Positions 1-54,678 of a DNA stretch of 54,678 nt are shown piece after piece. Positions within the stretch are counted from its first letter, which is position 1, and each line of letters opens with the position of its first letter. The translations under genes were made by a program, and so were the position numbers. This stretch comes from a virus: IMG/VR virus record IMGVR_UViG_3300012919_001792, positions 1 through 54,678 of that record, one strand, 5' to 3'. The notes under the pieces are model-generated. The model was given only the letters and a program-made list of their open reading frames with translations. It had not been told where the DNA came from and did not search any database.

Positions 1-86
1 AGGCCACTGCGATCTATGTGAACAGCCTGAGTGACATTGCCAACACTCATGAAGTTCTTCATTGTGATAGTTTTTAATTTAAGCAT
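1..86 (-). CDS. 46: Recombination endonuclease subunit gp46 (SbcC/Rad50-like), 5' fragment
   Basis: Only the first 28 codons are inside the window; the gene runs off the left edge. Translation from the ATG at 86 begins MLKLKTITMKNFMSVGNVTQ, which matches the N-terminus of T4-like gp46, where the KNFMSVGN segment precedes the Walker A loop of the SMC-type ATPase. gp46 forms a complex with gp47 that resects DNA ends during phage recombination and host DNA breakdown. The start codon overlaps the stop of gene 47 by eight bases (ATGCTTAA), so the two are probably translationally coupled. A later ATG at 62 (MKNFMSVG) is possible but would lose a beta strand that family members have. The identification rests on a short segment plus the diagnostic neighbour. 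Confidence 0.87.
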   Translation of the reverse strand, partial: MLKLKTITMKNFMSVGNVTQAVHIDRSG

Positions 87-1101
87 TTAATCCTTGATAG
101 ATATCCGTTAGTAGTTTCTTGTCTATAAACTCGCTGTCAACTAAGTTTAATTGATTATACACTATTTGGTCAACACTTTCAACCTCTATATTTGCCTCTT
201 CAGCCCAATCAATTGCATGATCATCACGTTTGACTGGTACTAAACTGAATTCACGTAGGTTGTAATCTTTTGTCAGTGTTTCTTTGAGAAAGTTTGCTTC
301 TTCATAGCTAACATTTACATCCATTGCCACACGAGCATAAACATTGCTGTCCAAGTATTGTTCTGGTTTATCAACCAATTGGCTCAATGGTATTGTAATA
401 TACTTTGGTCCAGAATAGTCTACATACTCAGGCTTGCCTCCCCATTCCAAAAACATAGCACCACGTTCGTGATCCCAAGCATCTGCATAGTTGTGTCCAA
501 ACGGTGAACCCAAATAGTGTACGTTCTTTTTGCTTTGTCTTTTGTGAAAATGTCCTGAAAACACATATTCAGGATGTGCAAAATCATCTGCTTTGAGCTC
601 TCCGTGATCAGGCATGTCTACCATAGCATTCATTTTAAAGTAGGGCAACTCAAAATGTCCAAACACATAACGTGATTTGATCTTCTTCATGTTTTTCCAT
701 TCATCGCCTACTAACCACGGAACTAATGCAACACCGTTTTCTTCAAGCATAGCATCATTAACCATGTGTACATTATGATGCAATCCAGCATAAGGCATGC
801 TGTTTATTTCACGTTTTTCACGATAGTATAAATCATGATTGCCCATTATCATGTATACATTTTTAAATGTTTCTGCTAGAAAACCTACGTTGCTCACACT
901 ATAGTTTAATGTGCTGGTGTTCAGTGTAGCTCTATGGTGATGCCAATCGCCTAAGAATATACAGGTTTCAGCACCACGTTTCTTTGCTTCTTCACAGAAC
1001 CACAATACAAAAGCCTCACAATCATTGTTGTAGGTTCTATTGTTGTTTTTGTTGCCAAAATGAATATCTGTGAAACAAGCGACCTTGTCAAAAAATTGCA
1101 T
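79..1101 (-). CDS. 47: Recombination endonuclease subunit gp47 (SbcD/Mre11-like)
   Basis: This is the metallophosphoesterase nuclease subunit partnering gp46. All calcineurin-like metal-binding motifs are visible: D12-x-H14, GD52-WHHH, GN88-H89-D90, GH149 and GH184-F-H186. The length of 340 residues is normal for T4 gp47 (about 339). In T4 the gp46/gp47 complex processes double-strand ends for recombination-dependent replication. The gene lies between gene 55 (five bases upstream on the same strand) and gene 46 (eight-base overlap), so 55-47-46 is read as one minus-strand unit. The ATG at 1101 starts immediately before the first beta strand leading to the DIH motif, as in homologues, and no other start fits. 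Confidence 0.95.
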   Translation of the reverse strand: MQFFDKVACFTDIHFGNKNNNRTYNNDCEAFVLWFCEEAKKRGAETCIFLGDWHHHRATLNTSTLNYSVSNVGFLAETFKNVYMIMGNHDLYYREKREINSMPYAGLHHNVHMVNDAMLEENGVALVPWLVGDEWKNMKKIKSRYVFGHFELPYFKMNAMVDMPDHGELKADDFAHPEYVFSGHFHKRQSKKNVHYLGSPFGHNYADAWDHERGAMFLEWGGKPEYVDYSGPKYITIPLSQLVDKPEQYLDSNVYARVAMDVNVSYEEANFLKETLTKDYNLREFSLVPVKRDDHAIDWAEEANIEVESVDQIVYNQLNLVDSEFIDKKLLTDIYQGLNA

Positions 1102-1106
1102 TTGAT

Positions 1107-1964
1107 TTACCTGCTGGTTGGAGGAACTGTAGTATTCTCGTCAAGTTCTTTCATTTTCATTTCGTGTTCAATCTGTCTTGTCCAGCTAGGATTTTGTCCT
1201 GCTTCTATCAACAAGTCATCTCTGATGTTTTGATTGCGTTTTTCCAAATTTAGAACTCGTGTAAAGCTATTAGTTATGGCGGCTGTGTAGTATGCAAATG
1301 GATTCTGTGATTTGCTTTCGTCAAACTGCAAACCAATTTGTGATAGCTGTAGTAGTGCTTGACTACGCATTTCATCTACGTAGGTATAGCCACGCCAGTT
1401 ACTTCTCATACTATAACGTTGACACAACATCATAAACATTTTTGCTAGTTTAGGAGTTATTGTTCCGTGATCTATACTAAAATGTCCGTTGCCTAGTCCG
1501 CCTTCCCAGTGACTGCGTAGCACTTCTTCCCATTCTCCTTTTTTAAGTCTTACATGTTTGAAAGGAGGATAGTTACATCTTGAATGATGATCTGCTACAG
1601 TTTTTGGTTTGTTTTTTCGTTGTTCAAGCGGAATATGTTCAAATGTCATTATACGCACAACCAAATCATTTTTATCTATAGTGTCTGGATCTACAACAAA
1701 CTGATTTTGTTTTGGTTTTTGACTGCGTTTGCCATTCATTTCTTCCCATTCCAACATAGCTTGTTCGTACATACGTTCTTTCATACGTTTAGCTCTGTTG
1801 GCCTTGGCTTCTGCTATAGCTTCATCTGTGATGTCATCCATGCTTTGCACAATAACATCATATTCTGCATCTTCTTCTTCGTTGTACCAACAGAAACTAA
1901 GTTTGCTTTTGTGAATTTCTGCCAGCAAGTCTTTATTGTTAAGATAATTTACTCTTTTTGCCAT
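1107..1964 (-). CDS. 55: Late-transcription sigma factor gp55
   Basis: T4 gp55 family sigma factor, which with the clamp gp45 and co-activator gp33 directs host RNA polymerase to phage late promoters. The diagnostic part is residues about 199-255, including YVDEMRSQALLQLSQIGLQF and then NPFAYYTAAITNSFTRVLNL, equivalent to sigma region 2. The protein is 285 residues, longer than T4 gp55 (185), because of a charged N-terminal extension with a coiled-coil-like stretch at about 50-75. Minus-strand leader with AGAGG just before the ATG at 1964. A sigma70-type promoter with 17-base spacing sits 24 bases upstream, so the gene is probably expressed early by unmodified host polymerase, as expected for the factor that turns late genes on. 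Confidence 0.93.
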   Translation of the reverse strand: MAKRVNYLNNKDLLAEIHKSKLSFCWYNEEEDAEYDVIVQSMDDITDEAIAEAKANRAKRMKERMYEQAMLEWEEMNGKRSQKPKQNQFVVDPDTIDKNDLVVRIMTFEHIPLEQRKNKPKTVADHHSRCNYPPFKHVRLKKGEWEEVLRSHWEGGLGNGHFSIDHGTITPKLAKMFMMLCQRYSMRSNWRGYTYVDEMRSQALLQLSQIGLQFDESKSQNPFAYYTAAITNSFTRVLNLEKRNQNIRDDLLIEAGQNPSWTRQIEHEMKMKELDENTTVPPTSR

Positions 1965-1987
1965 TGAACCTCTTTCTATTCTGTGTT

Positions 1988-2016
1988 AGTATAGCGTGTC
2001 TACAACCAAAAGTCAA
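1988..2016 (-). promoter_or_regulatory. Sigma70-type promoter for gene 55
   Basis: Read on the minus strand: -35 TTGACT (2016-2011), a 17-base spacer, and -10 TATACT (1993-1988). Transcription would start near 1981, 17 bases before the gene 55 ATG. The same 17-base spacing occurs in the two other strong candidates of this window. Seen by eye, not tested. Confidence 0.72.
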
Positions 2017-2029
2017 CGGTTTTTCTCCT

Positions 2030-2044
2030 GGCTAAATACAATTA
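2030..2044 (+). promoter_or_regulatory. Probable late promoter (CTAAATA type)
   Basis: GGCTAAATACAATTA lies just upstream of the plus-strand structural block. The identical 15-mer is at 26306-26320, in front of the fibre genes. CTAAATA resembles the T4 late promoter TATAAATA read by the gp55 polymerase. With T4-like geometry the transcript would start near 2046 and give a leader of about 13 bases. Confidence 0.65.
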
Positions 2045-2058
2045 ACAGAGGTATTCGT

Positions 2059-2667
2059 ATGAGATTTAGTGAAATTACAGAAGCAGTAGCAGACAATGTC
2101 GTAGTTTTCTATGGCGGTAGATTCCAACCCATGCATCTTGCACACAAACAGGTTTATCAACATTTGGTTGAGAAGTTTGGACCCGCTAATGTATTTATCG
2201 CTACAACCTTCAGTCAAAAAGCACAAAAGGCACATGTTATGGGTGATTTCAGCAGTGATCCATTTACCTTTGATGAAAAGAAATCAATCATGTCTGCTAT
2301 GCATGGAATACCTGCAGATAGGATAGTAAACACAAATCCTTACAGACCAGATCCAAATCTAGTAGGACGAAAACCAGAATCTACTGCCGTTGTCATAGTA
2401 TACAGTGCCAAAGATGCTGGAAGATTAAGCACCAGCGGATCTCTAAAACCATACAAAGATGGTGAGCTACAACCAACAACTGAAGTGCCAGCCTATGTTT
2501 ATGTTGCACCTGAAATGATGGGTGGCATGAGTGCTAGTGACTTTAGATCAGCTATGAGCAGTGACAGTGATGAAACTGCAAAGAAAAAAGTGTTTCAGCA
2601 GTTTTTTGGAAAATTTGATCAAAAGGTCTTTGATTTTATAAACAAAAGGTTGAACAATGATAGCTGA
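2059..2667 (+). CDS. Nicotinamide-nucleotide adenylyltransferase-like nucleotidyltransferase
   Basis: A 202-residue member of the HxGH nucleotidyltransferase superfamily. GGRFQPMHLAHKQV at residues 19-32 gives the substrate-binding loop with H26-L-A-H29 in place of HxGH. MSASDFR near 156-162 matches the family's second nucleotide-binding motif (ISSTxxR). NadM/NatV-type enzymes join NMN and ATP to make NAD, and T4-like phages such as KVP40 carry NAD-salvage genes; the exact substrate here cannot be read. I start at the ATG at 2059 because AGAGG precedes it by seven bases and the late promoter lies upstream; a longer reading from 1996 would cross that promoter. The first residues, MRFSEITEA, resemble the MKTYQEF-type capsid-targeting peptide of T4 internal proteins. 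Confidence 0.8.
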   Translation: MRFSEITEAVADNVVVFYGGRFQPMHLAHKQVYQHLVEKFGPANVFIATTFSQKAQKAHVMGDFSSDPFTFDEKKSIMSAMHGIPADRIVNTNPYRPDPNLVGRKPESTAVVIVYSAKDAGRLSTSGSLKPYKDGELQPTTEVPAYVYVAPEMMGGMSASDFRSAMSSDSDETAKKKVFQQFFGKFDQKVFDFINKRLNNDS

Positions 2668-3253
2668 TAAACGTGCTAGGTTAACAGTCAAAGGTAGTTA
2701 CAATTTACCACTACAAGGTCCAGGACAAAATTTGAAAGCAAGTGGAGATGCTAAAAGTTTGGTTTTTCCATACAATCCTACTATTACATATTCAAGACCA
2801 GCAAATTATGGAGCATATGATCTTGCTCACACAAACTATCAACCTAGATTTTTTAGCAATACTTCATCGCCAAACATACAGTTAACAGCATTGTTTACCA
2901 ACAATACTGTTGATGAAATGAATTATACCATTGGAGCACTGCATTTTTTACGTGTGGTAAGTTTGATGCACTATGGTGAGAATGATGAATTTAGAGGTAC
3001 ACCACCACCCGTTTTGCTTTTTAGTGCATATGGTAAAAACAACTATCAAAATTTTCCAGTGGTTGTAACATCCGTTGATTATACGTTGGACAGCGATTTA
3101 GATTATGTTGAGTCTGAAGATGGAACTAATTTGCCAGCACAACTGTTTATTGCAGTTTCACTAGCACATCAGCCTGATTTGATTTCTACAAGAAAAGATT
3201 TTACAATTGATGCTATAGCAAATGGCAGTTTATTGGGTAGAGGATTTATATAA
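2657..3253 (+). CDS. Baseplate tail-tube initiator/cap-like protein (gp48/gp54 type)
   Basis: A 198-residue protein of the kind found beside gene 53 in T4-like marine phages. The segment FPYNPTITYSRPANYGAYDL (about 36-55), then FRGTPPPVLLFSAYG and a C-terminal beta region around FPVVVTSVDYTLDSDLDYVE, match the tail-tube-like fold of baseplate tube-initiator proteins as I remember them. gp54 and gp48 sit on the hub and nucleate tube polymerisation. It is shorter than T4 gp54 (320) or gp48 (364), and I cannot decide between them. The ATG overlaps the end of the previous gene by 11 bases behind AAAAGG, and its stop overlaps the gene 53 start as TAATG. Confidence 0.68.
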   Translation: MIADKRARLTVKGSYNLPLQGPGQNLKASGDAKSLVFPYNPTITYSRPANYGAYDLAHTNYQPRFFSNTSSPNIQLTALFTNNTVDEMNYTIGALHFLRVVSLMHYGENDEFRGTPPPVLLFSAYGKNNYQNFPVVVTSVDYTLDSDLDYVESEDGTNLPAQLFIAVSLAHQPDLISTRKDFTIDAIANGSLLGRGFI

Positions 3254-3552
3254 TGACCTATTATCGTAATGACAGTCATCTTGCTGGTACTAAAACAAAT
3301 TCTAAATTTACAGAATTATATGAACCAGCTAATCAATTATTCAATAGTGATATACAAAAGGTTACCATTGAATCCAAGCACAATAGACGACCAGATCTAG
3401 CCGCACAGGATCTACTGGGCAATCATAGGCTATGGTGGATATTCATGCACTTCAATCCTGACACACTCAAAGATCCAGTAGCAGATTTTACTTCAGGAAA
3501 AATTATAAATGTTCCTAAACAAAAAGCAAGCACAAGCACAGTGAGGCTGTAA
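3253..3552 (+). CDS. 53: Baseplate wedge subunit gp53
   Basis: A 99-residue gp53-like wedge protein. The family signature runs from RRPDLAAQDLLGNHRLWWIF (residues about 45-64) through NPDTLKDPVADFTSGKIINVP, the LysM-like part of gp53. T4 gp53 is about twice as long (196), so this is a minimal form, as in cyanophages. gp53 locks neighbouring wedges around the hub. It starts at TAATG with the previous gene, and the following gene begins one base after its stop, so translation is tightly coupled within the baseplate block. Confidence 0.88.
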   Translation: MTYYRNDSHLAGTKTNSKFTELYEPANQLFNSDIQKVTIESKHNRRPDLAAQDLLGNHRLWWIFMHFNPDTLKDPVADFTSGKIINVPKQKASTSTVRL

Positions 3553-3553
3553 T

Positions 3554-6427
3554 ATGCCAAAAAATATCATAGATGTAATGAATGACACTTTTGACACTAC
3601 CGGTAGACCTGGTGATGATGTTAAAATTATTGAAATACCAGATTTCATAACTGGTGGTGAAATAGAAATCAATAAAGGTGCTGATGTAGAAGATGATAAC
3701 GAAGAGCTTGATCTAAGTGGTTTGAGAAAAGACAACAAAGTTACAAAACCAAAAATATCAGATGATTTTTACAATGATGCAATTATACGTGAGTCAGAAT
3801 ATAGAAAAAGCAAAGAACTAGATGCATACAAAGATGAACTAGCCAGTGAGTTACCACAGCAGGTATGGCAAGAAAATATCCTCAATAACTTTGACAATCC
3901 TACCTATCATCTAACTTTGTACGTTGGTACCAAACCAGATATACAACTAGATCAATACAAACAACGAGGAGTTATTGTAGCTGAAACTGGATCTACTACA
4001 CGTTTTCACATTGATAATCTTGAAGTAGCATCTCCTGTAGGCGGAAGTGAAATAGTTTCAACAGTGGCACCTCAGATTACATTTCAAATTACTGAACCAA
4101 ATGGTGCTGGATTTTTTCCAGCGGCAATTACAGCAACAAAACAAATGGGCATTCCGCAGTTTATCAAGGCTGGATTTGCACTGGAAGTAAGATTCAAAGG
4201 CAGAAACAAAAGCACCAGCCAGCCATCAAACATAGGTGGCGGAGTGTGGGTTTACAAACTTGTAGTGCTGGACATACAAACCAAACATGGTGTTGATGGT
4301 AGTACATACTTTTTTACCACACGAGCAACAAGTCAAATAGCAAATCAACAGGAGTTTGCAACCGTCAAAGAAGAAATCACACTTAGAAATGTTGGAACAC
4401 TTGGAGAAGCTCTCAAAGATTTGGAAACAAAGCTAACACGATATCATAGGAATTTGGCAATAACCAAAGGTTCACAAACTGAAGATGAAGTAGTGATTAA
4501 ATTTCCTGGCGAGTGGAGCAAATGGGAGATCTTAGTAGTAGATGCTATTGAAAGCACAGACAAACAAAAAGTAACAAATACTGTACTAGAATCTGGTACA
4601 CTTATCAAACATTTTTTAGGAACATTGGTCTACTATACAAAACAGTTTGCAGAAAGACTGAAAGATGCAGGTGCTCATATTGACAATGATAATAAGTTTC
4701 AAGTAAAAGATTATCTAGGCAAGTACTACAAAATAAAAACTGATGTAGAATTCAAAGATCAATTTGATGAAGCTAGACAAGACTATCCTAAGATTATCAC
4801 TTATGAAATAATTGAAGTATTGGAAAGAATACAAGTCAAAGAATCACGCTTGAAAGATCTACTTGACGATAAAAGAAAGCAAGAAGCTACAGTGGCGTTG
4901 ATGATTAGGAAACAACTATTAAACAAAAGATACGATTATCTCAACACTGGATTGAATACAGAAGTAATACAATTTGAAGCAACACTTGATCAATCGCATA
5001 TTGTACCAGAAGCTATCTATGAAGGTACTACCAGCTATCCACGTAATACAGTAGCAAAAACAACTGAGGCTGTAACTCGAGAACAAGCTCTATCACCAAA
5101 TGCAAGCTATCAAACACTTCTACTAGCTGAAAAACAAGCAAAACAAGCCGTTCAAGAAGCTAGAAGAAAATTAACCGATCTTGAACGTTCTGGAAGAATA
5201 GAGTTTGAAGAAAAACAATTATACAATGAGCTAAAAAAAGCAGAAGCAGATGCTGTAAAATACAGAGATGAAATATCAGCTTTACGACAAGCAAAAGTAC
5301 AACAAAAAATTATTAGTGCTGACTATCTTGGAGACGTTGTAACTTCTACAGAAAATCTGCTAAGAGAAAGATACCTACCGGTTAAAACCAAACGTAACAC
5401 TACAACAGATCTATCTGCAATGCTTACTCTAGTTAGAGAAAGACAAATGATCACCAAGCATTTGCTTAATATTGAGTTGGGCATAAAAGGAGATCCATAC
5501 TGGTTAGGAGAACCAAGTTTCTATGAAGATACCGGTGGTGGTGCTCAATTACACGAAGACAGTACTTTTCCATACGATACCGGACCGCCTTTCTTTTTGT
5601 TCAGCATGTTTTTTCCAACAAACTATGATGGCAACGGACAAAGCAGACCATTGTTTAACGCACTATACAGTGGCGTGTATCAAACGTTTACAGTAATACA
5701 CTCGATGAGAGGTGGGCAATATCAAATTTTTATGACAGCAAAACGTGACACCCAAATACAAGAAGAAGTGGTAAAACAGATGGTTGATAATCTAAAGTTT
5801 GAATTACCAGATGGCAAAGACAAACCAACTGTAACTGAAAAAGACGGCAAAGATGAACAACCTAAAACAAGCGACGGTGCTACAGATCTAGGAACAGGCC
5901 CACCTGTATCAGAAGATTTATATGAAAGACAAAAACGTGCAGTTGATGTGCTAATGGAAGAAGGACTCACTAGAGATCAAGCCATTGGTATGGTTGCTAA
6001 CCTTACAGCGGAGAGTGCCTTGCGAACAGATGCCATCAATAGAAACGATGGCGGACCAGGCAAGCACAGTGAAGGTTTGGCACAATGGAATAGAACTAGA
6101 CTGGACAATCTCAAAAACTTTGCAGGAGTGCCTCTTAGTACGCCAACAAAAGACATACCATTTGATACACAGCTTAGATATATTGCACACGAATTCAAAG
6201 GCAGTGGTGGCAATGGTGGTGGTAGTGAATCAGCCGCATGGAACAAAATGCAGAGTGCAAATAATTTACAAGAAGCCACCATCGCTGGTAACTACTATGA
6301 AAGATTCAAAGACTACACAGATCCACCTTCAAGCACTAACGAAGTTGGACACAGAATTAAAATTGCAAATGAACTAGTTAATAGATTGAACTCTGAATCA
6401 GATCCAAAAAATGAAGGTATAAATTAA
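3554..6427 (+). CDS. Baseplate/hub structural protein with C-terminal tail lysozyme domain
   Basis: A 957-residue virion protein. Residues about 110-330 form a beta-rich domain (PTYHLTLYVGTKP onward) that I read as baseplate hub-like. Residues about 500-600 are a charged coiled coil (AEKQAKQAVQEARRKLTDLE). After an acidic linker, about 787-950 match the phage tail lysozyme family: AVDVLMEEGLTRDQAIGMVA, then E820 in LTAESAL as the probable catalytic acid, then SEGLAQWNRTRL. In T4 the lysozyme is inside gp5; here gp5, the next gene, lacks it, so this protein probably cleaves peptidoglycan during injection. Starts one base after the gene 53 stop and ends as TAATG with gene 5. The lysozyme call is firm; the hub role of the N-terminus is inferred. 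Confidence 0.8.
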   Translation: MPKNIIDVMNDTFDTTGRPGDDVKIIEIPDFITGGEIEINKGADVEDDNEELDLSGLRKDNKVTKPKISDDFYNDAIIRESEYRKSKELDAYKDELASELPQQVWQENILNNFDNPTYHLTLYVGTKPDIQLDQYKQRGVIVAETGSTTRFHIDNLEVASPVGGSEIVSTVAPQITFQITEPNGAGFFPAAITATKQMGIPQFIKAGFALEVRFKGRNKSTSQPSNIGGGVWVYKLVVLDIQTKHGVDGSTYFFTTRATSQIANQQEFATVKEEITLRNVGTLGEALKDLETKLTRYHRNLAITKGSQTEDEVVIKFPGEWSKWEILVVDAIESTDKQKVTNTVLESGTLIKHFLGTLVYYTKQFAERLKDAGAHIDNDNKFQVKDYLGKYYKIKTDVEFKDQFDEARQDYPKIITYEIIEVLERIQVKESRLKDLLDDKRKQEATVALMIRKQLLNKRYDYLNTGLNTEVIQFEATLDQSHIVPEAIYEGTTSYPRNTVAKTTEAVTREQALSPNASYQTLLLAEKQAKQAVQEARRKLTDLERSGRIEFEEKQLYNELKKAEADAVKYRDEISALRQAKVQQKIISADYLGDVVTSTENLLRERYLPVKTKRNTTTDLSAMLTLVRERQMITKHLLNIELGIKGDPYWLGEPSFYEDTGGGAQLHEDSTFPYDTGPPFFLFSMFFPTNYDGNGQSRPLFNALYSGVYQTFTVIHSMRGGQYQIFMTAKRDTQIQEEVVKQMVDNLKFELPDGKDKPTVTEKDGKDEQPKTSDGATDLGTGPPVSEDLYERQKRAVDVLMEEGLTRDQAIGMVANLTAESALRTDAINRNDGGPGKHSEGLAQWNRTRLDNLKNFAGVPLSTPTKDIPFDTQLRYIAHEFKGSGGNGGGSESAAWNKMQSANNLQEATIAGNYYERFKDYTDPPSSTNEVGHRIKIANELVNRLNSESDPKNEGIN

Positions 6428-7668
6428 TGAGCAAAAATTGGACAACTAGAAATACTACTATGGGACATGCTGATGGCAAAATGGATATGCCATCAAGCCA
6501 CAAGCAACTTCCTAAACAGGGATTGTACCTAGCAAGAGTGGTCAACAACAGCGATCAACAGTACAATGGTAGATTTACAGTTGAACTATTGGACAGCATG
6601 AATGAACCTACAACCACGCCTGATCCAGCAGGCCATACCGGAACATTTACTGTAATACCTACTTCGCCTTTTGGTGGTACTACTGACGCTAGTGTTGCCA
6701 CTGACAATAAAAAATATGCAACCAGTCAAAAAAGTTATGGTATGTCTCCGCAAGCACCTCCAATTGGAGCTACTGTTCTTGTGTTTTTTATCAAAGAACA
6801 ACAAGAAGGTTTTTATATGGGTAGCATATATGACGTTGATAGAAACTACAGTATTCCAGGACTAGCTCATGCAAAAATAAATGAAAGAGGTGATAGAGGA
6901 CCTGCTAGTGAACTCAATCCAAACAATAAAGATTATGAAAAGAAAATTAGAGGTGTACACCCTGGGTTTGCAAACACAGTAGAAGCAGGTTTGGCAGGTG
7001 ATTATATTAGAGGATTGAACAGTAGTGGTATGCGAAGAGATACCATCAACAATGCATTTGGATTTACAACTGCCAGTGGACATAGTTTTGTAATGGATGA
7101 TGGCGGTAGTGCAGGCACAGATGCTGGTGTTAGAATACGTACAGCCAGTGGAGCTCAAATACTGCTACACGATGAGGCCGCAACAATTTATATCAACAAT
7201 GCAGTGGGCAGTGCTTATATTGAAATTGACAATGCAGGACATGTTGATGTTTACAGTGCAACCAGTTTCAATGTGCATGCTGAAGAACAGATAAATTTTA
7301 AAACAGGTGGTGCATTCAATGTTGAAGCAAACAGCATCAACCTTAAAAGTATTCAAGCTGGCATAAAAATGGAAAGTGCAACAGGCAAAATTGAAATGCA
7401 CAGTGCAACTGATGTTACTATAAGTGCAGACGGTAACGGCAACCTAAATTTTAGCAGTGGTAATCTACGTGCTACTGCAAATAGAATTGACTGGAATGGA
7501 CCACCAGCAGATAAGGCCGAAAAGCCTGAAAAAGGTGCTCTCGCTAGAAACACTGGAGTTAAAGAAAGTATAGCTGGCAGAGTGCCAGAACATGAGCCAT
7601 GGGGCGGGCGTGATACATTTGCCGCCGGTTCAGCCGCCGGAGCAGAATCTAAAGCAGGACCAAGATAA
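6427..7668 (+). CDS. 5: Baseplate hub spike gp5-like (OB fold plus beta-helix, no lysozyme)
   Basis: A 413-residue central spike protein. Residues about 27-150 form the OB-fold of gp5/VgrG-type proteins, from GLYLARVVNNSDQQYNGRF to GATVLVFFIKEQQEGFYMGS. About 205-365 is a repetitive beta-helix with short strands alternating with turns (for example SATSFNVHAEEQINFKTGG, then IKMESATGKIEMHSATDVTI). The C-terminus carries RVPEHEPWGGR, a gp5-type motif. The T4 muramidase domain between OB fold and helix is absent; a lysozyme domain is on the preceding gene product. Trimeric spikes of this kind pierce the outer membrane. TAATG overlaps link it to genes on both sides. Confidence 0.87.
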   Translation: MSKNWTTRNTTMGHADGKMDMPSSHKQLPKQGLYLARVVNNSDQQYNGRFTVELLDSMNEPTTTPDPAGHTGTFTVIPTSPFGGTTDASVATDNKKYATSQKSYGMSPQAPPIGATVLVFFIKEQQEGFYMGSIYDVDRNYSIPGLAHAKINERGDRGPASELNPNNKDYEKKIRGVHPGFANTVEAGLAGDYIRGLNSSGMRRDTINNAFGFTTASGHSFVMDDGGSAGTDAGVRIRTASGAQILLHDEAATIYINNAVGSAYIEIDNAGHVDVYSATSFNVHAEEQINFKTGGAFNVEANSINLKSIQAGIKMESATGKIEMHSATDVTISADGNGNLNFSSGNLRATANRIDWNGPPADKAEKPEKGALARNTGVKESIAGRVPEHEPWGGRDTFAAGSAAGAESKAGPR

Positions 7669-8420
7669 TGACTTACAGTGCAACACCAACTGGATCTGGA
7701 AGAACACTACAAACACTACAATCATATCCTAGTGCAAAGTTGATAGAATGGAGTGATTTTACTGTTAAAGACTCGTTGGATGCTACAGTTATTGAACCTA
7801 TAGAAAATCGTGAACTGAGTGCGAAAGCGGTGAGTGTATTACTTTTGAAATACGTTTACAAAATGTACACAGTAAATGGTGTTATAGGCTACAACACTTT
7901 AGACACAAACAAAACCTACACCTATGGTATCAGCGAAGCAGATGCATTCAGTGATTGGATAATTGGTATAAAGAAACTTGAAAAAGGTTTAAAAAATGTA
8001 TTGCCTGCAAAATTTACTATTACTCAATCTCAGTATGATGCACTAGTGCTATTTTTTGTTGTGACAGGACAAATAAACAAAGTTCAAATTGTTGAAGGTT
8101 CGTTTGATTTAAAGAATGATATTTTAGCTGGAAACTGGGAAACAGTGGCAAGCAAAATATCATATGACAGTAGAGATTTCAACATAAGCAGACAAATTGG
8201 CTCCATGATGATACTAGGCGATTATGGACAACCATTACCACGTACTTGGATGCGTAACAAAGGAATACAAGTCACTCGAAGACAATATGAATTTTTAATC
8301 GATGGATATCAGATTAGACAAGCAGAACACAGTTACTATCGTGAAACCCAAAAATTCTTGCCAAATATGAGTGAAATGCGTCAAAGAGAAGTAGTAACGT
8401 ACTATAGAGCAAATCCTTAA
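7668..8420 (+). CDS. Structural protein with a degenerate GH24 lysozyme-like fold
   Basis: A 250-residue protein after gene 5. Residues about 60-195 follow the layout of GH24 (T4-type) lysozymes: YTVNGVIGYNT where T4 has the TIGIGH strand, the helix signature ITQSQYDALVLFFVVTG (usually LTQNQFDALVSFAFNxG), LKNDILAGNWETVASKI (usually LLRKLNAGDY), and ISRQIGSMMILGDYG (usually LVRRRxAExxLFLG). The catalytic Glu that should precede the beta hairpin is not visible, so it is probably not a working muramidase and may be a structural or ligand-binding relic. Conserved tryptophans and a polar C-terminus (about 200-250) follow. Coupled to gene 5 by TAATG. The fold call is by pattern, not alignment. Confidence 0.6.
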   Translation: MTYSATPTGSGRTLQTLQSYPSAKLIEWSDFTVKDSLDATVIEPIENRELSAKAVSVLLLKYVYKMYTVNGVIGYNTLDTNKTYTYGISEADAFSDWIIGIKKLEKGLKNVLPAKFTITQSQYDALVLFFVVTGQINKVQIVEGSFDLKNDILAGNWETVASKISYDSRDFNISRQIGSMMILGDYGQPLPRTWMRNKGIQVTRRQYEFLIDGYQIRQAEHSYYRETQKFLPNMSEMRQREVVTYYRANP

Positions 8421-8434
8421 AACCACGGTTTTTT
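8419..8434 (+). terminator. Possible weak terminator hairpin with T run
   Basis: AAAACCACGGTTTTTT immediately after the stop codon: a short AT-rich inverted repeat (AAAAC, loop CACG, GTTTT) running into six T. The stem is weak; support is its place at a transcription-unit boundary just before a late-promoter-like element. Confidence 0.3.
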
Positions 8435-8436
8435 AG

Positions 8437-8446
8437 CTCATAAATA
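8437..8446 (+). promoter_or_regulatory. Possible late promoter before gene 25
   Basis: CTCATAAATA (8437-8446) resembles TATAAATA and the CTAAATA elements at 2032 and 26308. The predicted start of transcription would fall at or next to the gene 25 ATG at 8452, giving a leaderless message, so either the element is weak or gene 25 is also read from upstream. Confidence 0.42.
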
Positions 8447-8451
8447 AATGT

Positions 8452-8808
8452 ATGAGATTTGTAGGATATACCACGGTTGATCAGCCACTTATAGCAAAAG
8501 TCTTAACTGACAAGGACCTTGCTATTCAAGATCTTAAAAACAATTTTTTTACACGCAGAGGTGAAAGATTGATGGATCCTGATTTTGGTAGTATTATACC
8601 AGAAATGATTTTTGAACCGTTGGATGATATCACTAAGGGCGAAATTCAAGCTGATGCAGAACGTATTATTACACTAGATCCAAGATGGAATCTACTTGAA
8701 TTTGCAGTAATTGACAACGAACATGATGTAAGACTTCAATTAAAGTTGGAATATTTAGATAGAACAGAAGAGGAAGTTTTCATAGCATATGAAAGAGATC
8801 AACTATAA
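8452..8808 (+). CDS. 25: Baseplate wedge subunit gp25
   Basis: A 118-residue gp25/GPW family protein, present in essentially all contractile injection machines. The signature is TRRGERLMDPDFGSIIPEMI (about 36-55), in which the RGER...P-x-FG core binds the sheath-initiating side of the wedge, followed by an alternating helix-strand C-terminus ending in YERDQL. T4 gp25 is 132 residues. It contacts gp6 dimers, encoded next and linked by TAATG. The ATG at 8452 lacks a clear Shine-Dalgarno; MRFVGYTTVDQPL fits the variable N-terminus of homologues. Confidence 0.92.
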   Translation: MRFVGYTTVDQPLIAKVLTDKDLAIQDLKNNFFTRRGERLMDPDFGSIIPEMIFEPLDDITKGEIQADAERIITLDPRWNLLEFAVIDNEHDVRLQLKLEYLDRTEEEVFIAYERDQL

Positions 8809-11800
8809 TGGCACAGGGTATTAGACAGAACAGTTTATTTGCGGCTGAAGATTTTTCAGTACTATATGAAAGTTTTGCAAACAGCAATTTTAAAGCATAT
8901 GATTTTGACACCATTCGTACAGCAATGGTAAACTATGTGCAATCAACTTATCCAGAAGAATACAACGACTGGATACAGAGTTCTGAATTTGTAGCACTTA
9001 TGGATCTAGTAGCATACTTTGGACATAGTCTTGCATTTAGACTTGATTATGCTACACGTGAAAACTTTTTTGGTACAGCTACAAGACGTGAAAGTTTGAT
9101 TAGACAAAGTAATCTTTTGAACTATAAAATTAGAAGAAACTTGCCAGCTTTTGGACTAATGAAGATTACAGGAATAAGAACAAACGAAATAGTGTATGAT
9201 GTGAATGGAAATAATCTAGCCAATCAAAAGGTAAATTTTGAAAATGCAGATGAGTATGAAAATTTTATAACTGTGATAAATGCAGTTTTTCAATCCAGCA
9301 ATCCGTTTGGATCTCCTAGTAGTAGTCAAACAGTTGGCAGTGAAACTATTGATTTTTATAGACTTAACAGCACAGCAGGTCAAATTGTTTTTAAATTTAG
9401 TGCTACAGCAAACGGTGAATCAAGTAACTTTGAACTAGTAGGATTAAACTACAACAAGTTAAACGACATAGTTGAAGAAGCAACACCAAATCCAGCGGCA
9501 GGATTTGATATCATCTACAAAAACAACAACACAGGCATTGGTGGTGTTGACACAGGATTTTTTATGGGTGTCAAGCAAGGCACATTGAACAACGAAGACT
9601 TTGGAATTTCAAGTCCGGTTATCAATAAGATAATTGATATCAACACAGCAGATGTTAACGACACTGATGTATGGGTACAAAATGTAGACAACTCAGGAAC
9701 AGTTCTAACAAATTGGACTAGTTTAAGCAGTATCGTTGGAGCAAATGTTATCTACAACGCACTTACCAACGCTGACAGAAATATCTACAGTGTTGAAAGT
9801 AGAGCACAAAACGAAGTTAGCGTAAAGTTCAGTGATGGAAACTTTGGAAATATACCCAGCGGAATAATTAGAGTTTTTTACAGAACAAGCAAAGATGAAA
9901 CCTACACACTAAGAACAGTTGATGTAGGAACACAACAGATTAATATGAATTACACTGGAGCAGATGGAAATACATATTCTGCAACCATTGATGTAGAACT
10001 TAAACAAAACATTGGTACCGCCAGCAGTGCTGAAACCAATGATGATATAAGATTAAATGCACCACAAACATACAGTGCCCAGGATAGAATGGTGAGTGCT
10101 GAAGATTACACAGTGTTTCCATATACTGTAAGTAATAATGTTAGAAAAATTAAAGCACTGAATAGAACACACAGTGGACACAGCAGATTTACAGACAACA
10201 TTGATCCAACAGGCAACTATCAAGATGTTACACATTTTGGCAGTGATGGAATAATTTATAACAGTGGCGAGCTGAAAAGCAGTGAAATTACGCTACCAAC
10301 TAATATCAGTAATCTAGGTGTGATAGAACAGTACATAGAACCTTATCTACGTGATGCAGAACTAATAAACTTCTACTATACAAAATTTTCACCACTTACT
10401 TTTAACTATACAAAAGCAACCACCAGCAATGGAACAAATGCTTTTAAATGGCAAAATCAAAGCGGAAACACTGGTTATTTGATCAGTGGTGTTGCAAACA
10501 ATGTACAAAGAGTTGGCAACAGTTCTAGTGGCAATTTGAGATACTTTAAAACAGGTAGTTTGTGTGAATTCATAGTTGACACCAGCACAGACAAAAACTT
10601 TGTAGATGGAGAGATCAGCAGTATTGCAGTGGTAAATCAAGGCAGTGGATATACTTCGCCAACAGTTACTATAATTGGAGCAGGCACAGGTGCAACTGCC
10701 ACAGCTACATTGAGCGGCGGTGCCGTAACTGGTATCCAAGTAACAGCCGCAGGATCAGGCTATGATGAATTTACAGTAGCCCAGATTACAGATTCAGGAA
10801 GTGGATCTGGTTGTAGTTTGAAAGTCAATGTAGGCAATTTGTCTACAGTATGGGCTAGAGTTACAAATGTTGTTGTAGATGGTTTGGGTGTTAATGATAC
10901 CAATGGTAACAGCACAGGCATTACAGAAAGCGGACTTGGAAGTATTGTTCTCAACAAAGAAATTACAAACAATGCACGACTTAAAAGAGTTTGGCCAGTG
11001 TGGAACAGTAGATTTAGTGCAACTGAAAAAGCATCAATAAGCTCAGCGATAGCCTTGAATCAAAGTTTTGGTTTAAGATATGACACGCTGAACAGCAAAT
11101 GGATTGTTGTAACAACCAACAATATTCCAAGCAGTACAAAAACCAACAACGCTGTGGCTCAATGGAGTTTGACCAATGCAGGCAGTAATTCAAGCACCAA
11201 CAATGATCAAAGCTGGATCATCAGAGTAGATTATAGTTCAGCTAGGAGAAAATTTATTGCTAGAACAGTGCAGTATATATTTGAAACTGAAGGTAGTACA
11301 AAATTTTTCAACAGCAATGAAAGATTAAAACTTGATAGTATTACTGGTAAACCAAAACGCGATAACATAAAAATACTCAAGGTCAACAACAAGTCAGGAT
11401 CAAGCATAGCGAGGCTAGGCGAAGATTATGTGTTCTACTTTTATGGTAACTTTATAGAAAAAGATGGATTCAATGATCCCAAAAAAGTAAAACTAAGTTT
11501 GGGCAATCCAGATAACGGCGATCAGCCAGACATACCAGATTCATTCAGTTTGATAGTTGGAAGCGATACTATAAATCTTGGAACAGTAAAAGAAGAAGGG
11601 TATAATTATACTAGGTATTTGTCCACTGGTAGTACTAGTGTATCAGGTAGAGCAACACTAGATTTTAGATATCAGCATGTTGCCACAACAGATAAAAGAA
11701 TAGATCCATCAAGTGTAAATGTAATTGATCTTTTTGTGCTTACCAACAGCTATCACAATGATTTTACAAATTGGCTTAATAGCACATCAAAAACAAGTTC

Positions 11801-12419
11801 AAATAAACCACTGCAACCTAGCATTGATGATCTACGTAGGCAATTTGGCAGTTTAGAAAGCAAAAAAGGTGCAAGTGATACAATAGTTTATAGACCAGTA
11901 AAATACACAGTGTTGTTTGGCGACTTTGCAGACAACAGTTTGAAAGCCACATTTAGGATTGTAAAAGTACCAGGTACTACATTAACAGATACAGAAATAA
12001 AAAGTCAAGTGATAAATGCAATCAATGATTATTTTAGCCCAACTAGATGGGAATTTGGCGAAACATTTTATTTCACTGAATTAAGTGCATATATACATCA
12101 ACAACTAGCAGGAAGTGTTGCAAGTTTTGTTATCGTTCCACAGGATACACAAAGCACATTTGGTAGTTTGTTTCAAATTACTAGTGCTAGTGATGAATTG
12201 TTTATAAGTGGTGCAACTACTGCCGAAGTTGAAATAGTTGAAAATCTTACACGTAGTAATTTACAAAGCACTTCAAGTGGTAGTTTTATAAACAGTGCAG
12301 GTTCAACAGGTACATCAACAGGATTGTACAGTACTACCAGTGGTGGTTCAAGTCTAGGCGGCGGTGGAGCCGGCGGAGGCGGAGGCGGATCTGGTGGCGG
12401 TGGCTACGGAGGTTATTAA
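8808..12419 (+). CDS. 6: Baseplate wedge subunit gp6, enlarged
   Basis: The N-terminal 130 residues (FEVALMDLVAYFGHSLAFRLDYATREN-type region, about 62-90) are typical of gp6/Mu gp47-like wedge proteins, which dimerise into the inner baseplate ring. At 1203 residues it is nearly double T4 gp6 (660). The extra length includes a beta-rich insertion at about 540-720 with a glycine-rich repeat (QGSGYTSPTVTIIGAGTGAT and GSGYDEFTV) that recurs in the next protein. The gp6-like C-terminal part (VKYTVLFGDFADNSLKATFR, WEFGETFYFTELSAYIHQQL) lies at about 1030-1110. The end, about 1170-1203, is a serine/glycine tail. Overlaps genes 25 and the giant gene as TAATG. The family call is firm; the function of the insertion is unknown. 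Confidence 0.85.
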   Translation: MAQGIRQNSLFAAEDFSVLYESFANSNFKAYDFDTIRTAMVNYVQSTYPEEYNDWIQSSEFVALMDLVAYFGHSLAFRLDYATRENFFGTATRRESLIRQSNLLNYKIRRNLPAFGLMKITGIRTNEIVYDVNGNNLANQKVNFENADEYENFITVINAVFQSSNPFGSPSSSQTVGSETIDFYRLNSTAGQIVFKFSATANGESSNFELVGLNYNKLNDIVEEATPNPAAGFDIIYKNNNTGIGGVDTGFFMGVKQGTLNNEDFGISSPVINKIIDINTADVNDTDVWVQNVDNSGTVLTNWTSLSSIVGANVIYNALTNADRNIYSVESRAQNEVSVKFSDGNFGNIPSGIIRVFYRTSKDETYTLRTVDVGTQQINMNYTGADGNTYSATIDVELKQNIGTASSAETNDDIRLNAPQTYSAQDRMVSAEDYTVFPYTVSNNVRKIKALNRTHSGHSRFTDNIDPTGNYQDVTHFGSDGIIYNSGELKSSEITLPTNISNLGVIEQYIEPYLRDAELINFYYTKFSPLTFNYTKATTSNGTNAFKWQNQSGNTGYLISGVANNVQRVGNSSSGNLRYFKTGSLCEFIVDTSTDKNFVDGEISSIAVVNQGSGYTSPTVTIIGAGTGATATATLSGGAVTGIQVTAAGSGYDEFTVAQITDSGSGSGCSLKVNVGNLSTVWARVTNVVVDGLGVNDTNGNSTGITESGLGSIVLNKEITNNARLKRVWPVWNSRFSATEKASISSAIALNQSFGLRYDTLNSKWIVVTTNNIPSSTKTNNAVAQWSLTNAGSNSSTNNDQSWIIRVDYSSARRKFIARTVQYIFETEGSTKFFNSNERLKLDSITGKPKRDNIKILKVNNKSGSSIARLGEDYVFYFYGNFIEKDGFNDPKKVKLSLGNPDNGDQPDIPDSFSLIVGSDTINLGTVKEEGYNYTRYLSTGSTSVSGRATLDFRYQHVATTDKRIDPSSVNVIDLFVLTNSYHNDFTNWLNSTSKTSSNKPLQPSIDDLRRQFGSLESKKGASDTIVYRPVKYTVLFGDFADNSLKATFRIVKVPGTTLTDTEIKSQVINAINDYFSPTRWEFGETFYFTELSAYIHQQLAGSVASFVIVPQDTQSTFGSLFQITSASDELFISGATTAEVEIVENLTRSNLQSTSSGSFINSAGSTGTSTGLYSTTSGGSSLGGGGAGGGGGGSGGGGYGGY

Positions 12420-15400
12420 TGGCTGAAGACTATAGCACTAAAAACGTTAAAGGTCAATTACCTGGCAACCAGCCTGGTAAAATTAGAAAAGTAGAAAAAG
12501 TTAAAACTAACGAGTATCTACCACAGTATCTCAATACACCTGTTAATAAAAAGTTTTTACAAAGCACTCTTGATGCTATGATTAGTAAAAGCAATCTTGA
12601 AACTGTTGACAACTATGTTGGCAAAATCAAAGGTGGTTGGTATGATGACAATAAAGATTTTTTGATTGGAACCAAAGATACTGATAAAAGATACTACAAC
12701 GGACAACCAGGTTATGTTGTAAAAGATGCAGACAATAGTATAATTGATATTACAACAGTTGATGATTTTTTTATCAATCAAAAAAATGTGCTTGGATATA
12801 CAGGACCAAAACCAAACACAGCAATCTTTAATTATACATATTCTCCACCAATAGACTACGATATGTTTGTGAATTTTACGAACTACTATTGGGTCAAAGA
12901 TGATTTACCATGCATCAATGTTAAACCAAGTGCACCATTTGATCCAGACACAATGGTAGGACAAACAAGATTCAGTTTAGCAACCAGTGATTTAGGAACT
13001 ATTGATTTTCTAAATGGCTTTAAAATTAAATTTGCTCCTAATGCCACACAAAACTTTACAGGAGATAATACAACTACAGCATTTACAACAACTGTAAATC
13101 AATCAGTATATCCATTGAATATTATTATTGTTAATGGTACACGACAAACCACAGGATTCACTTACACTGGCACAACTTTAACATTTAGTTCAGCACCTGC
13201 CACAGACGCAGTAATTGAAGTGTTACATTTCAACATGAGCGATATTAACTATTACGCAAACACTTACATTGTAAACAATGTAGGAAGAAGTATTGAACTG
13301 CTACAACTAGAAGATGAACAAGGTAGAACAATTCTAAGTAGAAAAATGTTGTATTCACCTCATCAACCAAGTGGCTTTGATATGGATCCCCATGATAGTC
13401 ACCCATATGATTACACACAAGTAGAAAATAGATTACAAGACTACGTGTTGATGGAACCTGGTTCATTAGATCAAAATGCATGGAGCAGGAAAAATCAATG
13501 GTATCATTATAATGCTATCGTAAGTGCATGTACCATTACAGGCACTGAATTAACCAGTATAGCCAACGATGAGACTCGAGCAAGAAGACCAATTTTACAA
13601 TTTGAAAAAGATATAATTCTTTACAACTATGGAAAGCAACCAGGCTCAGGCACTGAAAAATTTCCACTGCACAAATTTAATGTAGACTTTGTGACAAAAA
13701 GATTTACAGGAACAGACATCATTGGTCAAGCAAATTATAATCTTCTTCAAAATGTTTTAGCATGGAGCGCCAGTACACAATATAATATTGGTGATATTGT
13801 CAAAAAGACAGTAGGAACAAGCAGTTGGTATTTTGAAGCAAAAGTTCCAAACATAGGTCAAGATCCATTGGATGCTGACTTGGTGGTTGATACAGTAAAT
13901 TGGCAACGAGTATATGATTCAGGAATACAGAATGGCGATAGAATAATTTTTATAGGCACAGGTAACACAACCTATGACAACAAAATATTTGAGGTCAGTG
14001 GTGCTGGTAGTTCTATTTCACTAACACAAAAATTAAATCCTGCACTCAATGATAAAATACATACCATACAAGGTCCAAACTTTCCAAACAATTATAACGG
14101 AGCTGATATAGTCTGGCATGATGATCAATGGAACTTCCCACAACAAAAACTCAGCAAGGGTCAAGCACCACTGTTTGATTTGTATGATGAAAATCAAGCA
14201 GAAATAGACACAACATATTCTAATTCAGATTTTGAAGGCAGTACATTAATGAATTACGTGATTAATTCTGCAACCACAGTAGACAATGAATTAGGTTTCA
14301 AGGCACAATATAAAACTGATGCAGGAAGCAGTGAACTTGTTTTTGAACATCCGTTGCAAAGCAAAAGATACAATTATGATTTGAATTCTACACCCAAAGA
14401 AATTAGAGGTATATATCATTATGCAAAACGCACAGACTCAACTACAGATGCAAAATTACTCTATGGTCCTCACAGAAGACAATTTAATTTGAATAGGACA
14501 ATTTATGCAAGTGAAACTGCAATAGCTCCAACCAGTGGTGTTGTAACTATTCCTGTTGGATCAGATCACATAAAAAAAGAAAGCAGTATTTGGTATTTTG
14601 AATATTCATCACAAGGACATTGGGTAGTAAGAGAACAGCATCAAGACAATCCTATATATATTGAACAAATCCCTACACGGAATCCAGATATCTACATGTA
14701 TGCTGGACAAACTGCTACAATTAATAAAGATTATATTTCTACAGAAACTGATTTAAGTTTTGTTAAAGAACTAGACGGTGTAACTGCGGCTCCTGGCGTA
14801 ACAGTGACAGACAACGGTGATACTTTGAGCGTAGCCATAGCAAGCTCAGGATACGATCCTGTATTCCTATACAAGGCAACTGGTGCTGGATCAGGAGCTA
14901 GTGGAAAGATTTATGTAGTGCCTGAAGACACAGGCTATGCTGGAAATCTCAACAGTGTTATACATCATATTCACACAGTCACAAAAAATGGAACCAGAGT
15001 TGAAAACTACACACTAGGTGCAACAACCACAACACTAACAGGTCTAACCAAAGGCGATGTTATTGAACTACGCTATTTGCCAACTGGAGACAAGCAATCT
15101 ACCAGTCAATGGTCAACTGGTGTGCATTTCAAAAACAATCCGCTAGGACAGGATCTTGGACAACACACACATGCTGATCTTAGAGATCACTTTTCAAACA
15201 AAATGACCAGTCTTCCAGGACAGTATGCAAGTAGTATAGGTGTCAGCGACTATTATTTGAGCAGTAAAGATCATCAGTATGGTGGTACTATACTGTCTTC
15301 TTCATACAATGCACTGCCTTTTTATATCAAAGATGACAGTAAAAATGTGATTACTCACATACGAAGTATGATGAATGACTATGATAGATTTAAAAAACAA

Positions 15401-18400
15401 TTGGTCAACAAAGCTCAACAGGTGCATAACACAAACAATTTTACCACTACTAGAGAACTGTTCAATGAAACTATGCGACAGTTGAACATTGGAAAAGATA
15501 GCAGTTTTAAATACGCAACATCTGGAATGTGTCATTGGTCAAATGCTACAACTGAAACCTTTACAATTTCAGATACCACACAGGTTTTTACACTTGCAAA
15601 CAGTGAGTCAAATGACAAAATACACACAAAATCAAACGATCATGTTTATGTGTATTTGAAAGACTATGATAGTACAGAGACTAGATATATTCAAAAACTT
15701 TTAGTAAGAGGCAAAGATTATACTCTAAATGGCAATCAGCTTACCTTGGATACTTCAGCTAATTTAAATAATAATGTGCCAGCTGTTCTCACTGTAGATC
15801 ACTACAGCAGATGGACCAACAGTTTTGTGCCATGGACAGTTTCAAAGTTATACTTCAAACCAGAAATTCGGCCTAATAGAATTGGCACTACTCTGCTATG
15901 CCACGATGGTGCTCAACACACAGTAGACACCACAGATAATCTACATGAACCAGATAAAAATTTATTCCATTTAGAAACAGCTATACTCACAGAACTTGAA
16001 AACAGAGTATATAATGGATTTGCACACACAAAAAATTGGTTCAACAGCACAGAATTCTATCCACGCATTGAAGCTATCAAAGAGAAATATGGAGCAGGTG
16101 ATAGAGAACACTGGGTCAAAGGCTATAGAGCAGTGTTTGATTATTGGATAGAAAGCAACAACAAAGCGTATCCAAGTCTGGCAAACACTGGCGTTGCAAA
16201 CTTTAGCAATCAAACTGATGCCAATGGAGTAACGTTGCCTGGTACTCAAGCAGAAGTATTAAAATACCTAACAGGAACTGAAACTCCTCATACCACTCCA
16301 TGGGAAATGCTTGGCTACTTTGAAAAACCATTTTTCTGGGATACCTACTATGATTGGCGTAGCACAGCTAACGGCGGCTCAGATGCTAAACGTACACAAC
16401 TGTTAAATGATCTCAAGCTAGGAAGAAAACAAAATCCTGCCGCTCCAAGACCAAATGGATTTAAACTTTACAGTGTAAAAATAGATATAGGCAGTGTAGT
16501 GAATGATGCTGGTGCTTTAGTAGATATTGTTACTGCTGGCATTGTTTCAGCAGGTGACGTGACAAAAGATTTTGTGATTGGTGATGGCACTTCAGCTGAA
16601 GATGAATTCAAAAAGTCCAGTGCATACAATTTTGCAATAGTAGAAGCAGGTTTAAGAAATGCACCATTGACATATTGGCTTGAATTTGACAATCCATCAG
16701 CATTTGATACAATCAGTGCTGGTGTGGATGTAGCTTTCATTAATGTAATGACACGTAGAATACCAACAATTACAGATCCAGTTTACGGAAGTATGATAGC
16801 AAATGGAACAATAGATACAATCTCTGTTACAAATCAAGGATCATCCTACAGTAGCTCACCTACTGTTACAATAACTGGTGATGGATCAGGTGCCACAGCT
16901 GAAGCTATAGTAGTAAACAATAAAATTGTTGATATCAAAATTACAGCTGGTGGATATGGTTACACCAATGCTGGAGTAACAATTACAGATACAACTGGAT
17001 ATTTTGCAGAAGCAACAGTGAATTTAAAATATAATCAAATGTACAAAACAACTGGCTTTCAAGCCATGGCTTGGTTGTACAACACCTACAATAAAACTGG
17101 TATAGACTTGCATGCAAGAAATCAAAAAACTACCAGTCAACCAATTATCAATATTGAAGGTTATACTTCAAAAAATCTTATTAAGGTACGCACACTAGGA
17201 AACAGTGCAAAAGCACCATTCGTATTGCAGGACAATGATTTAAGTATTGTACTACAAAAAAGTGCAACAAAAGTTAAGTTTAATTTTAGTGCGGTAAAAA
17301 TTAAGAAAGTAAGTGCAGGCTATGAAGTTGATGGCTTTGAAATAGACAACAAATATTTCAACTACATTCAATCACTTCAAGGCGGAACGAAGACTATTAC
17401 ACAAAGCGGTCAAAGTGTTACAATTTACAGCAACTATGATGCACAACAAGATGCTAGTGAAGTTGCATATGGCACAACCTATAACGACTTAACTGAACTG
17501 TCAAACTTTTTAGCTGGCAGAACTGAGTACATGAAAACAAAAGGATTACAAACTTTTGAATATGATGCTGTGATTAGAGAAATGCTAGAGTGGGCCAGCT
17601 CAGCGGCGATCAATGATGTACACTTTGCCTTTGGAAAGAAAGAATTGCTGTTCAAAGATAGCCTTGATAGGTTTGTGGACAGCGTGTATACAACAAACAA
17701 CACAGTATTGGTTGAGGATAGAACAGAAACACTGTTGACACGTGAGTGTGGACTTTCTAATTTAAAAGCAACTAGAAATGATGAAGGTGCTAAAATCTTT
17801 ACCAATGATAGTTCTGCAATGCTTAGAATGACAGTGCATTTTGTACAGTATGAACACGTACTCGTACTAGAAAATAAAACACTGTTCAATGATGATGTGC
17901 ATAGACCTGATATTGCAATGAGTTTTGATACCTATAAACTTGAAGGTAGAAGAACAACAAGCTGGACTGGAGCACCTACCACAGACGGTTATATTGTTGA
18001 ACGTGGAGGAATACGAAACAATTTTGAAAGCAGTGTTAGAGAAGTTGAAGATGATTACTTTGTTATTGATAGTAACGCAGTGAACACAGAAAAAAGAAAG
18101 ATTGCTCAAACCAGCATTGGATATAATAAACCAAGTTGGGCTGACACCTTACCTATAAGTGAAGACAATAGTTTTGATTACTATCGTGCTTCTATTCAAA
18201 CCAAAGGTTCAAAAGAAAATCTTAAAGCACTAGCACGACATCAAGAAGTTGTAGATCCAACCACTGATAGTTTTGAAATTGATGAACAATGGTTGTTTAA
18301 AACCAGTGACTTTGCGGCCAATAATAGAAATTACATAGAAATGGAATTCAACGAAAATCTTGTCAAAGTCAATCCGCAAGGTGTTAAAATTGCAAGCGAT

Positions 18401-21400
18401 GGAAATGCAGACAGTTTACTTGACGATATTATTACAATACAAAAAAATGATAAAAGATTAATAACTCCACTAGCAACTACAAACCAATTTAGTTTGGGTA
18501 ATGATTACTATCATCAGGATGAAAGTACATTCAGTGAATTTGATAGTTGGTTAAAAAATGCAGGATATCCTCTCACATCAGAGATTGATGAACAAGCACT
18601 AACAATAAATGATATTCCAGCCTTGTATGATAGTACAAAAGATTACGCAACAATATTGGCATGGGATGATACCACAAGTTATAAACAAGGTGATAAAGTA
18701 AGATACCAAGACAAGGTGTATCAAGCATCTGTGGCTTCAACTGGTTTTCAAACTACAACCAATCCTATTACTTGGAATGGTACTGTAAACAATCCTGTTA
18801 TTCTTCCTGGTAATAGTTTAGTGATTGATGGAAACACTGTTAATCTTGTAAACACAGTTACCACTACAACACTCAATAATATTGTAATTGATTCAGTAGC
18901 AAATCCAGTGGTAAATGGTGGTGATACACTAGTAATTGATGGCACAAGTATTACATTTGTTAAAAGTTCAACAACAACCAGCTATCCAGATTTTGCAGTG
19001 GCTGGTAGTACGGTAAATCCAACTATTGTAGGCAGTGCCACAAAGACATTAATCATCGCAGGTGTTACTGTAAGTTTTGACGAAACTGAAGCAACTACAG
19101 TTAACAGAGATTGGACTTATTGTGTTGGAGATCAAATGACCAGTGCCTCTGTTTCAAGTGTAACAGCCGCAGATAGAATAACAGCTTGGACAAACTTAAG
19201 AGCATCATTGCAGAGTGTATACGGAAATGCTACAACTAGAACAAAACTTGATACTTACTTGAACTCCAGTGAAGCAGGTTTTGATACCAGTGTGCTGGTT
19301 ACTGAACATGGAGCAACTTCTAACGCTACACTACAAGGACATATACTTACATTCCTTACACAAGATGTAACAATAATAAATGAAAAGGCAGGCACTAGTT
19401 ATGTAACTGCTGATGTGCTTAATGGTTCAACACCAGTAAATGCCAGTGATGAAACTACTACTCAAACAGCATTCAATCTAAGCACATACACAGACGATAT
19501 ACACAACTGGCTTACTAACTCAGCAAATGACAGTACAGTAATAGCAGGTGGTATTATTGTTATGAGCGAAGCAGGAACACAGTACAAAACATATTCTGCT
19601 TCAGAAATTGTAAGCAGAATTACTGCCGCATCTATAACAAATGTTACTGCAAGTTTGGTAAGCAATCAACTTACTCTTACAAGAGGTGGTAGAACAGCCA
19701 GTGATAAGGATCTGACTATTGGAGCCGGTACTGCCAATGCAGAAGTTGACAACGCTGGTACTACATTTCCTGCAAGTGGATCAATTACACACACAGGTAC
19801 TGATACAACCACTACTAGCAACACTGCTCAATTAACAAACGCAGATATTGTTGATCAAATCAACACAGTTGGAATAAGCAACATAGGTGTTGTATTGAAT
19901 GGAAATCAAATTAGACTTACAAAAAGTCCAACATCACTGTCACCAACTTTGACACTGGATGGAACAGCTATCAGTGATTTAGGTGGCGGATTTACAATTG
20001 GTATTATACCAAGCACCAGTACTACAAGTTCTGCAAGTGCAAGTTTGAGCGTTGGCTTGGTAGCACAAAAAATAAATGATGCTGGTTTGACAAATGTTAC
20101 AGCCGCGGTAGTCAACAATAGAATTGTTATCACAAGTTTGAATAATTCAGGTATTATTGCAAATACACAGGCCGCTCTTGATTTGGGTATCAACACAAAT
20201 ATTCTAGGCGTTACTAGAAATGCTACAACTTCAACTGGAGTCAATACTTTTAATTCTTCAAACTGGACTGAAATAGATGAACCATTGTTGGAGTATATTT
20301 GGGTAGCTGATGATAATGAATTAGGTTACACCACAATAGATTCTATTACTGCAAAATTTAATGGCTGGAATGTATTCAAAGTTATGGACTTTGATATGTA
20401 TGCTAGTAAAATTTGTGCGGCAACTACCACCGGCGAAGGAAACGATGCTGAAGTACAATGTAATAAAGCACATAATTTACAAAAAGGTGACATAGTTTTA
20501 CTTTTAAATACAGATTGTAAACCTGCAATAGATGGATTTCATACAGTATCAGGAACTGATACTGCCAGCACTGCAAAGTTTTTTATCAATGAATACATTG
20601 ATCAAGATGCCAGCTTTGCAAAAGTTTTAGTACTTCGTCCTGTACGTTTTTCAACAGATAATCAGCGTAACAGTGCATTGTCTAGTTCATCGTACAATTT
20701 TGCACAGTTGGACAGAATATGGGTTGATGGTACAAAAGATACTGGATTTAAAGTTTACACAAAAGATGACACAGCTACATGGACAATTCTACGTAGCCAA
20801 GGCGATTATCATGTTTCGCCAACAACTATACAAAGCAGTAAATTACACAATAATGTAACAACCATTGCCAATGCTGAAGCATATGATCCTTTTAAGGGCA
20901 TAGTGCCTGGTATTGCAGATTTAGAAATTGACTACAGATCAATCAATGATCCTGCAATATATACAGCAAGCACAGATACCACCGCACAAGTAAATCAACA
21001 GCAGGCATGGGGTAGTGATCATGTTGGCGAAGTTTGGTGGGATACCAAAAAAGCAATCTATATAGACTATGAACAAAGTACCACAGAATACAGAACACAG
21101 AATTGGGGCAAACTTTTCAAAGGTGGTCAAATTGACGTATACGAATGGACAAAAAGTGACGTTGCGCCTGATCAATATGCTACAAGTGTTGAAGGCGGTA
21201 AAGTTATTAACGGAGTAGAACTGACTGGTGAAGCGTTGAAAATAGTTGACAGTTTTGGAAATGATATATACTATTACACAGAAGTTGATGAGTACGACAG
21301 TACTATTGGTAGCAATGTTACCTACTATTACTTTTGGGTTAAAAACAAAACTTCAATTCCATTAGGTACAAAAAGAATAAGTTCAGTGTTGAACATTGCA

Positions 21401-24400
21401 AGCAATATACTTAGTCCAACTGCTCAGGGTATTAAATGGCTTAATGCTACTGGCAAAGACAGTTTCATAGTTTCAAATCTTAGAGACAACACTCAAGAAA
21501 ACACAATATTACAAATCACTAACATCAGTAATATGGATAATCTTCATACTCATTGGACAAACATTACAGAAAATCAAACTCAGATTCCTGAATATTTTCA
21601 TAGAAGATTAAAAGACAGTTTGCGTGGCAACAATGAAGACCGAGCTACAAAAACTTTCAAAGGTCAATGGGTAAATGGTACATCATACAGCAAAGGCGAA
21701 ATTGTTTCAGTTGATGCACAGATTCCAGCTATAAAAGTTGCAGTGCAAGCCAAAGCGACTACTCATAGATTCTACAACAGAGGTAGTGGAAATGGCTACA
21801 CATTCAATGACAAGCAAGATGATACTGGTTTTATTCTAACACTACAACGTGGCAAGAGCTATATTTTTGATCAAAACAATGGAACAAACACTGCACATGG
21901 AATACTATTCAGCACTGACTTGGATGCAAAACATAGAGGTTTAAACTACTATGAACCTAATGCAAATCTAGTTACAAGTGATGAAGGCGTAATTTATATG
22001 TTGGATACTGTAGCAGTTACAGTTGATGCGTACAACACTGCAATAGGTAATGGTAGTAATACTCAGCACAAATCAGTAGTGTTTACGCCAAATGAAAACA
22101 CACCAAATAGAGTTTGGATTGGTTGTTGGAATCATAGATTAATGGGCAATGAAATATTGATTGTCAATGAAGAAAGAGATGAAACACCAAGTTACTACAT
22201 GAGTTTGATAGATAGCAACAACGGATATTATCCACAGGTTACCAAACGTGCTTGGCGTAGAATTTTCAATACAACCGAAGCTGATGAAGTTGAAGAAACT
22301 ATTTCAATACCGCAACCAAGACTAGTACCAGATTTGAATCTACACCCACTTGACAGAGTAGGTGAAGGCGTTAGACCAAGTAGAAGTTGGTTTCCTTATA
22401 AAAATATTAGCAGACGTGAAGTTGTAAGTCAAGTAAATAATTTGCTAATCAATACAAACTTGGTTGATGCAAAACCAAACTATAAAACACTTCTTGACAA
22501 AACAATTAGCATAGGTGCCAAAGATTATAAAGTAGGAGATTACTTTTTGAATGTTGATTGGTTTGCAGATACCTTTGATAAGTTTGTTATACCAAATAGA
22601 GAAGTAAATGAAATAACTCCTACACTTACAAGTGGCGATGCAGATCAATTGGTTGGACAGTATAATGGTGAATACGTTCTCGCAAAAAATGTTCTCCATG
22701 CAGATGGAATAGTAAGAGATAGCATTTATGAATATGATTTAGTCAATGCCAAATGGACAGCGGTATACAAAGAAAAAGGCACCATACAGTTAGATGATAG
22801 ACTTTGGGACAGTGTAGTTGGGCAAACAGGATTTGATAATCAAGGATTTGATAACAGTGGATTTGACAATGATCCTATACATGAATTTTCAGAAATTTTA
22901 GATGTGCTGAGAACCGGCATCCTAAGTGATGCAGATTACAACAAAGTATGGTTTGCTTCAATTTATGATGCAGTAAAAGAACTGCCAAATATAGATTGGA
23001 TTAAAAAGTCAACTTATATTATTCCAAAATTAAGTAAACAGGTTAATACTACCAAACGTATTGGTTACGATGCTGTTCCTATTATGGAAGATTATCTTAC
23101 ACAAAACAAACCATACACAACTAAATTTACAAGTGGTAGTCCATCTTACTTCCAAGATCAAAAAACAATAATGGATCAAGGTAGTGCAATTATTACTGAA
23201 CATGAACGTAAAATGTTGATCACGGAGAAAATACAAACTCATACAGAAAATGAATTTACAGAAAATCTAGGCGAGACTGCGGTTATTGTAAATACTCCAT
23301 TGCCTTTTGATGATGTAAGCATAGCTAGAACATATGGATCAAACACCTATACAGTTGAACGTAATCCTATTATTACAGCTTGGCAACACACATCAGGCGT
23401 TGTTGTTGATTATGCACATACCACACCAGAAACACAACATCTAAGTGATACACCAAATAGGGTAGAAGTATTAGCACAAGACATAGATCATGTTTACATA
23501 AGAACCTGTGGAATACCAGGAGCCTATGGAGGACCAGGATACAACGTTGCACCAAACAGTGAAACTCTAGTGCTTGATCAACGACCAAGTTATACTGGAG
23601 AAGTTAAATTCAATTGGAAACTACCTAAAGAACCTTGCCAAGCCACAACAACACAGGACAGAGGTGCAGGTCCTATTGCTGTAATGACAAATGGTGTTGC
23701 AATATTCTCACCTAGAGATTACGAACCATACACAACCAACAGCAACTATTATAGAAATGAAATGTACTTACGGCAGTACGAAATGGATCCAAATAACGGA
23801 ACCAGCGTAAGTTCAAAAGGAGATAATGCACCTGACGTGGCTGGCGTATACTATCATTATGATTATGCCGCCGAATATGCCAAGTCTGATAGTCCAACTC
23901 TGCACAGTGGTATAGTTGGTTGGGCATTGGATGGATATCCAATTTATGGTCCATATGGTTTTGCGAACGCAGATGGTTCAGGTGGTATTATTAAAATGAC
24001 ATCTGGTTATACACTGAAAACTGGATCAAGAACAGGACTTAACAATCCAGGTGGCACCTATGACGGAACATACACAGCAGATTATCATTATACAGGCGCT
24101 TCAACTCTAGATCAATACAATGGAAGATTTGCAGTGACACCAGAATATCCAGATGGAGTATATCATTATCATGTAACTCCGGGTGTGTATCCTTATGTAA
24201 TTGGTGATCAGTTTTATGGAGATAAAACTGGCACACACATTTATGACGGTACCACTGTCATACAACCATGGAAACCTTCTGTAATTAAAGACTATGACGC
24301 ACATGATGTTACAGCAGATGGCGGAGCATTTACTACAACTGATGCTAGTTACACCTTTATATACAACGGACAGAGTTTTATAAATCAATATGAAAAACGT

Positions 24401-26305
24401 GGATCAAGTCAATATTTTTCAGATTTCAATGAAGCATTAGATATTCGCGTACAAACAAACCCACAAGGCACAGTCACAGCAGGTGCAACTTATAGTGTAA
24501 ATTCTGAAGAAGCTAATCCAAGAGGAATCACATTCAACAACGACGGAACAAAAATGTTTATAGTTGGCACTTCTGGAGATGATGTAAATGAATACACTCT
24601 TTCAGTGGGATTTGATTTAACTTCTACAGTAACCTTTATAGACAGTTTTGCAGTTACGCAATGTCCAAATCCAACAGCCGTAAAATTTAATGCAGATGGT
24701 ACAAAAATGTTTGTTACTGGTGTAGGCAATAGTAATGTTCATGAGTATGCACTGTCATCTGGATTTGATGTGTCTACTGCAAGTTTTACTCAAACACTTG
24801 TAACCACTGTTGACAATGACAATTTTGGACTTGACTTTAAACCAGATGGTACAAAAATGTACATCACAGGAAATCAAAATGATAAGATATATGAATACAA
24901 TTTATCCAGTGCATTTGATATTTCAACTGCTACATTTAACCAAGATTTTAGCACACAACCGCATGACTTTGAACCATTTGGCATAGAATTCAGCCCTGAT
25001 GGAACAAAAATGTTTATAGTTGGCACAATACATAATGGTGTAGACTTGTATCATTTGTCTACAGGTTTTGATATATCAACTGCAACACACGTTGAATTTT
25101 ATTTCGTAGGTGGTAATCCTAGTGGTATACATATTTCACCTGATGGTTTAAATATGTTTGTTACAGGAAATAACAGTGACTTAGTAAAATCATATGCACT
25201 TTCGGCTCCGTATACATTTACAGGTGGCTATCCTACAGCAGATACTAGAAGCTTTATCTACTTTCAAAATAATGATTTGAATGTTCACAGTAGTGTTGTA
25301 GTAAACAACAACAAAGATACAACCAGCGGATCAACTACTGCTGATGCTAGTGAAATCTCAGTAGTTGATGTAAATAAATTTTATGATCCAAACGCAAAAT
25401 ACGAACAATACTACTATGGTAGTTTAGCAGACAACACACATGCAAAGTTTGGAACACACAGTATGAGATTCACAAACAATACTGACAGCGAATTATATGT
25501 TCCTAGTCTATCTACAATGCAGAATGGAGAAGTGCATTTTTGGATGTATATGGACAGTACTGCCACTGATGCAAGAATACTGACATCTAATCAGTGGGGA
25601 CTACGACGCAGTGCGGCTGGTACAATTGACGTAATAGATTCAGCAGGTGCAACACTAGGAATTGGAGCAACAGGATTAGATGATGGTGCATGGCATCATA
25701 TATCTATAATTTGCGATGGAACAAATCTTTCAATATCCAAGGATCAAAATACACCAGCAACAGCGTCAGTTACACAATTTGCTAATATAAGTGGTATACA
25801 ATTTGGTGCAACAACTAGATTGACTAGTACATACAGTGGAAGTGCCGCAGAGAATGTATGGATTGATCAAATGTGTATCAGAGCTACAGCAACTCATACA
25901 ACTGTAGTAGCGGCCGCTAATCCACCACTAGCTGACACTGGTTTAGTTTTAGAAAACTGGGAAATACCGCCTACAGGTCCATTTGCAGAAGGCGAATTCA
26001 TACAACCAGGTATTGTAACTATTGGAACAGAAAGAATACTTTATAGAGGCATTGACAAAACAAATAACAAATTACTTTTCTGCACACGAGGTGCAGAAGG
26101 AACAAGTGCAATAGCTCATAACAATGGATCAACAGTTATAGATTGTGGTCCTAACAATAAAATACCAGCACATAGACAAATATGGCAGTATGGAAACAGT
26201 TTAGGCTTTGCATACAATGATGTAGGTACTAGTTTAGCAAGTGGCTCTGGTACAAAAGAAGAAACAAAGTTTATTAGAAGTGCGTCACGAGGCGAACTAT
26301 TCTAA
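12419..26305 (+). CDS. Giant modular baseplate wedge/tail-fibre protein (gp7 position) with cupredoxin-like, YHYH, propeller and lectin-like domains
   Basis: One open frame of 4628 residues in the T4 gene 7/8 position. The N-terminus (EYLPQYLNTPVNKKFLQSTL) looks like a baseplate anchor. Modules seen: W-x-T-x-Y-x-x-GD carbohydrate-binding-like motifs at about 448, 2082 and 3084; a G-S-x-Y repeat at about 1471-1525 shared with gp6; three tandem LVIDG repeats at 2122-2224; IVxxINxxGIxNV repeats at about 2385-2600; a cupredoxin-like region at 3115-3235 (ending near CWNHRLMGNE); a YHYH-type domain at 3744-3938 (GYPIYGPYG, VYHYHVT); five DGTKMFxxG propeller-like repeats at 4029-4261; and a concanavalin-like domain at 4301-4491. 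It probably links baseplate to fibres and binds host glycans. Function is inferred from modules. Confidence 0.7.
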   Translation: MAEDYSTKNVKGQLPGNQPGKIRKVEKVKTNEYLPQYLNTPVNKKFLQSTLDAMISKSNLETVDNYVGKIKGGWYDDNKDFLIGTKDTDKRYYNGQPGYVVKDADNSIIDITTVDDFFINQKNVLGYTGPKPNTAIFNYTYSPPIDYDMFVNFTNYYWVKDDLPCINVKPSAPFDPDTMVGQTRFSLATSDLGTIDFLNGFKIKFAPNATQNFTGDNTTTAFTTTVNQSVYPLNIIIVNGTRQTTGFTYTGTTLTFSSAPATDAVIEVLHFNMSDINYYANTYIVNNVGRSIELLQLEDEQGRTILSRKMLYSPHQPSGFDMDPHDSHPYDYTQVENRLQDYVLMEPGSLDQNAWSRKNQWYHYNAIVSACTITGTELTSIANDETRARRPILQFEKDIILYNYGKQPGSGTEKFPLHKFNVDFVTKRFTGTDIIGQANYNLLQNVLAWSASTQYNIGDIVKKTVGTSSWYFEAKVPNIGQDPLDADLVVDTVNWQRVYDSGIQNGDRIIFIGTGNTTYDNKIFEVSGAGSSISLTQKLNPALNDKIHTIQGPNFPNNYNGADIVWHDDQWNFPQQKLSKGQAPLFDLYDENQAEIDTTYSNSDFEGSTLMNYVINSATTVDNELGFKAQYKTDAGSSELVFEHPLQSKRYNYDLNSTPKEIRGIYHYAKRTDSTTDAKLLYGPHRRQFNLNRTIYASETAIAPTSGVVTIPVGSDHIKKESSIWYFEYSSQGHWVVREQHQDNPIYIEQIPTRNPDIYMYAGQTATINKDYISTETDLSFVKELDGVTAAPGVTVTDNGDTLSVAIASSGYDPVFLYKATGAGSGASGKIYVVPEDTGYAGNLNSVIHHIHTVTKNGTRVENYTLGATTTTLTGLTKGDVIELRYLPTGDKQSTSQWSTGVHFKNNPLGQDLGQHTHADLRDHFSNKMTSLPGQYASSIGVSDYYLSSKDHQYGGTILSSSYNALPFYIKDDSKNVITHIRSMMNDYDRFKKQLVNKAQQVHNTNNFTTTRELFNETMRQLNIGKDSSFKYATSGMCHWSNATTETFTISDTTQVFTLANSESNDKIHTKSNDHVYVYLKDYDSTETRYIQKLLVRGKDYTLNGNQLTLDTSANLNNNVPAVLTVDHYSRWTNSFVPWTVSKLYFKPEIRPNRIGTTLLCHDGAQHTVDTTDNLHEPDKNLFHLETAILTELENRVYNGFAHTKNWFNSTEFYPRIEAIKEKYGAGDREHWVKGYRAVFDYWIESNNKAYPSLANTGVANFSNQTDANGVTLPGTQAEVLKYLTGTETPHTTPWEMLGYFEKPFFWDTYYDWRSTANGGSDAKRTQLLNDLKLGRKQNPAAPRPNGFKLYSVKIDIGSVVNDAGALVDIVTAGIVSAGDVTKDFVIGDGTSAEDEFKKSSAYNFAIVEAGLRNAPLTYWLEFDNPSAFDTISAGVDVAFINVMTRRIPTITDPVYGSMIANGTIDTISVTNQGSSYSSSPTVTITGDGSGATAEAIVVNNKIVDIKITAGGYGYTNAGVTITDTTGYFAEATVNLKYNQMYKTTGFQAMAWLYNTYNKTGIDLHARNQKTTSQPIINIEGYTSKNLIKVRTLGNSAKAPFVLQDNDLSIVLQKSATKVKFNFSAVKIKKVSAGYEVDGFEIDNKYFNYIQSLQGGTKTITQSGQSVTIYSNYDAQQDASEVAYGTTYNDLTELSNFLAGRTEYMKTKGLQTFEYDAVIREMLEWASSAAINDVHFAFGKKELLFKDSLDRFVDSVYTTNNTVLVEDRTETLLTRECGLSNLKATRNDEGAKIFTNDSSAMLRMTVHFVQYEHVLVLENKTLFNDDVHRPDIAMSFDTYKLEGRRTTSWTGAPTTDGYIVERGGIRNNFESSVREVEDDYFVIDSNAVNTEKRKIAQTSIGYNKPSWADTLPISEDNSFDYYRASIQTKGSKENLKALARHQEVVDPTTDSFEIDEQWLFKTSDFAANNRNYIEMEFNENLVKVNPQGVKIASDGNADSLLDDIITIQKNDKRLITPLATTNQFSLGNDYYHQDESTFSEFDSWLKNAGYPLTSEIDEQALTINDIPALYDSTKDYATILAWDDTTSYKQGDKVRYQDKVYQASVASTGFQTTTNPITWNGTVNNPVILPGNSLVIDGNTVNLVNTVTTTTLNNIVIDSVANPVVNGGDTLVIDGTSITFVKSSTTTSYPDFAVAGSTVNPTIVGSATKTLIIAGVTVSFDETEATTVNRDWTYCVGDQMTSASVSSVTAADRITAWTNLRASLQSVYGNATTRTKLDTYLNSSEAGFDTSVLVTEHGATSNATLQGHILTFLTQDVTIINEKAGTSYVTADVLNGSTPVNASDETTTQTAFNLSTYTDDIHNWLTNSANDSTVIAGGIIVMSEAGTQYKTYSASEIVSRITAASITNVTASLVSNQLTLTRGGRTASDKDLTIGAGTANAEVDNAGTTFPASGSITHTGTDTTTTSNTAQLTNADIVDQINTVGISNIGVVLNGNQIRLTKSPTSLSPTLTLDGTAISDLGGGFTIGIIPSTSTTSSASASLSVGLVAQKINDAGLTNVTAAVVNNRIVITSLNNSGIIANTQAALDLGINTNILGVTRNATTSTGVNTFNSSNWTEIDEPLLEYIWVADDNELGYTTIDSITAKFNGWNVFKVMDFDMYASKICAATTTGEGNDAEVQCNKAHNLQKGDIVLLLNTDCKPAIDGFHTVSGTDTASTAKFFINEYIDQDASFAKVLVLRPVRFSTDNQRNSALSSSSYNFAQLDRIWVDGTKDTGFKVYTKDDTATWTILRSQGDYHVSPTTIQSSKLHNNVTTIANAEAYDPFKGIVPGIADLEIDYRSINDPAIYTASTDTTAQVNQQQAWGSDHVGEVWWDTKKAIYIDYEQSTTEYRTQNWGKLFKGGQIDVYEWTKSDVAPDQYATSVEGGKVINGVELTGEALKIVDSFGNDIYYYTEVDEYDSTIGSNVTYYYFWVKNKTSIPLGTKRISSVLNIASNILSPTAQGIKWLNATGKDSFIVSNLRDNTQENTILQITNISNMDNLHTHWTNITENQTQIPEYFHRRLKDSLRGNNEDRATKTFKGQWVNGTSYSKGEIVSVDAQIPAIKVAVQAKATTHRFYNRGSGNGYTFNDKQDDTGFILTLQRGKSYIFDQNNGTNTAHGILFSTDLDAKHRGLNYYEPNANLVTSDEGVIYMLDTVAVTVDAYNTAIGNGSNTQHKSVVFTPNENTPNRVWIGCWNHRLMGNEILIVNEERDETPSYYMSLIDSNNGYYPQVTKRAWRRIFNTTEADEVEETISIPQPRLVPDLNLHPLDRVGEGVRPSRSWFPYKNISRREVVSQVNNLLINTNLVDAKPNYKTLLDKTISIGAKDYKVGDYFLNVDWFADTFDKFVIPNREVNEITPTLTSGDADQLVGQYNGEYVLAKNVLHADGIVRDSIYEYDLVNAKWTAVYKEKGTIQLDDRLWDSVVGQTGFDNQGFDNSGFDNDPIHEFSEILDVLRTGILSDADYNKVWFASIYDAVKELPNIDWIKKSTYIIPKLSKQVNTTKRIGYDAVPIMEDYLTQNKPYTTKFTSGSPSYFQDQKTIMDQGSAIITEHERKMLITEKIQTHTENEFTENLGETAVIVNTPLPFDDVSIARTYGSNTYTVERNPIITAWQHTSGVVVDYAHTTPETQHLSDTPNRVEVLAQDIDHVYIRTCGIPGAYGGPGYNVAPNSETLVLDQRPSYTGEVKFNWKLPKEPCQATTTQDRGAGPIAVMTNGVAIFSPRDYEPYTTNSNYYRNEMYLRQYEMDPNNGTSVSSKGDNAPDVAGVYYHYDYAAEYAKSDSPTLHSGIVGWALDGYPIYGPYGFANADGSGGIIKMTSGYTLKTGSRTGLNNPGGTYDGTYTADYHYTGASTLDQYNGRFAVTPEYPDGVYHYHVTPGVYPYVIGDQFYGDKTGTHIYDGTTVIQPWKPSVIKDYDAHDVTADGGAFTTTDASYTFIYNGQSFINQYEKRGSSQYFSDFNEALDIRVQTNPQGTVTAGATYSVNSEEANPRGITFNNDGTKMFIVGTSGDDVNEYTLSVGFDLTSTVTFIDSFAVTQCPNPTAVKFNADGTKMFVTGVGNSNVHEYALSSGFDVSTASFTQTLVTTVDNDNFGLDFKPDGTKMYITGNQNDKIYEYNLSSAFDISTATFNQDFSTQPHDFEPFGIEFSPDGTKMFIVGTIHNGVDLYHLSTGFDISTATHVEFYFVGGNPSGIHISPDGLNMFVTGNNSDLVKSYALSAPYTFTGGYPTADTRSFIYFQNNDLNVHSSVVVNNNKDTTSGSTTADASEISVVDVNKFYDPNAKYEQYYYGSLADNTHAKFGTHSMRFTNNTDSELYVPSLSTMQNGEVHFWMYMDSTATDARILTSNQWGLRRSAAGTIDVIDSAGATLGIGATGLDDGAWHHISIICDGTNLSISKDQNTPATASVTQFANISGIQFGATTRLTSTYSGSAAENVWIDQMCIRATATHTTVVAAANPPLADTGLVLENWEIPPTGPFAEGEFIQPGIVTIGTERILYRGIDKTNNKLLFCTRGAEGTSAIAHNNGSTVIDCGPNNKIPAHRQIWQYGNSLGFAYNDVGTSLASGSGTKEETKFIRSASRGELF

Positions 26306-26320
26306 GGCTAAATACAATTA
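26306..26320 (+). promoter_or_regulatory. Probable late promoter (CTAAATA type) before fibre genes
   Basis: GGCTAAATACAATTA, identical over 15 bases to the element at 2030-2044. It begins one base after the stop of the giant gene and 18 bases separate it from the next ATG, which is preceded by AGGTG/TAGGA. Confidence 0.68.
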
Positions 26321-26337
26321 CGAATAGGTGTTAGGAA

Positions 26338-26931
26338 ATGTTTAAAGATAAAACAACAATAGAAATTGATGGGCATGTTTTAATTAAAGATCCTGATACA
26401 GATGAAATTCTGTTGGATCAACACAATGCCATCAATTTTGAGAATATGAGTCTAGCTTTGGTTAGATTGCTGGCGAATCAGCAAACTGCAAGCAATCATG
26501 ATTTTATTAATAAAATGCACTTCGGCAACGGAGGAAGCAGTGTAGATGGATCAGGTACTGTCACTTACCTATCACCTAACACCAACAGTGCAACTGGCGT
26601 TCTACACAATAAAACATTTGAAAAAATCGTAGACCCAAATGATGCAGGTGTTGATACTACTACAACTAACACTATGACAACAAGCCACACAGCTACAGAA
26701 CTATTCAGTGATTTGGTTGTGACATGTACACTAAACTACACAGAACCAGCTGGACAGGATACGCTAGATAATTCATCAAATCAAAATGGATCATTTATTT
26801 TTGATGAACTAGGATTGTATACAGCCACTGGTAATTTGTTAACACACATCATATTCCACCCTATTCAAAAATCGGCCAACAGGCAGATCCAAGTTATCTA
26901 TACTGTTAGAGTCAGAGCAGGAGCATTTTAA
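26338..26931 (+). CDS. Virion structural protein, probable tail fibre/baseplate attachment
   Basis: A 197-residue acidic protein of beta-rich composition with no signal peptide. It begins with a strand-rich repeat (TTIEIDGHVLIKDPDTDEIL), then NAINFENMSLALVRLLANQ and the motif MHFGNGG, and ends in a hydrophobic beta region with FIFDELGLYTATGNLL and YTVRVRAGAF. I have seen proteins of this outline in the tail-fibre regions of marine T4-like phages but cannot name a T4 counterpart. It follows its own late-promoter candidate and is coupled by TAATG to the fibre gene after it, which supports a structural role at the fibre base. Function not established. Confidence 0.6.
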   Translation: MFKDKTTIEIDGHVLIKDPDTDEILLDQHNAINFENMSLALVRLLANQQTASNHDFINKMHFGNGGSSVDGSGTVTYLSPNTNSATGVLHNKTFEKIVDPNDAGVDTTTTNTMTTSHTATELFSDLVVTCTLNYTEPAGQDTLDNSSNQNGSFIFDELGLYTATGNLLTHIIFHPIQKSANRQIQVIYTVRVRAGAF

Positions 26932-28013
26932 TGGCATACAGCATTAACTATAATGATACCAGCTTAGAACCTACTCCGATTACGGTCGCAGACGCTACAG
27001 TAAACACGGAAACTAGTATTAAGTTGGTCGGAAAAAACTACACCAATTATGGTGAAGTATTCAATGAAAATTTTTTACGCTTACTAGAAAATTTTGCTAG
27101 TGAAACAGATGGTGATTCACCTGGAGCACCCGCAGGTGCAGTTAGAGGACAGTTATGGTATGACAGTACTGCTCATGCTGTAAAGTTCTATGACAACGCA
27201 CAATGGTATCCAATGGCTACGTTGAAAACTGGTACAGCATTACCAGTTGATGCATCAGAACCACATCAAGCAGGCGATTTATTTTTTCATACCAGCGAAG
27301 AACAACTTTATGTAAGTCAAGGTAGCAGTTGGTTGCCTATTTCCACTGGAGGTGCAACAAGTGTTAAAACCAGAACACGTTATGACACTGGCGGAACAAC
27401 TCACAAAACACTAGAATTTGTTGTGAACAGTGTAATTGTTGCTATTGTTGTCATGGATACCACAGCTTGGAACCCAATGGCGGCAGGTGCAAATACAGAA
27501 TATTTAGAAGATGGTGCTACACTTTTAAACACACAGTTTCCAACTTTACAAGCTGGTATTAACATGAACACAACCACGCAATACAAATTCCGTGGTATTG
27601 CAACAACGGCTGAATACGCCGACGTTGCTGAAAGATATCATGCGGACAAACCATATGATGCAGGTACGGTAGTCAAAATTGGTGGAGAGCATGAAATTAC
27701 AGAAACAGACGTAGCACTAGATTCAGAAGTTTTTGGTATTATATCAACACACCCAGGTGTAGAACTTAATGCTGGTGCTGGACCCGACGAAACACATCCA
27801 TTTGTTGCTATTGCAGGGCGAGTGCCTGTTAAAGTAATTGGACCAGTGCGTAAAGGTCAAAGATTAGTCACATCTGAAGAAAATGGTGTTGCTAGAGCAC
27901 CTCAAGATCATGAGGGTGAAGCAGACGATTGGTATAGAGTAGTTGGCCGTGCATTGGAAAACAAAGACACTGAAAGTGTTGGAATGGTAGAAGTAGTAGT
28001 CGGGAGAATGTAG
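26931..28013 (+). CDS. Tail fibre protein with C-terminal YADVAERY domain
   Basis: A 360-residue fibre-like protein. The N-terminal 95 residues (ITVADATVNTETSIKLVGKN, then VFNENFLRLLENFA and RGQLWYDST) resemble the attachment part shared by many marine T4-like phage fibres. The C-terminal 150 residues start at TTAEYADVAERYHADKPYDA, then GTVVKIGGEHEITETD, FGIISTHPG, GRVPVKVIGPVRKGQRLVTS and end VGMVEVVVGRM. This is a widespread fibre-end domain, in some annotations linked to self-cleaving or chaperone-like tips; I see no obvious cleavage dyad. The middle (about 150-220) is beta-rich and may be a receptor-facing or trimerisation region. Coupled to the neighbour by TAATG. Target receptor unknown. 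Confidence 0.78.
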   Translation: MAYSINYNDTSLEPTPITVADATVNTETSIKLVGKNYTNYGEVFNENFLRLLENFASETDGDSPGAPAGAVRGQLWYDSTAHAVKFYDNAQWYPMATLKTGTALPVDASEPHQAGDLFFHTSEEQLYVSQGSSWLPISTGGATSVKTRTRYDTGGTTHKTLEFVVNSVIVAIVVMDTTAWNPMAAGANTEYLEDGATLLNTQFPTLQAGINMNTTTQYKFRGIATTAEYADVAERYHADKPYDAGTVVKIGGEHEITETDVALDSEVFGIISTHPGVELNAGAGPDETHPFVAIAGRVPVKVIGPVRKGQRLVTSEENGVARAPQDHEGEADDWYRVVGRALENKDTESVGMVEVVVGRM

Positions 28014-29150
28014 GTGGCAATAGCCTCTGGAAATAATATTTCAGCAACAGATTTTAACACAGTCGTAGTTGCAGTTAACAAATACTGGGGTGATAATTAT
28101 CCTAGCTCAGCTGTTACTGACTCTGATAAAACCAATGCCAAATACGGTTGGGGACAAACTCACGCTCTCGAGCTTACAGGAAGTGATGACCGAGTTACTG
28201 CAAATGATCTTGTTGAAGCAAAGCATATCAATCAGCTGATTGCTAGAGCAAATGCAACAGGTTTACACCTAGGCCTAGGCACAAGTTTAAGTTATAAAAT
28301 TATAGGAAATACCGTTACACCCGCAGATGCTAATGCAGTCAATACAAGATTTAGTGCGGCCACAATTGACGCTTTAAATGATACTAGAAGCACAGCAATA
28401 CTAGGACAACACACAGTTGGTAGCGGAAACACAACTTCATCAACACTTGGAACAATATCACGAACCAGCACATGGGCAGAAATTCTAGTATCTGAACAAA
28501 CTATATCTTTTACAAACTATGCACACGCTAGATATTTTTTTAATAGTGGTGGTGGTATTAGTCTTGTTTGGGATATCACAGGTGGTTCTGGCACAGAAAC
28601 TGCAAACTGGGACGCTAACCTGGCAGGAATGGGTACAATTATATTTTTAGCAGATGATGTAGTCAACAGTGGTACTGGCGGATATAGCACGCCTAATGTT
28701 GGCTTTTATGGTCTAACTACAAGTTATCAATTAATGTACAGTTATAGTTTTGGTGATGGTGTAGGATCTGGTTATATGAGTTCAGCTTACTTTAGCGGTG
28801 GTGACGTCAATGCATATCTAGGCGGTGGAGCATATCAACGTGGTGGATATTTAAAAGCCGCGGCTAGCGGTTCATATGCTGGAACATACGCTATCAATAG
28901 AATCTCAGTATACGGCAAGTATAGTAACAATGGAGAAGTAATACATCTCAAATGCTATTTGCAAACACCAGATGATGCAACACCAATCAACGGAACACTT
29001 TCACAAACACTAGGATACATTTCACCAAATAATCAAGTAGGTAGTGGTGGAACTGGTGCGGCGGCGGCCAGCACTACATTTTCTATCAACAGCTATAAAC
29101 CTACAGGCCACGTATTCACTAATGATTTTAGTAGTGGCGATGACAGATAA
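28014..29150 (+). CDS. Virion structural/tail fibre-associated protein, GTG start
   Basis: A 378-residue protein. The start is GTG, directly after the TAG of the fibre gene; GGGAGA at 28002-28007 with a six-base gap decides it. Residues about 8-90 (ISATDFNTVVVAVNKYWGDN, YGWGQTHALELTG, VTANDLVEAKHINQLIARAN) match an N-terminal segment I associate with cyanophage and pelagiphage structural proteins. The rest is glycine/serine/tyrosine-rich and beta-stranded (GDVNAYLGGGAYQRGGYLKA, then STTFSINSYKPTGHVFTNDF), typical of a fibre or adhesin. Last gene of the late structural block; 5 bases after its stop the early promoter begins. No enzymatic motif seen. Confidence 0.6.
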   Translation: MAIASGNNISATDFNTVVVAVNKYWGDNYPSSAVTDSDKTNAKYGWGQTHALELTGSDDRVTANDLVEAKHINQLIARANATGLHLGLGTSLSYKIIGNTVTPADANAVNTRFSAATIDALNDTRSTAILGQHTVGSGNTTSSTLGTISRTSTWAEILVSEQTISFTNYAHARYFFNSGGGISLVWDITGGSGTETANWDANLAGMGTIIFLADDVVNSGTGGYSTPNVGFYGLTTSYQLMYSYSFGDGVGSGYMSSAYFSGGDVNAYLGGGAYQRGGYLKAAASGSYAGTYAINRISVYGKYSNNGEVIHLKCYLQTPDDATPINGTLSQTLGYISPNNQVGSGGTGAAAASTTFSINSYKPTGHVFTNDFSSGDDR

Positions 29151-29155
29151 TCTAC

Positions 29156-29184
29156 TTGACAACAGAGATATATAAGTATATAAT
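29156..29184 (+). promoter_or_regulatory. Consensus sigma70 promoter opening the accessory island
   Basis: TTGACA (29156-29161), a 17-base spacer and TATAAT (29179-29184), a perfect consensus. The transcript would start near 29191, shortly before AAGGAGA (29200-29206) and the ATG at 29212. It follows the late structural block directly, so it marks a switch from late to early-type expression. Confidence 0.88.
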
Positions 29185-29211
29185 GAACATGCAAACTCCA
29201 AGGAGAAAGCT

Positions 29212-29559
29212 ATGGATGAACGCTTAGAAAAGGCACTAGATTTTGCTAACTATAGAGCAACTATTGCCAACCAACGTGATCAATTAAAAAACAGAATTAG
29301 CACTGTTAAAATTTGCCACCACAAAGGTGCACAATTTACAGCAGATAAAACCAACATTAGTTTTATTAAAGCAATGATTGATTCAGGGCATGAATCAGCT
29401 GTGGTTGAAGATGATAAAAACAATCCAGTTGAAGTTGAAGAATTAAGCAAATTGCTTGAAGAATTGACAAGTGCATATCATTCTGCTATGAATGAGTATT
29501 TGATTGAACACAAAAAAATTAACAAAGCAAGAGCCTTGAAAACTATGATGGATTGGTAG
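29212..29559 (+). CDS. Small conserved phage protein, unknown function
   Basis: 115 residues, mostly helical and highly charged, with a likely coiled coil at about 1-30 (EKALDFANYRATIANQRDQL) and another at about 72-112 (EELSKLLEELTSAYHSAMNE). The middle contains a short strand region, ICHHKGAQFTADKTNISFIK. No catalytic motif, signal peptide or membrane segment. It is first behind a consensus host-type promoter and has a strong Shine-Dalgarno (AAGGAGA), so it should be abundant soon after infection, which suits a host-takeover or regulatory role, but that is inference. Its TAG overlaps by one base the GTG of the next gene. Confidence 0.7.
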   Translation: MDERLEKALDFANYRATIANQRDQLKNRISTVKICHHKGAQFTADKTNISFIKAMIDSGHESAVVEDDKNNPVEVEELSKLLEELTSAYHSAMNEYLIEHKKINKARALKTMMDW

Positions 29560-29732
29560 TGAATCAATCTGAAATTCCTGAAACCATAATCTACGTAGAC
29601 TCAGATAGAGTATGGTGTATGGGAGAAGCAATGGATCACCCAAAAGTATACTATACTGTACCAGATGAAGGTTTTGTAGTATGTGGTTACTGTGATATCA
29701 AATTTGCTAGAAAGAAAAAAGAAGATGAGTAA
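29559..29732 (+). CDS. zf-CHCC zinc-finger microprotein (NDUFS6-type zinc domain)
   Basis: A 57-residue reading frame. GTG at 29559 shares its G with the preceding TAG (TAGTG) and the stop overlaps the next gene's ATG (ATGAGTAA), so it is locked into the operon on both sides. The pattern C20-x6-H27-P-x-V-Y-Y ... C42-G-Y-C45 with GFVVCGYCDIKF is the zf-CHCC zinc-binding fold found as small stand-alone proteins in alphaproteobacteria and in the mitochondrial complex I subunit NDUFS6. The four ligands are all present. In complex I this domain helps assembly; what a phage uses it for is unknown. A lysine/glutamate tail ends the protein. Likely acquired from an alphaproteobacterial host. Confidence 0.78.
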   Translation: MNQSEIPETIIYVDSDRVWCMGEAMDHPKVYYTVPDEGFVVCGYCDIKFARKKKEDE

Positions 29733-30606
29733 AGGCACCTGTTTTATAGCATTGAACAACAAAGAACTTGATTATATTTCATTCTCTGTTCATGCCGCAA
29801 ATCAAATAAAAAAACATTTTAAGAAAAATAATGCTACTGCACTTATAACTGATTATGATGGTAGAGGATATTTAGAAAGCATATATTCTATAGAAGAAAT
29901 CAACGCTGTTTTTGATGAAGTTGTTATTGATAAAACCAAATACAATGATACTGACAACACACGTATACATTTTGATACTCCATGGAGTGAATTTGTAGCA
30001 CCTTTCAAAAATAGACAGAAACACGACATATTTTGGATGTCACCATTTGATAAAACACTGCTTTTAGATATTGATTATATCGTGCAGAGCAATCATTTGG
30101 AATATCTTTTTAAAGATGATAATCCACATTCAATACAGATGTTTGATAATGCTAGATATCTAAGATACAAACAAGCACCATTTCCTGAAAGATATCTTCA
30201 CCCAAATGGTGTACCTATGTGGTGGAGCACCGTAATCTATTTTGATAAAAGTCCTGAAAGCAAAATGTTTTTTGACTTGTGGAGCCATATAGCGGACAAC
30301 TATGATTACTACAAATTTTTGTATGGCTTTACAGGTAAACTATTTAGAACAGACTTCTGTGTAAGTATTGCACTGCACATACTAAATGGAATGCAACACG
30401 GCGATTTTGTAGAACCTATAGCTGGAAGTTTGATCAACGTTGATCAAAAAGACTTTATTGCACAAAGTAAAACAGCAGAAAACTATCACTTTTTAGCATA
30501 CAATAGAGATGAGCCATGGAAAAATATTTTGGTTCATATAAAAGATCAAGACCTACACATTATGAACAAGCGTAGTCTAATGGAAGCAATAGAGAAATAC
30601 GAATGA
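29725..30606 (+). CDS. GT-A type glycosyltransferase-like protein
   Basis: 293 residues starting at the ATG that overlaps the zinc-finger gene's stop; an upstream reading from 29683 would lie inside that gene and lacks a ribosome site. The N-terminus CFIALNNKELDYISFSVHAA is a Rossmann-like first half. KTLLLDIDYIVQSNHLEYLF (about 109-128) carries D114-I-D116, the DxD metal and nucleotide-sugar site of GT-A enzymes such as GT8. PMWWSTVIYFDKSPESKMFF (about 165-184) is the typical second half. Soluble, without membrane segments. Followed at a four-base overlap by a related protein. Sugar and acceptor unknown; may act on a surface glycan or on virion/host protein. Confidence 0.7.
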   Translation: MSKGTCFIALNNKELDYISFSVHAANQIKKHFKKNNATALITDYDGRGYLESIYSIEEINAVFDEVVIDKTKYNDTDNTRIHFDTPWSEFVAPFKNRQKHDIFWMSPFDKTLLLDIDYIVQSNHLEYLFKDDNPHSIQMFDNARYLRYKQAPFPERYLHPNGVPMWWSTVIYFDKSPESKMFFDLWSHIADNYDYYKFLYGFTGKLFRTDFCVSIALHILNGMQHGDFVEPIAGSLINVDQKDFIAQSKTAENYHFLAYNRDEPWKNILVHIKDQDLHIMNKRSLMEAIEKYE

Positions 30607-31460
30607 CAGTAGAAACAAAAGAAGAAAACGGCTGGCTTATAAATGCTGGCAACTCAGAAATTTTTTACAATCAAGCATTAGCTAGTGCTATGTTGTTGAA
30701 AATAAATCAAAAGATGCCAGTGGCAATTTGCGTAGACAATCTAGATAAGTTCAAAAACATAGTATCAGCTGACTTCGAAGACTATGTTGATTATATCATT
30801 GAATATCCATTTGGAGATACCAGTGCAAACATGCCATATCCACAATTGAATCAATGGCAACTGTATCATGTTACCCCTTTTCAAAAAAATATTTTAATTG
30901 AAGCTGATACACTGGTATTATCAGATATTGATTATGTATGGCAACTTGGAAACACAAATATACAGTTTCCTACAACTGTGGTTGACTTCCGCAATGTGCC
31001 ATGGATACCTCCTAATGTAGAACTATTCAATGAAAATAATATTAAAACACTACATGCAGGAATATGGTTCTTCAAAGCAAACAATGAAGAGTCTGAAAGA
31101 TATTTTAAAATGCTAGACGTAGTTTGTCAAAATTGGCGGCAAGCATTTAAAACATATTTCAAACCAGAACACGTATTAGATTTTCCATGTCTAGATACTT
31201 TGCATGCTGTAACTGTAAAAATGTTAGATGAATATGATAGTTACACTGTAACTAATTCAAATCTATTGAGCTATACGTTGATGCTTAACACAGTTGAACA
31301 AAGATGGAACGACATAATGAATACATGGTATATTCAAAGTTTTAAGATCGATAACTATAGACAAAATGGAGTTCTAAAATATACTGAACCATCAGTGATG
31401 ACAGAGAAAATTTTTAATGGAATCAGAAATCATTATAGAAGTGCCGTTGCAAAAACCTGA
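30603..31460 (+). CDS. GT-A type glycosyltransferase-like protein, relative of the upstream gene
   Basis: 285 residues. KNILIEADTLVLSDIDYVWQ (about 96-115) is laid out like the DxD strand of the preceding protein, with E100-A-D102 at the key place, and LHAGIWFFKANNEESERYFK (about 155-174) matches its second half. The N-terminus (WLINAGNSEIFYNQALASAM) is a nucleotide-sugar-binding-like alpha/beta segment. The first acid is Glu, not Asp, which some GT families tolerate but which could also mean altered metal use. Starts with ATGA overlap and overlaps the next gene by 44 bases. Probably a tandem duplicate specialised for another acceptor; substrate not readable. Confidence 0.6.
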   Translation: MTVETKEENGWLINAGNSEIFYNQALASAMLLKINQKMPVAICVDNLDKFKNIVSADFEDYVDYIIEYPFGDTSANMPYPQLNQWQLYHVTPFQKNILIEADTLVLSDIDYVWQLGNTNIQFPTTVVDFRNVPWIPPNVELFNENNIKTLHAGIWFFKANNEESERYFKMLDVVCQNWRQAFKTYFKPEHVLDFPCLDTLHAVTVKMLDEYDSYTVTNSNLLSYTLMLNTVEQRWNDIMNTWYIQSFKIDNYRQNGVLKYTEPSVMTEKIFNGIRNHYRSAVAKT

Positions 31461-32388
31461 ACACAAATTTTTTGTGTACTATGATTTAAACGGCAAGATA
31501 AAACAAATAACCAAAGAGATAGTTGAGGACAGCGAATATGATTATGTTGTCACAGACATGCCTGAAGCAGGAGATATTGCAAGCGGACATTTGAATCAAA
31601 ATCATTGGTGTGTAAGTTTTAGTGATGCAACACAGCAAATAGAATTTATGCATAAAAAGTATGCAGGAACTTTGCGTCCGTCGGAAGATCTTTTGTATCA
31701 AATACCAATGATTGAAGATGCAATAATTGAACCAGATATACTAGTTGAATTGTTTCCAGTTCAAAATGTACTAGCTATTACAATAGGAGAATCATGTAAA
31801 AAAAGATTGCTATGGGGATTGAATATATACGATTTGAAGAATACTACAGGATCCGCTCTTAATCTTTATATTACAAAAAAGGACAATCCAGATTATTTGA
31901 TAGTGCAAGTAGACATAGATCCAATGGAACTTATTCTTCATCAAAAACTAATTGTAGAAATACCAACAACGTTGACCAAATATGTAAATTTTAATGATAT
32001 ATCAATTTTTACCACAAGACTTTTTGAACAGTATTCATGTAAATTACTTAACGATTATGTTGATCATGATCCAATGGATAACCGTCGACTCAAAATGGCA
32101 GAAGACACCAGCGAAGGTCATATTACTTTTAGTAAAACCAAAGACAATAAACTACATGTCAAAGCAATACAAGATATTAATAAAGTAACACCAGAAAAAG
32201 CCTTGCAATTTTATATACTAGATGCTATAATACAGCAAGATCTTGAAAGTAGATACATAGGAACCATTATGGCAAAAACAGAAGAAATCGTAGAAGGAAA
32301 AACATTTGATATTGATGTTCCTGAAAACTTTTCAGTCTTACACAAGTACAAACTTTTAATAGGAGTAGACTATGAAACAAAGCATTAA
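31417..32388 (+). CDS. Unknown protein between glycosyltransferase genes
   Basis: 323 residues, acidic, no recognisable catalytic motif, no signal peptide or membrane span. The N-terminal 100 residues look beta-rich (KPEHKFFVYYDLNGKIKQIT, EYDYVVTDMPEAGDIASGHL), the middle has strand-turn patterns (VLAITIGESCKKRLLWGLNI), and residues about 240-320 are mixed helix and strand (FYILDAIIQQDLESRYIGTI). Composition fits a structural or scaffold protein rather than an enzyme. It overlaps the upstream glycosyltransferase by 44 bases and the downstream one by 17, so it is probably co-translated with them and could be a partner or acceptor. The ATG at 31417 is the only start that keeps MESEIIIEVPLQKP; a later start is possible. 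I do not recognise the family. Confidence 0.55.
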   Translation: MESEIIIEVPLQKPEHKFFVYYDLNGKIKQITKEIVEDSEYDYVVTDMPEAGDIASGHLNQNHWCVSFSDATQQIEFMHKKYAGTLRPSEDLLYQIPMIEDAIIEPDILVELFPVQNVLAITIGESCKKRLLWGLNIYDLKNTTGSALNLYITKKDNPDYLIVQVDIDPMELILHQKLIVEIPTTLTKYVNFNDISIFTTRLFEQYSCKLLNDYVDHDPMDNRRLKMAEDTSEGHITFSKTKDNKLHVKAIQDINKVTPEKALQFYILDAIIQQDLESRYIGTIMAKTEEIVEGKTFDIDVPENFSVLHKYKLLIGVDYETKH

Positions 32389-33355
32389 TGAATTTGATAT
32401 AGTTTTCATAAGCTATGACGAACCCAATGCAGATGATAATTATGCACATCTATTAGAGATATGCCCGTGGGCAATGCGTAGCCATGGAGTATGGGGCAGT
32501 GATGCCGCTCACAAGGCCGCGGCCGCAATGTGCGAATCAGAAAGATTTATTACCATTGACGCAGACAATTTAGTACGTCCTGAATTCTTCAACATAGAAG
32601 TTGACATGCGTAAAGTAGGAGTCCATGATGTAGTAAGTTGGGCAGGAAAAAATACTGTAAATGGACTGGTGTACGGCAATGGCGGAATAAAACTTTGGCC
32701 TAAACACGTGGTTGAACAAATGCGTACACATGAGGCCGCACCTGAAGAAGACAAAAGAGCACAGGTTGATTTTTGTTGGAATATTGGTTATGTACAAATG
32801 AACAACATCTACTGTGATGTAATGAATAATGGATCTCCACTACAGGCATGGCGAGCTGGTTTTAGAGAAGGTGTTAAAATGACACTAGCAGATGGTGATA
32901 TCGTAGATCCAAAAGCTCTACGTAAAATGGTACACTACAAAAACATGGCTAGGCTTTTTACTTGGATGAGCGTTGGTCAAGATTCTACAAATGGTATTTG
33001 GGCTATGTATGGTGCAAGACAAGGCTGTCATATGACCAATATTGCACGTAAAGACTGGGATTGGAAAAAAGTAAGAGACTTTGATTGGCTGAGTAATTTT
33101 TTCAAAGAAGATATATTTCCAAAGTTTGCAGATGATGAAGGTGAAATATGTGCAAACACTGGTATGCGTTGGAATATGGACAAGGTTAGAAATGCTAGTA
33201 TAGAGCTTGGCGTAGATATTAAAAAACATCTTAACTTACCTATTGCTGACTTAGATGAAGATGGTAGTAGATTTTTTAAGGCAGTGTATACAAATCCAAC
33301 TAGACTTGAACCATTCGTGCGTGAAGATCAAGTTGACTATACAATTGACGAATAA
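32372..33355 (+). CDS. Glycosyltransferase-like protein (FISYDEPNADDNY family)
   Basis: 327 residues. DIVFISYDEPNADDNYAHLL (about 9-28) and RFITIDADNLVRPEFFNIEV with D63-A-D65 are the nucleotide-binding and DxD-like parts of a GT-A-like family seen in T4-like marine phages. Further conserved parts are VNGLVYGNGGIKLWPKHVVE and QAWRAGFREGVKM. The protein at 51731 has the same order of motifs and is a clear relative, though 93 residues shorter at the C-terminus. Its ATG overlaps the preceding gene by 17 bases. It ends the plus-strand block, two bases short of the end of the oppositely oriented microprotein gene. Sugar donor and acceptor unknown. Confidence 0.68.
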   Translation: MKQSINEFDIVFISYDEPNADDNYAHLLEICPWAMRSHGVWGSDAAHKAAAAMCESERFITIDADNLVRPEFFNIEVDMRKVGVHDVVSWAGKNTVNGLVYGNGGIKLWPKHVVEQMRTHEAAPEEDKRAQVDFCWNIGYVQMNNIYCDVMNNGSPLQAWRAGFREGVKMTLADGDIVDPKALRKMVHYKNMARLFTWMSVGQDSTNGIWAMYGARQGCHMTNIARKDWDWKKVRDFDWLSNFFKEDIFPKFADDEGEICANTGMRWNMDKVRNASIELGVDIKKHLNLPIADLDEDGSRFFKAVYTNPTRLEPFVREDQVDYTIDE

Positions 33356-33357
33356 TA

Positions 33358-33465
33358 TTATTCATAGATATGTTTGTTTTTTTTAGCTTTTTGTATTTTC
33401 TTATTCATCTGTCTTTTCAAACGCAGATACTTAATTTTGGTTTTGATCCAATTTAACCAAGACAT
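33358..33465 (-). CDS. Basic microprotein, H-I-Y-E C-terminus (35 aa)
   Basis: A 35-residue gene at the end of the minus-strand operon. GAGGAGG lies seven bases before the ATG, inside the last codons of the SGNH gene that it overlaps by 13 bases; such a strong ribosome site makes it credible despite its length. The protein starts MSWLNWIKTKIKYLRLKRQM, an amphipathic, tryptophan-containing basic helix, continues lysine-rich and ends KNKHIYE. A second microprotein at 38724 has the same plan and ends KHIYD; a third at 48767 ends PYIYE. No cysteines. It could be a membrane-binding peptide, a partner of the operon's enzymes, or a peptide substrate of its radical SAM enzymes; none is shown. Confidence 0.72.
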   Translation of the reverse strand: MSWLNWIKTKIKYLRLKRQMNKKIQKAKKNKHIYE

Positions 33466-34196
33466 ATTTTAACCTCCTCACCTATATAACGAGCAAAATC
33501 AATATGGGCCTCTACAGTGTAATGACCTGTTCTTCCGTCGATATTATCATAATGATTGTTTTTTCTCATGAATTCATGAGCTGTTGATTTATTTTTGTTA
33601 TGGCCAATTACTGATTGATCTTGATAATAACGATTGTATATATGTCTATATCTATTAGTAAGATCCGGTGGATGAGCAAGAAAATGTATCATACAATATT
33701 TTAAATTTTGAGATTTAAGATAATTTGCCAACAGTGTATAGTCTCTAATAAATGTTTTTTCATCTTCAAGTACATTGTGAAAACTGTTGAGTCCTTGCCA
33801 TAGTTGTTTAGCAAAAGGAATGAATTTTAAATCACCACTTAAATCATAACCAACATAAAATTTAGCTTTGTTTTTGTAACACTTTAGATCTTCTGGTACT
33901 TCAAAGTGATATCTCCAAGTGCTTGTCCAGCCTATCAATACTCTTATATCTTTTTCACCATCTGATATTAACTGTTCAATGTCATCGATAGTGTGTAATG
34001 CAATACTTTCATTGTTGCTTCCGCTGAATGCATTGTTTATGTATTGCCATGAGCTGAAGTAACGTTTGTGTAATTGCCCACTCCAGCTTAACTTCCTATT
34101 ATCATCTCTTGGATCCGTACTATGATCATATTGCCCAGCGCCTACCAGTTCAGCACCTGCTGTATGACTGCATCCATTCACATATAGTACTGTCAT
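33453..34196 (-). CDS. SGNH/GDSL-type hydrolase-like protein A
   Basis: 247 residues. I start at the ATG at 34196 (MTVLYVNGCSHTAGAE) because it forms ATGA with the upstream stop; the longer reading adds a tail unlike the family. VNGCSHTAGAE provides the nucleophile block (Gly-x-Ser as GCS), FSGSNNESIAL the Asn block, and NIDGRTGHYTVEAHIDFA the C-terminal Asp-His block. SGNH enzymes are esterases, lipases or acyltransferases on glycans and lipids. It is a tandem relative of the next protein, sharing NNESIAL, AKQLWQGL and FIRDYT. No signal peptide, so cytoplasmic. Substrate unknown; O-acetyl or acyl groups on a glycan are a reasonable guess. Confidence 0.68.
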   Translation of the reverse strand: MTVLYVNGCSHTAGAELVGAGQYDHSTDPRDDNRKLSWSGQLHKRYFSSWQYINNAFSGSNNESIALHTIDDIEQLISDGEKDIRVLIGWTSTWRYHFEVPEDLKCYKNKAKFYVGYDLSGDLKFIPFAKQLWQGLNSFHNVLEDEKTFIRDYTLLANYLKSQNLKYCMIHFLAHPPDLTNRYRHIYNRYYQDQSVIGHNKNKSTAHEFMRKNNHYDNIDGRTGHYTVEAHIDFARYIGEEVKICLG

Positions 34197-34909
34197 TGTT
34201 TTAATCCGTTTTTGATTAAATGTTCTGCCCAAGCCTTGTGTGCATCTTCTCTGTAATGTCCTGTTCTTCCATCAATTGAATTATCATATCCTTGTTGTTC
34301 TAGCCAACCATTCATTGTGTCTTTCCAACTATTTTTATTTAATACCTTTGGATTTTGAAAATAGTGTTCAAACAATTTATGATAGCGTGTTGTTTTTTCA
34401 TAAAACCATAGTGTCTGTACCATACAATAATCAATATTATGCTGTTCAAAATATGTTACCATCATGGTGTAGTCTTTAATAAATGTTCTTTGTTGTTGTT
34501 CATCTGTGTCAGCCAACGCTACCAAGCCTTGCCAAAGTTCTTTTGCGTAAGGTATACTATCATGCTTGTAAGTTAAACCTTGACTGTTGAAGAACTTAAA
34601 TCTGTTATCTGTTTTATCAAAACTACTATCACAGTCATAGTGATATCTATTAGGATCTGTCAAACCAATTAATACAAAACAATCATTGCTGTTGATTGTT
34701 TGTAAATATTCTAATGTATCTAATGCAATACTTTCATTGTTGTTGCCATTTCTAGAAACATTTACATATTCATAGTCAGGAAAAAGTTGTCTGTGTATAT
34801 GTCCTGCGTAACTGTGGTGTTTGTCATATTCAGTACAATTACTTTTTACATACTCCATTTCTCCGCCGCCGGTATGACTACATCCGTTGACGAGAAATAC
34901 CTTAGGCAT
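34193..34909 (-). CDS. SGNH/GDSL-type hydrolase-like protein B
   Basis: 238 residues, starting at the ATG at 34909 (MPKVFLVNGCSHTGGGE), which overlaps the stop of the upstream radical SAM gene by eight bases (ATGCCTAA). The blocks are the same as in protein A: GCSHTGGGE, SRNGNNNESIALDTLEYLQ, and SIDGRTGHYREDAHKAWAEH. Shared middle segments are YAKELWQGL and RTFIKDYTMM. The tandem pair probably arose by duplication and then diverged; both keep the catalytic Ser, Asn and His candidates, so both may be active. Ends as ATGA with protein A. The acceptor or substrate is not known; it is operon-linked to radical SAM genes. Confidence 0.68.
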   Translation of the reverse strand: MPKVFLVNGCSHTGGGEMEYVKSNCTEYDKHHSYAGHIHRQLFPDYEYVNVSRNGNNNESIALDTLEYLQTINSNDCFVLIGLTDPNRYHYDCDSSFDKTDNRFKFFNSQGLTYKHDSIPYAKELWQGLVALADTDEQQQRTFIKDYTMMVTYFEQHNIDYCMVQTLWFYEKTTRYHKLFEHYFQNPKVLNKNSWKDTMNGWLEQQGYDNSIDGRTGHYREDAHKAWAEHLIKNGLKQ

Positions 34910-36203
34910 GCTTCTTGCTCCAAGTTTCAAATACATCTACCAATCTAGGATCCAAACTTTTTATAGATTGGTTTCTTAGTAGATCAAAATCTTTTGTACG
35001 ACGAACAAAACGTATTTGCCTTTGTTCTTCGTTTGGCATATATCCTTGAGCTGTTTCACCTGTTTCATTGCCTGTAAAAGTATGAGGTTCATGAAGTTTC
35101 TTTAATATGTCTGCAATTCTTGTGTTACGCTTGATCTTATCAGACAATTTAATTTTTTCACATACTGCACTGAGTTCATCATAGACTTGTTTTTTGTATT
35201 TTTCTGGCAAAATTCTAATATCCAAATCCTTGGGCACAATTACAAAATTGAAACCTATTTTATGATTATGCTCATAGTTGTGATGTTTGTTGTTGTCATA
35301 CCACCATTGCACAACTTTAGGTATTTCAAATATATTATACATCTGCACTGTCATAAGAATATTTGTTTTTGCGATCTGTTGATACTCTTTGTAGTGTTTT
35401 AGTATTTCATTTATCTTGCTTGGATACCTTATATAATCATGACTGTTTGCTATTCCATCAATGCTGAAATTAAGCCAAAGATCTTTGAACTCTGTAAGCA
35501 TTCTTACGACCTTGCCTTGCTTTCTAGTGCCATTTGTAGTAATATCCAATGCTATATTTTTTGCAATATCAGTGTCAACGCAGTACTGAAACATTTTGAT
35601 TACTCCTTGCATAAACATAGGCTCACCACCTGCAATTTTAAGTTTATGCACATAAGGAATTATTTTTTTGAATTCTTCAAACTTTTTGTCATCATCTAAC
35701 CAATTGCCTATTTCATATCCATCATGTCCATAGTATGGATTGAGTTCTGGATTGTCTGTAAGTTCATCCATCAAACCACTGCTGGCAGAAGGAAAGCACA
35801 TTCTACAACGGAGATTACAAAAATTACCAGGACGCCAGTCTAGCCAATTTGGAAAACCATCTGTGTTGCCAGCTTCAACTTCTATGTCCCAGTCATCATG
35901 TGGAGGTCTATAATTATTGGTCAATATACTTCTATCACTGCCACCAGCCGCATCATCCAAATTGTAACAGCCTTGGCAGAGAACTGGTCTTTCTCCGTCC
36001 AACATTTGTTGTCTAATTTTTTGATATTTTTCTCCGCGCCAAATATCTAGAATATTTTCTTTAGAAACATTTCTACTTAATGCATGATCCCAGTCTCCTA
36101 CACAGCATACATGCACAGTGCCATCAGTGTTGATATGACTTTGACTAAAAGGCAAAATACAAAAAGCAGAATTATTGTCTCTATGGTATTCGTACTTTTT
36201 CAT
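34902..36203 (-). CDS. Radical SAM protein with N-terminal auxiliary cysteine region (rSAM-6)
   Basis: 433 residues from the ATG at 36203, chosen because it forms TAATG with the upstream stop; an in-frame ATG at 36212 adds three residues. C129-NLR-C133-RM-C136 is the CxxxCxxC site for the radical SAM 4Fe-4S cluster, and LKIAGGEPMFM the SAM-binding GGE motif. Ahead of the core lies a cysteine set C15, C33-C34, C76 and C79 (FCILPFSQSHINTDGTVHVC, then LCQGCY), a twitch/SPASM-like auxiliary cluster region. Such enzymes commonly modify peptides or sugars. Four of the six in this operon share the layout. Substrate unknown. Confidence 0.85.
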   Translation of the reverse strand: MKKYEYHRDNNSAFCILPFSQSHINTDGTVHVCCVGDWDHALSRNVSKENILDIWRGEKYQKIRQQMLDGERPVLCQGCYNLDDAAGGSDRSILTNNYRPPHDDWDIEVEAGNTDGFPNWLDWRPGNFCNLRCRMCFPSASSGLMDELTDNPELNPYYGHDGYEIGNWLDDDKKFEEFKKIIPYVHKLKIAGGEPMFMQGVIKMFQYCVDTDIAKNIALDITTNGTRKQGKVVRMLTEFKDLWLNFSIDGIANSHDYIRYPSKINEILKHYKEYQQIAKTNILMTVQMYNIFEIPKVVQWWYDNNKHHNYEHNHKIGFNFVIVPKDLDIRILPEKYKKQVYDELSAVCEKIKLSDKIKRNTRIADILKKLHEPHTFTGNETGETAQGYMPNEEQRQIRFVRRTKDFDLLRNQSIKSLDPRLVDVFETWSKKHA

Positions 36204-37291
36204 TACAGCCATTCAAAAGAAGGAGTTCTATATTTTTCAGTGATTGCCCAGGTGTTATCTGAATTTAAAGCTGATGAATCAGCAGTGAATGATTCATAAT
36301 GCACTGTATCTTCAACTATTTTTCCAACAGGAACAGGTTCAACAAGTTCAGGTCTAAGACCATAACTTTTATGCCATTGCTGAAACTCTTGTTCCTCCAA
36401 TACATGTTGGAGTGTATTGTTTGGATAAAAAGTAAAGCCCCCTTTGATTTTCCCTACATTTCTTATGTCCCACTCAGTGGGATCATCATATTCTTGAAAA
36501 CATTGAAAATAGTCTTTGCCAGTAATGCTTTTCATTAAAGTTACATCACACTCATCTTTGTCGTCTGGAAAACTTCTAAGTATATCTTCAATCTCAGGCT
36601 CCACATGATATTCATACCATTTTCTTCCATCTTCGTTGAAGACATCTGGTTCTATGCTTATTGACCAAGTTTTTTTGTTATTTTTAACTGCTTTATCTAC
36701 TAGATTTTTTGCTCTTGGACAAAGTCTACTATCTTCGTATATATGTATCCATTTGTTAATTCTATTGTTCGCACTGCTAAATTCATCCCAACAGTTCCAA
36801 ATTGAAAAGTCGTTTCTTTGTAAACTGTGTACCCATTCAAGCACATCACCATCATTTATAAACTTGCTGTCGTATTTTTGTTTTTCTGTTAAATTAAGTT
36901 GCCATGTGGTTTGAGCAATTTGACCCGTTGTAAAACATCTATGTATCAAGTTTGTTTGTTGCCATGGCATATCATCATATGCATGATAAGGAAAGTATTT
37001 GCCTTTTGTAAACTGCCATCCGTCAAAGCATGCTGAGTGAATAATACGATTTACATCTTCAATTGCTTTGTTTATTTCTTTCACTGCTTGAGTTTGTTTT
37101 TCTACGTTTGCAACTTGATCGCCATGATAAAATGGCAAACCTAATCTAGTCATCATTGGTATATTGTTTGTCATTGCATCATTCATAACATTTTTCCAAT
37201 GATTAGCGATTGGAGTATCACAAATTTCTATTACAATGTGATGATTTGGATAACTTACTTTTAAATGTGTTGCTTCTAAATATGTTTTCAT
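36203..37291 (-). CDS. Unknown protein in the radical SAM operon
   Basis: 362 residues, no family recognised. It starts MKTYLEATHLKVSYPNHHIV and is rich in aromatic residues, His and Asp (for example YFPYHAYDDMPWQQTNLIHR, then IWNCWDEFSSANNRINKWIH). About 12% of the protein is Trp/Tyr-rich loops, and it has no membrane span or signal peptide. The C-terminal 60 residues (LRPELVEPVPVGKIVEDTVH) look flexible. It could be a partner, carrier or substrate-binding component of the radical SAM enzymes, as its start overlaps the upstream gene as ATGA and its stop overlaps the radical SAM start as TAATG. The internal HIYED is not at the end and I do not link it to the microproteins. Confidence 0.55.
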   Translation of the reverse strand: MKTYLEATHLKVSYPNHHIVIEICDTPIANHWKNVMNDAMTNNIPMMTRLGLPFYHGDQVANVEKQTQAVKEINKAIEDVNRIIHSACFDGWQFTKGKYFPYHAYDDMPWQQTNLIHRCFTTGQIAQTTWQLNLTEKQKYDSKFINDGDVLEWVHSLQRNDFSIWNCWDEFSSANNRINKWIHIYEDSRLCPRAKNLVDKAVKNNKKTWSISIEPDVFNEDGRKWYEYHVEPEIEDILRSFPDDKDECDVTLMKSITGKDYFQCFQEYDDPTEWDIRNVGKIKGGFTFYPNNTLQHVLEEQEFQQWHKSYGLRPELVEPVPVGKIVEDTVHYESFTADSSALNSDNTWAITEKYRTPSFEWL

Positions 37292-37839
37292 AATTCCACT
37301 AATCCATATGGCATTGGAGGCAATTCATCGTGTTCGCCTTTTTCCAAAAGTTCTAATAAATCTAGTTGGTTGTATCTTTCAACTTTTTTGTTGATTCGAT
37401 CATCAACAGCATGACAAAATCGCATGGCCATATACCAATAGAATGCAACAGCTAAATCATCATCTAGAAGTATACCGTCGTGTAGTCTTTCCATATTGTG
37501 TATTTTTTCAGCAAACATGTTTGAATGTTGCACATAATCAATTGATGTAATTACCACAGGTTTCCAAATGTTAAATTTTTCAAAGATTTCAAAATAATAA
37601 AAAGACTTCCTATAACAGCTACACGCATTTTCTACAGCAAAATTTTTATAGTCATAGACAAATATAGGCATACCAAGTTTGTTTTTTATTTCCACATAAT
37701 TTGTGTACTGCCAATCTCTAAATGCTAGTTTGATTTTGTTGTCAATTACAAAAGCAACATTGTAGTTTTTGAGATGTTGACATGTCAATATCTTGGGAAA
37801 ATCATCTACATCAAATATTGCAATCAGAACCTGTAACAA
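37288..37839 (-). CDS. Unknown protein, TTG start
   Basis: 183 residues. No ATG is available near the front; the first is deep inside (KLGMPIF). The TTG at 37839 is supported by AAGGA seven bases upstream, inside the SGNH gene it overlaps by 29 bases, so I accept it. The protein is alpha/beta-like, with MLQVLIAIFDVDDFPKILTC, IWKPVVITSIDYVQHSNMFA and LLDDDLAVAFYWYMAMRF. The acidic DDD and SIDY segments might belong to a small transferase-like fold, but no motif can be named. Ends as ATGA with the next gene. Function unknown. Confidence 0.55.
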   Translation of the reverse strand: MLQVLIAIFDVDDFPKILTCQHLKNYNVAFVIDNKIKLAFRDWQYTNYVEIKNKLGMPIFVYDYKNFAVENACSCYRKSFYYFEIFEKFNIWKPVVITSIDYVQHSNMFAEKIHNMERLHDGILLDDDLAVAFYWYMAMRFCHAVDDRINKKVERYNQLDLLELLEKGEHDELPPMPYGLVEL

Positions 37840-38731
37840 CTCTTTTTCCTTGTGCTTTTTTTCTTTTCACTCGCTTTGGTTTTTCTGCTTTGTCTATTAG
37901 ATGCTTTGCTTTGGGATTAATAATTTCAAACAGATGTTCTGCCCATTGTTTATGTGCTGGTGCCATAAAATGACCATATCTTCCATCTACATTGTCTTTG
38001 TGTCCTCTACGAGAACAAAAAGCATGATAGGTGTCATCTTTAGTTTTACTGATAACACGTTTGTTGTTTAGCCAATGTCTTTTTGCAAAACTATCATTTT
38101 CAAATGCAATTTCACGTTGCATCCAGTCTTCATCACCATATTCTCTTTTTGGTGTTTTAAACACTTTATTCATCATACGTTTCATCCAACCTTTTGGTTT
38201 TTTGTCTAACTTTGCTTGTTGATGTGCAAAATTTTGATCATTGAAAACCACCATAGTATGAAACAAAGGTATTTGTTTTTGTTGAAAAAGTGAATCAACC
38301 ATAAGGTATAGATTTAGAAATCTTTTTTCTTGCAGTACATTGTCAGCATATATTTCAAAATATATATCATTGAGTAACTTGATTTCGCTGGGAATACTTT
38401 CATGTTTGCGAGTATAGTTGTTTATTCTTTCCCTATAAAATCCATACTCAGCATCATAACGTGAAAACCTACGCACAAGCCTCATGGGCTCTGGCCATTG
38501 TATAACTGCTATATCACGTGATGTCAATGAGTCAATGTTTTCTAGTGCAAAGTCAGCCACCATTTCTATGTCTGCACCACCTCTGCTGATGTTGACCTGT
38601 GTTCTCTTTAATTTTTTGGCTAACACTCCGCTCCAGCGTAGTTCAAGATCTGCGTCATGCAATTTATCTGTTTCAGTAATTTCAAAGCCTTCAGTGTGAC
38701 TACAACCAGCTACAAAAAGTTTATCAGTCAT
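37811..38731 (-). CDS. SGNH/GDSL-type hydrolase-like protein C with basic tail
   Basis: 306 residues from the ATG at 38731 (MTDKLFVAGCSHTEGFE), which overlaps the microprotein stop by eight bases (ATGACTGA). GCSHTEGFE is the nucleophile block, ISRGGADIEMVADFALENID the second block, and DNVDGRYGHFMAPAHKQWAE the Asp-His block. It is more distant from proteins A and B, with an insertion around 190-245. After the catalytic block it has a lysine/arginine-rich tail of about 30 residues (AEKPKRVKRKKAQGKRVV), which could bind nucleic acid, acidic lipid or a partner. Substrate unknown. Confidence 0.66.
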   Translation of the reverse strand: MTDKLFVAGCSHTEGFEITETDKLHDADLELRWSGVLAKKLKRTQVNISRGGADIEMVADFALENIDSLTSRDIAVIQWPEPMRLVRRFSRYDAEYGFYRERINNYTRKHESIPSEIKLLNDIYFEIYADNVLQEKRFLNLYLMVDSLFQQKQIPLFHTMVVFNDQNFAHQQAKLDKKPKGWMKRMMNKVFKTPKREYGDEDWMQREIAFENDSFAKRHWLNNKRVISKTKDDTYHAFCSRRGHKDNVDGRYGHFMAPAHKQWAEHLFEIINPKAKHLIDKAEKPKRVKRKKAQGKRVVTGSDCNI

Positions 38732-38810
38732 ATATGTGTTTCCCTTTGGCACGTCTATGTCTTAGCCATGTCTTTATTTTCAAACGTATTCTTGTCAACC
38801 ATTTTATCAT
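38724..38810 (-). CDS. Basic microprotein, H-I-Y-D C-terminus (28 aa)
   Basis: 28 residues between a radical SAM gene and an SGNH gene, filling the interval exactly: its ATG forms ATGA with the upstream stop and its TGA lies within ATGACTGA with the downstream start. Such double overlap is a strong sign of a real gene. It starts MIKWLTRIRLKIKTWLRHRR and ends AKGKHIYD, so an amphipathic cationic helix with two tryptophans plus a short conserved end. It resembles the microprotein at 33358 (MSWLNWIKTKIKYLRLKRQM ... KHIYE) in length, W-L-x-x-I start and ending. No other recognised similarity. Too short for an enzyme; regulator, membrane peptide or modified peptide are the options. Confidence 0.75.
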   Translation of the reverse strand: MIKWLTRIRLKIKTWLRHRRAKGKHIYD

Positions 38811-40027
38811 AGATTATTATTTAACTCCGGAAATGTTTGAGCAAAATTTTCTTTGCGATATAGATCTGCTCGTAAAGATTCTTCTTTGAAATCTTCCCAA
38901 TGCTCAGCGTGTAAATCTTCGCTGTTCATAAAGTTTATCATTTTTTCAAAGTGATCTATGCTTGTTCTACAACTTTTATCAGTAGCGTATTTCCAATCAC
39001 CTATATCAATTGGATTACTTGATAAAAGTTTTTTGCTGATCCATTTTTTAGTATGCTTGGGTAAAACTTTCATATTATAGTAAAAAGGTTCATGACAATA
39101 ACCAAAATCCAAAAGTTCTATATATTGTTTTAAATTGTCATTCCAATACTGAGCAAGCTCTGGAAGATAAGCAATGTTCATCAAACTCACTGTACACCAT
39201 ATTTTGTTTTTAACAATGTTGCGGTCAATGATATTGTTCCACAGCTTTACATTTTCTATTACTTTGTCAAAGTTTGAAGGATGTCTTTGATAGTTGAAAC
39301 GTTCACCTAAATCATCAATGCTCCAATGAAACAACACCATTTTAAAATGATTTAGTTTTTCTGCTACTTCTGGTTTAAAATATGTTCCATTTGTGTTGAA
39401 GATCAATTCAATGTGTTCAGCATGCCCGCTGTCTACACACATGTCTAGCAGTTCAAAAAAAGGCGGTATCATAAATGTTTCGCCGCCATAAACACAGATC
39501 TGTTCAACCTGTGGTAACCAATCATCTAGGGTTTCTTTGTTTGCAGTTATTACACTGTCGTTGCGTTTGTGTTGTACAAATTTTTTATCAAAATATGCCC
39601 ACTGCTTGGAAGTTTCTCTGTGAGCTTCAGTGGTCCACTGACTGCTGATAAATGGATTGCATATACGACATTTGATATTGCAGTGACTTCCAAGTTTTAG
39701 ATCTAAAAGTTTTGGTACAGGATTTGTGGTATCAATATCTTCCAATGGTTTGCTCATATTCAAACGCAAACTTTCAATGCCCGCCGCTTCTTCTTTCCAA
39801 CAGTTTGCACACTCTTCAGGACGTTCATTGTTTAAAAATTTTTGTCTAAGTTCTTTTAGACTATCACTTTCCCATGCTTCTTTGAATCCTGCTTCAGGAA
39901 ACTTTAGTACATCCTCGTTTTTGTTGTGGTATTGTTTGCCCACCTGCCGACAACAGGCTCTATAAGTGCCGTCAGTTTGTATTTCTATTTGGGTCCATGG
40001 TAAACTACAAAAGTTATTGGTACGCAT
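38807..40027 (-). CDS. Radical SAM protein with N-terminal auxiliary cysteine region (rSAM-5)
   Basis: 406 residues from the ATG at 40027 (MRTNNFCSLPW), overlapping the upstream gene by 14 bases; a longer reading (MKWLIWVVEHNG) would lie further inside that gene and is less like the relatives. Core cluster C116-NIK-C120-RI-C123, SAM motif VYGGETF. N-terminal auxiliary set: C7, C25-C26, C73 and C76 (NNFCSLPWTQIEIQTDG; RPEECANCWKEE). TNGTYF and WSIDDLG are typical of the rSAM barrel. Peptide or carbohydrate modification is the usual job of this class. The C-terminus (SEDLHAEHWEDFKEESLRAD) is helical and charged. Immediately upstream of the 28-residue microprotein. Confidence 0.85.
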   Translation of the reverse strand: MRTNNFCSLPWTQIEIQTDGTYRACCRQVGKQYHNKNEDVLKFPEAGFKEAWESDSLKELRQKFLNNERPEECANCWKEEAAGIESLRLNMSKPLEDIDTTNPVPKLLDLKLGSHCNIKCRICNPFISSQWTTEAHRETSKQWAYFDKKFVQHKRNDSVITANKETLDDWLPQVEQICVYGGETFMIPPFFELLDMCVDSGHAEHIELIFNTNGTYFKPEVAEKLNHFKMVLFHWSIDDLGERFNYQRHPSNFDKVIENVKLWNNIIDRNIVKNKIWCTVSLMNIAYLPELAQYWNDNLKQYIELLDFGYCHEPFYYNMKVLPKHTKKWISKKLLSSNPIDIGDWKYATDKSCRTSIDHFEKMINFMNSEDLHAEHWEDFKEESLRADLYRKENFAQTFPELNNNL

Positions 40028-41174
40028 CTTTACACCGTTGTGTTCTACTACCCATATGAGCCATTTCATCTGCTGTATAGTCTGTCAACAAAGTATTGCC
40101 TTGTCTGTCTTTTTTAATACCTTGTTTTGCTTGTTCTATCAATTCATTTGTACGCAGAGGCATAAAAGTATGAGTACAATAATTTAAAAATTCTGGAGAT
40201 TTCTGTACAATTTCATACTCCAAATCAATTGCTTCCTGCATACGTCCAGGCATAACCATAAAATAAACTTCCATGTGTCCTCTGTGCTTGCCTTCAAGAT
40301 CGCGATCAATTTTTTCTTGACAAATGCCATCAATGATGTTAGATATTTTTTCTTCATATCTATCAATATATTCAAAATGTATGCTGATGTTAAGGTCACT
40401 ATAGTGTATCAATTCTCTGTAATATTTGGGTAATCTACTGCCGTTACTGTGAGTGCTTAATTTGTGTCCATCATCGTAAACCATTTTAGCAAATTCAACA
40501 TAATTTTTGTGTACTGTAGGTTCTCCTCCACTGACAACAAAATTTGCTTTAGCACCCAACAAAAATTTATTTTTGATCAATTGATATGCATCATACAGCT
40601 GATCCCAACTCTTTTTCTTTTCTGTGTTGTTGTGTACATCAGCAGGACAGTAGCTACAATTAAAATTACAACGCCTGCCCATTTCCCAAAAAACCTGTTT
40701 GTATCCACCAAGATGTGTTCGTTCAACTGCGGCACTGGTATTGTTTCCGATTGAATTAGGACCAAGATTGAATTTGTGATCTGCTGGCTTTTGCGAAAGT
40801 TTTAGTAAACTGTCTTTACTGGTTCTCTTAGCGTCATATTTTGGTATAAACATATCTGCACCACAACTACAAGTAGCCACAGGACAATCAATCCAATCTT
40901 GTGGTATACGTAGATAACCATCATATACATTGCCTAGTGTGCCTGTAAATATTTGAAAACCGTTGTTGTTGATTCTAGTTCCTGCTCCACAGCTTGCCAA
41001 CTGTACAAAGCCATCAAAGTCTATGTTTATATTCTCAATACCAGCCGCACATTTCCATCCTAAAAAATTATTAATACGTTTTGCTACAACTTCTTCCGTG
41101 CTGAGGTCACTGAAGTAACCTTCACTATCATAAACACGAACAGGTCTACCAACTGTAAAATCACTGTCAATCAT
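40014..41174 (-). CDS. Radical SAM protein, auxiliary module at N-terminus (rSAM-4)
   Basis: 386 residues. The ATG at 41174 overlaps the upstream stop by eight bases (ATGATTGA). Core cluster C169-NFN-C173-SY-C176 and SAM motif VSGGEPTV. Before it lies a different cysteine module, about 39-106: WKCAAGIENINIDFDGFVQL, then SCGAG and VATCSCGAD, with C42, C62, C97, C102 and C104 available for extra Fe-S clusters. The protein at 44025 has the same module after its barrel. The helix HYSDLNISIHFEYIDRYEEK and VYFMVMPGRM fit late barrel strands. Extra clusters in radical SAM enzymes usually bind substrate or pass electrons. Substrate unknown. Confidence 0.84.
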   Translation of the reverse strand: MIDSDFTVGRPVRVYDSEGYFSDLSTEEVVAKRINNFLGWKCAAGIENINIDFDGFVQLASCGAGTRINNNGFQIFTGTLGNVYDGYLRIPQDWIDCPVATCSCGADMFIPKYDAKRTSKDSLLKLSQKPADHKFNLGPNSIGNNTSAAVERTHLGGYKQVFWEMGRRCNFNCSYCPADVHNNTEKKKSWDQLYDAYQLIKNKFLLGAKANFVVSGGEPTVHKNYVEFAKMVYDDGHKLSTHSNGSRLPKYYRELIHYSDLNISIHFEYIDRYEEKISNIIDGICQEKIDRDLEGKHRGHMEVYFMVMPGRMQEAIDLEYEIVQKSPEFLNYCTHTFMPLRTNELIEQAKQGIKKDRQGNTLLTDYTADEMAHMGSRTQRCKDAYQ

Positions 41175-42663
41175 TCATCATCTCTTGAATTGCGGCCCAG
41201 TCTTCAGCACTGATTCCTTGCACCAAATTCCAAAACTCCCACATTTCTGGAAATACATCTCTACAATCTAGGTTTCTACGAATATCCATACTGTGTAAAA
41301 AATTTTTAAGAGTTTCTAGTTCAGCGTGTGTTCCTGATTGATTGCAGATTATTGTTTGTAGAAATGCAACATATTTTGGCCATGTGCCAAATTCATCATT
41401 GATATTTTCAGGAGTTCTACTGGAAAAAATTTCACAGGCGTCATCTAAATATTTTTTATAACTTGCAGGCAACATGTTTGTTTTATAATGAGCTGGATTT
41501 GTAACCACATTTGGTTTTAAAAATAATGGTTTTTGATAGTTGTCATACAGTTCAACACACCAATTGGCAAAATCAGGCATGCTGGTTACACACAAATTAT
41601 TGATACTGGTTTGAAATCCAATTTGGAGATCAGGCAAATCAAGTTCTAAGTACTTTCTTACATTACTCTCAAACCTATCCCAAACAAGATTCATGCGTAT
41701 ATACTCAGCACGTTCTTTGTAGGACTCTATGCTAATACTTATTTCTACTGTGAATAGCTTGCACAATCTTGGCAGTCGATCTATAAATTTTTTGAAGTGT
41801 GCTTCTCTAGTATTGCCATTTGTTACAAACCAAAGTAAGGGCTTGTTTGGTTGTTTCCAACACTTGTTTTCTTTGTCCCAATAACCACTGTGTGGCCTTT
41901 TTTCCATTGGTATGCTTTCTAGTAGACTACACATTCGATCGATAAAATCAGGAAGTCTTGGATTGTTGATTGGCTCACCACCAAGTATGCCAATTCTTAG
42001 CTCGTTTTGTCCTTCAAAAATTGTAGAGAACCACTGCCAAAATGCTTCATTGAATTCTGTTTCATTTCTATCTTTTACCTGTGCTTGTATTTTGTCTTTT
42101 ACTTCTTGTGGCCAGTCTTTGTTGGCTGGATTAGAAAAAAATTCATTTTTCCAATTTGGGTTAACTGACTCTGCCCAAACATCAGTGTTTTGCACAGCCC
42201 AAGTACTACTAAAAAAAGGACTACAATACAAACAGCTCATATCACAGTGATTGCTTAAATTAACTTCTATCATGTAGGGCGTGTTGCTTTTTAGTATTGG
42301 ATGGTCTACTGTAAGCTCATCTACATGTGTTGTTTCTCTACTGCTGATATTAGTAATTACATTGTTTTCAAATTCCCAGCCAGCTGGCACTCCATACTTT
42401 CTAGGACTTTGTACATTTCTTTTTTCTAGTACCCAACATGTTTCACAGCTTTTATGCCTTATTCCTTTGAACATTTCAAGTCTGCGTTGTTTTTGGTATT
42501 CACTGTTAAGGAAAAAATCACTGCCCAATGCTTTCAATTGATCCATTCCACCATAGGTTATTTTGTCTTGATGATCCAAAGTTGTCCTACAACAAGTTTT
42601 TGCTTGATTTTTTCCAAAATCAATTACACTGTATCCCCATCTGTGTGTGCATAAACTACTCAT
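41167..42663 (-). CDS. Radical SAM protein, longest of the set (rSAM-3)
   Basis: 498 residues from the ATG at 42663 (MSSLCTHRWGYSVIDFGKNQ), overlapping the upstream stop by eight bases (ATGAGTAG). Core cluster C140-DMS-C144-LY-C147, SAM motif ILGGEPINN, and TNGNTREAHF. N-terminal auxiliary set C5, C24-C25, C73, C76, matching rSAM-2, -5 and -6. It has an insertion at about 165-215 (WAESVNPNWKNEFFSNPANK) between the cluster loop and the GGE strand, absent in relatives. The C-terminus ends in a tryptophan-rich helix (FPEMWEFWNLVQGISAEDWA). Co-translated with five other radical SAM genes. Confidence 0.84.
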   Translation of the reverse strand: MSSLCTHRWGYSVIDFGKNQAKTCCRTTLDHQDKITYGGMDQLKALGSDFFLNSEYQKQRRLEMFKGIRHKSCETCWVLEKRNVQSPRKYGVPAGWEFENNVITNISSRETTHVDELTVDHPILKSNTPYMIEVNLSNHCDMSCLYCSPFFSSTWAVQNTDVWAESVNPNWKNEFFSNPANKDWPQEVKDKIQAQVKDRNETEFNEAFWQWFSTIFEGQNELRIGILGGEPINNPRLPDFIDRMCSLLESIPMEKRPHSGYWDKENKCWKQPNKPLLWFVTNGNTREAHFKKFIDRLPRLCKLFTVEISISIESYKERAEYIRMNLVWDRFESNVRKYLELDLPDLQIGFQTSINNLCVTSMPDFANWCVELYDNYQKPLFLKPNVVTNPAHYKTNMLPASYKKYLDDACEIFSSRTPENINDEFGTWPKYVAFLQTIICNQSGTHAELETLKNFLHSMDIRRNLDCRDVFPEMWEFWNLVQGISAEDWAAIQEMMND

Positions 42664-44035
42664 AATATTGTACAGCCTCGTAAAGATCTGGAATACTTTT
42701 TTGCAAACTTTGGTTGCGTATAATGTCAAGTTTTTCAGTGTGTTTCAAAAACTCTTCTTTGTGTGTTACAGTATTGTCCCAACCCAACAGTTGGTTTTCA
42801 ATATCATCAGCAAGCAAAAAATCAATCACAGATTGGTATTTTTTAATCAAATGTTCGCTTAGTGCAATACTACAGTTTTTTGTAGTCCATTCAAACATTT
42901 CATGATATTTGTCCACCACCAGCTGTTTTCTAGCTTTTGGATAATTCTGCATGGTTAGAAATTTAGGGCCATGACAGATGTGTAATGCCATTGTTGCATC
43001 AAATGTTTCAAAGTTGTTGTTGGTGTACCATTTTACCATGTCTGGCATCTGCATCACATTGAATATTGTAATTGTAGGTGCAATAGTGGCACTAATATTA
43101 GGATATTTTTTTGTAAGTTCATAAAACCTTTTTATGTTTCTTTCTATTATGTGCCATTTACTAGGAAAACGTATGTAATCCTGTACATCATGTAAACCGT
43201 CAATGCTCATGGTCATTCTTACACGTTTAAACTTGCTCCAAATTTCCCAAGCATTGGTGGGAATAATAAACATATTACTATTGTATTCTAGATTTATATT
43301 TTTTGCAAAATCGTTGTCAATTGCATATTGTAGAATTTCCCAATATTCTTTTATCACAGTGGGTTCACCACCTGTCATATAGATTCTATCAATGTCCTTC
43401 ATGTTTGCTTTAAGATCATCTACAAATGGTTGTTTGTTCCAATCACCAATTTCACTGCTATATCTTTCACCATCTTTTTTGATTTCATAATTTTCATCAT
43501 AGAAGCCAATGGTTTTATGACCCATTTTAACCCAGTCGTCAAGCCATAAGCTACTATCGCCAGGTCCACACATTCTACATTTTTGATTACATTTGTTGCC
43601 AAGTCGTATATCATAATATTTTACTGGAATCTCAGCAATGTTTATAGTACCATCAGCCTGTGTGTTTTGTTTCATTTTTTCTAGATCATCAAAATATTCT
43701 CTATTCATATATGTTCTTAAACTGTCAACACCCAGCTTTTCTGTTTCCCAACATTGTCTACACTCAGGATGTTGTTCACCACGTAGCATGCTGGCTCTAA
43801 TTTCTTTGAGTAATGGAGCATTTCTCGTGTCTGCAATGCTACTGTTTTGTGCTGTATAGTATTCACCTGATTCTTTGCGTAATTTTCCAAATTGGAGATC
43901 AGGGTGTGTACTCTTACCAAATACGCATTCACAACAGACTCTGAACATTCCATTGCTGGTAATTGCACTTTGCATAAATGGTTTTACACAAATAGTGCCG
44001 TCTCTGTGTTTTGCTGACATGGGTTCAGGCTTCAT
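42656..44035 (-). CDS. Radical SAM protein with N-terminal auxiliary cysteine region (rSAM-2)
   Basis: 459 residues from the ATG at 44035 (MKPEPMSAKHRDGTICVKPF), overlapping the upstream stop by 11 bases. Core cluster C149-NQK-C153-RM-C156, followed by GPGDSSLW, with SAM motif YMTGGEPTVI and YNSNMFIIP. The auxiliary set is C16, C34-C35, C92 and C95 (GMFRVCCECVFG; HPECRQCWETE), with a longer spacer than in rSAM-3, -5 and -6. SIDGLHDVQDYIRFPSKW is shared almost as a block with rSAM-6 (SIDGIANSHDYIRYPSK), so these two are closest relatives. The probable role is modifying a peptide or sugar; not determinable from sequence. Confidence 0.86.
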   Translation of the reverse strand: MKPEPMSAKHRDGTICVKPFMQSAITSNGMFRVCCECVFGKSTHPDLQFGKLRKESGEYYTAQNSSIADTRNAPLLKEIRASMLRGEQHPECRQCWETEKLGVDSLRTYMNREYFDDLEKMKQNTQADGTINIAEIPVKYYDIRLGNKCNQKCRMCGPGDSSLWLDDWVKMGHKTIGFYDENYEIKKDGERYSSEIGDWNKQPFVDDLKANMKDIDRIYMTGGEPTVIKEYWEILQYAIDNDFAKNINLEYNSNMFIIPTNAWEIWSKFKRVRMTMSIDGLHDVQDYIRFPSKWHIIERNIKRFYELTKKYPNISATIAPTITIFNVMQMPDMVKWYTNNNFETFDATMALHICHGPKFLTMQNYPKARKQLVVDKYHEMFEWTTKNCSIALSEHLIKKYQSVIDFLLADDIENQLLGWDNTVTHKEEFLKHTEKLDIIRNQSLQKSIPDLYEAVQYYE

Positions 44036-45032
44036 CTTGTATGACCTCATATCTGTTTTTTGGTAGTAGCTTTTTGCTCATGATATCAAAATTACAATGA
44101 CACATGCTTTTGGTACACATTGTAGGTTTTACTGGCCAACGTATTTTTTCAGGCTGTTTCATATTGCCCAACGGACCACCAACTCTACACCATCCAATCA
44201 TAACACTACCATCAAAGTCTACAACTATCTGCTCTAGTCCACTCCAGCACAACCAACCTTCCCAATTATTGGTTTTATCATTTATAAATCTGTGAGCACT
44301 TGAATTTTGTTTTAAATTATTAACATCATCCCACATATCCATACTACCACGATATATCTTCCATTCTTTGGTGTGCTTAATTTTTTTTCCAAATTTACTC
44401 CATTGATGATCAATCAATTCAGTTTGTTCAGGCGTGTATTGATATAATGTTTCACCAAAATCAATAATCAATGGTTGTAGTGCTAAACTTATATTTGGTA
44501 TTTTGATTAATTGTTTTGCAACCTTGACACAGGTTGGCCATATTTTTGGATCATAGTGCATCATTACATTAGCATGAGTTCTGCACTGCTCACTCATTAT
44601 TTTAACAACTTCTATATAGTGATCAGCTTTGCCTTCTTCTGGATGAAAACTCAAACACACATGATCAAATTTATCTTTGTTTTTCTCCCACCAACGTATT
44701 GTTCTACTACCGTTGCTGATGAATCCAATATCATGTCCGCGTTCTTTGATGTATTCGGCCGCCCGTATAAAATCACGCCACAGCGTAACTTCGCCTCCGG
44801 TGAATTCAAAATATACTTTGCGTGGTGCGTATCTATCTATCACTGCGTCAATAAATTTTCGCACTACTTCAAAATCATTCCAACCATAACTGCCATCATT
44901 TAGAACACTAGGGCAATAACTACACGTGAAATTACACATGTTGCCAAGATTCCAATTTACCACAATCCAATCTTTGCAGGCTGGATGATGATGTTCAAGT
45001 CTATTGTAAAAATTTTGGGGACCTAATGGCAT
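44025..45032 (-). CDS. Radical SAM protein, auxiliary module at C-terminus (rSAM-1)
   Basis: 335 residues and the first radical SAM gene of the operon. Core cluster very near the front, C33-NFT-C37-SY-C40 followed by PSVLNDG, SAM motif EFTGGEVTLW, and FISNGSRT. The C-terminal part (about 265-325) carries GWLCWSGLEQIVVDFDGSVM, GWCRVGGPLGN and TMCTKSMCHCNFD, a SPASM-like cluster module whose parts match the N-terminal module of rSAM-4. Nineteen bases separate it from the desaturase gene; AGAGA is a weak ribosome site, so partly dependent on coupling. It ends overlapping rSAM-2 by 11 bases. Substrate unknown. Confidence 0.86.
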   Translation of the reverse strand: MPLGPQNFYNRLEHHHPACKDWIVVNWNLGNMCNFTCSYCPSVLNDGSYGWNDFEVVRKFIDAVIDRYAPRKVYFEFTGGEVTLWRDFIRAAEYIKERGHDIGFISNGSRTIRWWEKNKDKFDHVCLSFHPEEGKADHYIEVVKIMSEQCRTHANVMMHYDPKIWPTCVKVAKQLIKIPNISLALQPLIIDFGETLYQYTPEQTELIDHQWSKFGKKIKHTKEWKIYRGSMDMWDDVNNLKQNSSAHRFINDKTNNWEGWLCWSGLEQIVVDFDGSVMIGWCRVGGPLGNMKQPEKIRWPVKPTMCTKSMCHCNFDIMSKKLLPKNRYEVIQDEA

Positions 45033-45051
45033 ATAATACTGTCTCTAATTA

Positions 45052-45732
45052 TTATTCTACTCGCAGTAGACCATTGCGTTTGTCAAATAGTTTTTCTGCT
45101 ATAAAACCAGCAGTGTCATATTTGTGCAGTCTAATTTTTTTCCAGTTTTGATGATGAGTTCTATGATATCCTTCGCCAGCAATGAAAAAGTTTAGCCAAG
45201 GTACATCAGCTCCGCCTTCAGTTCTGTGTCCTACTGTGTTCAGCAAACCAAATCCTATCTTGGCAAACACAAAAGGAACTGCACAGAATCCTAACCAGAA
45301 GTATGGACTAATTAACACTGCTATTATATTACATATTATCAACAAATGCAACCAGTATTTATGGCAAAAAACTATGTCTTTGTTTCGAAACAAATCACGC
45401 ACATATCTAGTTGGAAATTCACGCACTTTTAAATTGCTGAAAAGCACACGCCAATATCCAACATATTTTGGTGCATGTGGATCTTCTTCGTGATCTGCAT
45501 GTTCGTGATGCATTCTGTGAATTGCTACCCATCCTATAGGCGAATCCACACAGCAGATCATCAACATACCCAATCCAATACGTTCGTACCATTTGGGCAC
45601 TTTGAACTGTTGATGTGTGTAGTGTCTGTGTAGTAGTATACTCACAGCCCAATGGCTAATTATTTGACTCCATACAAGTCCAAATAACAAACTCCATAAA
45701 AATAATTCAAGGCTCCAATAAAAACCAATCAT
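45052..45732 (-). CDS. Fatty acid desaturase (acyl delta-9 type)
   Basis: 226 residues with all three histidine boxes of membrane acyl desaturases: H35-RHYT-H40, H72-RM-H75-H76 and H190-RT-H193-H194, plus NTVGH around 165-169. Hydrophobic stretches at about 5-32, 48-70 and 128-165 would span the membrane as in the delta-9 family, which introduces a double bond into acyl chains at a di-iron site using oxygen and electrons from a ferredoxin or cytochrome. It is somewhat short compared with about 250-300 for cyanobacterial forms, missing little but N-terminal membrane sequence. GGAG seven bases before the ATG. First gene of the long minus-strand operon and divergent from the PhyH gene. Likely changes host membrane or lipid-glycan acyl chains. 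Confidence 0.9.
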   Translation of the reverse strand: MIGFYWSLELFLWSLLFGLVWSQIISHWAVSILLHRHYTHQQFKVPKWYERIGLGMLMICCVDSPIGWVAIHRMHHEHADHEEDPHAPKYVGYWRVLFSNLKVREFPTRYVRDLFRNKDIVFCHKYWLHLLIICNIIAVLISPYFWLGFCAVPFVFAKIGFGLLNTVGHRTEGGADVPWLNFFIAGEGYHRTHHQNWKKIRLHKYDTAGFIAEKLFDKRNGLLRVE

Positions 45733-45763
45733 TTATACTCCAATTTAATTGTCATATATACTT

Positions 45764-46450
45764 ATGATGGGTTATAGAGACATAATATTGAATGATGGCT
45801 ACACTATTATTCCTGAATTTTTAGATCGAGCAGACTTGAAAAAAGTTGTAGATCTTGAAAGGAATACTTCTCCATGGAAAGGTCTACACAAAGAATTTGG
45901 CTGGCAAAATGAAAAGATCTTTGACAAACAAGATTACGTGCATTATTGGAGTGTACAGGTAAAAAAACAAACACATTGGTTGCAAGAAAAACTGCATCCT
46001 ATTGTCAGTGACATCATGCAAACCAACTACAAATGGTTTTTGGTTGACTTTCATACAACAAATCCTGGCAGTGACTATATACTAGCACACATTGATACAC
46101 CATATCAATTTAGACCATGGAATCATATCACAGAATTAATTGCTGTACAATGTTTGATAGCAGTGGATGATTTTACGCACGAAAGTGGTGCCACACGTCT
46201 TATAGCTGGTTCACATCGCGAACAGACATTGGTTGAAGATATAGGCAGTAAAGAATTAGACGATAAACTTTTAGCTGAGGGCAGTGATTTTGTAGCACCA
46301 GCTGGAAGCGTTGTGATATATCATCCTCGAACCATACACAGTACAATGCCAAACATGTCCAACAAACCTAGGAGTGCATTGTTGTTGTGTGCAGTGCGTC
46401 CTGATCTCATTGATAGTTTGGTACACTATCAACCACAATACGAGGAATAA
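45764..46450 (+). CDS. Phytanoyl-CoA dioxygenase (PhyH) family Fe(II)/2-oxoglutarate oxygenase
   Basis: 228 residues from the ATG at 45764; ATG at 45767 or TTG at 45749 are alternatives and none has a clear ribosome site. The iron triad is visible: H109-I-D111 (AHIDTPYQFRPW) and H192 (IYHPRTIHSTMPNMS), with R203 as the 2-oxoglutarate anchor. SGATRLIAGSHR (about 141-152) is the most typical PhyH segment. These enzymes hydroxylate lipid, sugar or small-molecule substrates. It diverges from the desaturase with 31 bases between starts, so both oxygen-using genes may be switched together. Substrate not readable. Confidence 0.85.
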   Translation: MMGYRDIILNDGYTIIPEFLDRADLKKVVDLERNTSPWKGLHKEFGWQNEKIFDKQDYVHYWSVQVKKQTHWLQEKLHPIVSDIMQTNYKWFLVDFHTTNPGSDYILAHIDTPYQFRPWNHITELIAVQCLIAVDDFTHESGATRLIAGSHREQTLVEDIGSKELDDKLLAEGSDFVAPAGSVVIYHPRTIHSTMPNMSNKPRSALLLCAVRPDLIDSLVHYQPQYEE

Positions 46451-46454
46451 TCAA

Positions 46455-46982
46455 TTGAGATTAAAAACACTTAATAAATTAAAAATACTTTTCTTTGGTT
46501 TACCAGGAGCAGGAAAAACCACACTAGCAAAAGACTTTGCAGATCTAATAGGTGGTGTACATGTTAACGCTGACGAAGTAAGAAAAAAATACGAAGGACA
46601 CGATAGACAAAATTGGGACTTTTCCAATGCTGGCAGAATACGTCAAGCAGAGCGTATGCGACTTATATCAGATGGCATCATGCAGGCGGGTAAAATGCCG
46701 GTGGTGGATTTTGTTTGTCCAACAAATGAAACACGAGCAGTGTTTGAACCCAACAGTTTTCAAACCTTTACAGTATTCATGGACACCATTACAGAATCTG
46801 AATATGCAGATACAAATGCAGTGTTTGAAAAACCAGCACCAAACTATGTTGACTATCACGTACAAGCATGGTTCAAAGATACACACGAAGTACTCGTGCC
46901 TGTTGTAGAACGCTACATGCAAAAACAACAAAACACATTGATTGGGTATATAGGAAGAAGAGTAGATGAAGAGAGTGTATAG
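46455..46982 (+). CDS. Adenylylsulfate-kinase-like P-loop kinase (CysC-like)
   Basis: 175 residues. I start at TTG 46455, supported by GAGGA eight bases upstream at the end of the PhyH gene; a longer reading would run through that gene. The P-loop GLPGAGKT is at 15-22. HVNADEVRKKYEG and SNAGRIRQAERMRLISDGIM follow the order of APS kinases, whose equivalent is LDGDxVR then the DRxxNIRR helix, and VVDFVCPTNETRAVF stands for the FISP loop. The sulfate-binding residues are not the usual ones, so it may phosphorylate another nucleotide- or sugar-linked substrate. Ends overlapping the next gene by 17 bases. Marine phages often carry CysC-like kinases beside transferases. Confidence 0.72.
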   Translation: MRLKTLNKLKILFFGLPGAGKTTLAKDFADLIGGVHVNADEVRKKYEGHDRQNWDFSNAGRIRQAERMRLISDGIMQAGKMPVVDFVCPTNETRAVFEPNSFQTFTVFMDTITESEYADTNAVFEKPAPNYVDYHVQAWFKDTHEVLVPVVERYMQKQQNTLIGYIGRRVDEESV

Positions 46983-47274
46983 AACAAACAGGCTGGGCCA
47001 AATCAAAAACTTTATAAAAGAGTCACACAGACTATCTCCAGTGGCGTTTTATTGTGAAATGGTTGAAACACTATTGCTGTTAACAGCTTCAGCAATTCTT
47101 ACATTCACAGTGCTGGATCCTGCTACAGAAATATTCATTCCGTTGTATCTAGCAGGATCAATACTTGGAGTTATCAGCACAGTGATACGCAAGGCATTTT
47201 TTGCCATAGTGCTTTGTGCTTGGTTTGTTGTGATGAACAGTATTGCACTTGTTACATTGGTGTTTGGTGCATGA
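46966..47274 (+). CDS. Small membrane protein
   Basis: 102 residues with a positively charged front (MKRVYRTNRLGQIKNFIKES) followed by two or three hydrophobic segments: about 34-50 (TLLLLTASAILTFTVL), 55-72 (IFIPLYLAGSILGVISTV) and 75-100 (AFFAIVLCAWFVVMNSIALV). No signal-peptide cleavage site is obvious. It lies between kinase and carbamoyltransferase genes, overlapping them by 17 and 4 bases, so it should be made along with them. It may anchor enzymes to the inner membrane, but that is a guess from topology. No family recognised. Confidence 0.65.
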   Translation: MKRVYRTNRLGQIKNFIKESHRLSPVAFYCEMVETLLLLTASAILTFTVLDPATEIFIPLYLAGSILGVISTVIRKAFFAIVLCAWFVVMNSIALVTLVFGA

Positions 47275-48782
47275 TCACTTGGGGTTGGACTGGACTTTCG
47301 CATGACGCTAGTATGGCAGTGTTTCACAAAGATAATTTGGTGTTTGCGGCACACAGTGAACGCTACAGCAAAAGAAAAAATGATAAAATAATTCATCCTG
47401 GACTTATGCAAGACGCATTTGCTTATGGTCCACCTGATGAAATATTCTTTTATGAAACACCATGGCTCAAAAAAACACGACAATTATACGCAGGACAATA
47501 CGGTTTATTAAAAAAAGAATCGCCTGATTATTTTTTAAAAATTGTAAATGATACACTTAGAAAAAGTAGTATCAGCAACGGCAACTTACCACCTAGTCAG
47601 TATACAAGACATCATCACAGTCATGCCGCCGGAGGCTACTATACATCCACATACGATCATGCAACCATTGTTGTTTTGGACAGTATTGGTGAATGGGAAA
47701 CATTCACCATATGGGAAGGCATAGATAATCAACTGCACAAACGTTTTTCACAATCATATCCACACAGCGTAGGAATATGGTACAGTGCTATGACACAGCG
47801 TATAGGATTGAAACCACAGGAACATGAATACATATTGATGGGAATGGCCGCAATAGGAGATCCAAACAAATACTACAATGACATTAAAAAAGATTTTATT
47901 GCACGTATGCCTGATCAATCAAATCCGCGTGTAAAGTTTAAACGCAACTGTCATAGAGGTTGTTTGGATTGGAGACCTGATCTACGCACACCACAGGACT
48001 ATGCTGATATTGCCAGTGCCACACAGCGAATATACGAAGAAATATTCACAGGCATTCTAGAATACGCTCGTATTCATTATCCTTCACGCAACCTTGTGTT
48101 GATGGGTGGCTGTGTGTTAAATTGTGTTGCAAACAGTTTGGCCGCTGATTACTATGATGATATATGGATAATGCCCAACCCAGGTGATGCTGGTTCGGCC
48201 ATTGGCTGTGTTCTAGCACACAAAAAGAAAAGAATAAATTTTGATCATGCTTACTTGGGTACAGATATTCCAGGTCCTTATCCTATAGAAGAAGTACTGG
48301 AAGATCTACACGAACACAAGATTACAGCGGTTGCTTCGGGCCGAGCCGAGTTTGGACCACGAGCACTAGGACATAGAAGTATCTTGGCCGATCCCCGAGG
48401 CTCCGATGTAAAAGACAGAGTAAATCAATTGAAACAGCGTGAAGCATTTAGACCTTTTGCACCAATGATACTTGAAGAATATGCTGATCAATACTTTGAA
48501 ATGCCAGTGCCTACTTCCCCGTACATGCAGTATGTGGCAAAATGCAAGCATCCTGATAAATTTCCTGCTATAGTACACTACGACAACACCAGTAGAGTGC
48601 AGACTGTTGGCAAAGAAATGGGTCCTGTACGTAAACTACTAGAGCGTTGGCACAGTGAAACAGGCTGTCCAATGCTGTTGAACACCAGTCTTAACATCAA
48701 AGGTCAGCCATTGGTTAATTGCAACCATGATGCAAATAGATGGATTATTAAAAATGGAGTTGACATTTGCTTGCCCGTATAG
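47271..48782 (+). CDS. Carbamoyltransferase, NodU/CmcH/TobZ family
   Basis: 503 residues from the ATG at 47271, which makes ATGA with the preceding stop. All family marks are present: GLSHDASMAV at the front, HHHSHAAGGYY (about 113-123, the Kae1-like metal-binding histidines), GGCVLNCVANS (about 278-288), EFGPRALGHRSILADPR (about 359-375) and REAFRPFAPMI. These enzymes activate carbamoyl phosphate with ATP and transfer the carbamoyl group to a hydroxyl of a sugar, as in nodulation factors and antibiotics. Normal forms have about 500-600 residues. Carbamoylating a surface glycan is the simplest role given the neighbouring transferases. The gene end contains an early-type promoter. Confidence 0.92.
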   Translation: MITWGWTGLSHDASMAVFHKDNLVFAAHSERYSKRKNDKIIHPGLMQDAFAYGPPDEIFFYETPWLKKTRQLYAGQYGLLKKESPDYFLKIVNDTLRKSSISNGNLPPSQYTRHHHSHAAGGYYTSTYDHATIVVLDSIGEWETFTIWEGIDNQLHKRFSQSYPHSVGIWYSAMTQRIGLKPQEHEYILMGMAAIGDPNKYYNDIKKDFIARMPDQSNPRVKFKRNCHRGCLDWRPDLRTPQDYADIASATQRIYEEIFTGILEYARIHYPSRNLVLMGGCVLNCVANSLAADYYDDIWIMPNPGDAGSAIGCVLAHKKKRINFDHAYLGTDIPGPYPIEEVLEDLHEHKITAVASGRAEFGPRALGHRSILADPRGSDVKDRVNQLKQREAFRPFAPMILEEYADQYFEMPVPTSPYMQYVAKCKHPDKFPAIVHYDNTSRVQTVGKEMGPVRKLLERWHSETGCPMLLNTSLNIKGQPLVNCNHDANRWIIKNGVDICLPV

Positions 48783-48788
48783 TACAAT
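48760..48788 (+). promoter_or_regulatory. Sigma70-type promoter inside the carbamoyltransferase 3' end
   Basis: TTGACA (48760-48765), a 17-base spacer and TACAAT (48783-48788). Transcription would begin near 48795, upstream of the small genes at 48901 and 49103. Same architecture as the promoters at 1988 and 29156. Confidence 0.7.
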
Positions 48789-48892
48789 TATTAGAGTATT
48801 TGCCTATTGTAGGCAAAAGATTGAAAAAACGTAGACGTAGACGTGAATTGCTGGAAAAAATAAAACAGCAGGATCCATACATCTACGAATAG
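48767..48892 (+). CDS. Basic microprotein, Y-I-Y-E C-terminus (41 aa)
   Basis: 41 residues from TTG 48767, which has GGAG seven bases upstream, inside the carbamoyltransferase gene (16-base overlap). Its stop is part of the next gene's ribosome site (TAGGAGGA). The protein begins as a hydrophobic helix (MLARIVQLLEYLPIVGKRL), then five arginines in a row, and ends KQQDPYIYE. The hydrophobic-then-basic plan and the I-Y-E end resemble the microproteins at 33358 and 38724, although the middle differs. A shorter form from TTG 48800 (30 residues) would be made from transcripts of the promoter at 48760, which starts inside this gene. Less certain than the other two because of the TTG start. Confidence 0.5.
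   Translation: MLARIVQLLEYLPIVGKRLKKRRRRRELLEKIKQQDPYIYE
48799..48817 (+). other. Perfect hairpin at the presumed 5' end of an early transcript
   Basis: TTTGCCTA, loop TTG, TAGGCAAA: eight perfectly paired bases beginning about four bases after the predicted transcription start from the 48760 promoter. There is no T run after it, so it is not a standard terminator. It could stabilise the message or hide the TTG at 48800. Confidence 0.45.
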
Positions 48893-48900
48893 GAGGAATC

Positions 48901-49092
48901 ATGTACGCTATTCAGTACGAACCACGAGTTGAAGATCCAGTGATTATTGCTAGATTTGAAACCAAAGCAGAAGCAGACTTGGCACTAGCTGAAATAATAA
49001 TACGCAAACCCAAAGCTGGAAAACATCACAAAGTAGTGCAGGATTGGACCATTCCTGGCGAAGAAGAGTGGCACAACCCAGCACCATCATAG
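48901..49092 (+). CDS. Small conserved-looking protein, unknown function
   Basis: 63 residues with a strong ribosome site (AGGAGGA, four bases before the ATG). One strand (MYAIQYEPRVEDPVIIARFE), one amphipathic helix (TKAEADLALAEIIIRKPKAG) and HHKVVQDWTIPGEEEWHNP suggest a compact alpha/beta domain. Small proteins of this plan (strand, EAExAL helix, KPKA, HHKVV) occur in cyanophages as far as I recall, without assigned function. It is the first standard-start gene behind the 48760 promoter and hairpin, so probably early. Ten bases separate it from the following gene. Confidence 0.65.
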   Translation: MYAIQYEPRVEDPVIIARFETKAEADLALAEIIIRKPKAGKHHKVVQDWTIPGEEEWHNPAPS

Positions 49093-49102
49093 AGGAGACA
49101 GT

Positions 49103-49399
49103 ATGTCACAGTTTGATTGGAAAAGACCAACTGTTGCAATGTTAGGAACATTTCAACCTTGGCAAGAAGAAAACACAGACGAATTCAAAACAATACACAA
49201 AAGAACAAACCAGGTAGTTATACTGGTGCAAGAGTCACGCAGTCAAGTGGACTTTATGCACGTAAGAGATCAAATTCAAGACGAGCTAGGAGAATTGGGA
49301 TTCAATCATGAAGAAGATTATATAGTACAACCAGTTCCATATATCACTGATTTCTACAACACAGGCAGTAAAGAATATCGTGTTACCACGCCCGAGTAG
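49103..49399 (+). CDS. Degenerate HxGH nucleotidyltransferase-like protein
   Basis: 98 residues. RPTVAMLGTFQPWQEENTDE (8-27) aligns with the front of small phage and bacterial adenylyl/cytidylyltransferases, where the usual text is LGRFQPWHxGHxxLF. Here H, G and H are replaced by Q21, E23 and N24, and R of GRFQP by T16, so nucleotide chemistry is unlikely. The rest follows the family (QVVILVQESRSQVDF, LGFNHEEDYIVQPVPYITDF). It may bind a ligand or regulate the island's kinase. GAGGAGA before the ATG is a good ribosome site. Its 3' end overlaps the oppositely oriented next gene by 17 bases. Confidence 0.6.
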   Translation: MSQFDWKRPTVAMLGTFQPWQEENTDEFKTIHKRTNQVVILVQESRSQVDFMHVRDQIQDELGELGFNHEEDYIVQPVPYITDFYNTGSKEYRVTTPE

Positions 49400-50150
49400 G
49401 ATCAAATATTAATTGATCTTTTTGCCAACTCCATGGACCAAATCTTAGATTGTCCACGTCAGCTTCAGCATAGAACCTATCCAAAGTATCACCAAGTGCT
49501 AGTCTAAATTCTAGTGCTTTGATTTCAAGATGTCTTGTATTATGTGGCACACAGTCTCCGTTGAGATATTTTAAAAGATTCTTTTTAAACATTCGCATAA
49601 AACCAGCATCTTTTTCATCTACATTGTAGTCTACATTGTAGAATTGACTAGCGTTCCAATTTTTATAATATTCTTTTAATTGAAGTTTATTTTCAATTCT
49701 TTTTATATTGTAGGGTGGTAGGTTACGCAACGGGTTTGGCATCCAGCGTTGTTGTTCTATCTGCATGTGTATTCGATCTTCTATGTAGCCTTGTTCTATC
49801 AAAGCACTGATGTACAGCATTCTATCTGAGCCTGGATGAGCAACCAGCGTGTTGTAGTTTACCCACTGCATCTGTTGTGGTGCTAGTACGCCGTTACGAT
49901 AGATATCACTGCCTACCACACAGGCCTTGTGCATGGTATACAAACCAGCTATTTCATTAAGATCCTGCCACGGCGTGGCCATGTATTCTACTATGTTTTC
50001 ATAGCGAGTGTCAAGTGGATAAAATTTTCTATCCAGTGTTATTTTTCTATATTCTTCTAGTGTGACTTCTGCCATATAGATTCTATTACCACTGCTGGCA
50101 AAGTAATCATCAACAACGCTGTCATCTTTGTTTTTAGAAAAATCTACCAT
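49383..50150 (-). CDS. Unrecognised protein, HPGSD/PHNT family member 1
   Basis: 255 residues; no named family. It shares two distinctive blocks with the protein at 50781: VAHPGSDRMLYIS (about 103-115) and LNGDCVPHNTRHLEIK (about 198-213), plus a C-terminal FGPWSWQKDQLIF resembling LWIGPKRMIKQNG. The conserved His, Asp, Cys and Asn could form an active or metal site. No signal peptide or membrane segment. Its start overlaps the glycosyltransferase gene by seven bases (ATGGTAG), so the two are coupled. Perhaps a transferase or partner of that enzyme; this is only context. Confidence 0.6.
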   Translation of the reverse strand: MVDFSKNKDDSVVDDYFASSGNRIYMAEVTLEEYRKITLDRKFYPLDTRYENIVEYMATPWQDLNEIAGLYTMHKACVVGSDIYRNGVLAPQQMQWVNYNTLVAHPGSDRMLYISALIEQGYIEDRIHMQIEQQRWMPNPLRNLPPYNIKRIENKLQLKEYYKNWNASQFYNVDYNVDEKDAGFMRMFKKNLLKYLNGDCVPHNTRHLEIKALEFRLALGDTLDRFYAEADVDNLRFGPWSWQKDQLIFDPTRAW

Positions 50151-50857
50151 TTATCAATACCAAGTATTGCTCGCATGCGATAATACTGTAGATCCTGTGT
50201 TGTTTGTATATCACACCACGGTCCACCATTGGTGAAGTGTAAAGCACCTGCAGATTCTGTGTAATCATATTCATCAACCAGCCAGTTCCAGCGTAGATCC
50301 AAACCTCCTATCTCTTCGTCTTGTAAATGTAAAAATCTATGCAACTGTTTAGGCTCAGCACTGTTACAGTATTCAGGTGTTAGCACTCGATTACTAGGAT
50401 GAGCACAGTTCCACATAATTAAACTGCTCCAGTTCTTACGTGGAAAGTTTTCCTGTACGTGTCCAAATGCTTTGGTTTTAATTTTGCTTTCGTAGTTGTG
50501 TTTGCACACCATTACAGCATAACGATCATCACGTTGTTCCCACAGCTTGGTTACATCATCTTGCCACAAAAAATCACCATCACAGAATATAGCCCAGCCA
50601 CTCCAAAAACTACAGTATGGAATATAAAATCTACTGTAGACAAACGTGGTGCTTTCATTGTCTTTGCTGGGTCTGTCATAGGCAGGAATAGTCTTTGCAG
50701 TGTTGGGTTTGATAACTGCGTCTTTGCAGTAGTGTTGAATACTGCCAGTGCATAAATCATACATTTCTCTGTGTCTGCTGTCAAAACCAACGTGAACTAT
50801 AGGGTGTTGTGCAGTCGATTGGGCTTGTTGGATTGTATATTGTGTTAAAATTCCCAT
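50144..50857 (-). CDS. Glycosyltransferase of the DGDFLW / PRKNWSS family
   Basis: 237 residues. VHVGFDSRHREMYDLCTGSI starts the nucleotide-sugar domain, ESTTFVYSRFYIPYCSFWSG precedes WAIFCDGDFLW with D93-G-D95 as the metal-binding DxD. FPRKNWSSLIMWNCAHPSNR, LDLRWNWLVDEY and GALHFTNGGPW are the family's later blocks. I know this outline from GT8-like transferases of alphaproteobacteria. The ATG at 50857 has GGAG eight bases upstream and must be used because the conserved part begins inside the 77-base overlap with the preceding gene. Followed by, and coupled to, the HPGSD/PHNT gene. Likely adds a sugar to a surface glycan. Confidence 0.8.
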   Translation of the reverse strand: MGILTQYTIQQAQSTAQHPIVHVGFDSRHREMYDLCTGSIQHYCKDAVIKPNTAKTIPAYDRPSKDNESTTFVYSRFYIPYCSFWSGWAIFCDGDFLWQDDVTKLWEQRDDRYAVMVCKHNYESKIKTKAFGHVQENFPRKNWSSLIMWNCAHPSNRVLTPEYCNSAEPKQLHRFLHLQDEEIGGLDLRWNWLVDEYDYTESAGALHFTNGGPWCDIQTTQDLQYYRMRAILGIDKW

Positions 50858-51704
50858 TATCGGGTCTCCATATTCCGTTTTGTTTTATCATGCGTTTTGG
50901 TCCTATCCACAGTGTGTGATCATCTTGTTGTTGTATGTCCCACAGCATGTCAATGTCTTCCCACATACCTTCTCTGTGTATAGCATCATAGTAGCTGAGG
51001 TGCCAAAAAGCCATTTTGAATCTATAGTCATTCCAGGTATCCATTTTTTTATGATATTTTTTAATTCCTGTGTACACCGGAGTGTTGTGTGGCGAACAGC
51101 CATCACGCCACATTTCAATCCATTCGTACACTGTATTAAAGGTTGGGTGTTCAAAATTAACAAAACAATTTTCTATTTTTTCAGCAGTGTCGCAGACCTC
51201 GTAGTCCCAGTTTTCGTAAAACTTGTAGGGCACTGTTGAATAGTCTATATAAACATACGGCACATCAATGGGGTCTGTCAAGAACATTATGCTGTAACGT
51301 TTGTCACTGCCAGGATGACAGTTGATCATTGGATAACCAAAGCTCAGCAACTGTACAGGTGCGTGTATGGTTTGCTTGTCGTTGATGTCTTGAGCTAGCC
51401 AATATATCTTAAATAGTCTAAACACAGCTCGAAGATCATCATCTTTGGTGTCTGCATTTACACGTAAGGGACCTAGGTCAGCGAATTTTTCTTTTTTGTA
51501 GCGATCTACTCGTAGAAAATCATCAATTATTCTACTGAAGTCTTTGAGGCTGTTTAAGCCAATAGTAAGCACGTCATAGAAGGCTTGACTATCCAGTGTT
51601 CCTCGTATATAATAAGCATTGTGTGTACTGTTACACCAGTCAACAAAGTGTTGAATATATGTGCGTTTTGTAGTCACGTTGGTGCTTTGCTGAAAACTAC
51701 GCAT
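50781..51704 (-). CDS. Unrecognised protein, HPGSD/PHNT family member 2
   Basis: 307 residues, leading the three-gene minus-strand group. Shared blocks with the protein at 49383: INCHPGSDKRYSIMFL (about 128-143) and MWRDGCSPHNTPVYTGIKKY (about 204-223). The remainder is not alike except the end (HTLWIGPKRMIKQNGIW). Many aromatic residues and no membrane segment. It starts at 51704 (MRSFQQSTNVTTKRTYIQHF) and overlaps the glycosyltransferase by 77 bases. With relatives on both sides of one glycosyltransferase gene, the simplest reading is a common pathway. Function unknown. Confidence 0.6.
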   Translation of the reverse strand: MRSFQQSTNVTTKRTYIQHFVDWCNSTHNAYYIRGTLDSQAFYDVLTIGLNSLKDFSRIIDDFLRVDRYKKEKFADLGPLRVNADTKDDDLRAVFRLFKIYWLAQDINDKQTIHAPVQLLSFGYPMINCHPGSDKRYSIMFLTDPIDVPYVYIDYSTVPYKFYENWDYEVCDTAEKIENCFVNFEHPTFNTVYEWIEMWRDGCSPHNTPVYTGIKKYHKKMDTWNDYRFKMAFWHLSYYDAIHREGMWEDIDMLWDIQQQDDHTLWIGPKRMIKQNGIWRPDNGNFNTIYNPTSPIDCTTPYSSRWF

Positions 51705-51709
51705 ATAAT
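51704..51709 (+). promoter_or_regulatory. Possible -10 element of a divergent promoter
   Basis: TATAAT at 51704-51709 would start transcription near 51716, just before AAAGGA and the ATG at 51731. No good -35 at 17 bases; the best upstream match, TTGGTG, is 19 bases away. Weak. Confidence 0.33.
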
Positions 51710-51730
51710 TACTTATAAAGGAAAATATAG

Positions 51731-52435
51731 ATGTTAGATGTCTTTTATATCAGCTACAACGAAGATTTTGCTGATGAAAACTATGAAATGCTACAGGTGT
51801 TTGCACCATTGGCAAAAAGAATACACGGCGTAAAAGGTATATTCAATGCACACAAGCAGGCGGCTGAAAAAAGCAATACCAAGCATTTTTATGTTGTAGA
51901 TGCTGACGCTATCATTGAAGAAGAATTCACCTTCAAGTTTACGCCCAGTTCATATGTAGATGCATATCCAGGAGTTCCTGAAACAGATTGCGTTTTTACC
52001 TGGCGTAGTAGAAATCCAATAAATGATTTAATTTACGGCTATGGTGCAGTAAAACTGTTTCCTAAAAAACCTTTTTTAGAACTAACGGATTGGAGTGTTG
52101 ATATGACCACAAGTATAGGCTGTCCGTTTGTACCTAAATTCCAAATAAGTAATGTTACAGCGTTTAACACGGATCCATTCAACACATGGAAAAGTGCGTT
52201 TAGAGAATGTGTCAAATTAAGCAGTAACATCATTGACAACAACGATAGCTTGGATGACAAATACAGATTGGATGTTTGGTGTACACGCGGTGAAAAAAGA
52301 GAATTTGGTGAGTATGCACTGCTAGGTGCTCAACAAGGTAGAGAATTTGGTAAAGAGTATCGTGAAAACAAAGACGCACTGAAAAAGATCAATGATTTTG
52401 ATTGGCTAGAAAAGAAATTTGAAGAAGCATTATGA
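51731..52435 (+). CDS. Glycosyltransferase-like protein (relative of the 32372 gene)
   Basis: 234 residues. DVFYISYNEDFADENYEMLQ at the front and HFYVVDADAIIEEEFTFKF (D57-A-D59) match DIVFISYDEPNADDNY and FITIDADNLVRPEFF of the protein at 32372. INDLIYGYGAVKLFPKK, FNTWKSAFRECVKLS and YALLGAQQGREFG continue the match, and it ends at the point where the other protein has 93 more residues. GT-A-like, cytoplasmic. AAAGGA lies upstream of the ATG. Ends as ATGA with the next gene, a methyltransferase. The two copies stand near the two ends of the accessory island. Substrate unknown. Confidence 0.68.
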   Translation: MLDVFYISYNEDFADENYEMLQVFAPLAKRIHGVKGIFNAHKQAAEKSNTKHFYVVDADAIIEEEFTFKFTPSSYVDAYPGVPETDCVFTWRSRNPINDLIYGYGAVKLFPKKPFLELTDWSVDMTTSIGCPFVPKFQISNVTAFNTDPFNTWKSAFRECVKLSSNIIDNNDSLDDKYRLDVWCTRGEKREFGEYALLGAQQGREFGKEYRENKDALKKINDFDWLEKKFEEAL

Positions 52436-53403
52436 GTGAAGGTTATAGCAAACCAATACAAGATGAAATAACACAAAAGTATCATTGGGTCAATGGGCTT
52501 GATGAATACTTGATACAGACCAAAAGTCCACATTTGGACAAATTCACTGCATTGAGAAATGCTGTGTTCTATGGCAATCCTTATAAGATAAAAGAGTTAT
52601 TGCTGGATGAAGTTGCACGTGGATTCAACAGTACAACCTATGATGCACAACAAAGTGAAGAATTTGTTAATATTATACTACATGGACACATAGACTGGAC
52701 AAAATGGATAACACACAAAAAATTAATTAATTATTTTGCATCTTGTATTCCTGAAAAACTATTTCAAAATATAAATTTATGGAGTGATAGATACGGCGGA
52801 GATGTGGTAAACATCAATGATCATTTCAGCAGAGGACAAGTAATGAGCAAGATGTGGATGTTGGATGAGCTGGAAAAAATAGTAGAAGATAAAATGATGG
52901 GCAACGTGCTGATGTATGGCGCCTGGTATAATACATTTGCTTATTTTCTTTTTGAACGCTTTCATGTTGAAAAGATCTTTTCGCTTGATGTTGATCCTAG
53001 TTGTTGGGAAATAGCAGACAACTTCAATGCTCAACAGTGCTACAAAGAAGATTGGCGTTTCAAAGCCGCCACAGTAGACGTGAACACACTGAAGTTTGAC
53101 AGTGATAAAAAACTTCGTTTTCCAGTGCAACGACCAAACATGAGTGACACCGCTGTAACATTCAAACCAAACATAGTGATCAACACCAGCTGTGAACACA
53201 TGAGTGATGAATGGTTCTACAATTTACCGGATGGTATGCCTGTTTGTTTGCAAACCAATGACTATTTTGAAAACGAACAACACACCAACTGTGTACACAG
53301 TGTTGATGAAGCAAAAGAAAAATACAAGTTCAGCACCTATGTTTATGCTGGAGAACTAAAAACTTGGAAATACAAAAGGTTCACCATTGTTGGAATCAAA
53401 TAA
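52432..53403 (+). CDS. Class I SAM-dependent methyltransferase-like protein
   Basis: 323 residues. The Rossmann part begins at about 156 with GNVLMYGAWYNTFAYFLFER in place of the usual ExGxGxG loop, then VEKIFSLDVDPSCWEIADNF giving the acidic residue at the end of strand two, and PNIVINTSCEHMSDEWFYNL as strand four and the following loop. The N-terminal 150 residues are helical (DKFTALRNAVFYGNPYKIKE). The glycine-poor SAM loop is unusual, and the asparagine-threonine-serine motif differs from DNA methyltransferases, so a small-molecule or glycan target is more likely. Coupled as ATGA to the upstream transferase and overlapping the downstream SGNH gene by 17 bases. Confidence 0.66.
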   Translation: MSEGYSKPIQDEITQKYHWVNGLDEYLIQTKSPHLDKFTALRNAVFYGNPYKIKELLLDEVARGFNSTTYDAQQSEEFVNIILHGHIDWTKWITHKKLINYFASCIPEKLFQNINLWSDRYGGDVVNINDHFSRGQVMSKMWMLDELEKIVEDKMMGNVLMYGAWYNTFAYFLFERFHVEKIFSLDVDPSCWEIADNFNAQQCYKEDWRFKAATVDVNTLKFDSDKKLRFPVQRPNMSDTAVTFKPNIVINTSCEHMSDEWFYNLPDGMPVCLQTNDYFENEQHTNCVHSVDEAKEKYKFSTYVYAGELKTWKYKRFTIVGIK

Positions 53404-54025
53404 ACAATACGATTGGTGGTGCAGTTGGCCAGTTGGCAAAGATGAACACCTAGCAGACAAAACTGTAACTGAAGATGGAATTGATTACAGCTACAACAAT
53501 CTAGGCTTTAGAGGCAGTGCATTTCATGGAACTAGTGGTATAGTAGGTGACAGTTATGTATACGGTACAGGTGTAAATTTTCCATTTGCCAATCAACTTG
53601 GATTAGACAACCTTGGTTGGCCTGCGGCCAGCAATGATAGAATTGTGCGACATGGCATACAGTACATTGGCAATTATAAACCAGAACTGCTAATAGTGTG
53701 CTGGACCTATGGCTACAGAAGAGAATGGATTACTCCATCTGGTGCACCATACGATTTCAAACGCAGAAAACCTGGTGGCGGTATTCAAGAGGCTGAGCTG
53801 GCACTAGCAGAACTTGGCAATGACGCATACGATCAATACAGTTACCAAAAAAATCAAATGCTGATACAACTTTACTGTAAAGCCAACAATGTACGCTTGA
53901 TTGAAATCAACAATCATACAATAGAGCTGGTTGGCTATGACCGTGCAGTAGACGGCAAACACCCAAATCAAAGCTGGCACAATGACATGGCTGATCTTGT
54001 CAAGGATCTTATTGATGCTGAATAA
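53387..54025 (+). CDS. SGNH/GDSL-type hydrolase-like protein D, TTG start
   Basis: 212 residues. TTG at 53387 is taken as start because AAAAGG lies seven bases upstream; the next ATG is too far inside. IVGDSYVYGTGVNFPFANQL (about 53-72) gives the GDS nucleophile block in its classical form, and AVDGKHPNQSWHNDMADLVK the Asp-x-x-His-like C-terminal block; WPAASNDRI may hold the Asn block. It is different from proteins A-C, which use GCSHT. No signal peptide. It overlaps the methyltransferase gene by 17 bases and the next gene by 11. Probably an esterase or acyltransferase; substrate unknown. Confidence 0.68.
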   Translation: MLESNKQYDWWCSWPVGKDEHLADKTVTEDGIDYSYNNLGFRGSAFHGTSGIVGDSYVYGTGVNFPFANQLGLDNLGWPAASNDRIVRHGIQYIGNYKPELLIVCWTYGYRREWITPSGAPYDFKRRKPGGGIQEAELALAELGNDAYDQYSYQKNQMLIQLYCKANNVRLIEINNHTIELVGYDRAVDGKHPNQSWHNDMADLVKDLIDAE

Positions 54026-54293
54026 TGTAACATGGGGACAAAATGCTGGCAAAAAACTGCCTGTTGATGTAGAAGCATTATCAACACGTGAACTTCAGCG
54101 TGAGTGCAGTAGAGCTTTGGCCAGTGGTGCTATTGTTGCCACGTCTGCAAACCTTACTAAGTACAATAAAAGTGCACCTCATAACAGTCACCTATGGTAC
54201 AAGGCTGTTATTGATGATTATGTAAAACAATACGGGGACTTGCCAAGTTGTGCTGGTCCTGGTAAAACTGTAAAACTGATACTGGAGGAATAA
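54015..54293 (+). CDS. Small protein, unknown function
   Basis: 92 residues from the ATG at 54015 (MLNNVTWGQNAGKKLPVDVE), overlapping the SGNH gene by 11 bases; an upstream start would lie deeper in that gene. The protein is mixed helical, with TRELQRECSRALASGAIVAT, SANLTKYNKSAPHNSHLWYK and a C-terminal GDLPSCAGPGKTVKLILEE. Its TWGxNAGxKLPV start reminds me of small hypothetical proteins of cyanophages, without known function. No catalytic motif. It ends in GGAGGAATAATG, so its last codons hold the ribosome site of the next gene. Confidence 0.55.
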   Translation: MLNNVTWGQNAGKKLPVDVEALSTRELQRECSRALASGAIVATSANLTKYNKSAPHNSHLWYKAVIDDYVKQYGDLPSCAGPGKTVKLILEE

Positions 54294-54678
54294 TGAACAG
54301 AAAAATACGTGATGCACTAGAAAAATTCTGCAAAGAAAACATTGGCGTAACTCCTAGTAGGAAAGAATTAGTATCTTTGGTTGATGATCTAGATAGGAAA
54401 GTAATGCACAATTACTTTGGCAATACAGGTAATTGGAAACCTGACAATAAAAATTTTAATGCAAGCGGAGAAGCCTTAGTTGAAAAGGTAAACAGTCTGA
54501 ATCCTAAAAAGGTACTAGATATAGGATGTGGATACAATTTATTAAAGGGTAAGATACAAAATCTATGGGGTATAGATCCGTTTAATAGTAATGCTGACGA
54601 AATGCGTGACTTGATGGACGCTAGAGTGGACGGAGAGTACGATGTAGTGCTTTGTCTAGGTTCATTGAACTTTGGTTG
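54293..54678 (+). CDS. Class I SAM-dependent methyltransferase, 5' fragment
   Basis: Starts at the ATG of TAATG with GGAGGA just ahead and stays open for 128 codons to the window end, so incomplete. After a helical front (KIRDALEKFCKENIGVTPSR) comes KVLDIGCGYNLLKGKIQNLW at about 76-95, the classical motif I (DIGCG), then GIDPFNSNADEM for motif II and EYDVVLCLGSLNFG for motif IV. Short methyltransferases of this pattern are common in T4-like marine phages; the target is not known. It continues the plus-strand transferase/hydrolase group. Confidence 0.82.
   Translation, partial: MNRKIRDALEKFCKENIGVTPSRKELVSLVDDLDRKVMHNYFGNTGNWKPDNKNFNASGEALVEKVNSLNPKKVLDIGCGYNLLKGKIQNLWGIDPFNSNADEMRDLMDARVDGEYDVVLCLGSLNFG

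Follow-up and report, generated by a model that had tools for sequence, protein, structure and literature searches.

Viral microproteins with a modular C-terminal DPFIY tail are encoded beside one clade of carbamoyltransferases and may act as their accessory subunits

Genes of a few dozen codons, wedged between the longer genes of a phage operon, raise the questions of whether they encode proteins at all and, if so, which of their neighbors these proteins serve. The window analyzed here, i.e., the entire 54,678-nt stretch of the IMG/VR record IMGVR_UViG_3300012919_001792, is a fragment of a T4-like phage that encodes a late sigma factor and baseplate proteins and carries a cassette with genes for radical SAM, SGNH-like, carbamoyltransferase, PhyH, and desaturase proteins. 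An earlier note on this sequence drew attention to three tiny genes, whose coordinates proved exact (Table 1), and suggested that they form a single family of substrates for the radical SAM enzymes, membrane peptides, or enzyme partners. The encoded sequences are MIKWLTRIRLKIKTWLRHRRAKGKHIYD for ORF (a), MSWLNWIKTKIKYLRLKRQMNKKIQKAKKNKHIYE for ORF (b), and (TTG)LARIVQLLEYLPIVGKRLKKRRRRRELLEKIKQQDPYIYE for ORF (c), the last of which starts with a TTG codon. Frames of at least 28 codons that end in [HYF]IY[DE] are found three times in the window, as opposed to a mean of 0.03 and a maximum of 1 in 60 dinucleotide shuffles. The window also contains, after the baseplate genes, a single open frame of 4628 amino acids (positions 12419 to 26305).

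Table 1. Small ORFs of the window, their immediate neighbors, and other proteins that carry the tail
Feature	Position or locus	Strand	Evidence
Microprotein (a), 28 aa, tail KHIYD	38724..38810	-	Positional homolog in L002
SGNH-like gene (GCSHTEG), downstream of (a)	37811..38731	-	8-nt overlap with (a)
Twitch-domain radical SAM/SPASM protein, upstream of (a)	38807..40069	-	NF033640 E 1.8e-93; PF04055, PF13186
Microprotein (b), 35 aa, tail KHIYE	33358..33465	-	Family HMM, orthologs
SGNH-like gene (GCSHTAG), upstream of (b)	33453..34232	-	GCSH motif by eye
Microprotein (c), 41 aa, tail DPYIYE	48767..48892	+	Orthologs and family HMM
Carbamoyltransferase, TobZ/GdmN/NovN/VtdB type	47271..48782	+	PF02543, PF16861, PDB profile matches
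GatZ/KbaZ-like tail carrier, 355 aa	L233
SnoaL-like tail carrier, 138 aa	L239
SpeD (S-adenosylmethionine decarboxylase) tail carrier	L101, L048, L029, L138
Cys-rich tail carrier, 70 aa	L020, L024, L103
Acidic-linker tail carriers	L231, L299, L376, L389

For all three ORFs, related uncultured phages contain homologous short frames in the corresponding positions (genomes sampled: two for ORF (a) and three for ORF (b)). The homolog of ORF (a) is found in L002; those of ORF (b) follow an SGNH gene of the same kind in L177 and L227 and were recovered again, as L311 and L310, in the SGNH search; and those of ORF (c) are found in L004 to L006, behind the orthologous carbamoyltransferase and with the tails DPFIYE or DPFIYD. 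This conservation, the absence of which the earlier note had named as a refutation, bears out the proposal that the small genes are real, operon-embedded, and overlooked. In ORFs (b) and (c), pN/pS ratios of about 0.2 to 0.4 indicate purifying selection: the comparison of ORF (b) with L177 gave a pS of 0.79 and a pN of 0.17, and that of ORF (c) with L005, outside the overlap, a pS of 0.65 and a pN of 0.16. The TTG start codon of ORF (c) is ATG in its orthologs from L004 and L005. The GAGGAGG sequence noticed ahead of ORF (b) is indeed there. Each ORF is tightly packed against its neighbors: the first 16 nt of ORF (c) are shared with the end of the carbamoyltransferase gene (probable start, ATG at 47271), ORF (b) and the end of its SGNH gene overlap by 13 nt, and ORF (a) is, as had been described, locked on both sides, by 4 nt of the radical SAM stop and 8 nt of the SGNH start. 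The true start of the latter SGNH-like gene is probably the ATG at 38731 (MTDKLFVAGCSHTEG). Neither SGNH-like gene had a match in Pfam, nor did the one next to ORF (b) in NCBIfam.

Such overlaps can produce conserved gene ends on their own. With an 8-nt overlap with the next ATG, the DNA sequence TATGANTRR forces a Tyr-[Asp/Glu]-stop ending, so the final Tyr-Asp-stop of ORF (a) is largely imposed by the start codon of the next gene. The same overlap accounts for a part of the tail in the positional homolog of ORF (a) (L002, 8732-8824, MKKRIAKIKVKIKSLIRKFRNRKKQRHIYE), which is located ahead of the same GCSHTEG-type SGNH gene and is preceded by a different gene than ORF (a) is. The radical SAM genes of related phages end in IY[DE] for this very reason, and the ends of radical SAM genes before SGNH starts in L022, L053, L080, L128, and other contigs exemplify a general trap in the interpretation of conserved phage gene ends. 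The idea that IY[DE] serves as a general enzyme tag was rejected, given this 8-nt overlap and the content of full contigs, each of which encodes a tail protein or two but no further large carrier. The large proteins that end in KKHIYE (halogenase-like L175:4006-5595; L171:4941-5882) are probably chance matches of so large a scan. The overlap explanation fails for ORFs (b) and (c), for the ORF (b) ortholog from L177, and for the DPFIYK forms, where there is no start codon inside the tail or the Tyr codon is TAC.

The search of IMG/VR with the [KE]DPFIY[KE]-stop pattern returned at least 120 matches, and nearly all of those listed were ORFs, most of which encode 30 to 47 residues with a hydrophobic/aromatic start and a basic middle part. 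Among the matches listed, there were at least 73 distinct microproteins, at least 44 of them at <80% identity. These sequences belong to what is apparently an undescribed family, widespread among viruses, of basic proteins of 30 to 50 residues that end in DPF[IL]Y[KDRE]; on average, its members have a net charge of about +8 and, among their 16 N-terminal residues, 3.3 aromatic ones. In 63 distinct tails, tabulated with a pattern that itself required D, P, and Y, the last residue is K, D, R, or E and Tyr directly precedes it in every case; Phe and Ile, which were free to vary within limits, are found in 62 and 61 tails, respectively. Matches to the family profile, for which the tail was not required, also carry it, including the penultimate Tyr. 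A DNA-level signal, such as a TATAAATA-like promoter at the IYK-stop sequence, was considered and rejected because the codons of the motif vary synonymously and freely in the microproteins among the matches listed.

No matches in PHROGs were found for ORFs (a) to (c), and the plain microproteins had only insignificant ones; the Pfam search covered the larger tail carriers. The string DPFIYK is printed nowhere in the open-access papers searched. Searches of phage records with the microproteins in tblastn gave no matches, an outcome that probably reflects the masking of basic low-complexity stretches. The strict tail is absent from nine phage records, including P-SSM2, P-SSM4, HTVC008M, Mosig, S-SSM7, and S-CAM8, in which the carbamoyltransferases, where present, are distant ones. 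Bacterial genome contigs contained at least seven pattern matches, four of them family ORFs in contigs of marine metagenome-assembled genomes, all four of which encode the tail-linked kind of carbamoyltransferase, in full or as a fragment. This count is a lower bound, since the pattern allowed just K or E in front of DPF and thus missed RDPFIY members; a pattern for the R form had no matches in 297 genomes of one order.

The three ORFs of the window belong to this family with unequal certainty, as judged from a hidden Markov model built from the microproteins of the listed pattern matches. ORF (c) is a member: it ranks second among the 1,447 ORFs of the window (E = 1e-4), and its score was reached by none of 500 full shuffles and by 5 of 500 shuffles that kept the tail. 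Lysine-rich chance ORFs reach E values of 3e-4 in the same test, so its membership rests mainly on the tail and the orthologs. ORF (b), ranked first (E = 5.7e-6, with none of 1,000 shuffles scoring as high), is probably a member. ORF (a) was not detected (E = 0.27, with 77 of 500 tail-kept shuffles scoring as high), and its tail and position suggest that it is possibly a member. The view of the three ORFs as one family thus stands for ORF (c), is well supported for ORF (b), and is only suggested for ORF (a). Likewise, the common plan that had been described holds with respect to the hydrophobic/aromatic start, basic middle, and tail; the amphipathic character ascribed to the first part does not, as hydrophobic moments show no excess over shuffled sequences (mean z scores of 0.43 for the family and -0.25 for ORF (a)).

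The same tail also terminates proteins that are entirely different in their front parts (Table 1), which suggests that the constant end is the functional unit. The larger and acidic carriers adjoin the carbamoyltransferase gene; only SpeD and the Cys-rich protein do not. Within a single viral group, some contigs have the tail on SpeD and others on the following 70-aa Cys-rich protein, in which case SpeD is without it. Second tail proteins encoded in one virus (L028:1886-2011, L131:8221-8406, G001:98120-98236 and 106359-106472) bear the variants DPYIYK, DPYLYR, and DPFIYK, so that several paralogs per genome exist, as in the window.

Gene neighborhoods tie the tail to one type of enzyme. In eight contigs scanned, each tail gene had a carbamoyltransferase or SGNH gene beside it or close by. 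For 37 dereplicated tail proteins, and with counts reduced by contig ends, a carbamoyltransferase gene was located within two genes of 16, compared to a base rate of 14 in 855 genes (near 1.6%), and an SGNH gene within two genes of 11 (13 in 855, near 1.5%). A reciprocal view comes from 90 dereplicated carbamoyltransferase loci that were collected by enzyme searches without regard to the tail: a tail ORF lies within 300 bp of the enzyme gene in 55 of them (upstream in 48 and downstream in 7) and within 1.7 kb in 63. A tail is nearby in 48 of the 64 loci whose carbamoyltransferases score at least 700 bits versus 6 of the 24 loci with distant, weaker-scoring ones. Phylogenetically, the tail-linked enzymes cluster in a single broad, supported group, from which the tail is missing here and there, with some of these gaps resulting from a 1.5-kb limit; this tree is only illustrative because the tail served to collect many of its sequences. 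In an independent SGNH search, 2 loci contained both the carbamoyltransferase and the tail, 78 contained neither, and none contained one alone.

The arrangement of these genes varies. Many T4-like loci have the tail gene and carbamoyltransferase gene as a pair between those for a gp61-like primase and a gp41-like helicase (names assigned by eye), and the gene order in L376 and L389 is radical SAM, SGNH, tail protein, carbamoyltransferase. On the minus strand of L054 (about 1312-3156), a tail protein, a small membrane protein, and a carbamoyltransferase are encoded in one frame with single stops between them. No tail gene was seen in the stretches examined around the clade carbamoyltransferases of L014, L015, and L017. 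Conversely, there is no carbamoyltransferase gene on the fragments with SpeD, Cys-rich, and podovirus-like tail loci, most of which are short contigs, but one of which (G043) is 61 kb long, or on the contigs of the ORF (a) and (b) homologs (36 and 50 kb). Within the window, only ORF (c) adjoins the carbamoyltransferase gene; the corresponding neighbors of ORFs (a) and (b) are SGNH genes. It is for the DPFIY form, and hence for ORF (c), that the link to the carbamoyltransferase is strong. With KHIY[DE] tails and SGNH genes as neighbors, ORFs (a) and (b) probably represent variations on this plan, ORF (b) more securely so than ORF (a).

The carbamoyltransferase of the window contains both domains of its Pfam families (PF02543, E = 2.2e-35; PF16861, E = 2.5e-51), and its PDB profile matches are NovN, GdmN, and TobZ; the AlphaFold2 model of a relative from L134 matches the same folds. 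The phage enzymes thus share the fold and both Pfam domains with TobZ, GdmN, NovN, and VtdB but are shorter, about 490 to 520 aa. Three residues, H133, H134, and H137, are invariant in 17 homologs and, as GdmN uses His133 and His137, would be expected to include the metal-binding His pair of class III O-carbamoyltransferases. We know of no C-terminal-tail partner of the TobZ/GdmN/NovN/VtdB enzymes, and the available literature passages on them revealed none. A viral carbamoyltransferase of the same Pfam family, derived from modified contigs, makes 5-carbamoyloxymethylcytosine from 5-hydroxymethylcytosine and prefers single-stranded DNA, according to the available passages of the MetaGPA study (PMC8670742), which mention no tail partner; that enzyme is linked to a dCMP hydroxymethylase, whereas none was recognized by eye in the larger clusters analyzed here.

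The location of the tail mostly beside one kind of carbamoyltransferase suggests a dedicated partner or substrate of this enzyme and not a substrate of radical SAM enzymes, which gives support to the enzyme-partner option of the earlier note. With confidence slightly better than even, the DPFIY tail can be regarded as a recognition motif for the neighboring carbamoyltransferase, and the small protein as its dedicated accessory subunit or adaptor. The tail, D-P-[FY]-[IL]-Y-x, would dock on the TobZ/NovN-type phage enzyme, and the variable front part, usually a hydrophobic and then a strongly basic segment and sometimes an enzyme-like domain or an acidic linker, could hold the enzyme at the membrane, nucleic acid, or another protein of the pathway. 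The L134 locus offers a natural read-through chain of the tail protein, a 60-residue linker, and the carbamoyltransferase. In two AlphaFold2 runs on this chain, the tail was not docked with confidence, its pLDDT values being roughly 50 to 70 compared to >90 for most of the enzyme; as the chain was modeled as a monomer in cis, this outcome carries little weight for or against docking.

A docking motif is the most likely role of the tail in comparison with a carbamoyl acceptor, which is an unlikely alternative. Here, the enzyme might carbamoylate the tail, with the conserved Tyr as the obvious acceptor, in which case the small protein would carry carbamoyl groups or itself be a modified product. 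The precedent is HypF of [NiFe]-hydrogenase maturation, which uses carbamoyl phosphate and ATP, recognizes the extreme C terminus of its dedicated partner HypE, and carbamoylates its C-terminal Cys (PMC9633730). The tail resembles that system in belonging to a dedicated partner protein whose C terminus is proposed to be recognized by a carbamoyltransferase, and its position at the extreme C terminus of changing carriers, always with a penultimate Tyr, fits the role of an acceptor. However, all 63 tails are without Cys and end in K, D, R, or E after Tyr, the carriers are tiny or unrelated proteins, and the phage enzyme matches TobZ, GdmN, and NovN, not HypF. In addition, Asp-Pro-Phe-Ile is conserved beyond what an acceptor strictly needs, and the KHIY[DE] forms adjoin SGNH genes. 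Class III carbamoyltransferases are known to act on small-molecule or nucleotide hydroxyls, which also argues against a protein acceptor.

The high net charge and the aromatic residues near the N terminus, as well as the holin-like genes (by eye) near some loci, would suit free-standing cationic membrane peptides that merely travel with these operons and function in lysis, host membrane disruption, or other anti-host activity. This is a rather improbable explanation, as the tail is kept when the front part is acidic or a folded domain, the hydrophobic moment is no higher than in shuffles, and the tight link to the carbamoyltransferase is left unexplained. Still less probable is a regulatory leader, in which ribosome pausing at the tail and the stop codon would control translation of the next gene. 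Most tail ORFs are indeed located just upstream of the carbamoyltransferase gene, often with a 4-nt overlap, and the motif abuts the stop codon, but the tail ORF follows the enzyme gene in the window, among other loci, elsewhere another gene separates the two, the tail ends folded proteins of 138 to 355 aa, and its last residue varies among K, D, R, and E.

The original suggestion of precursor peptides modified by neighboring radical SAM enzymes is hardly credible. ORF (a) does abut a radical SAM gene and, as with PqqA and MftA, short genes lie near radical SAM genes in a part of the loci. However, radical SAM genes, found within two genes of 4 of the 37 tail proteins (base rate, 47 of 855 genes, about 5.5%), are not enriched, and many loci lack one in the vicinity. 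The radical SAM proteins that were tested match the NF033640 "twitch domain" family, which does not represent an equivalog of peptide maturases, or score well under the cutoffs of peptide-maturase models. Unlike PqqA and MftA, the tail is modular on folded proteins, has Tyr as its penultimate residue, and varies in the last one.

Beyond the docking motif at the carbamoyltransferase, a more tentative generalization is that of a transferable tail, one hexapeptide that is placed on changing carriers, from hydrophobic-basic segments to aldolase-like and SnoaL-like proteins, SpeD, and acidic linkers, as a docking code or carbamoyl acceptor, with variants such as KHIY[DE] paired with different enzymes, for instance SGNH proteins. 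If such a tail were an acceptor, it would represent HypE-like protein-borne carbamoyl chemistry outside hydrogenase maturation. To our knowledge, carbamoyltransferases are common among the auxiliary genes of marine phages, where their substrates are mostly unknown. A conserved tail beside one clade of these enzymes provides a handle on the complex, on the carbamoylated target, and on the choice between recruitment and acceptor functions. Genes of 30 to 50 codons, often skipped in annotation, can mark an enzyme subclade, and the tail supplies a motif for annotating such small genes.
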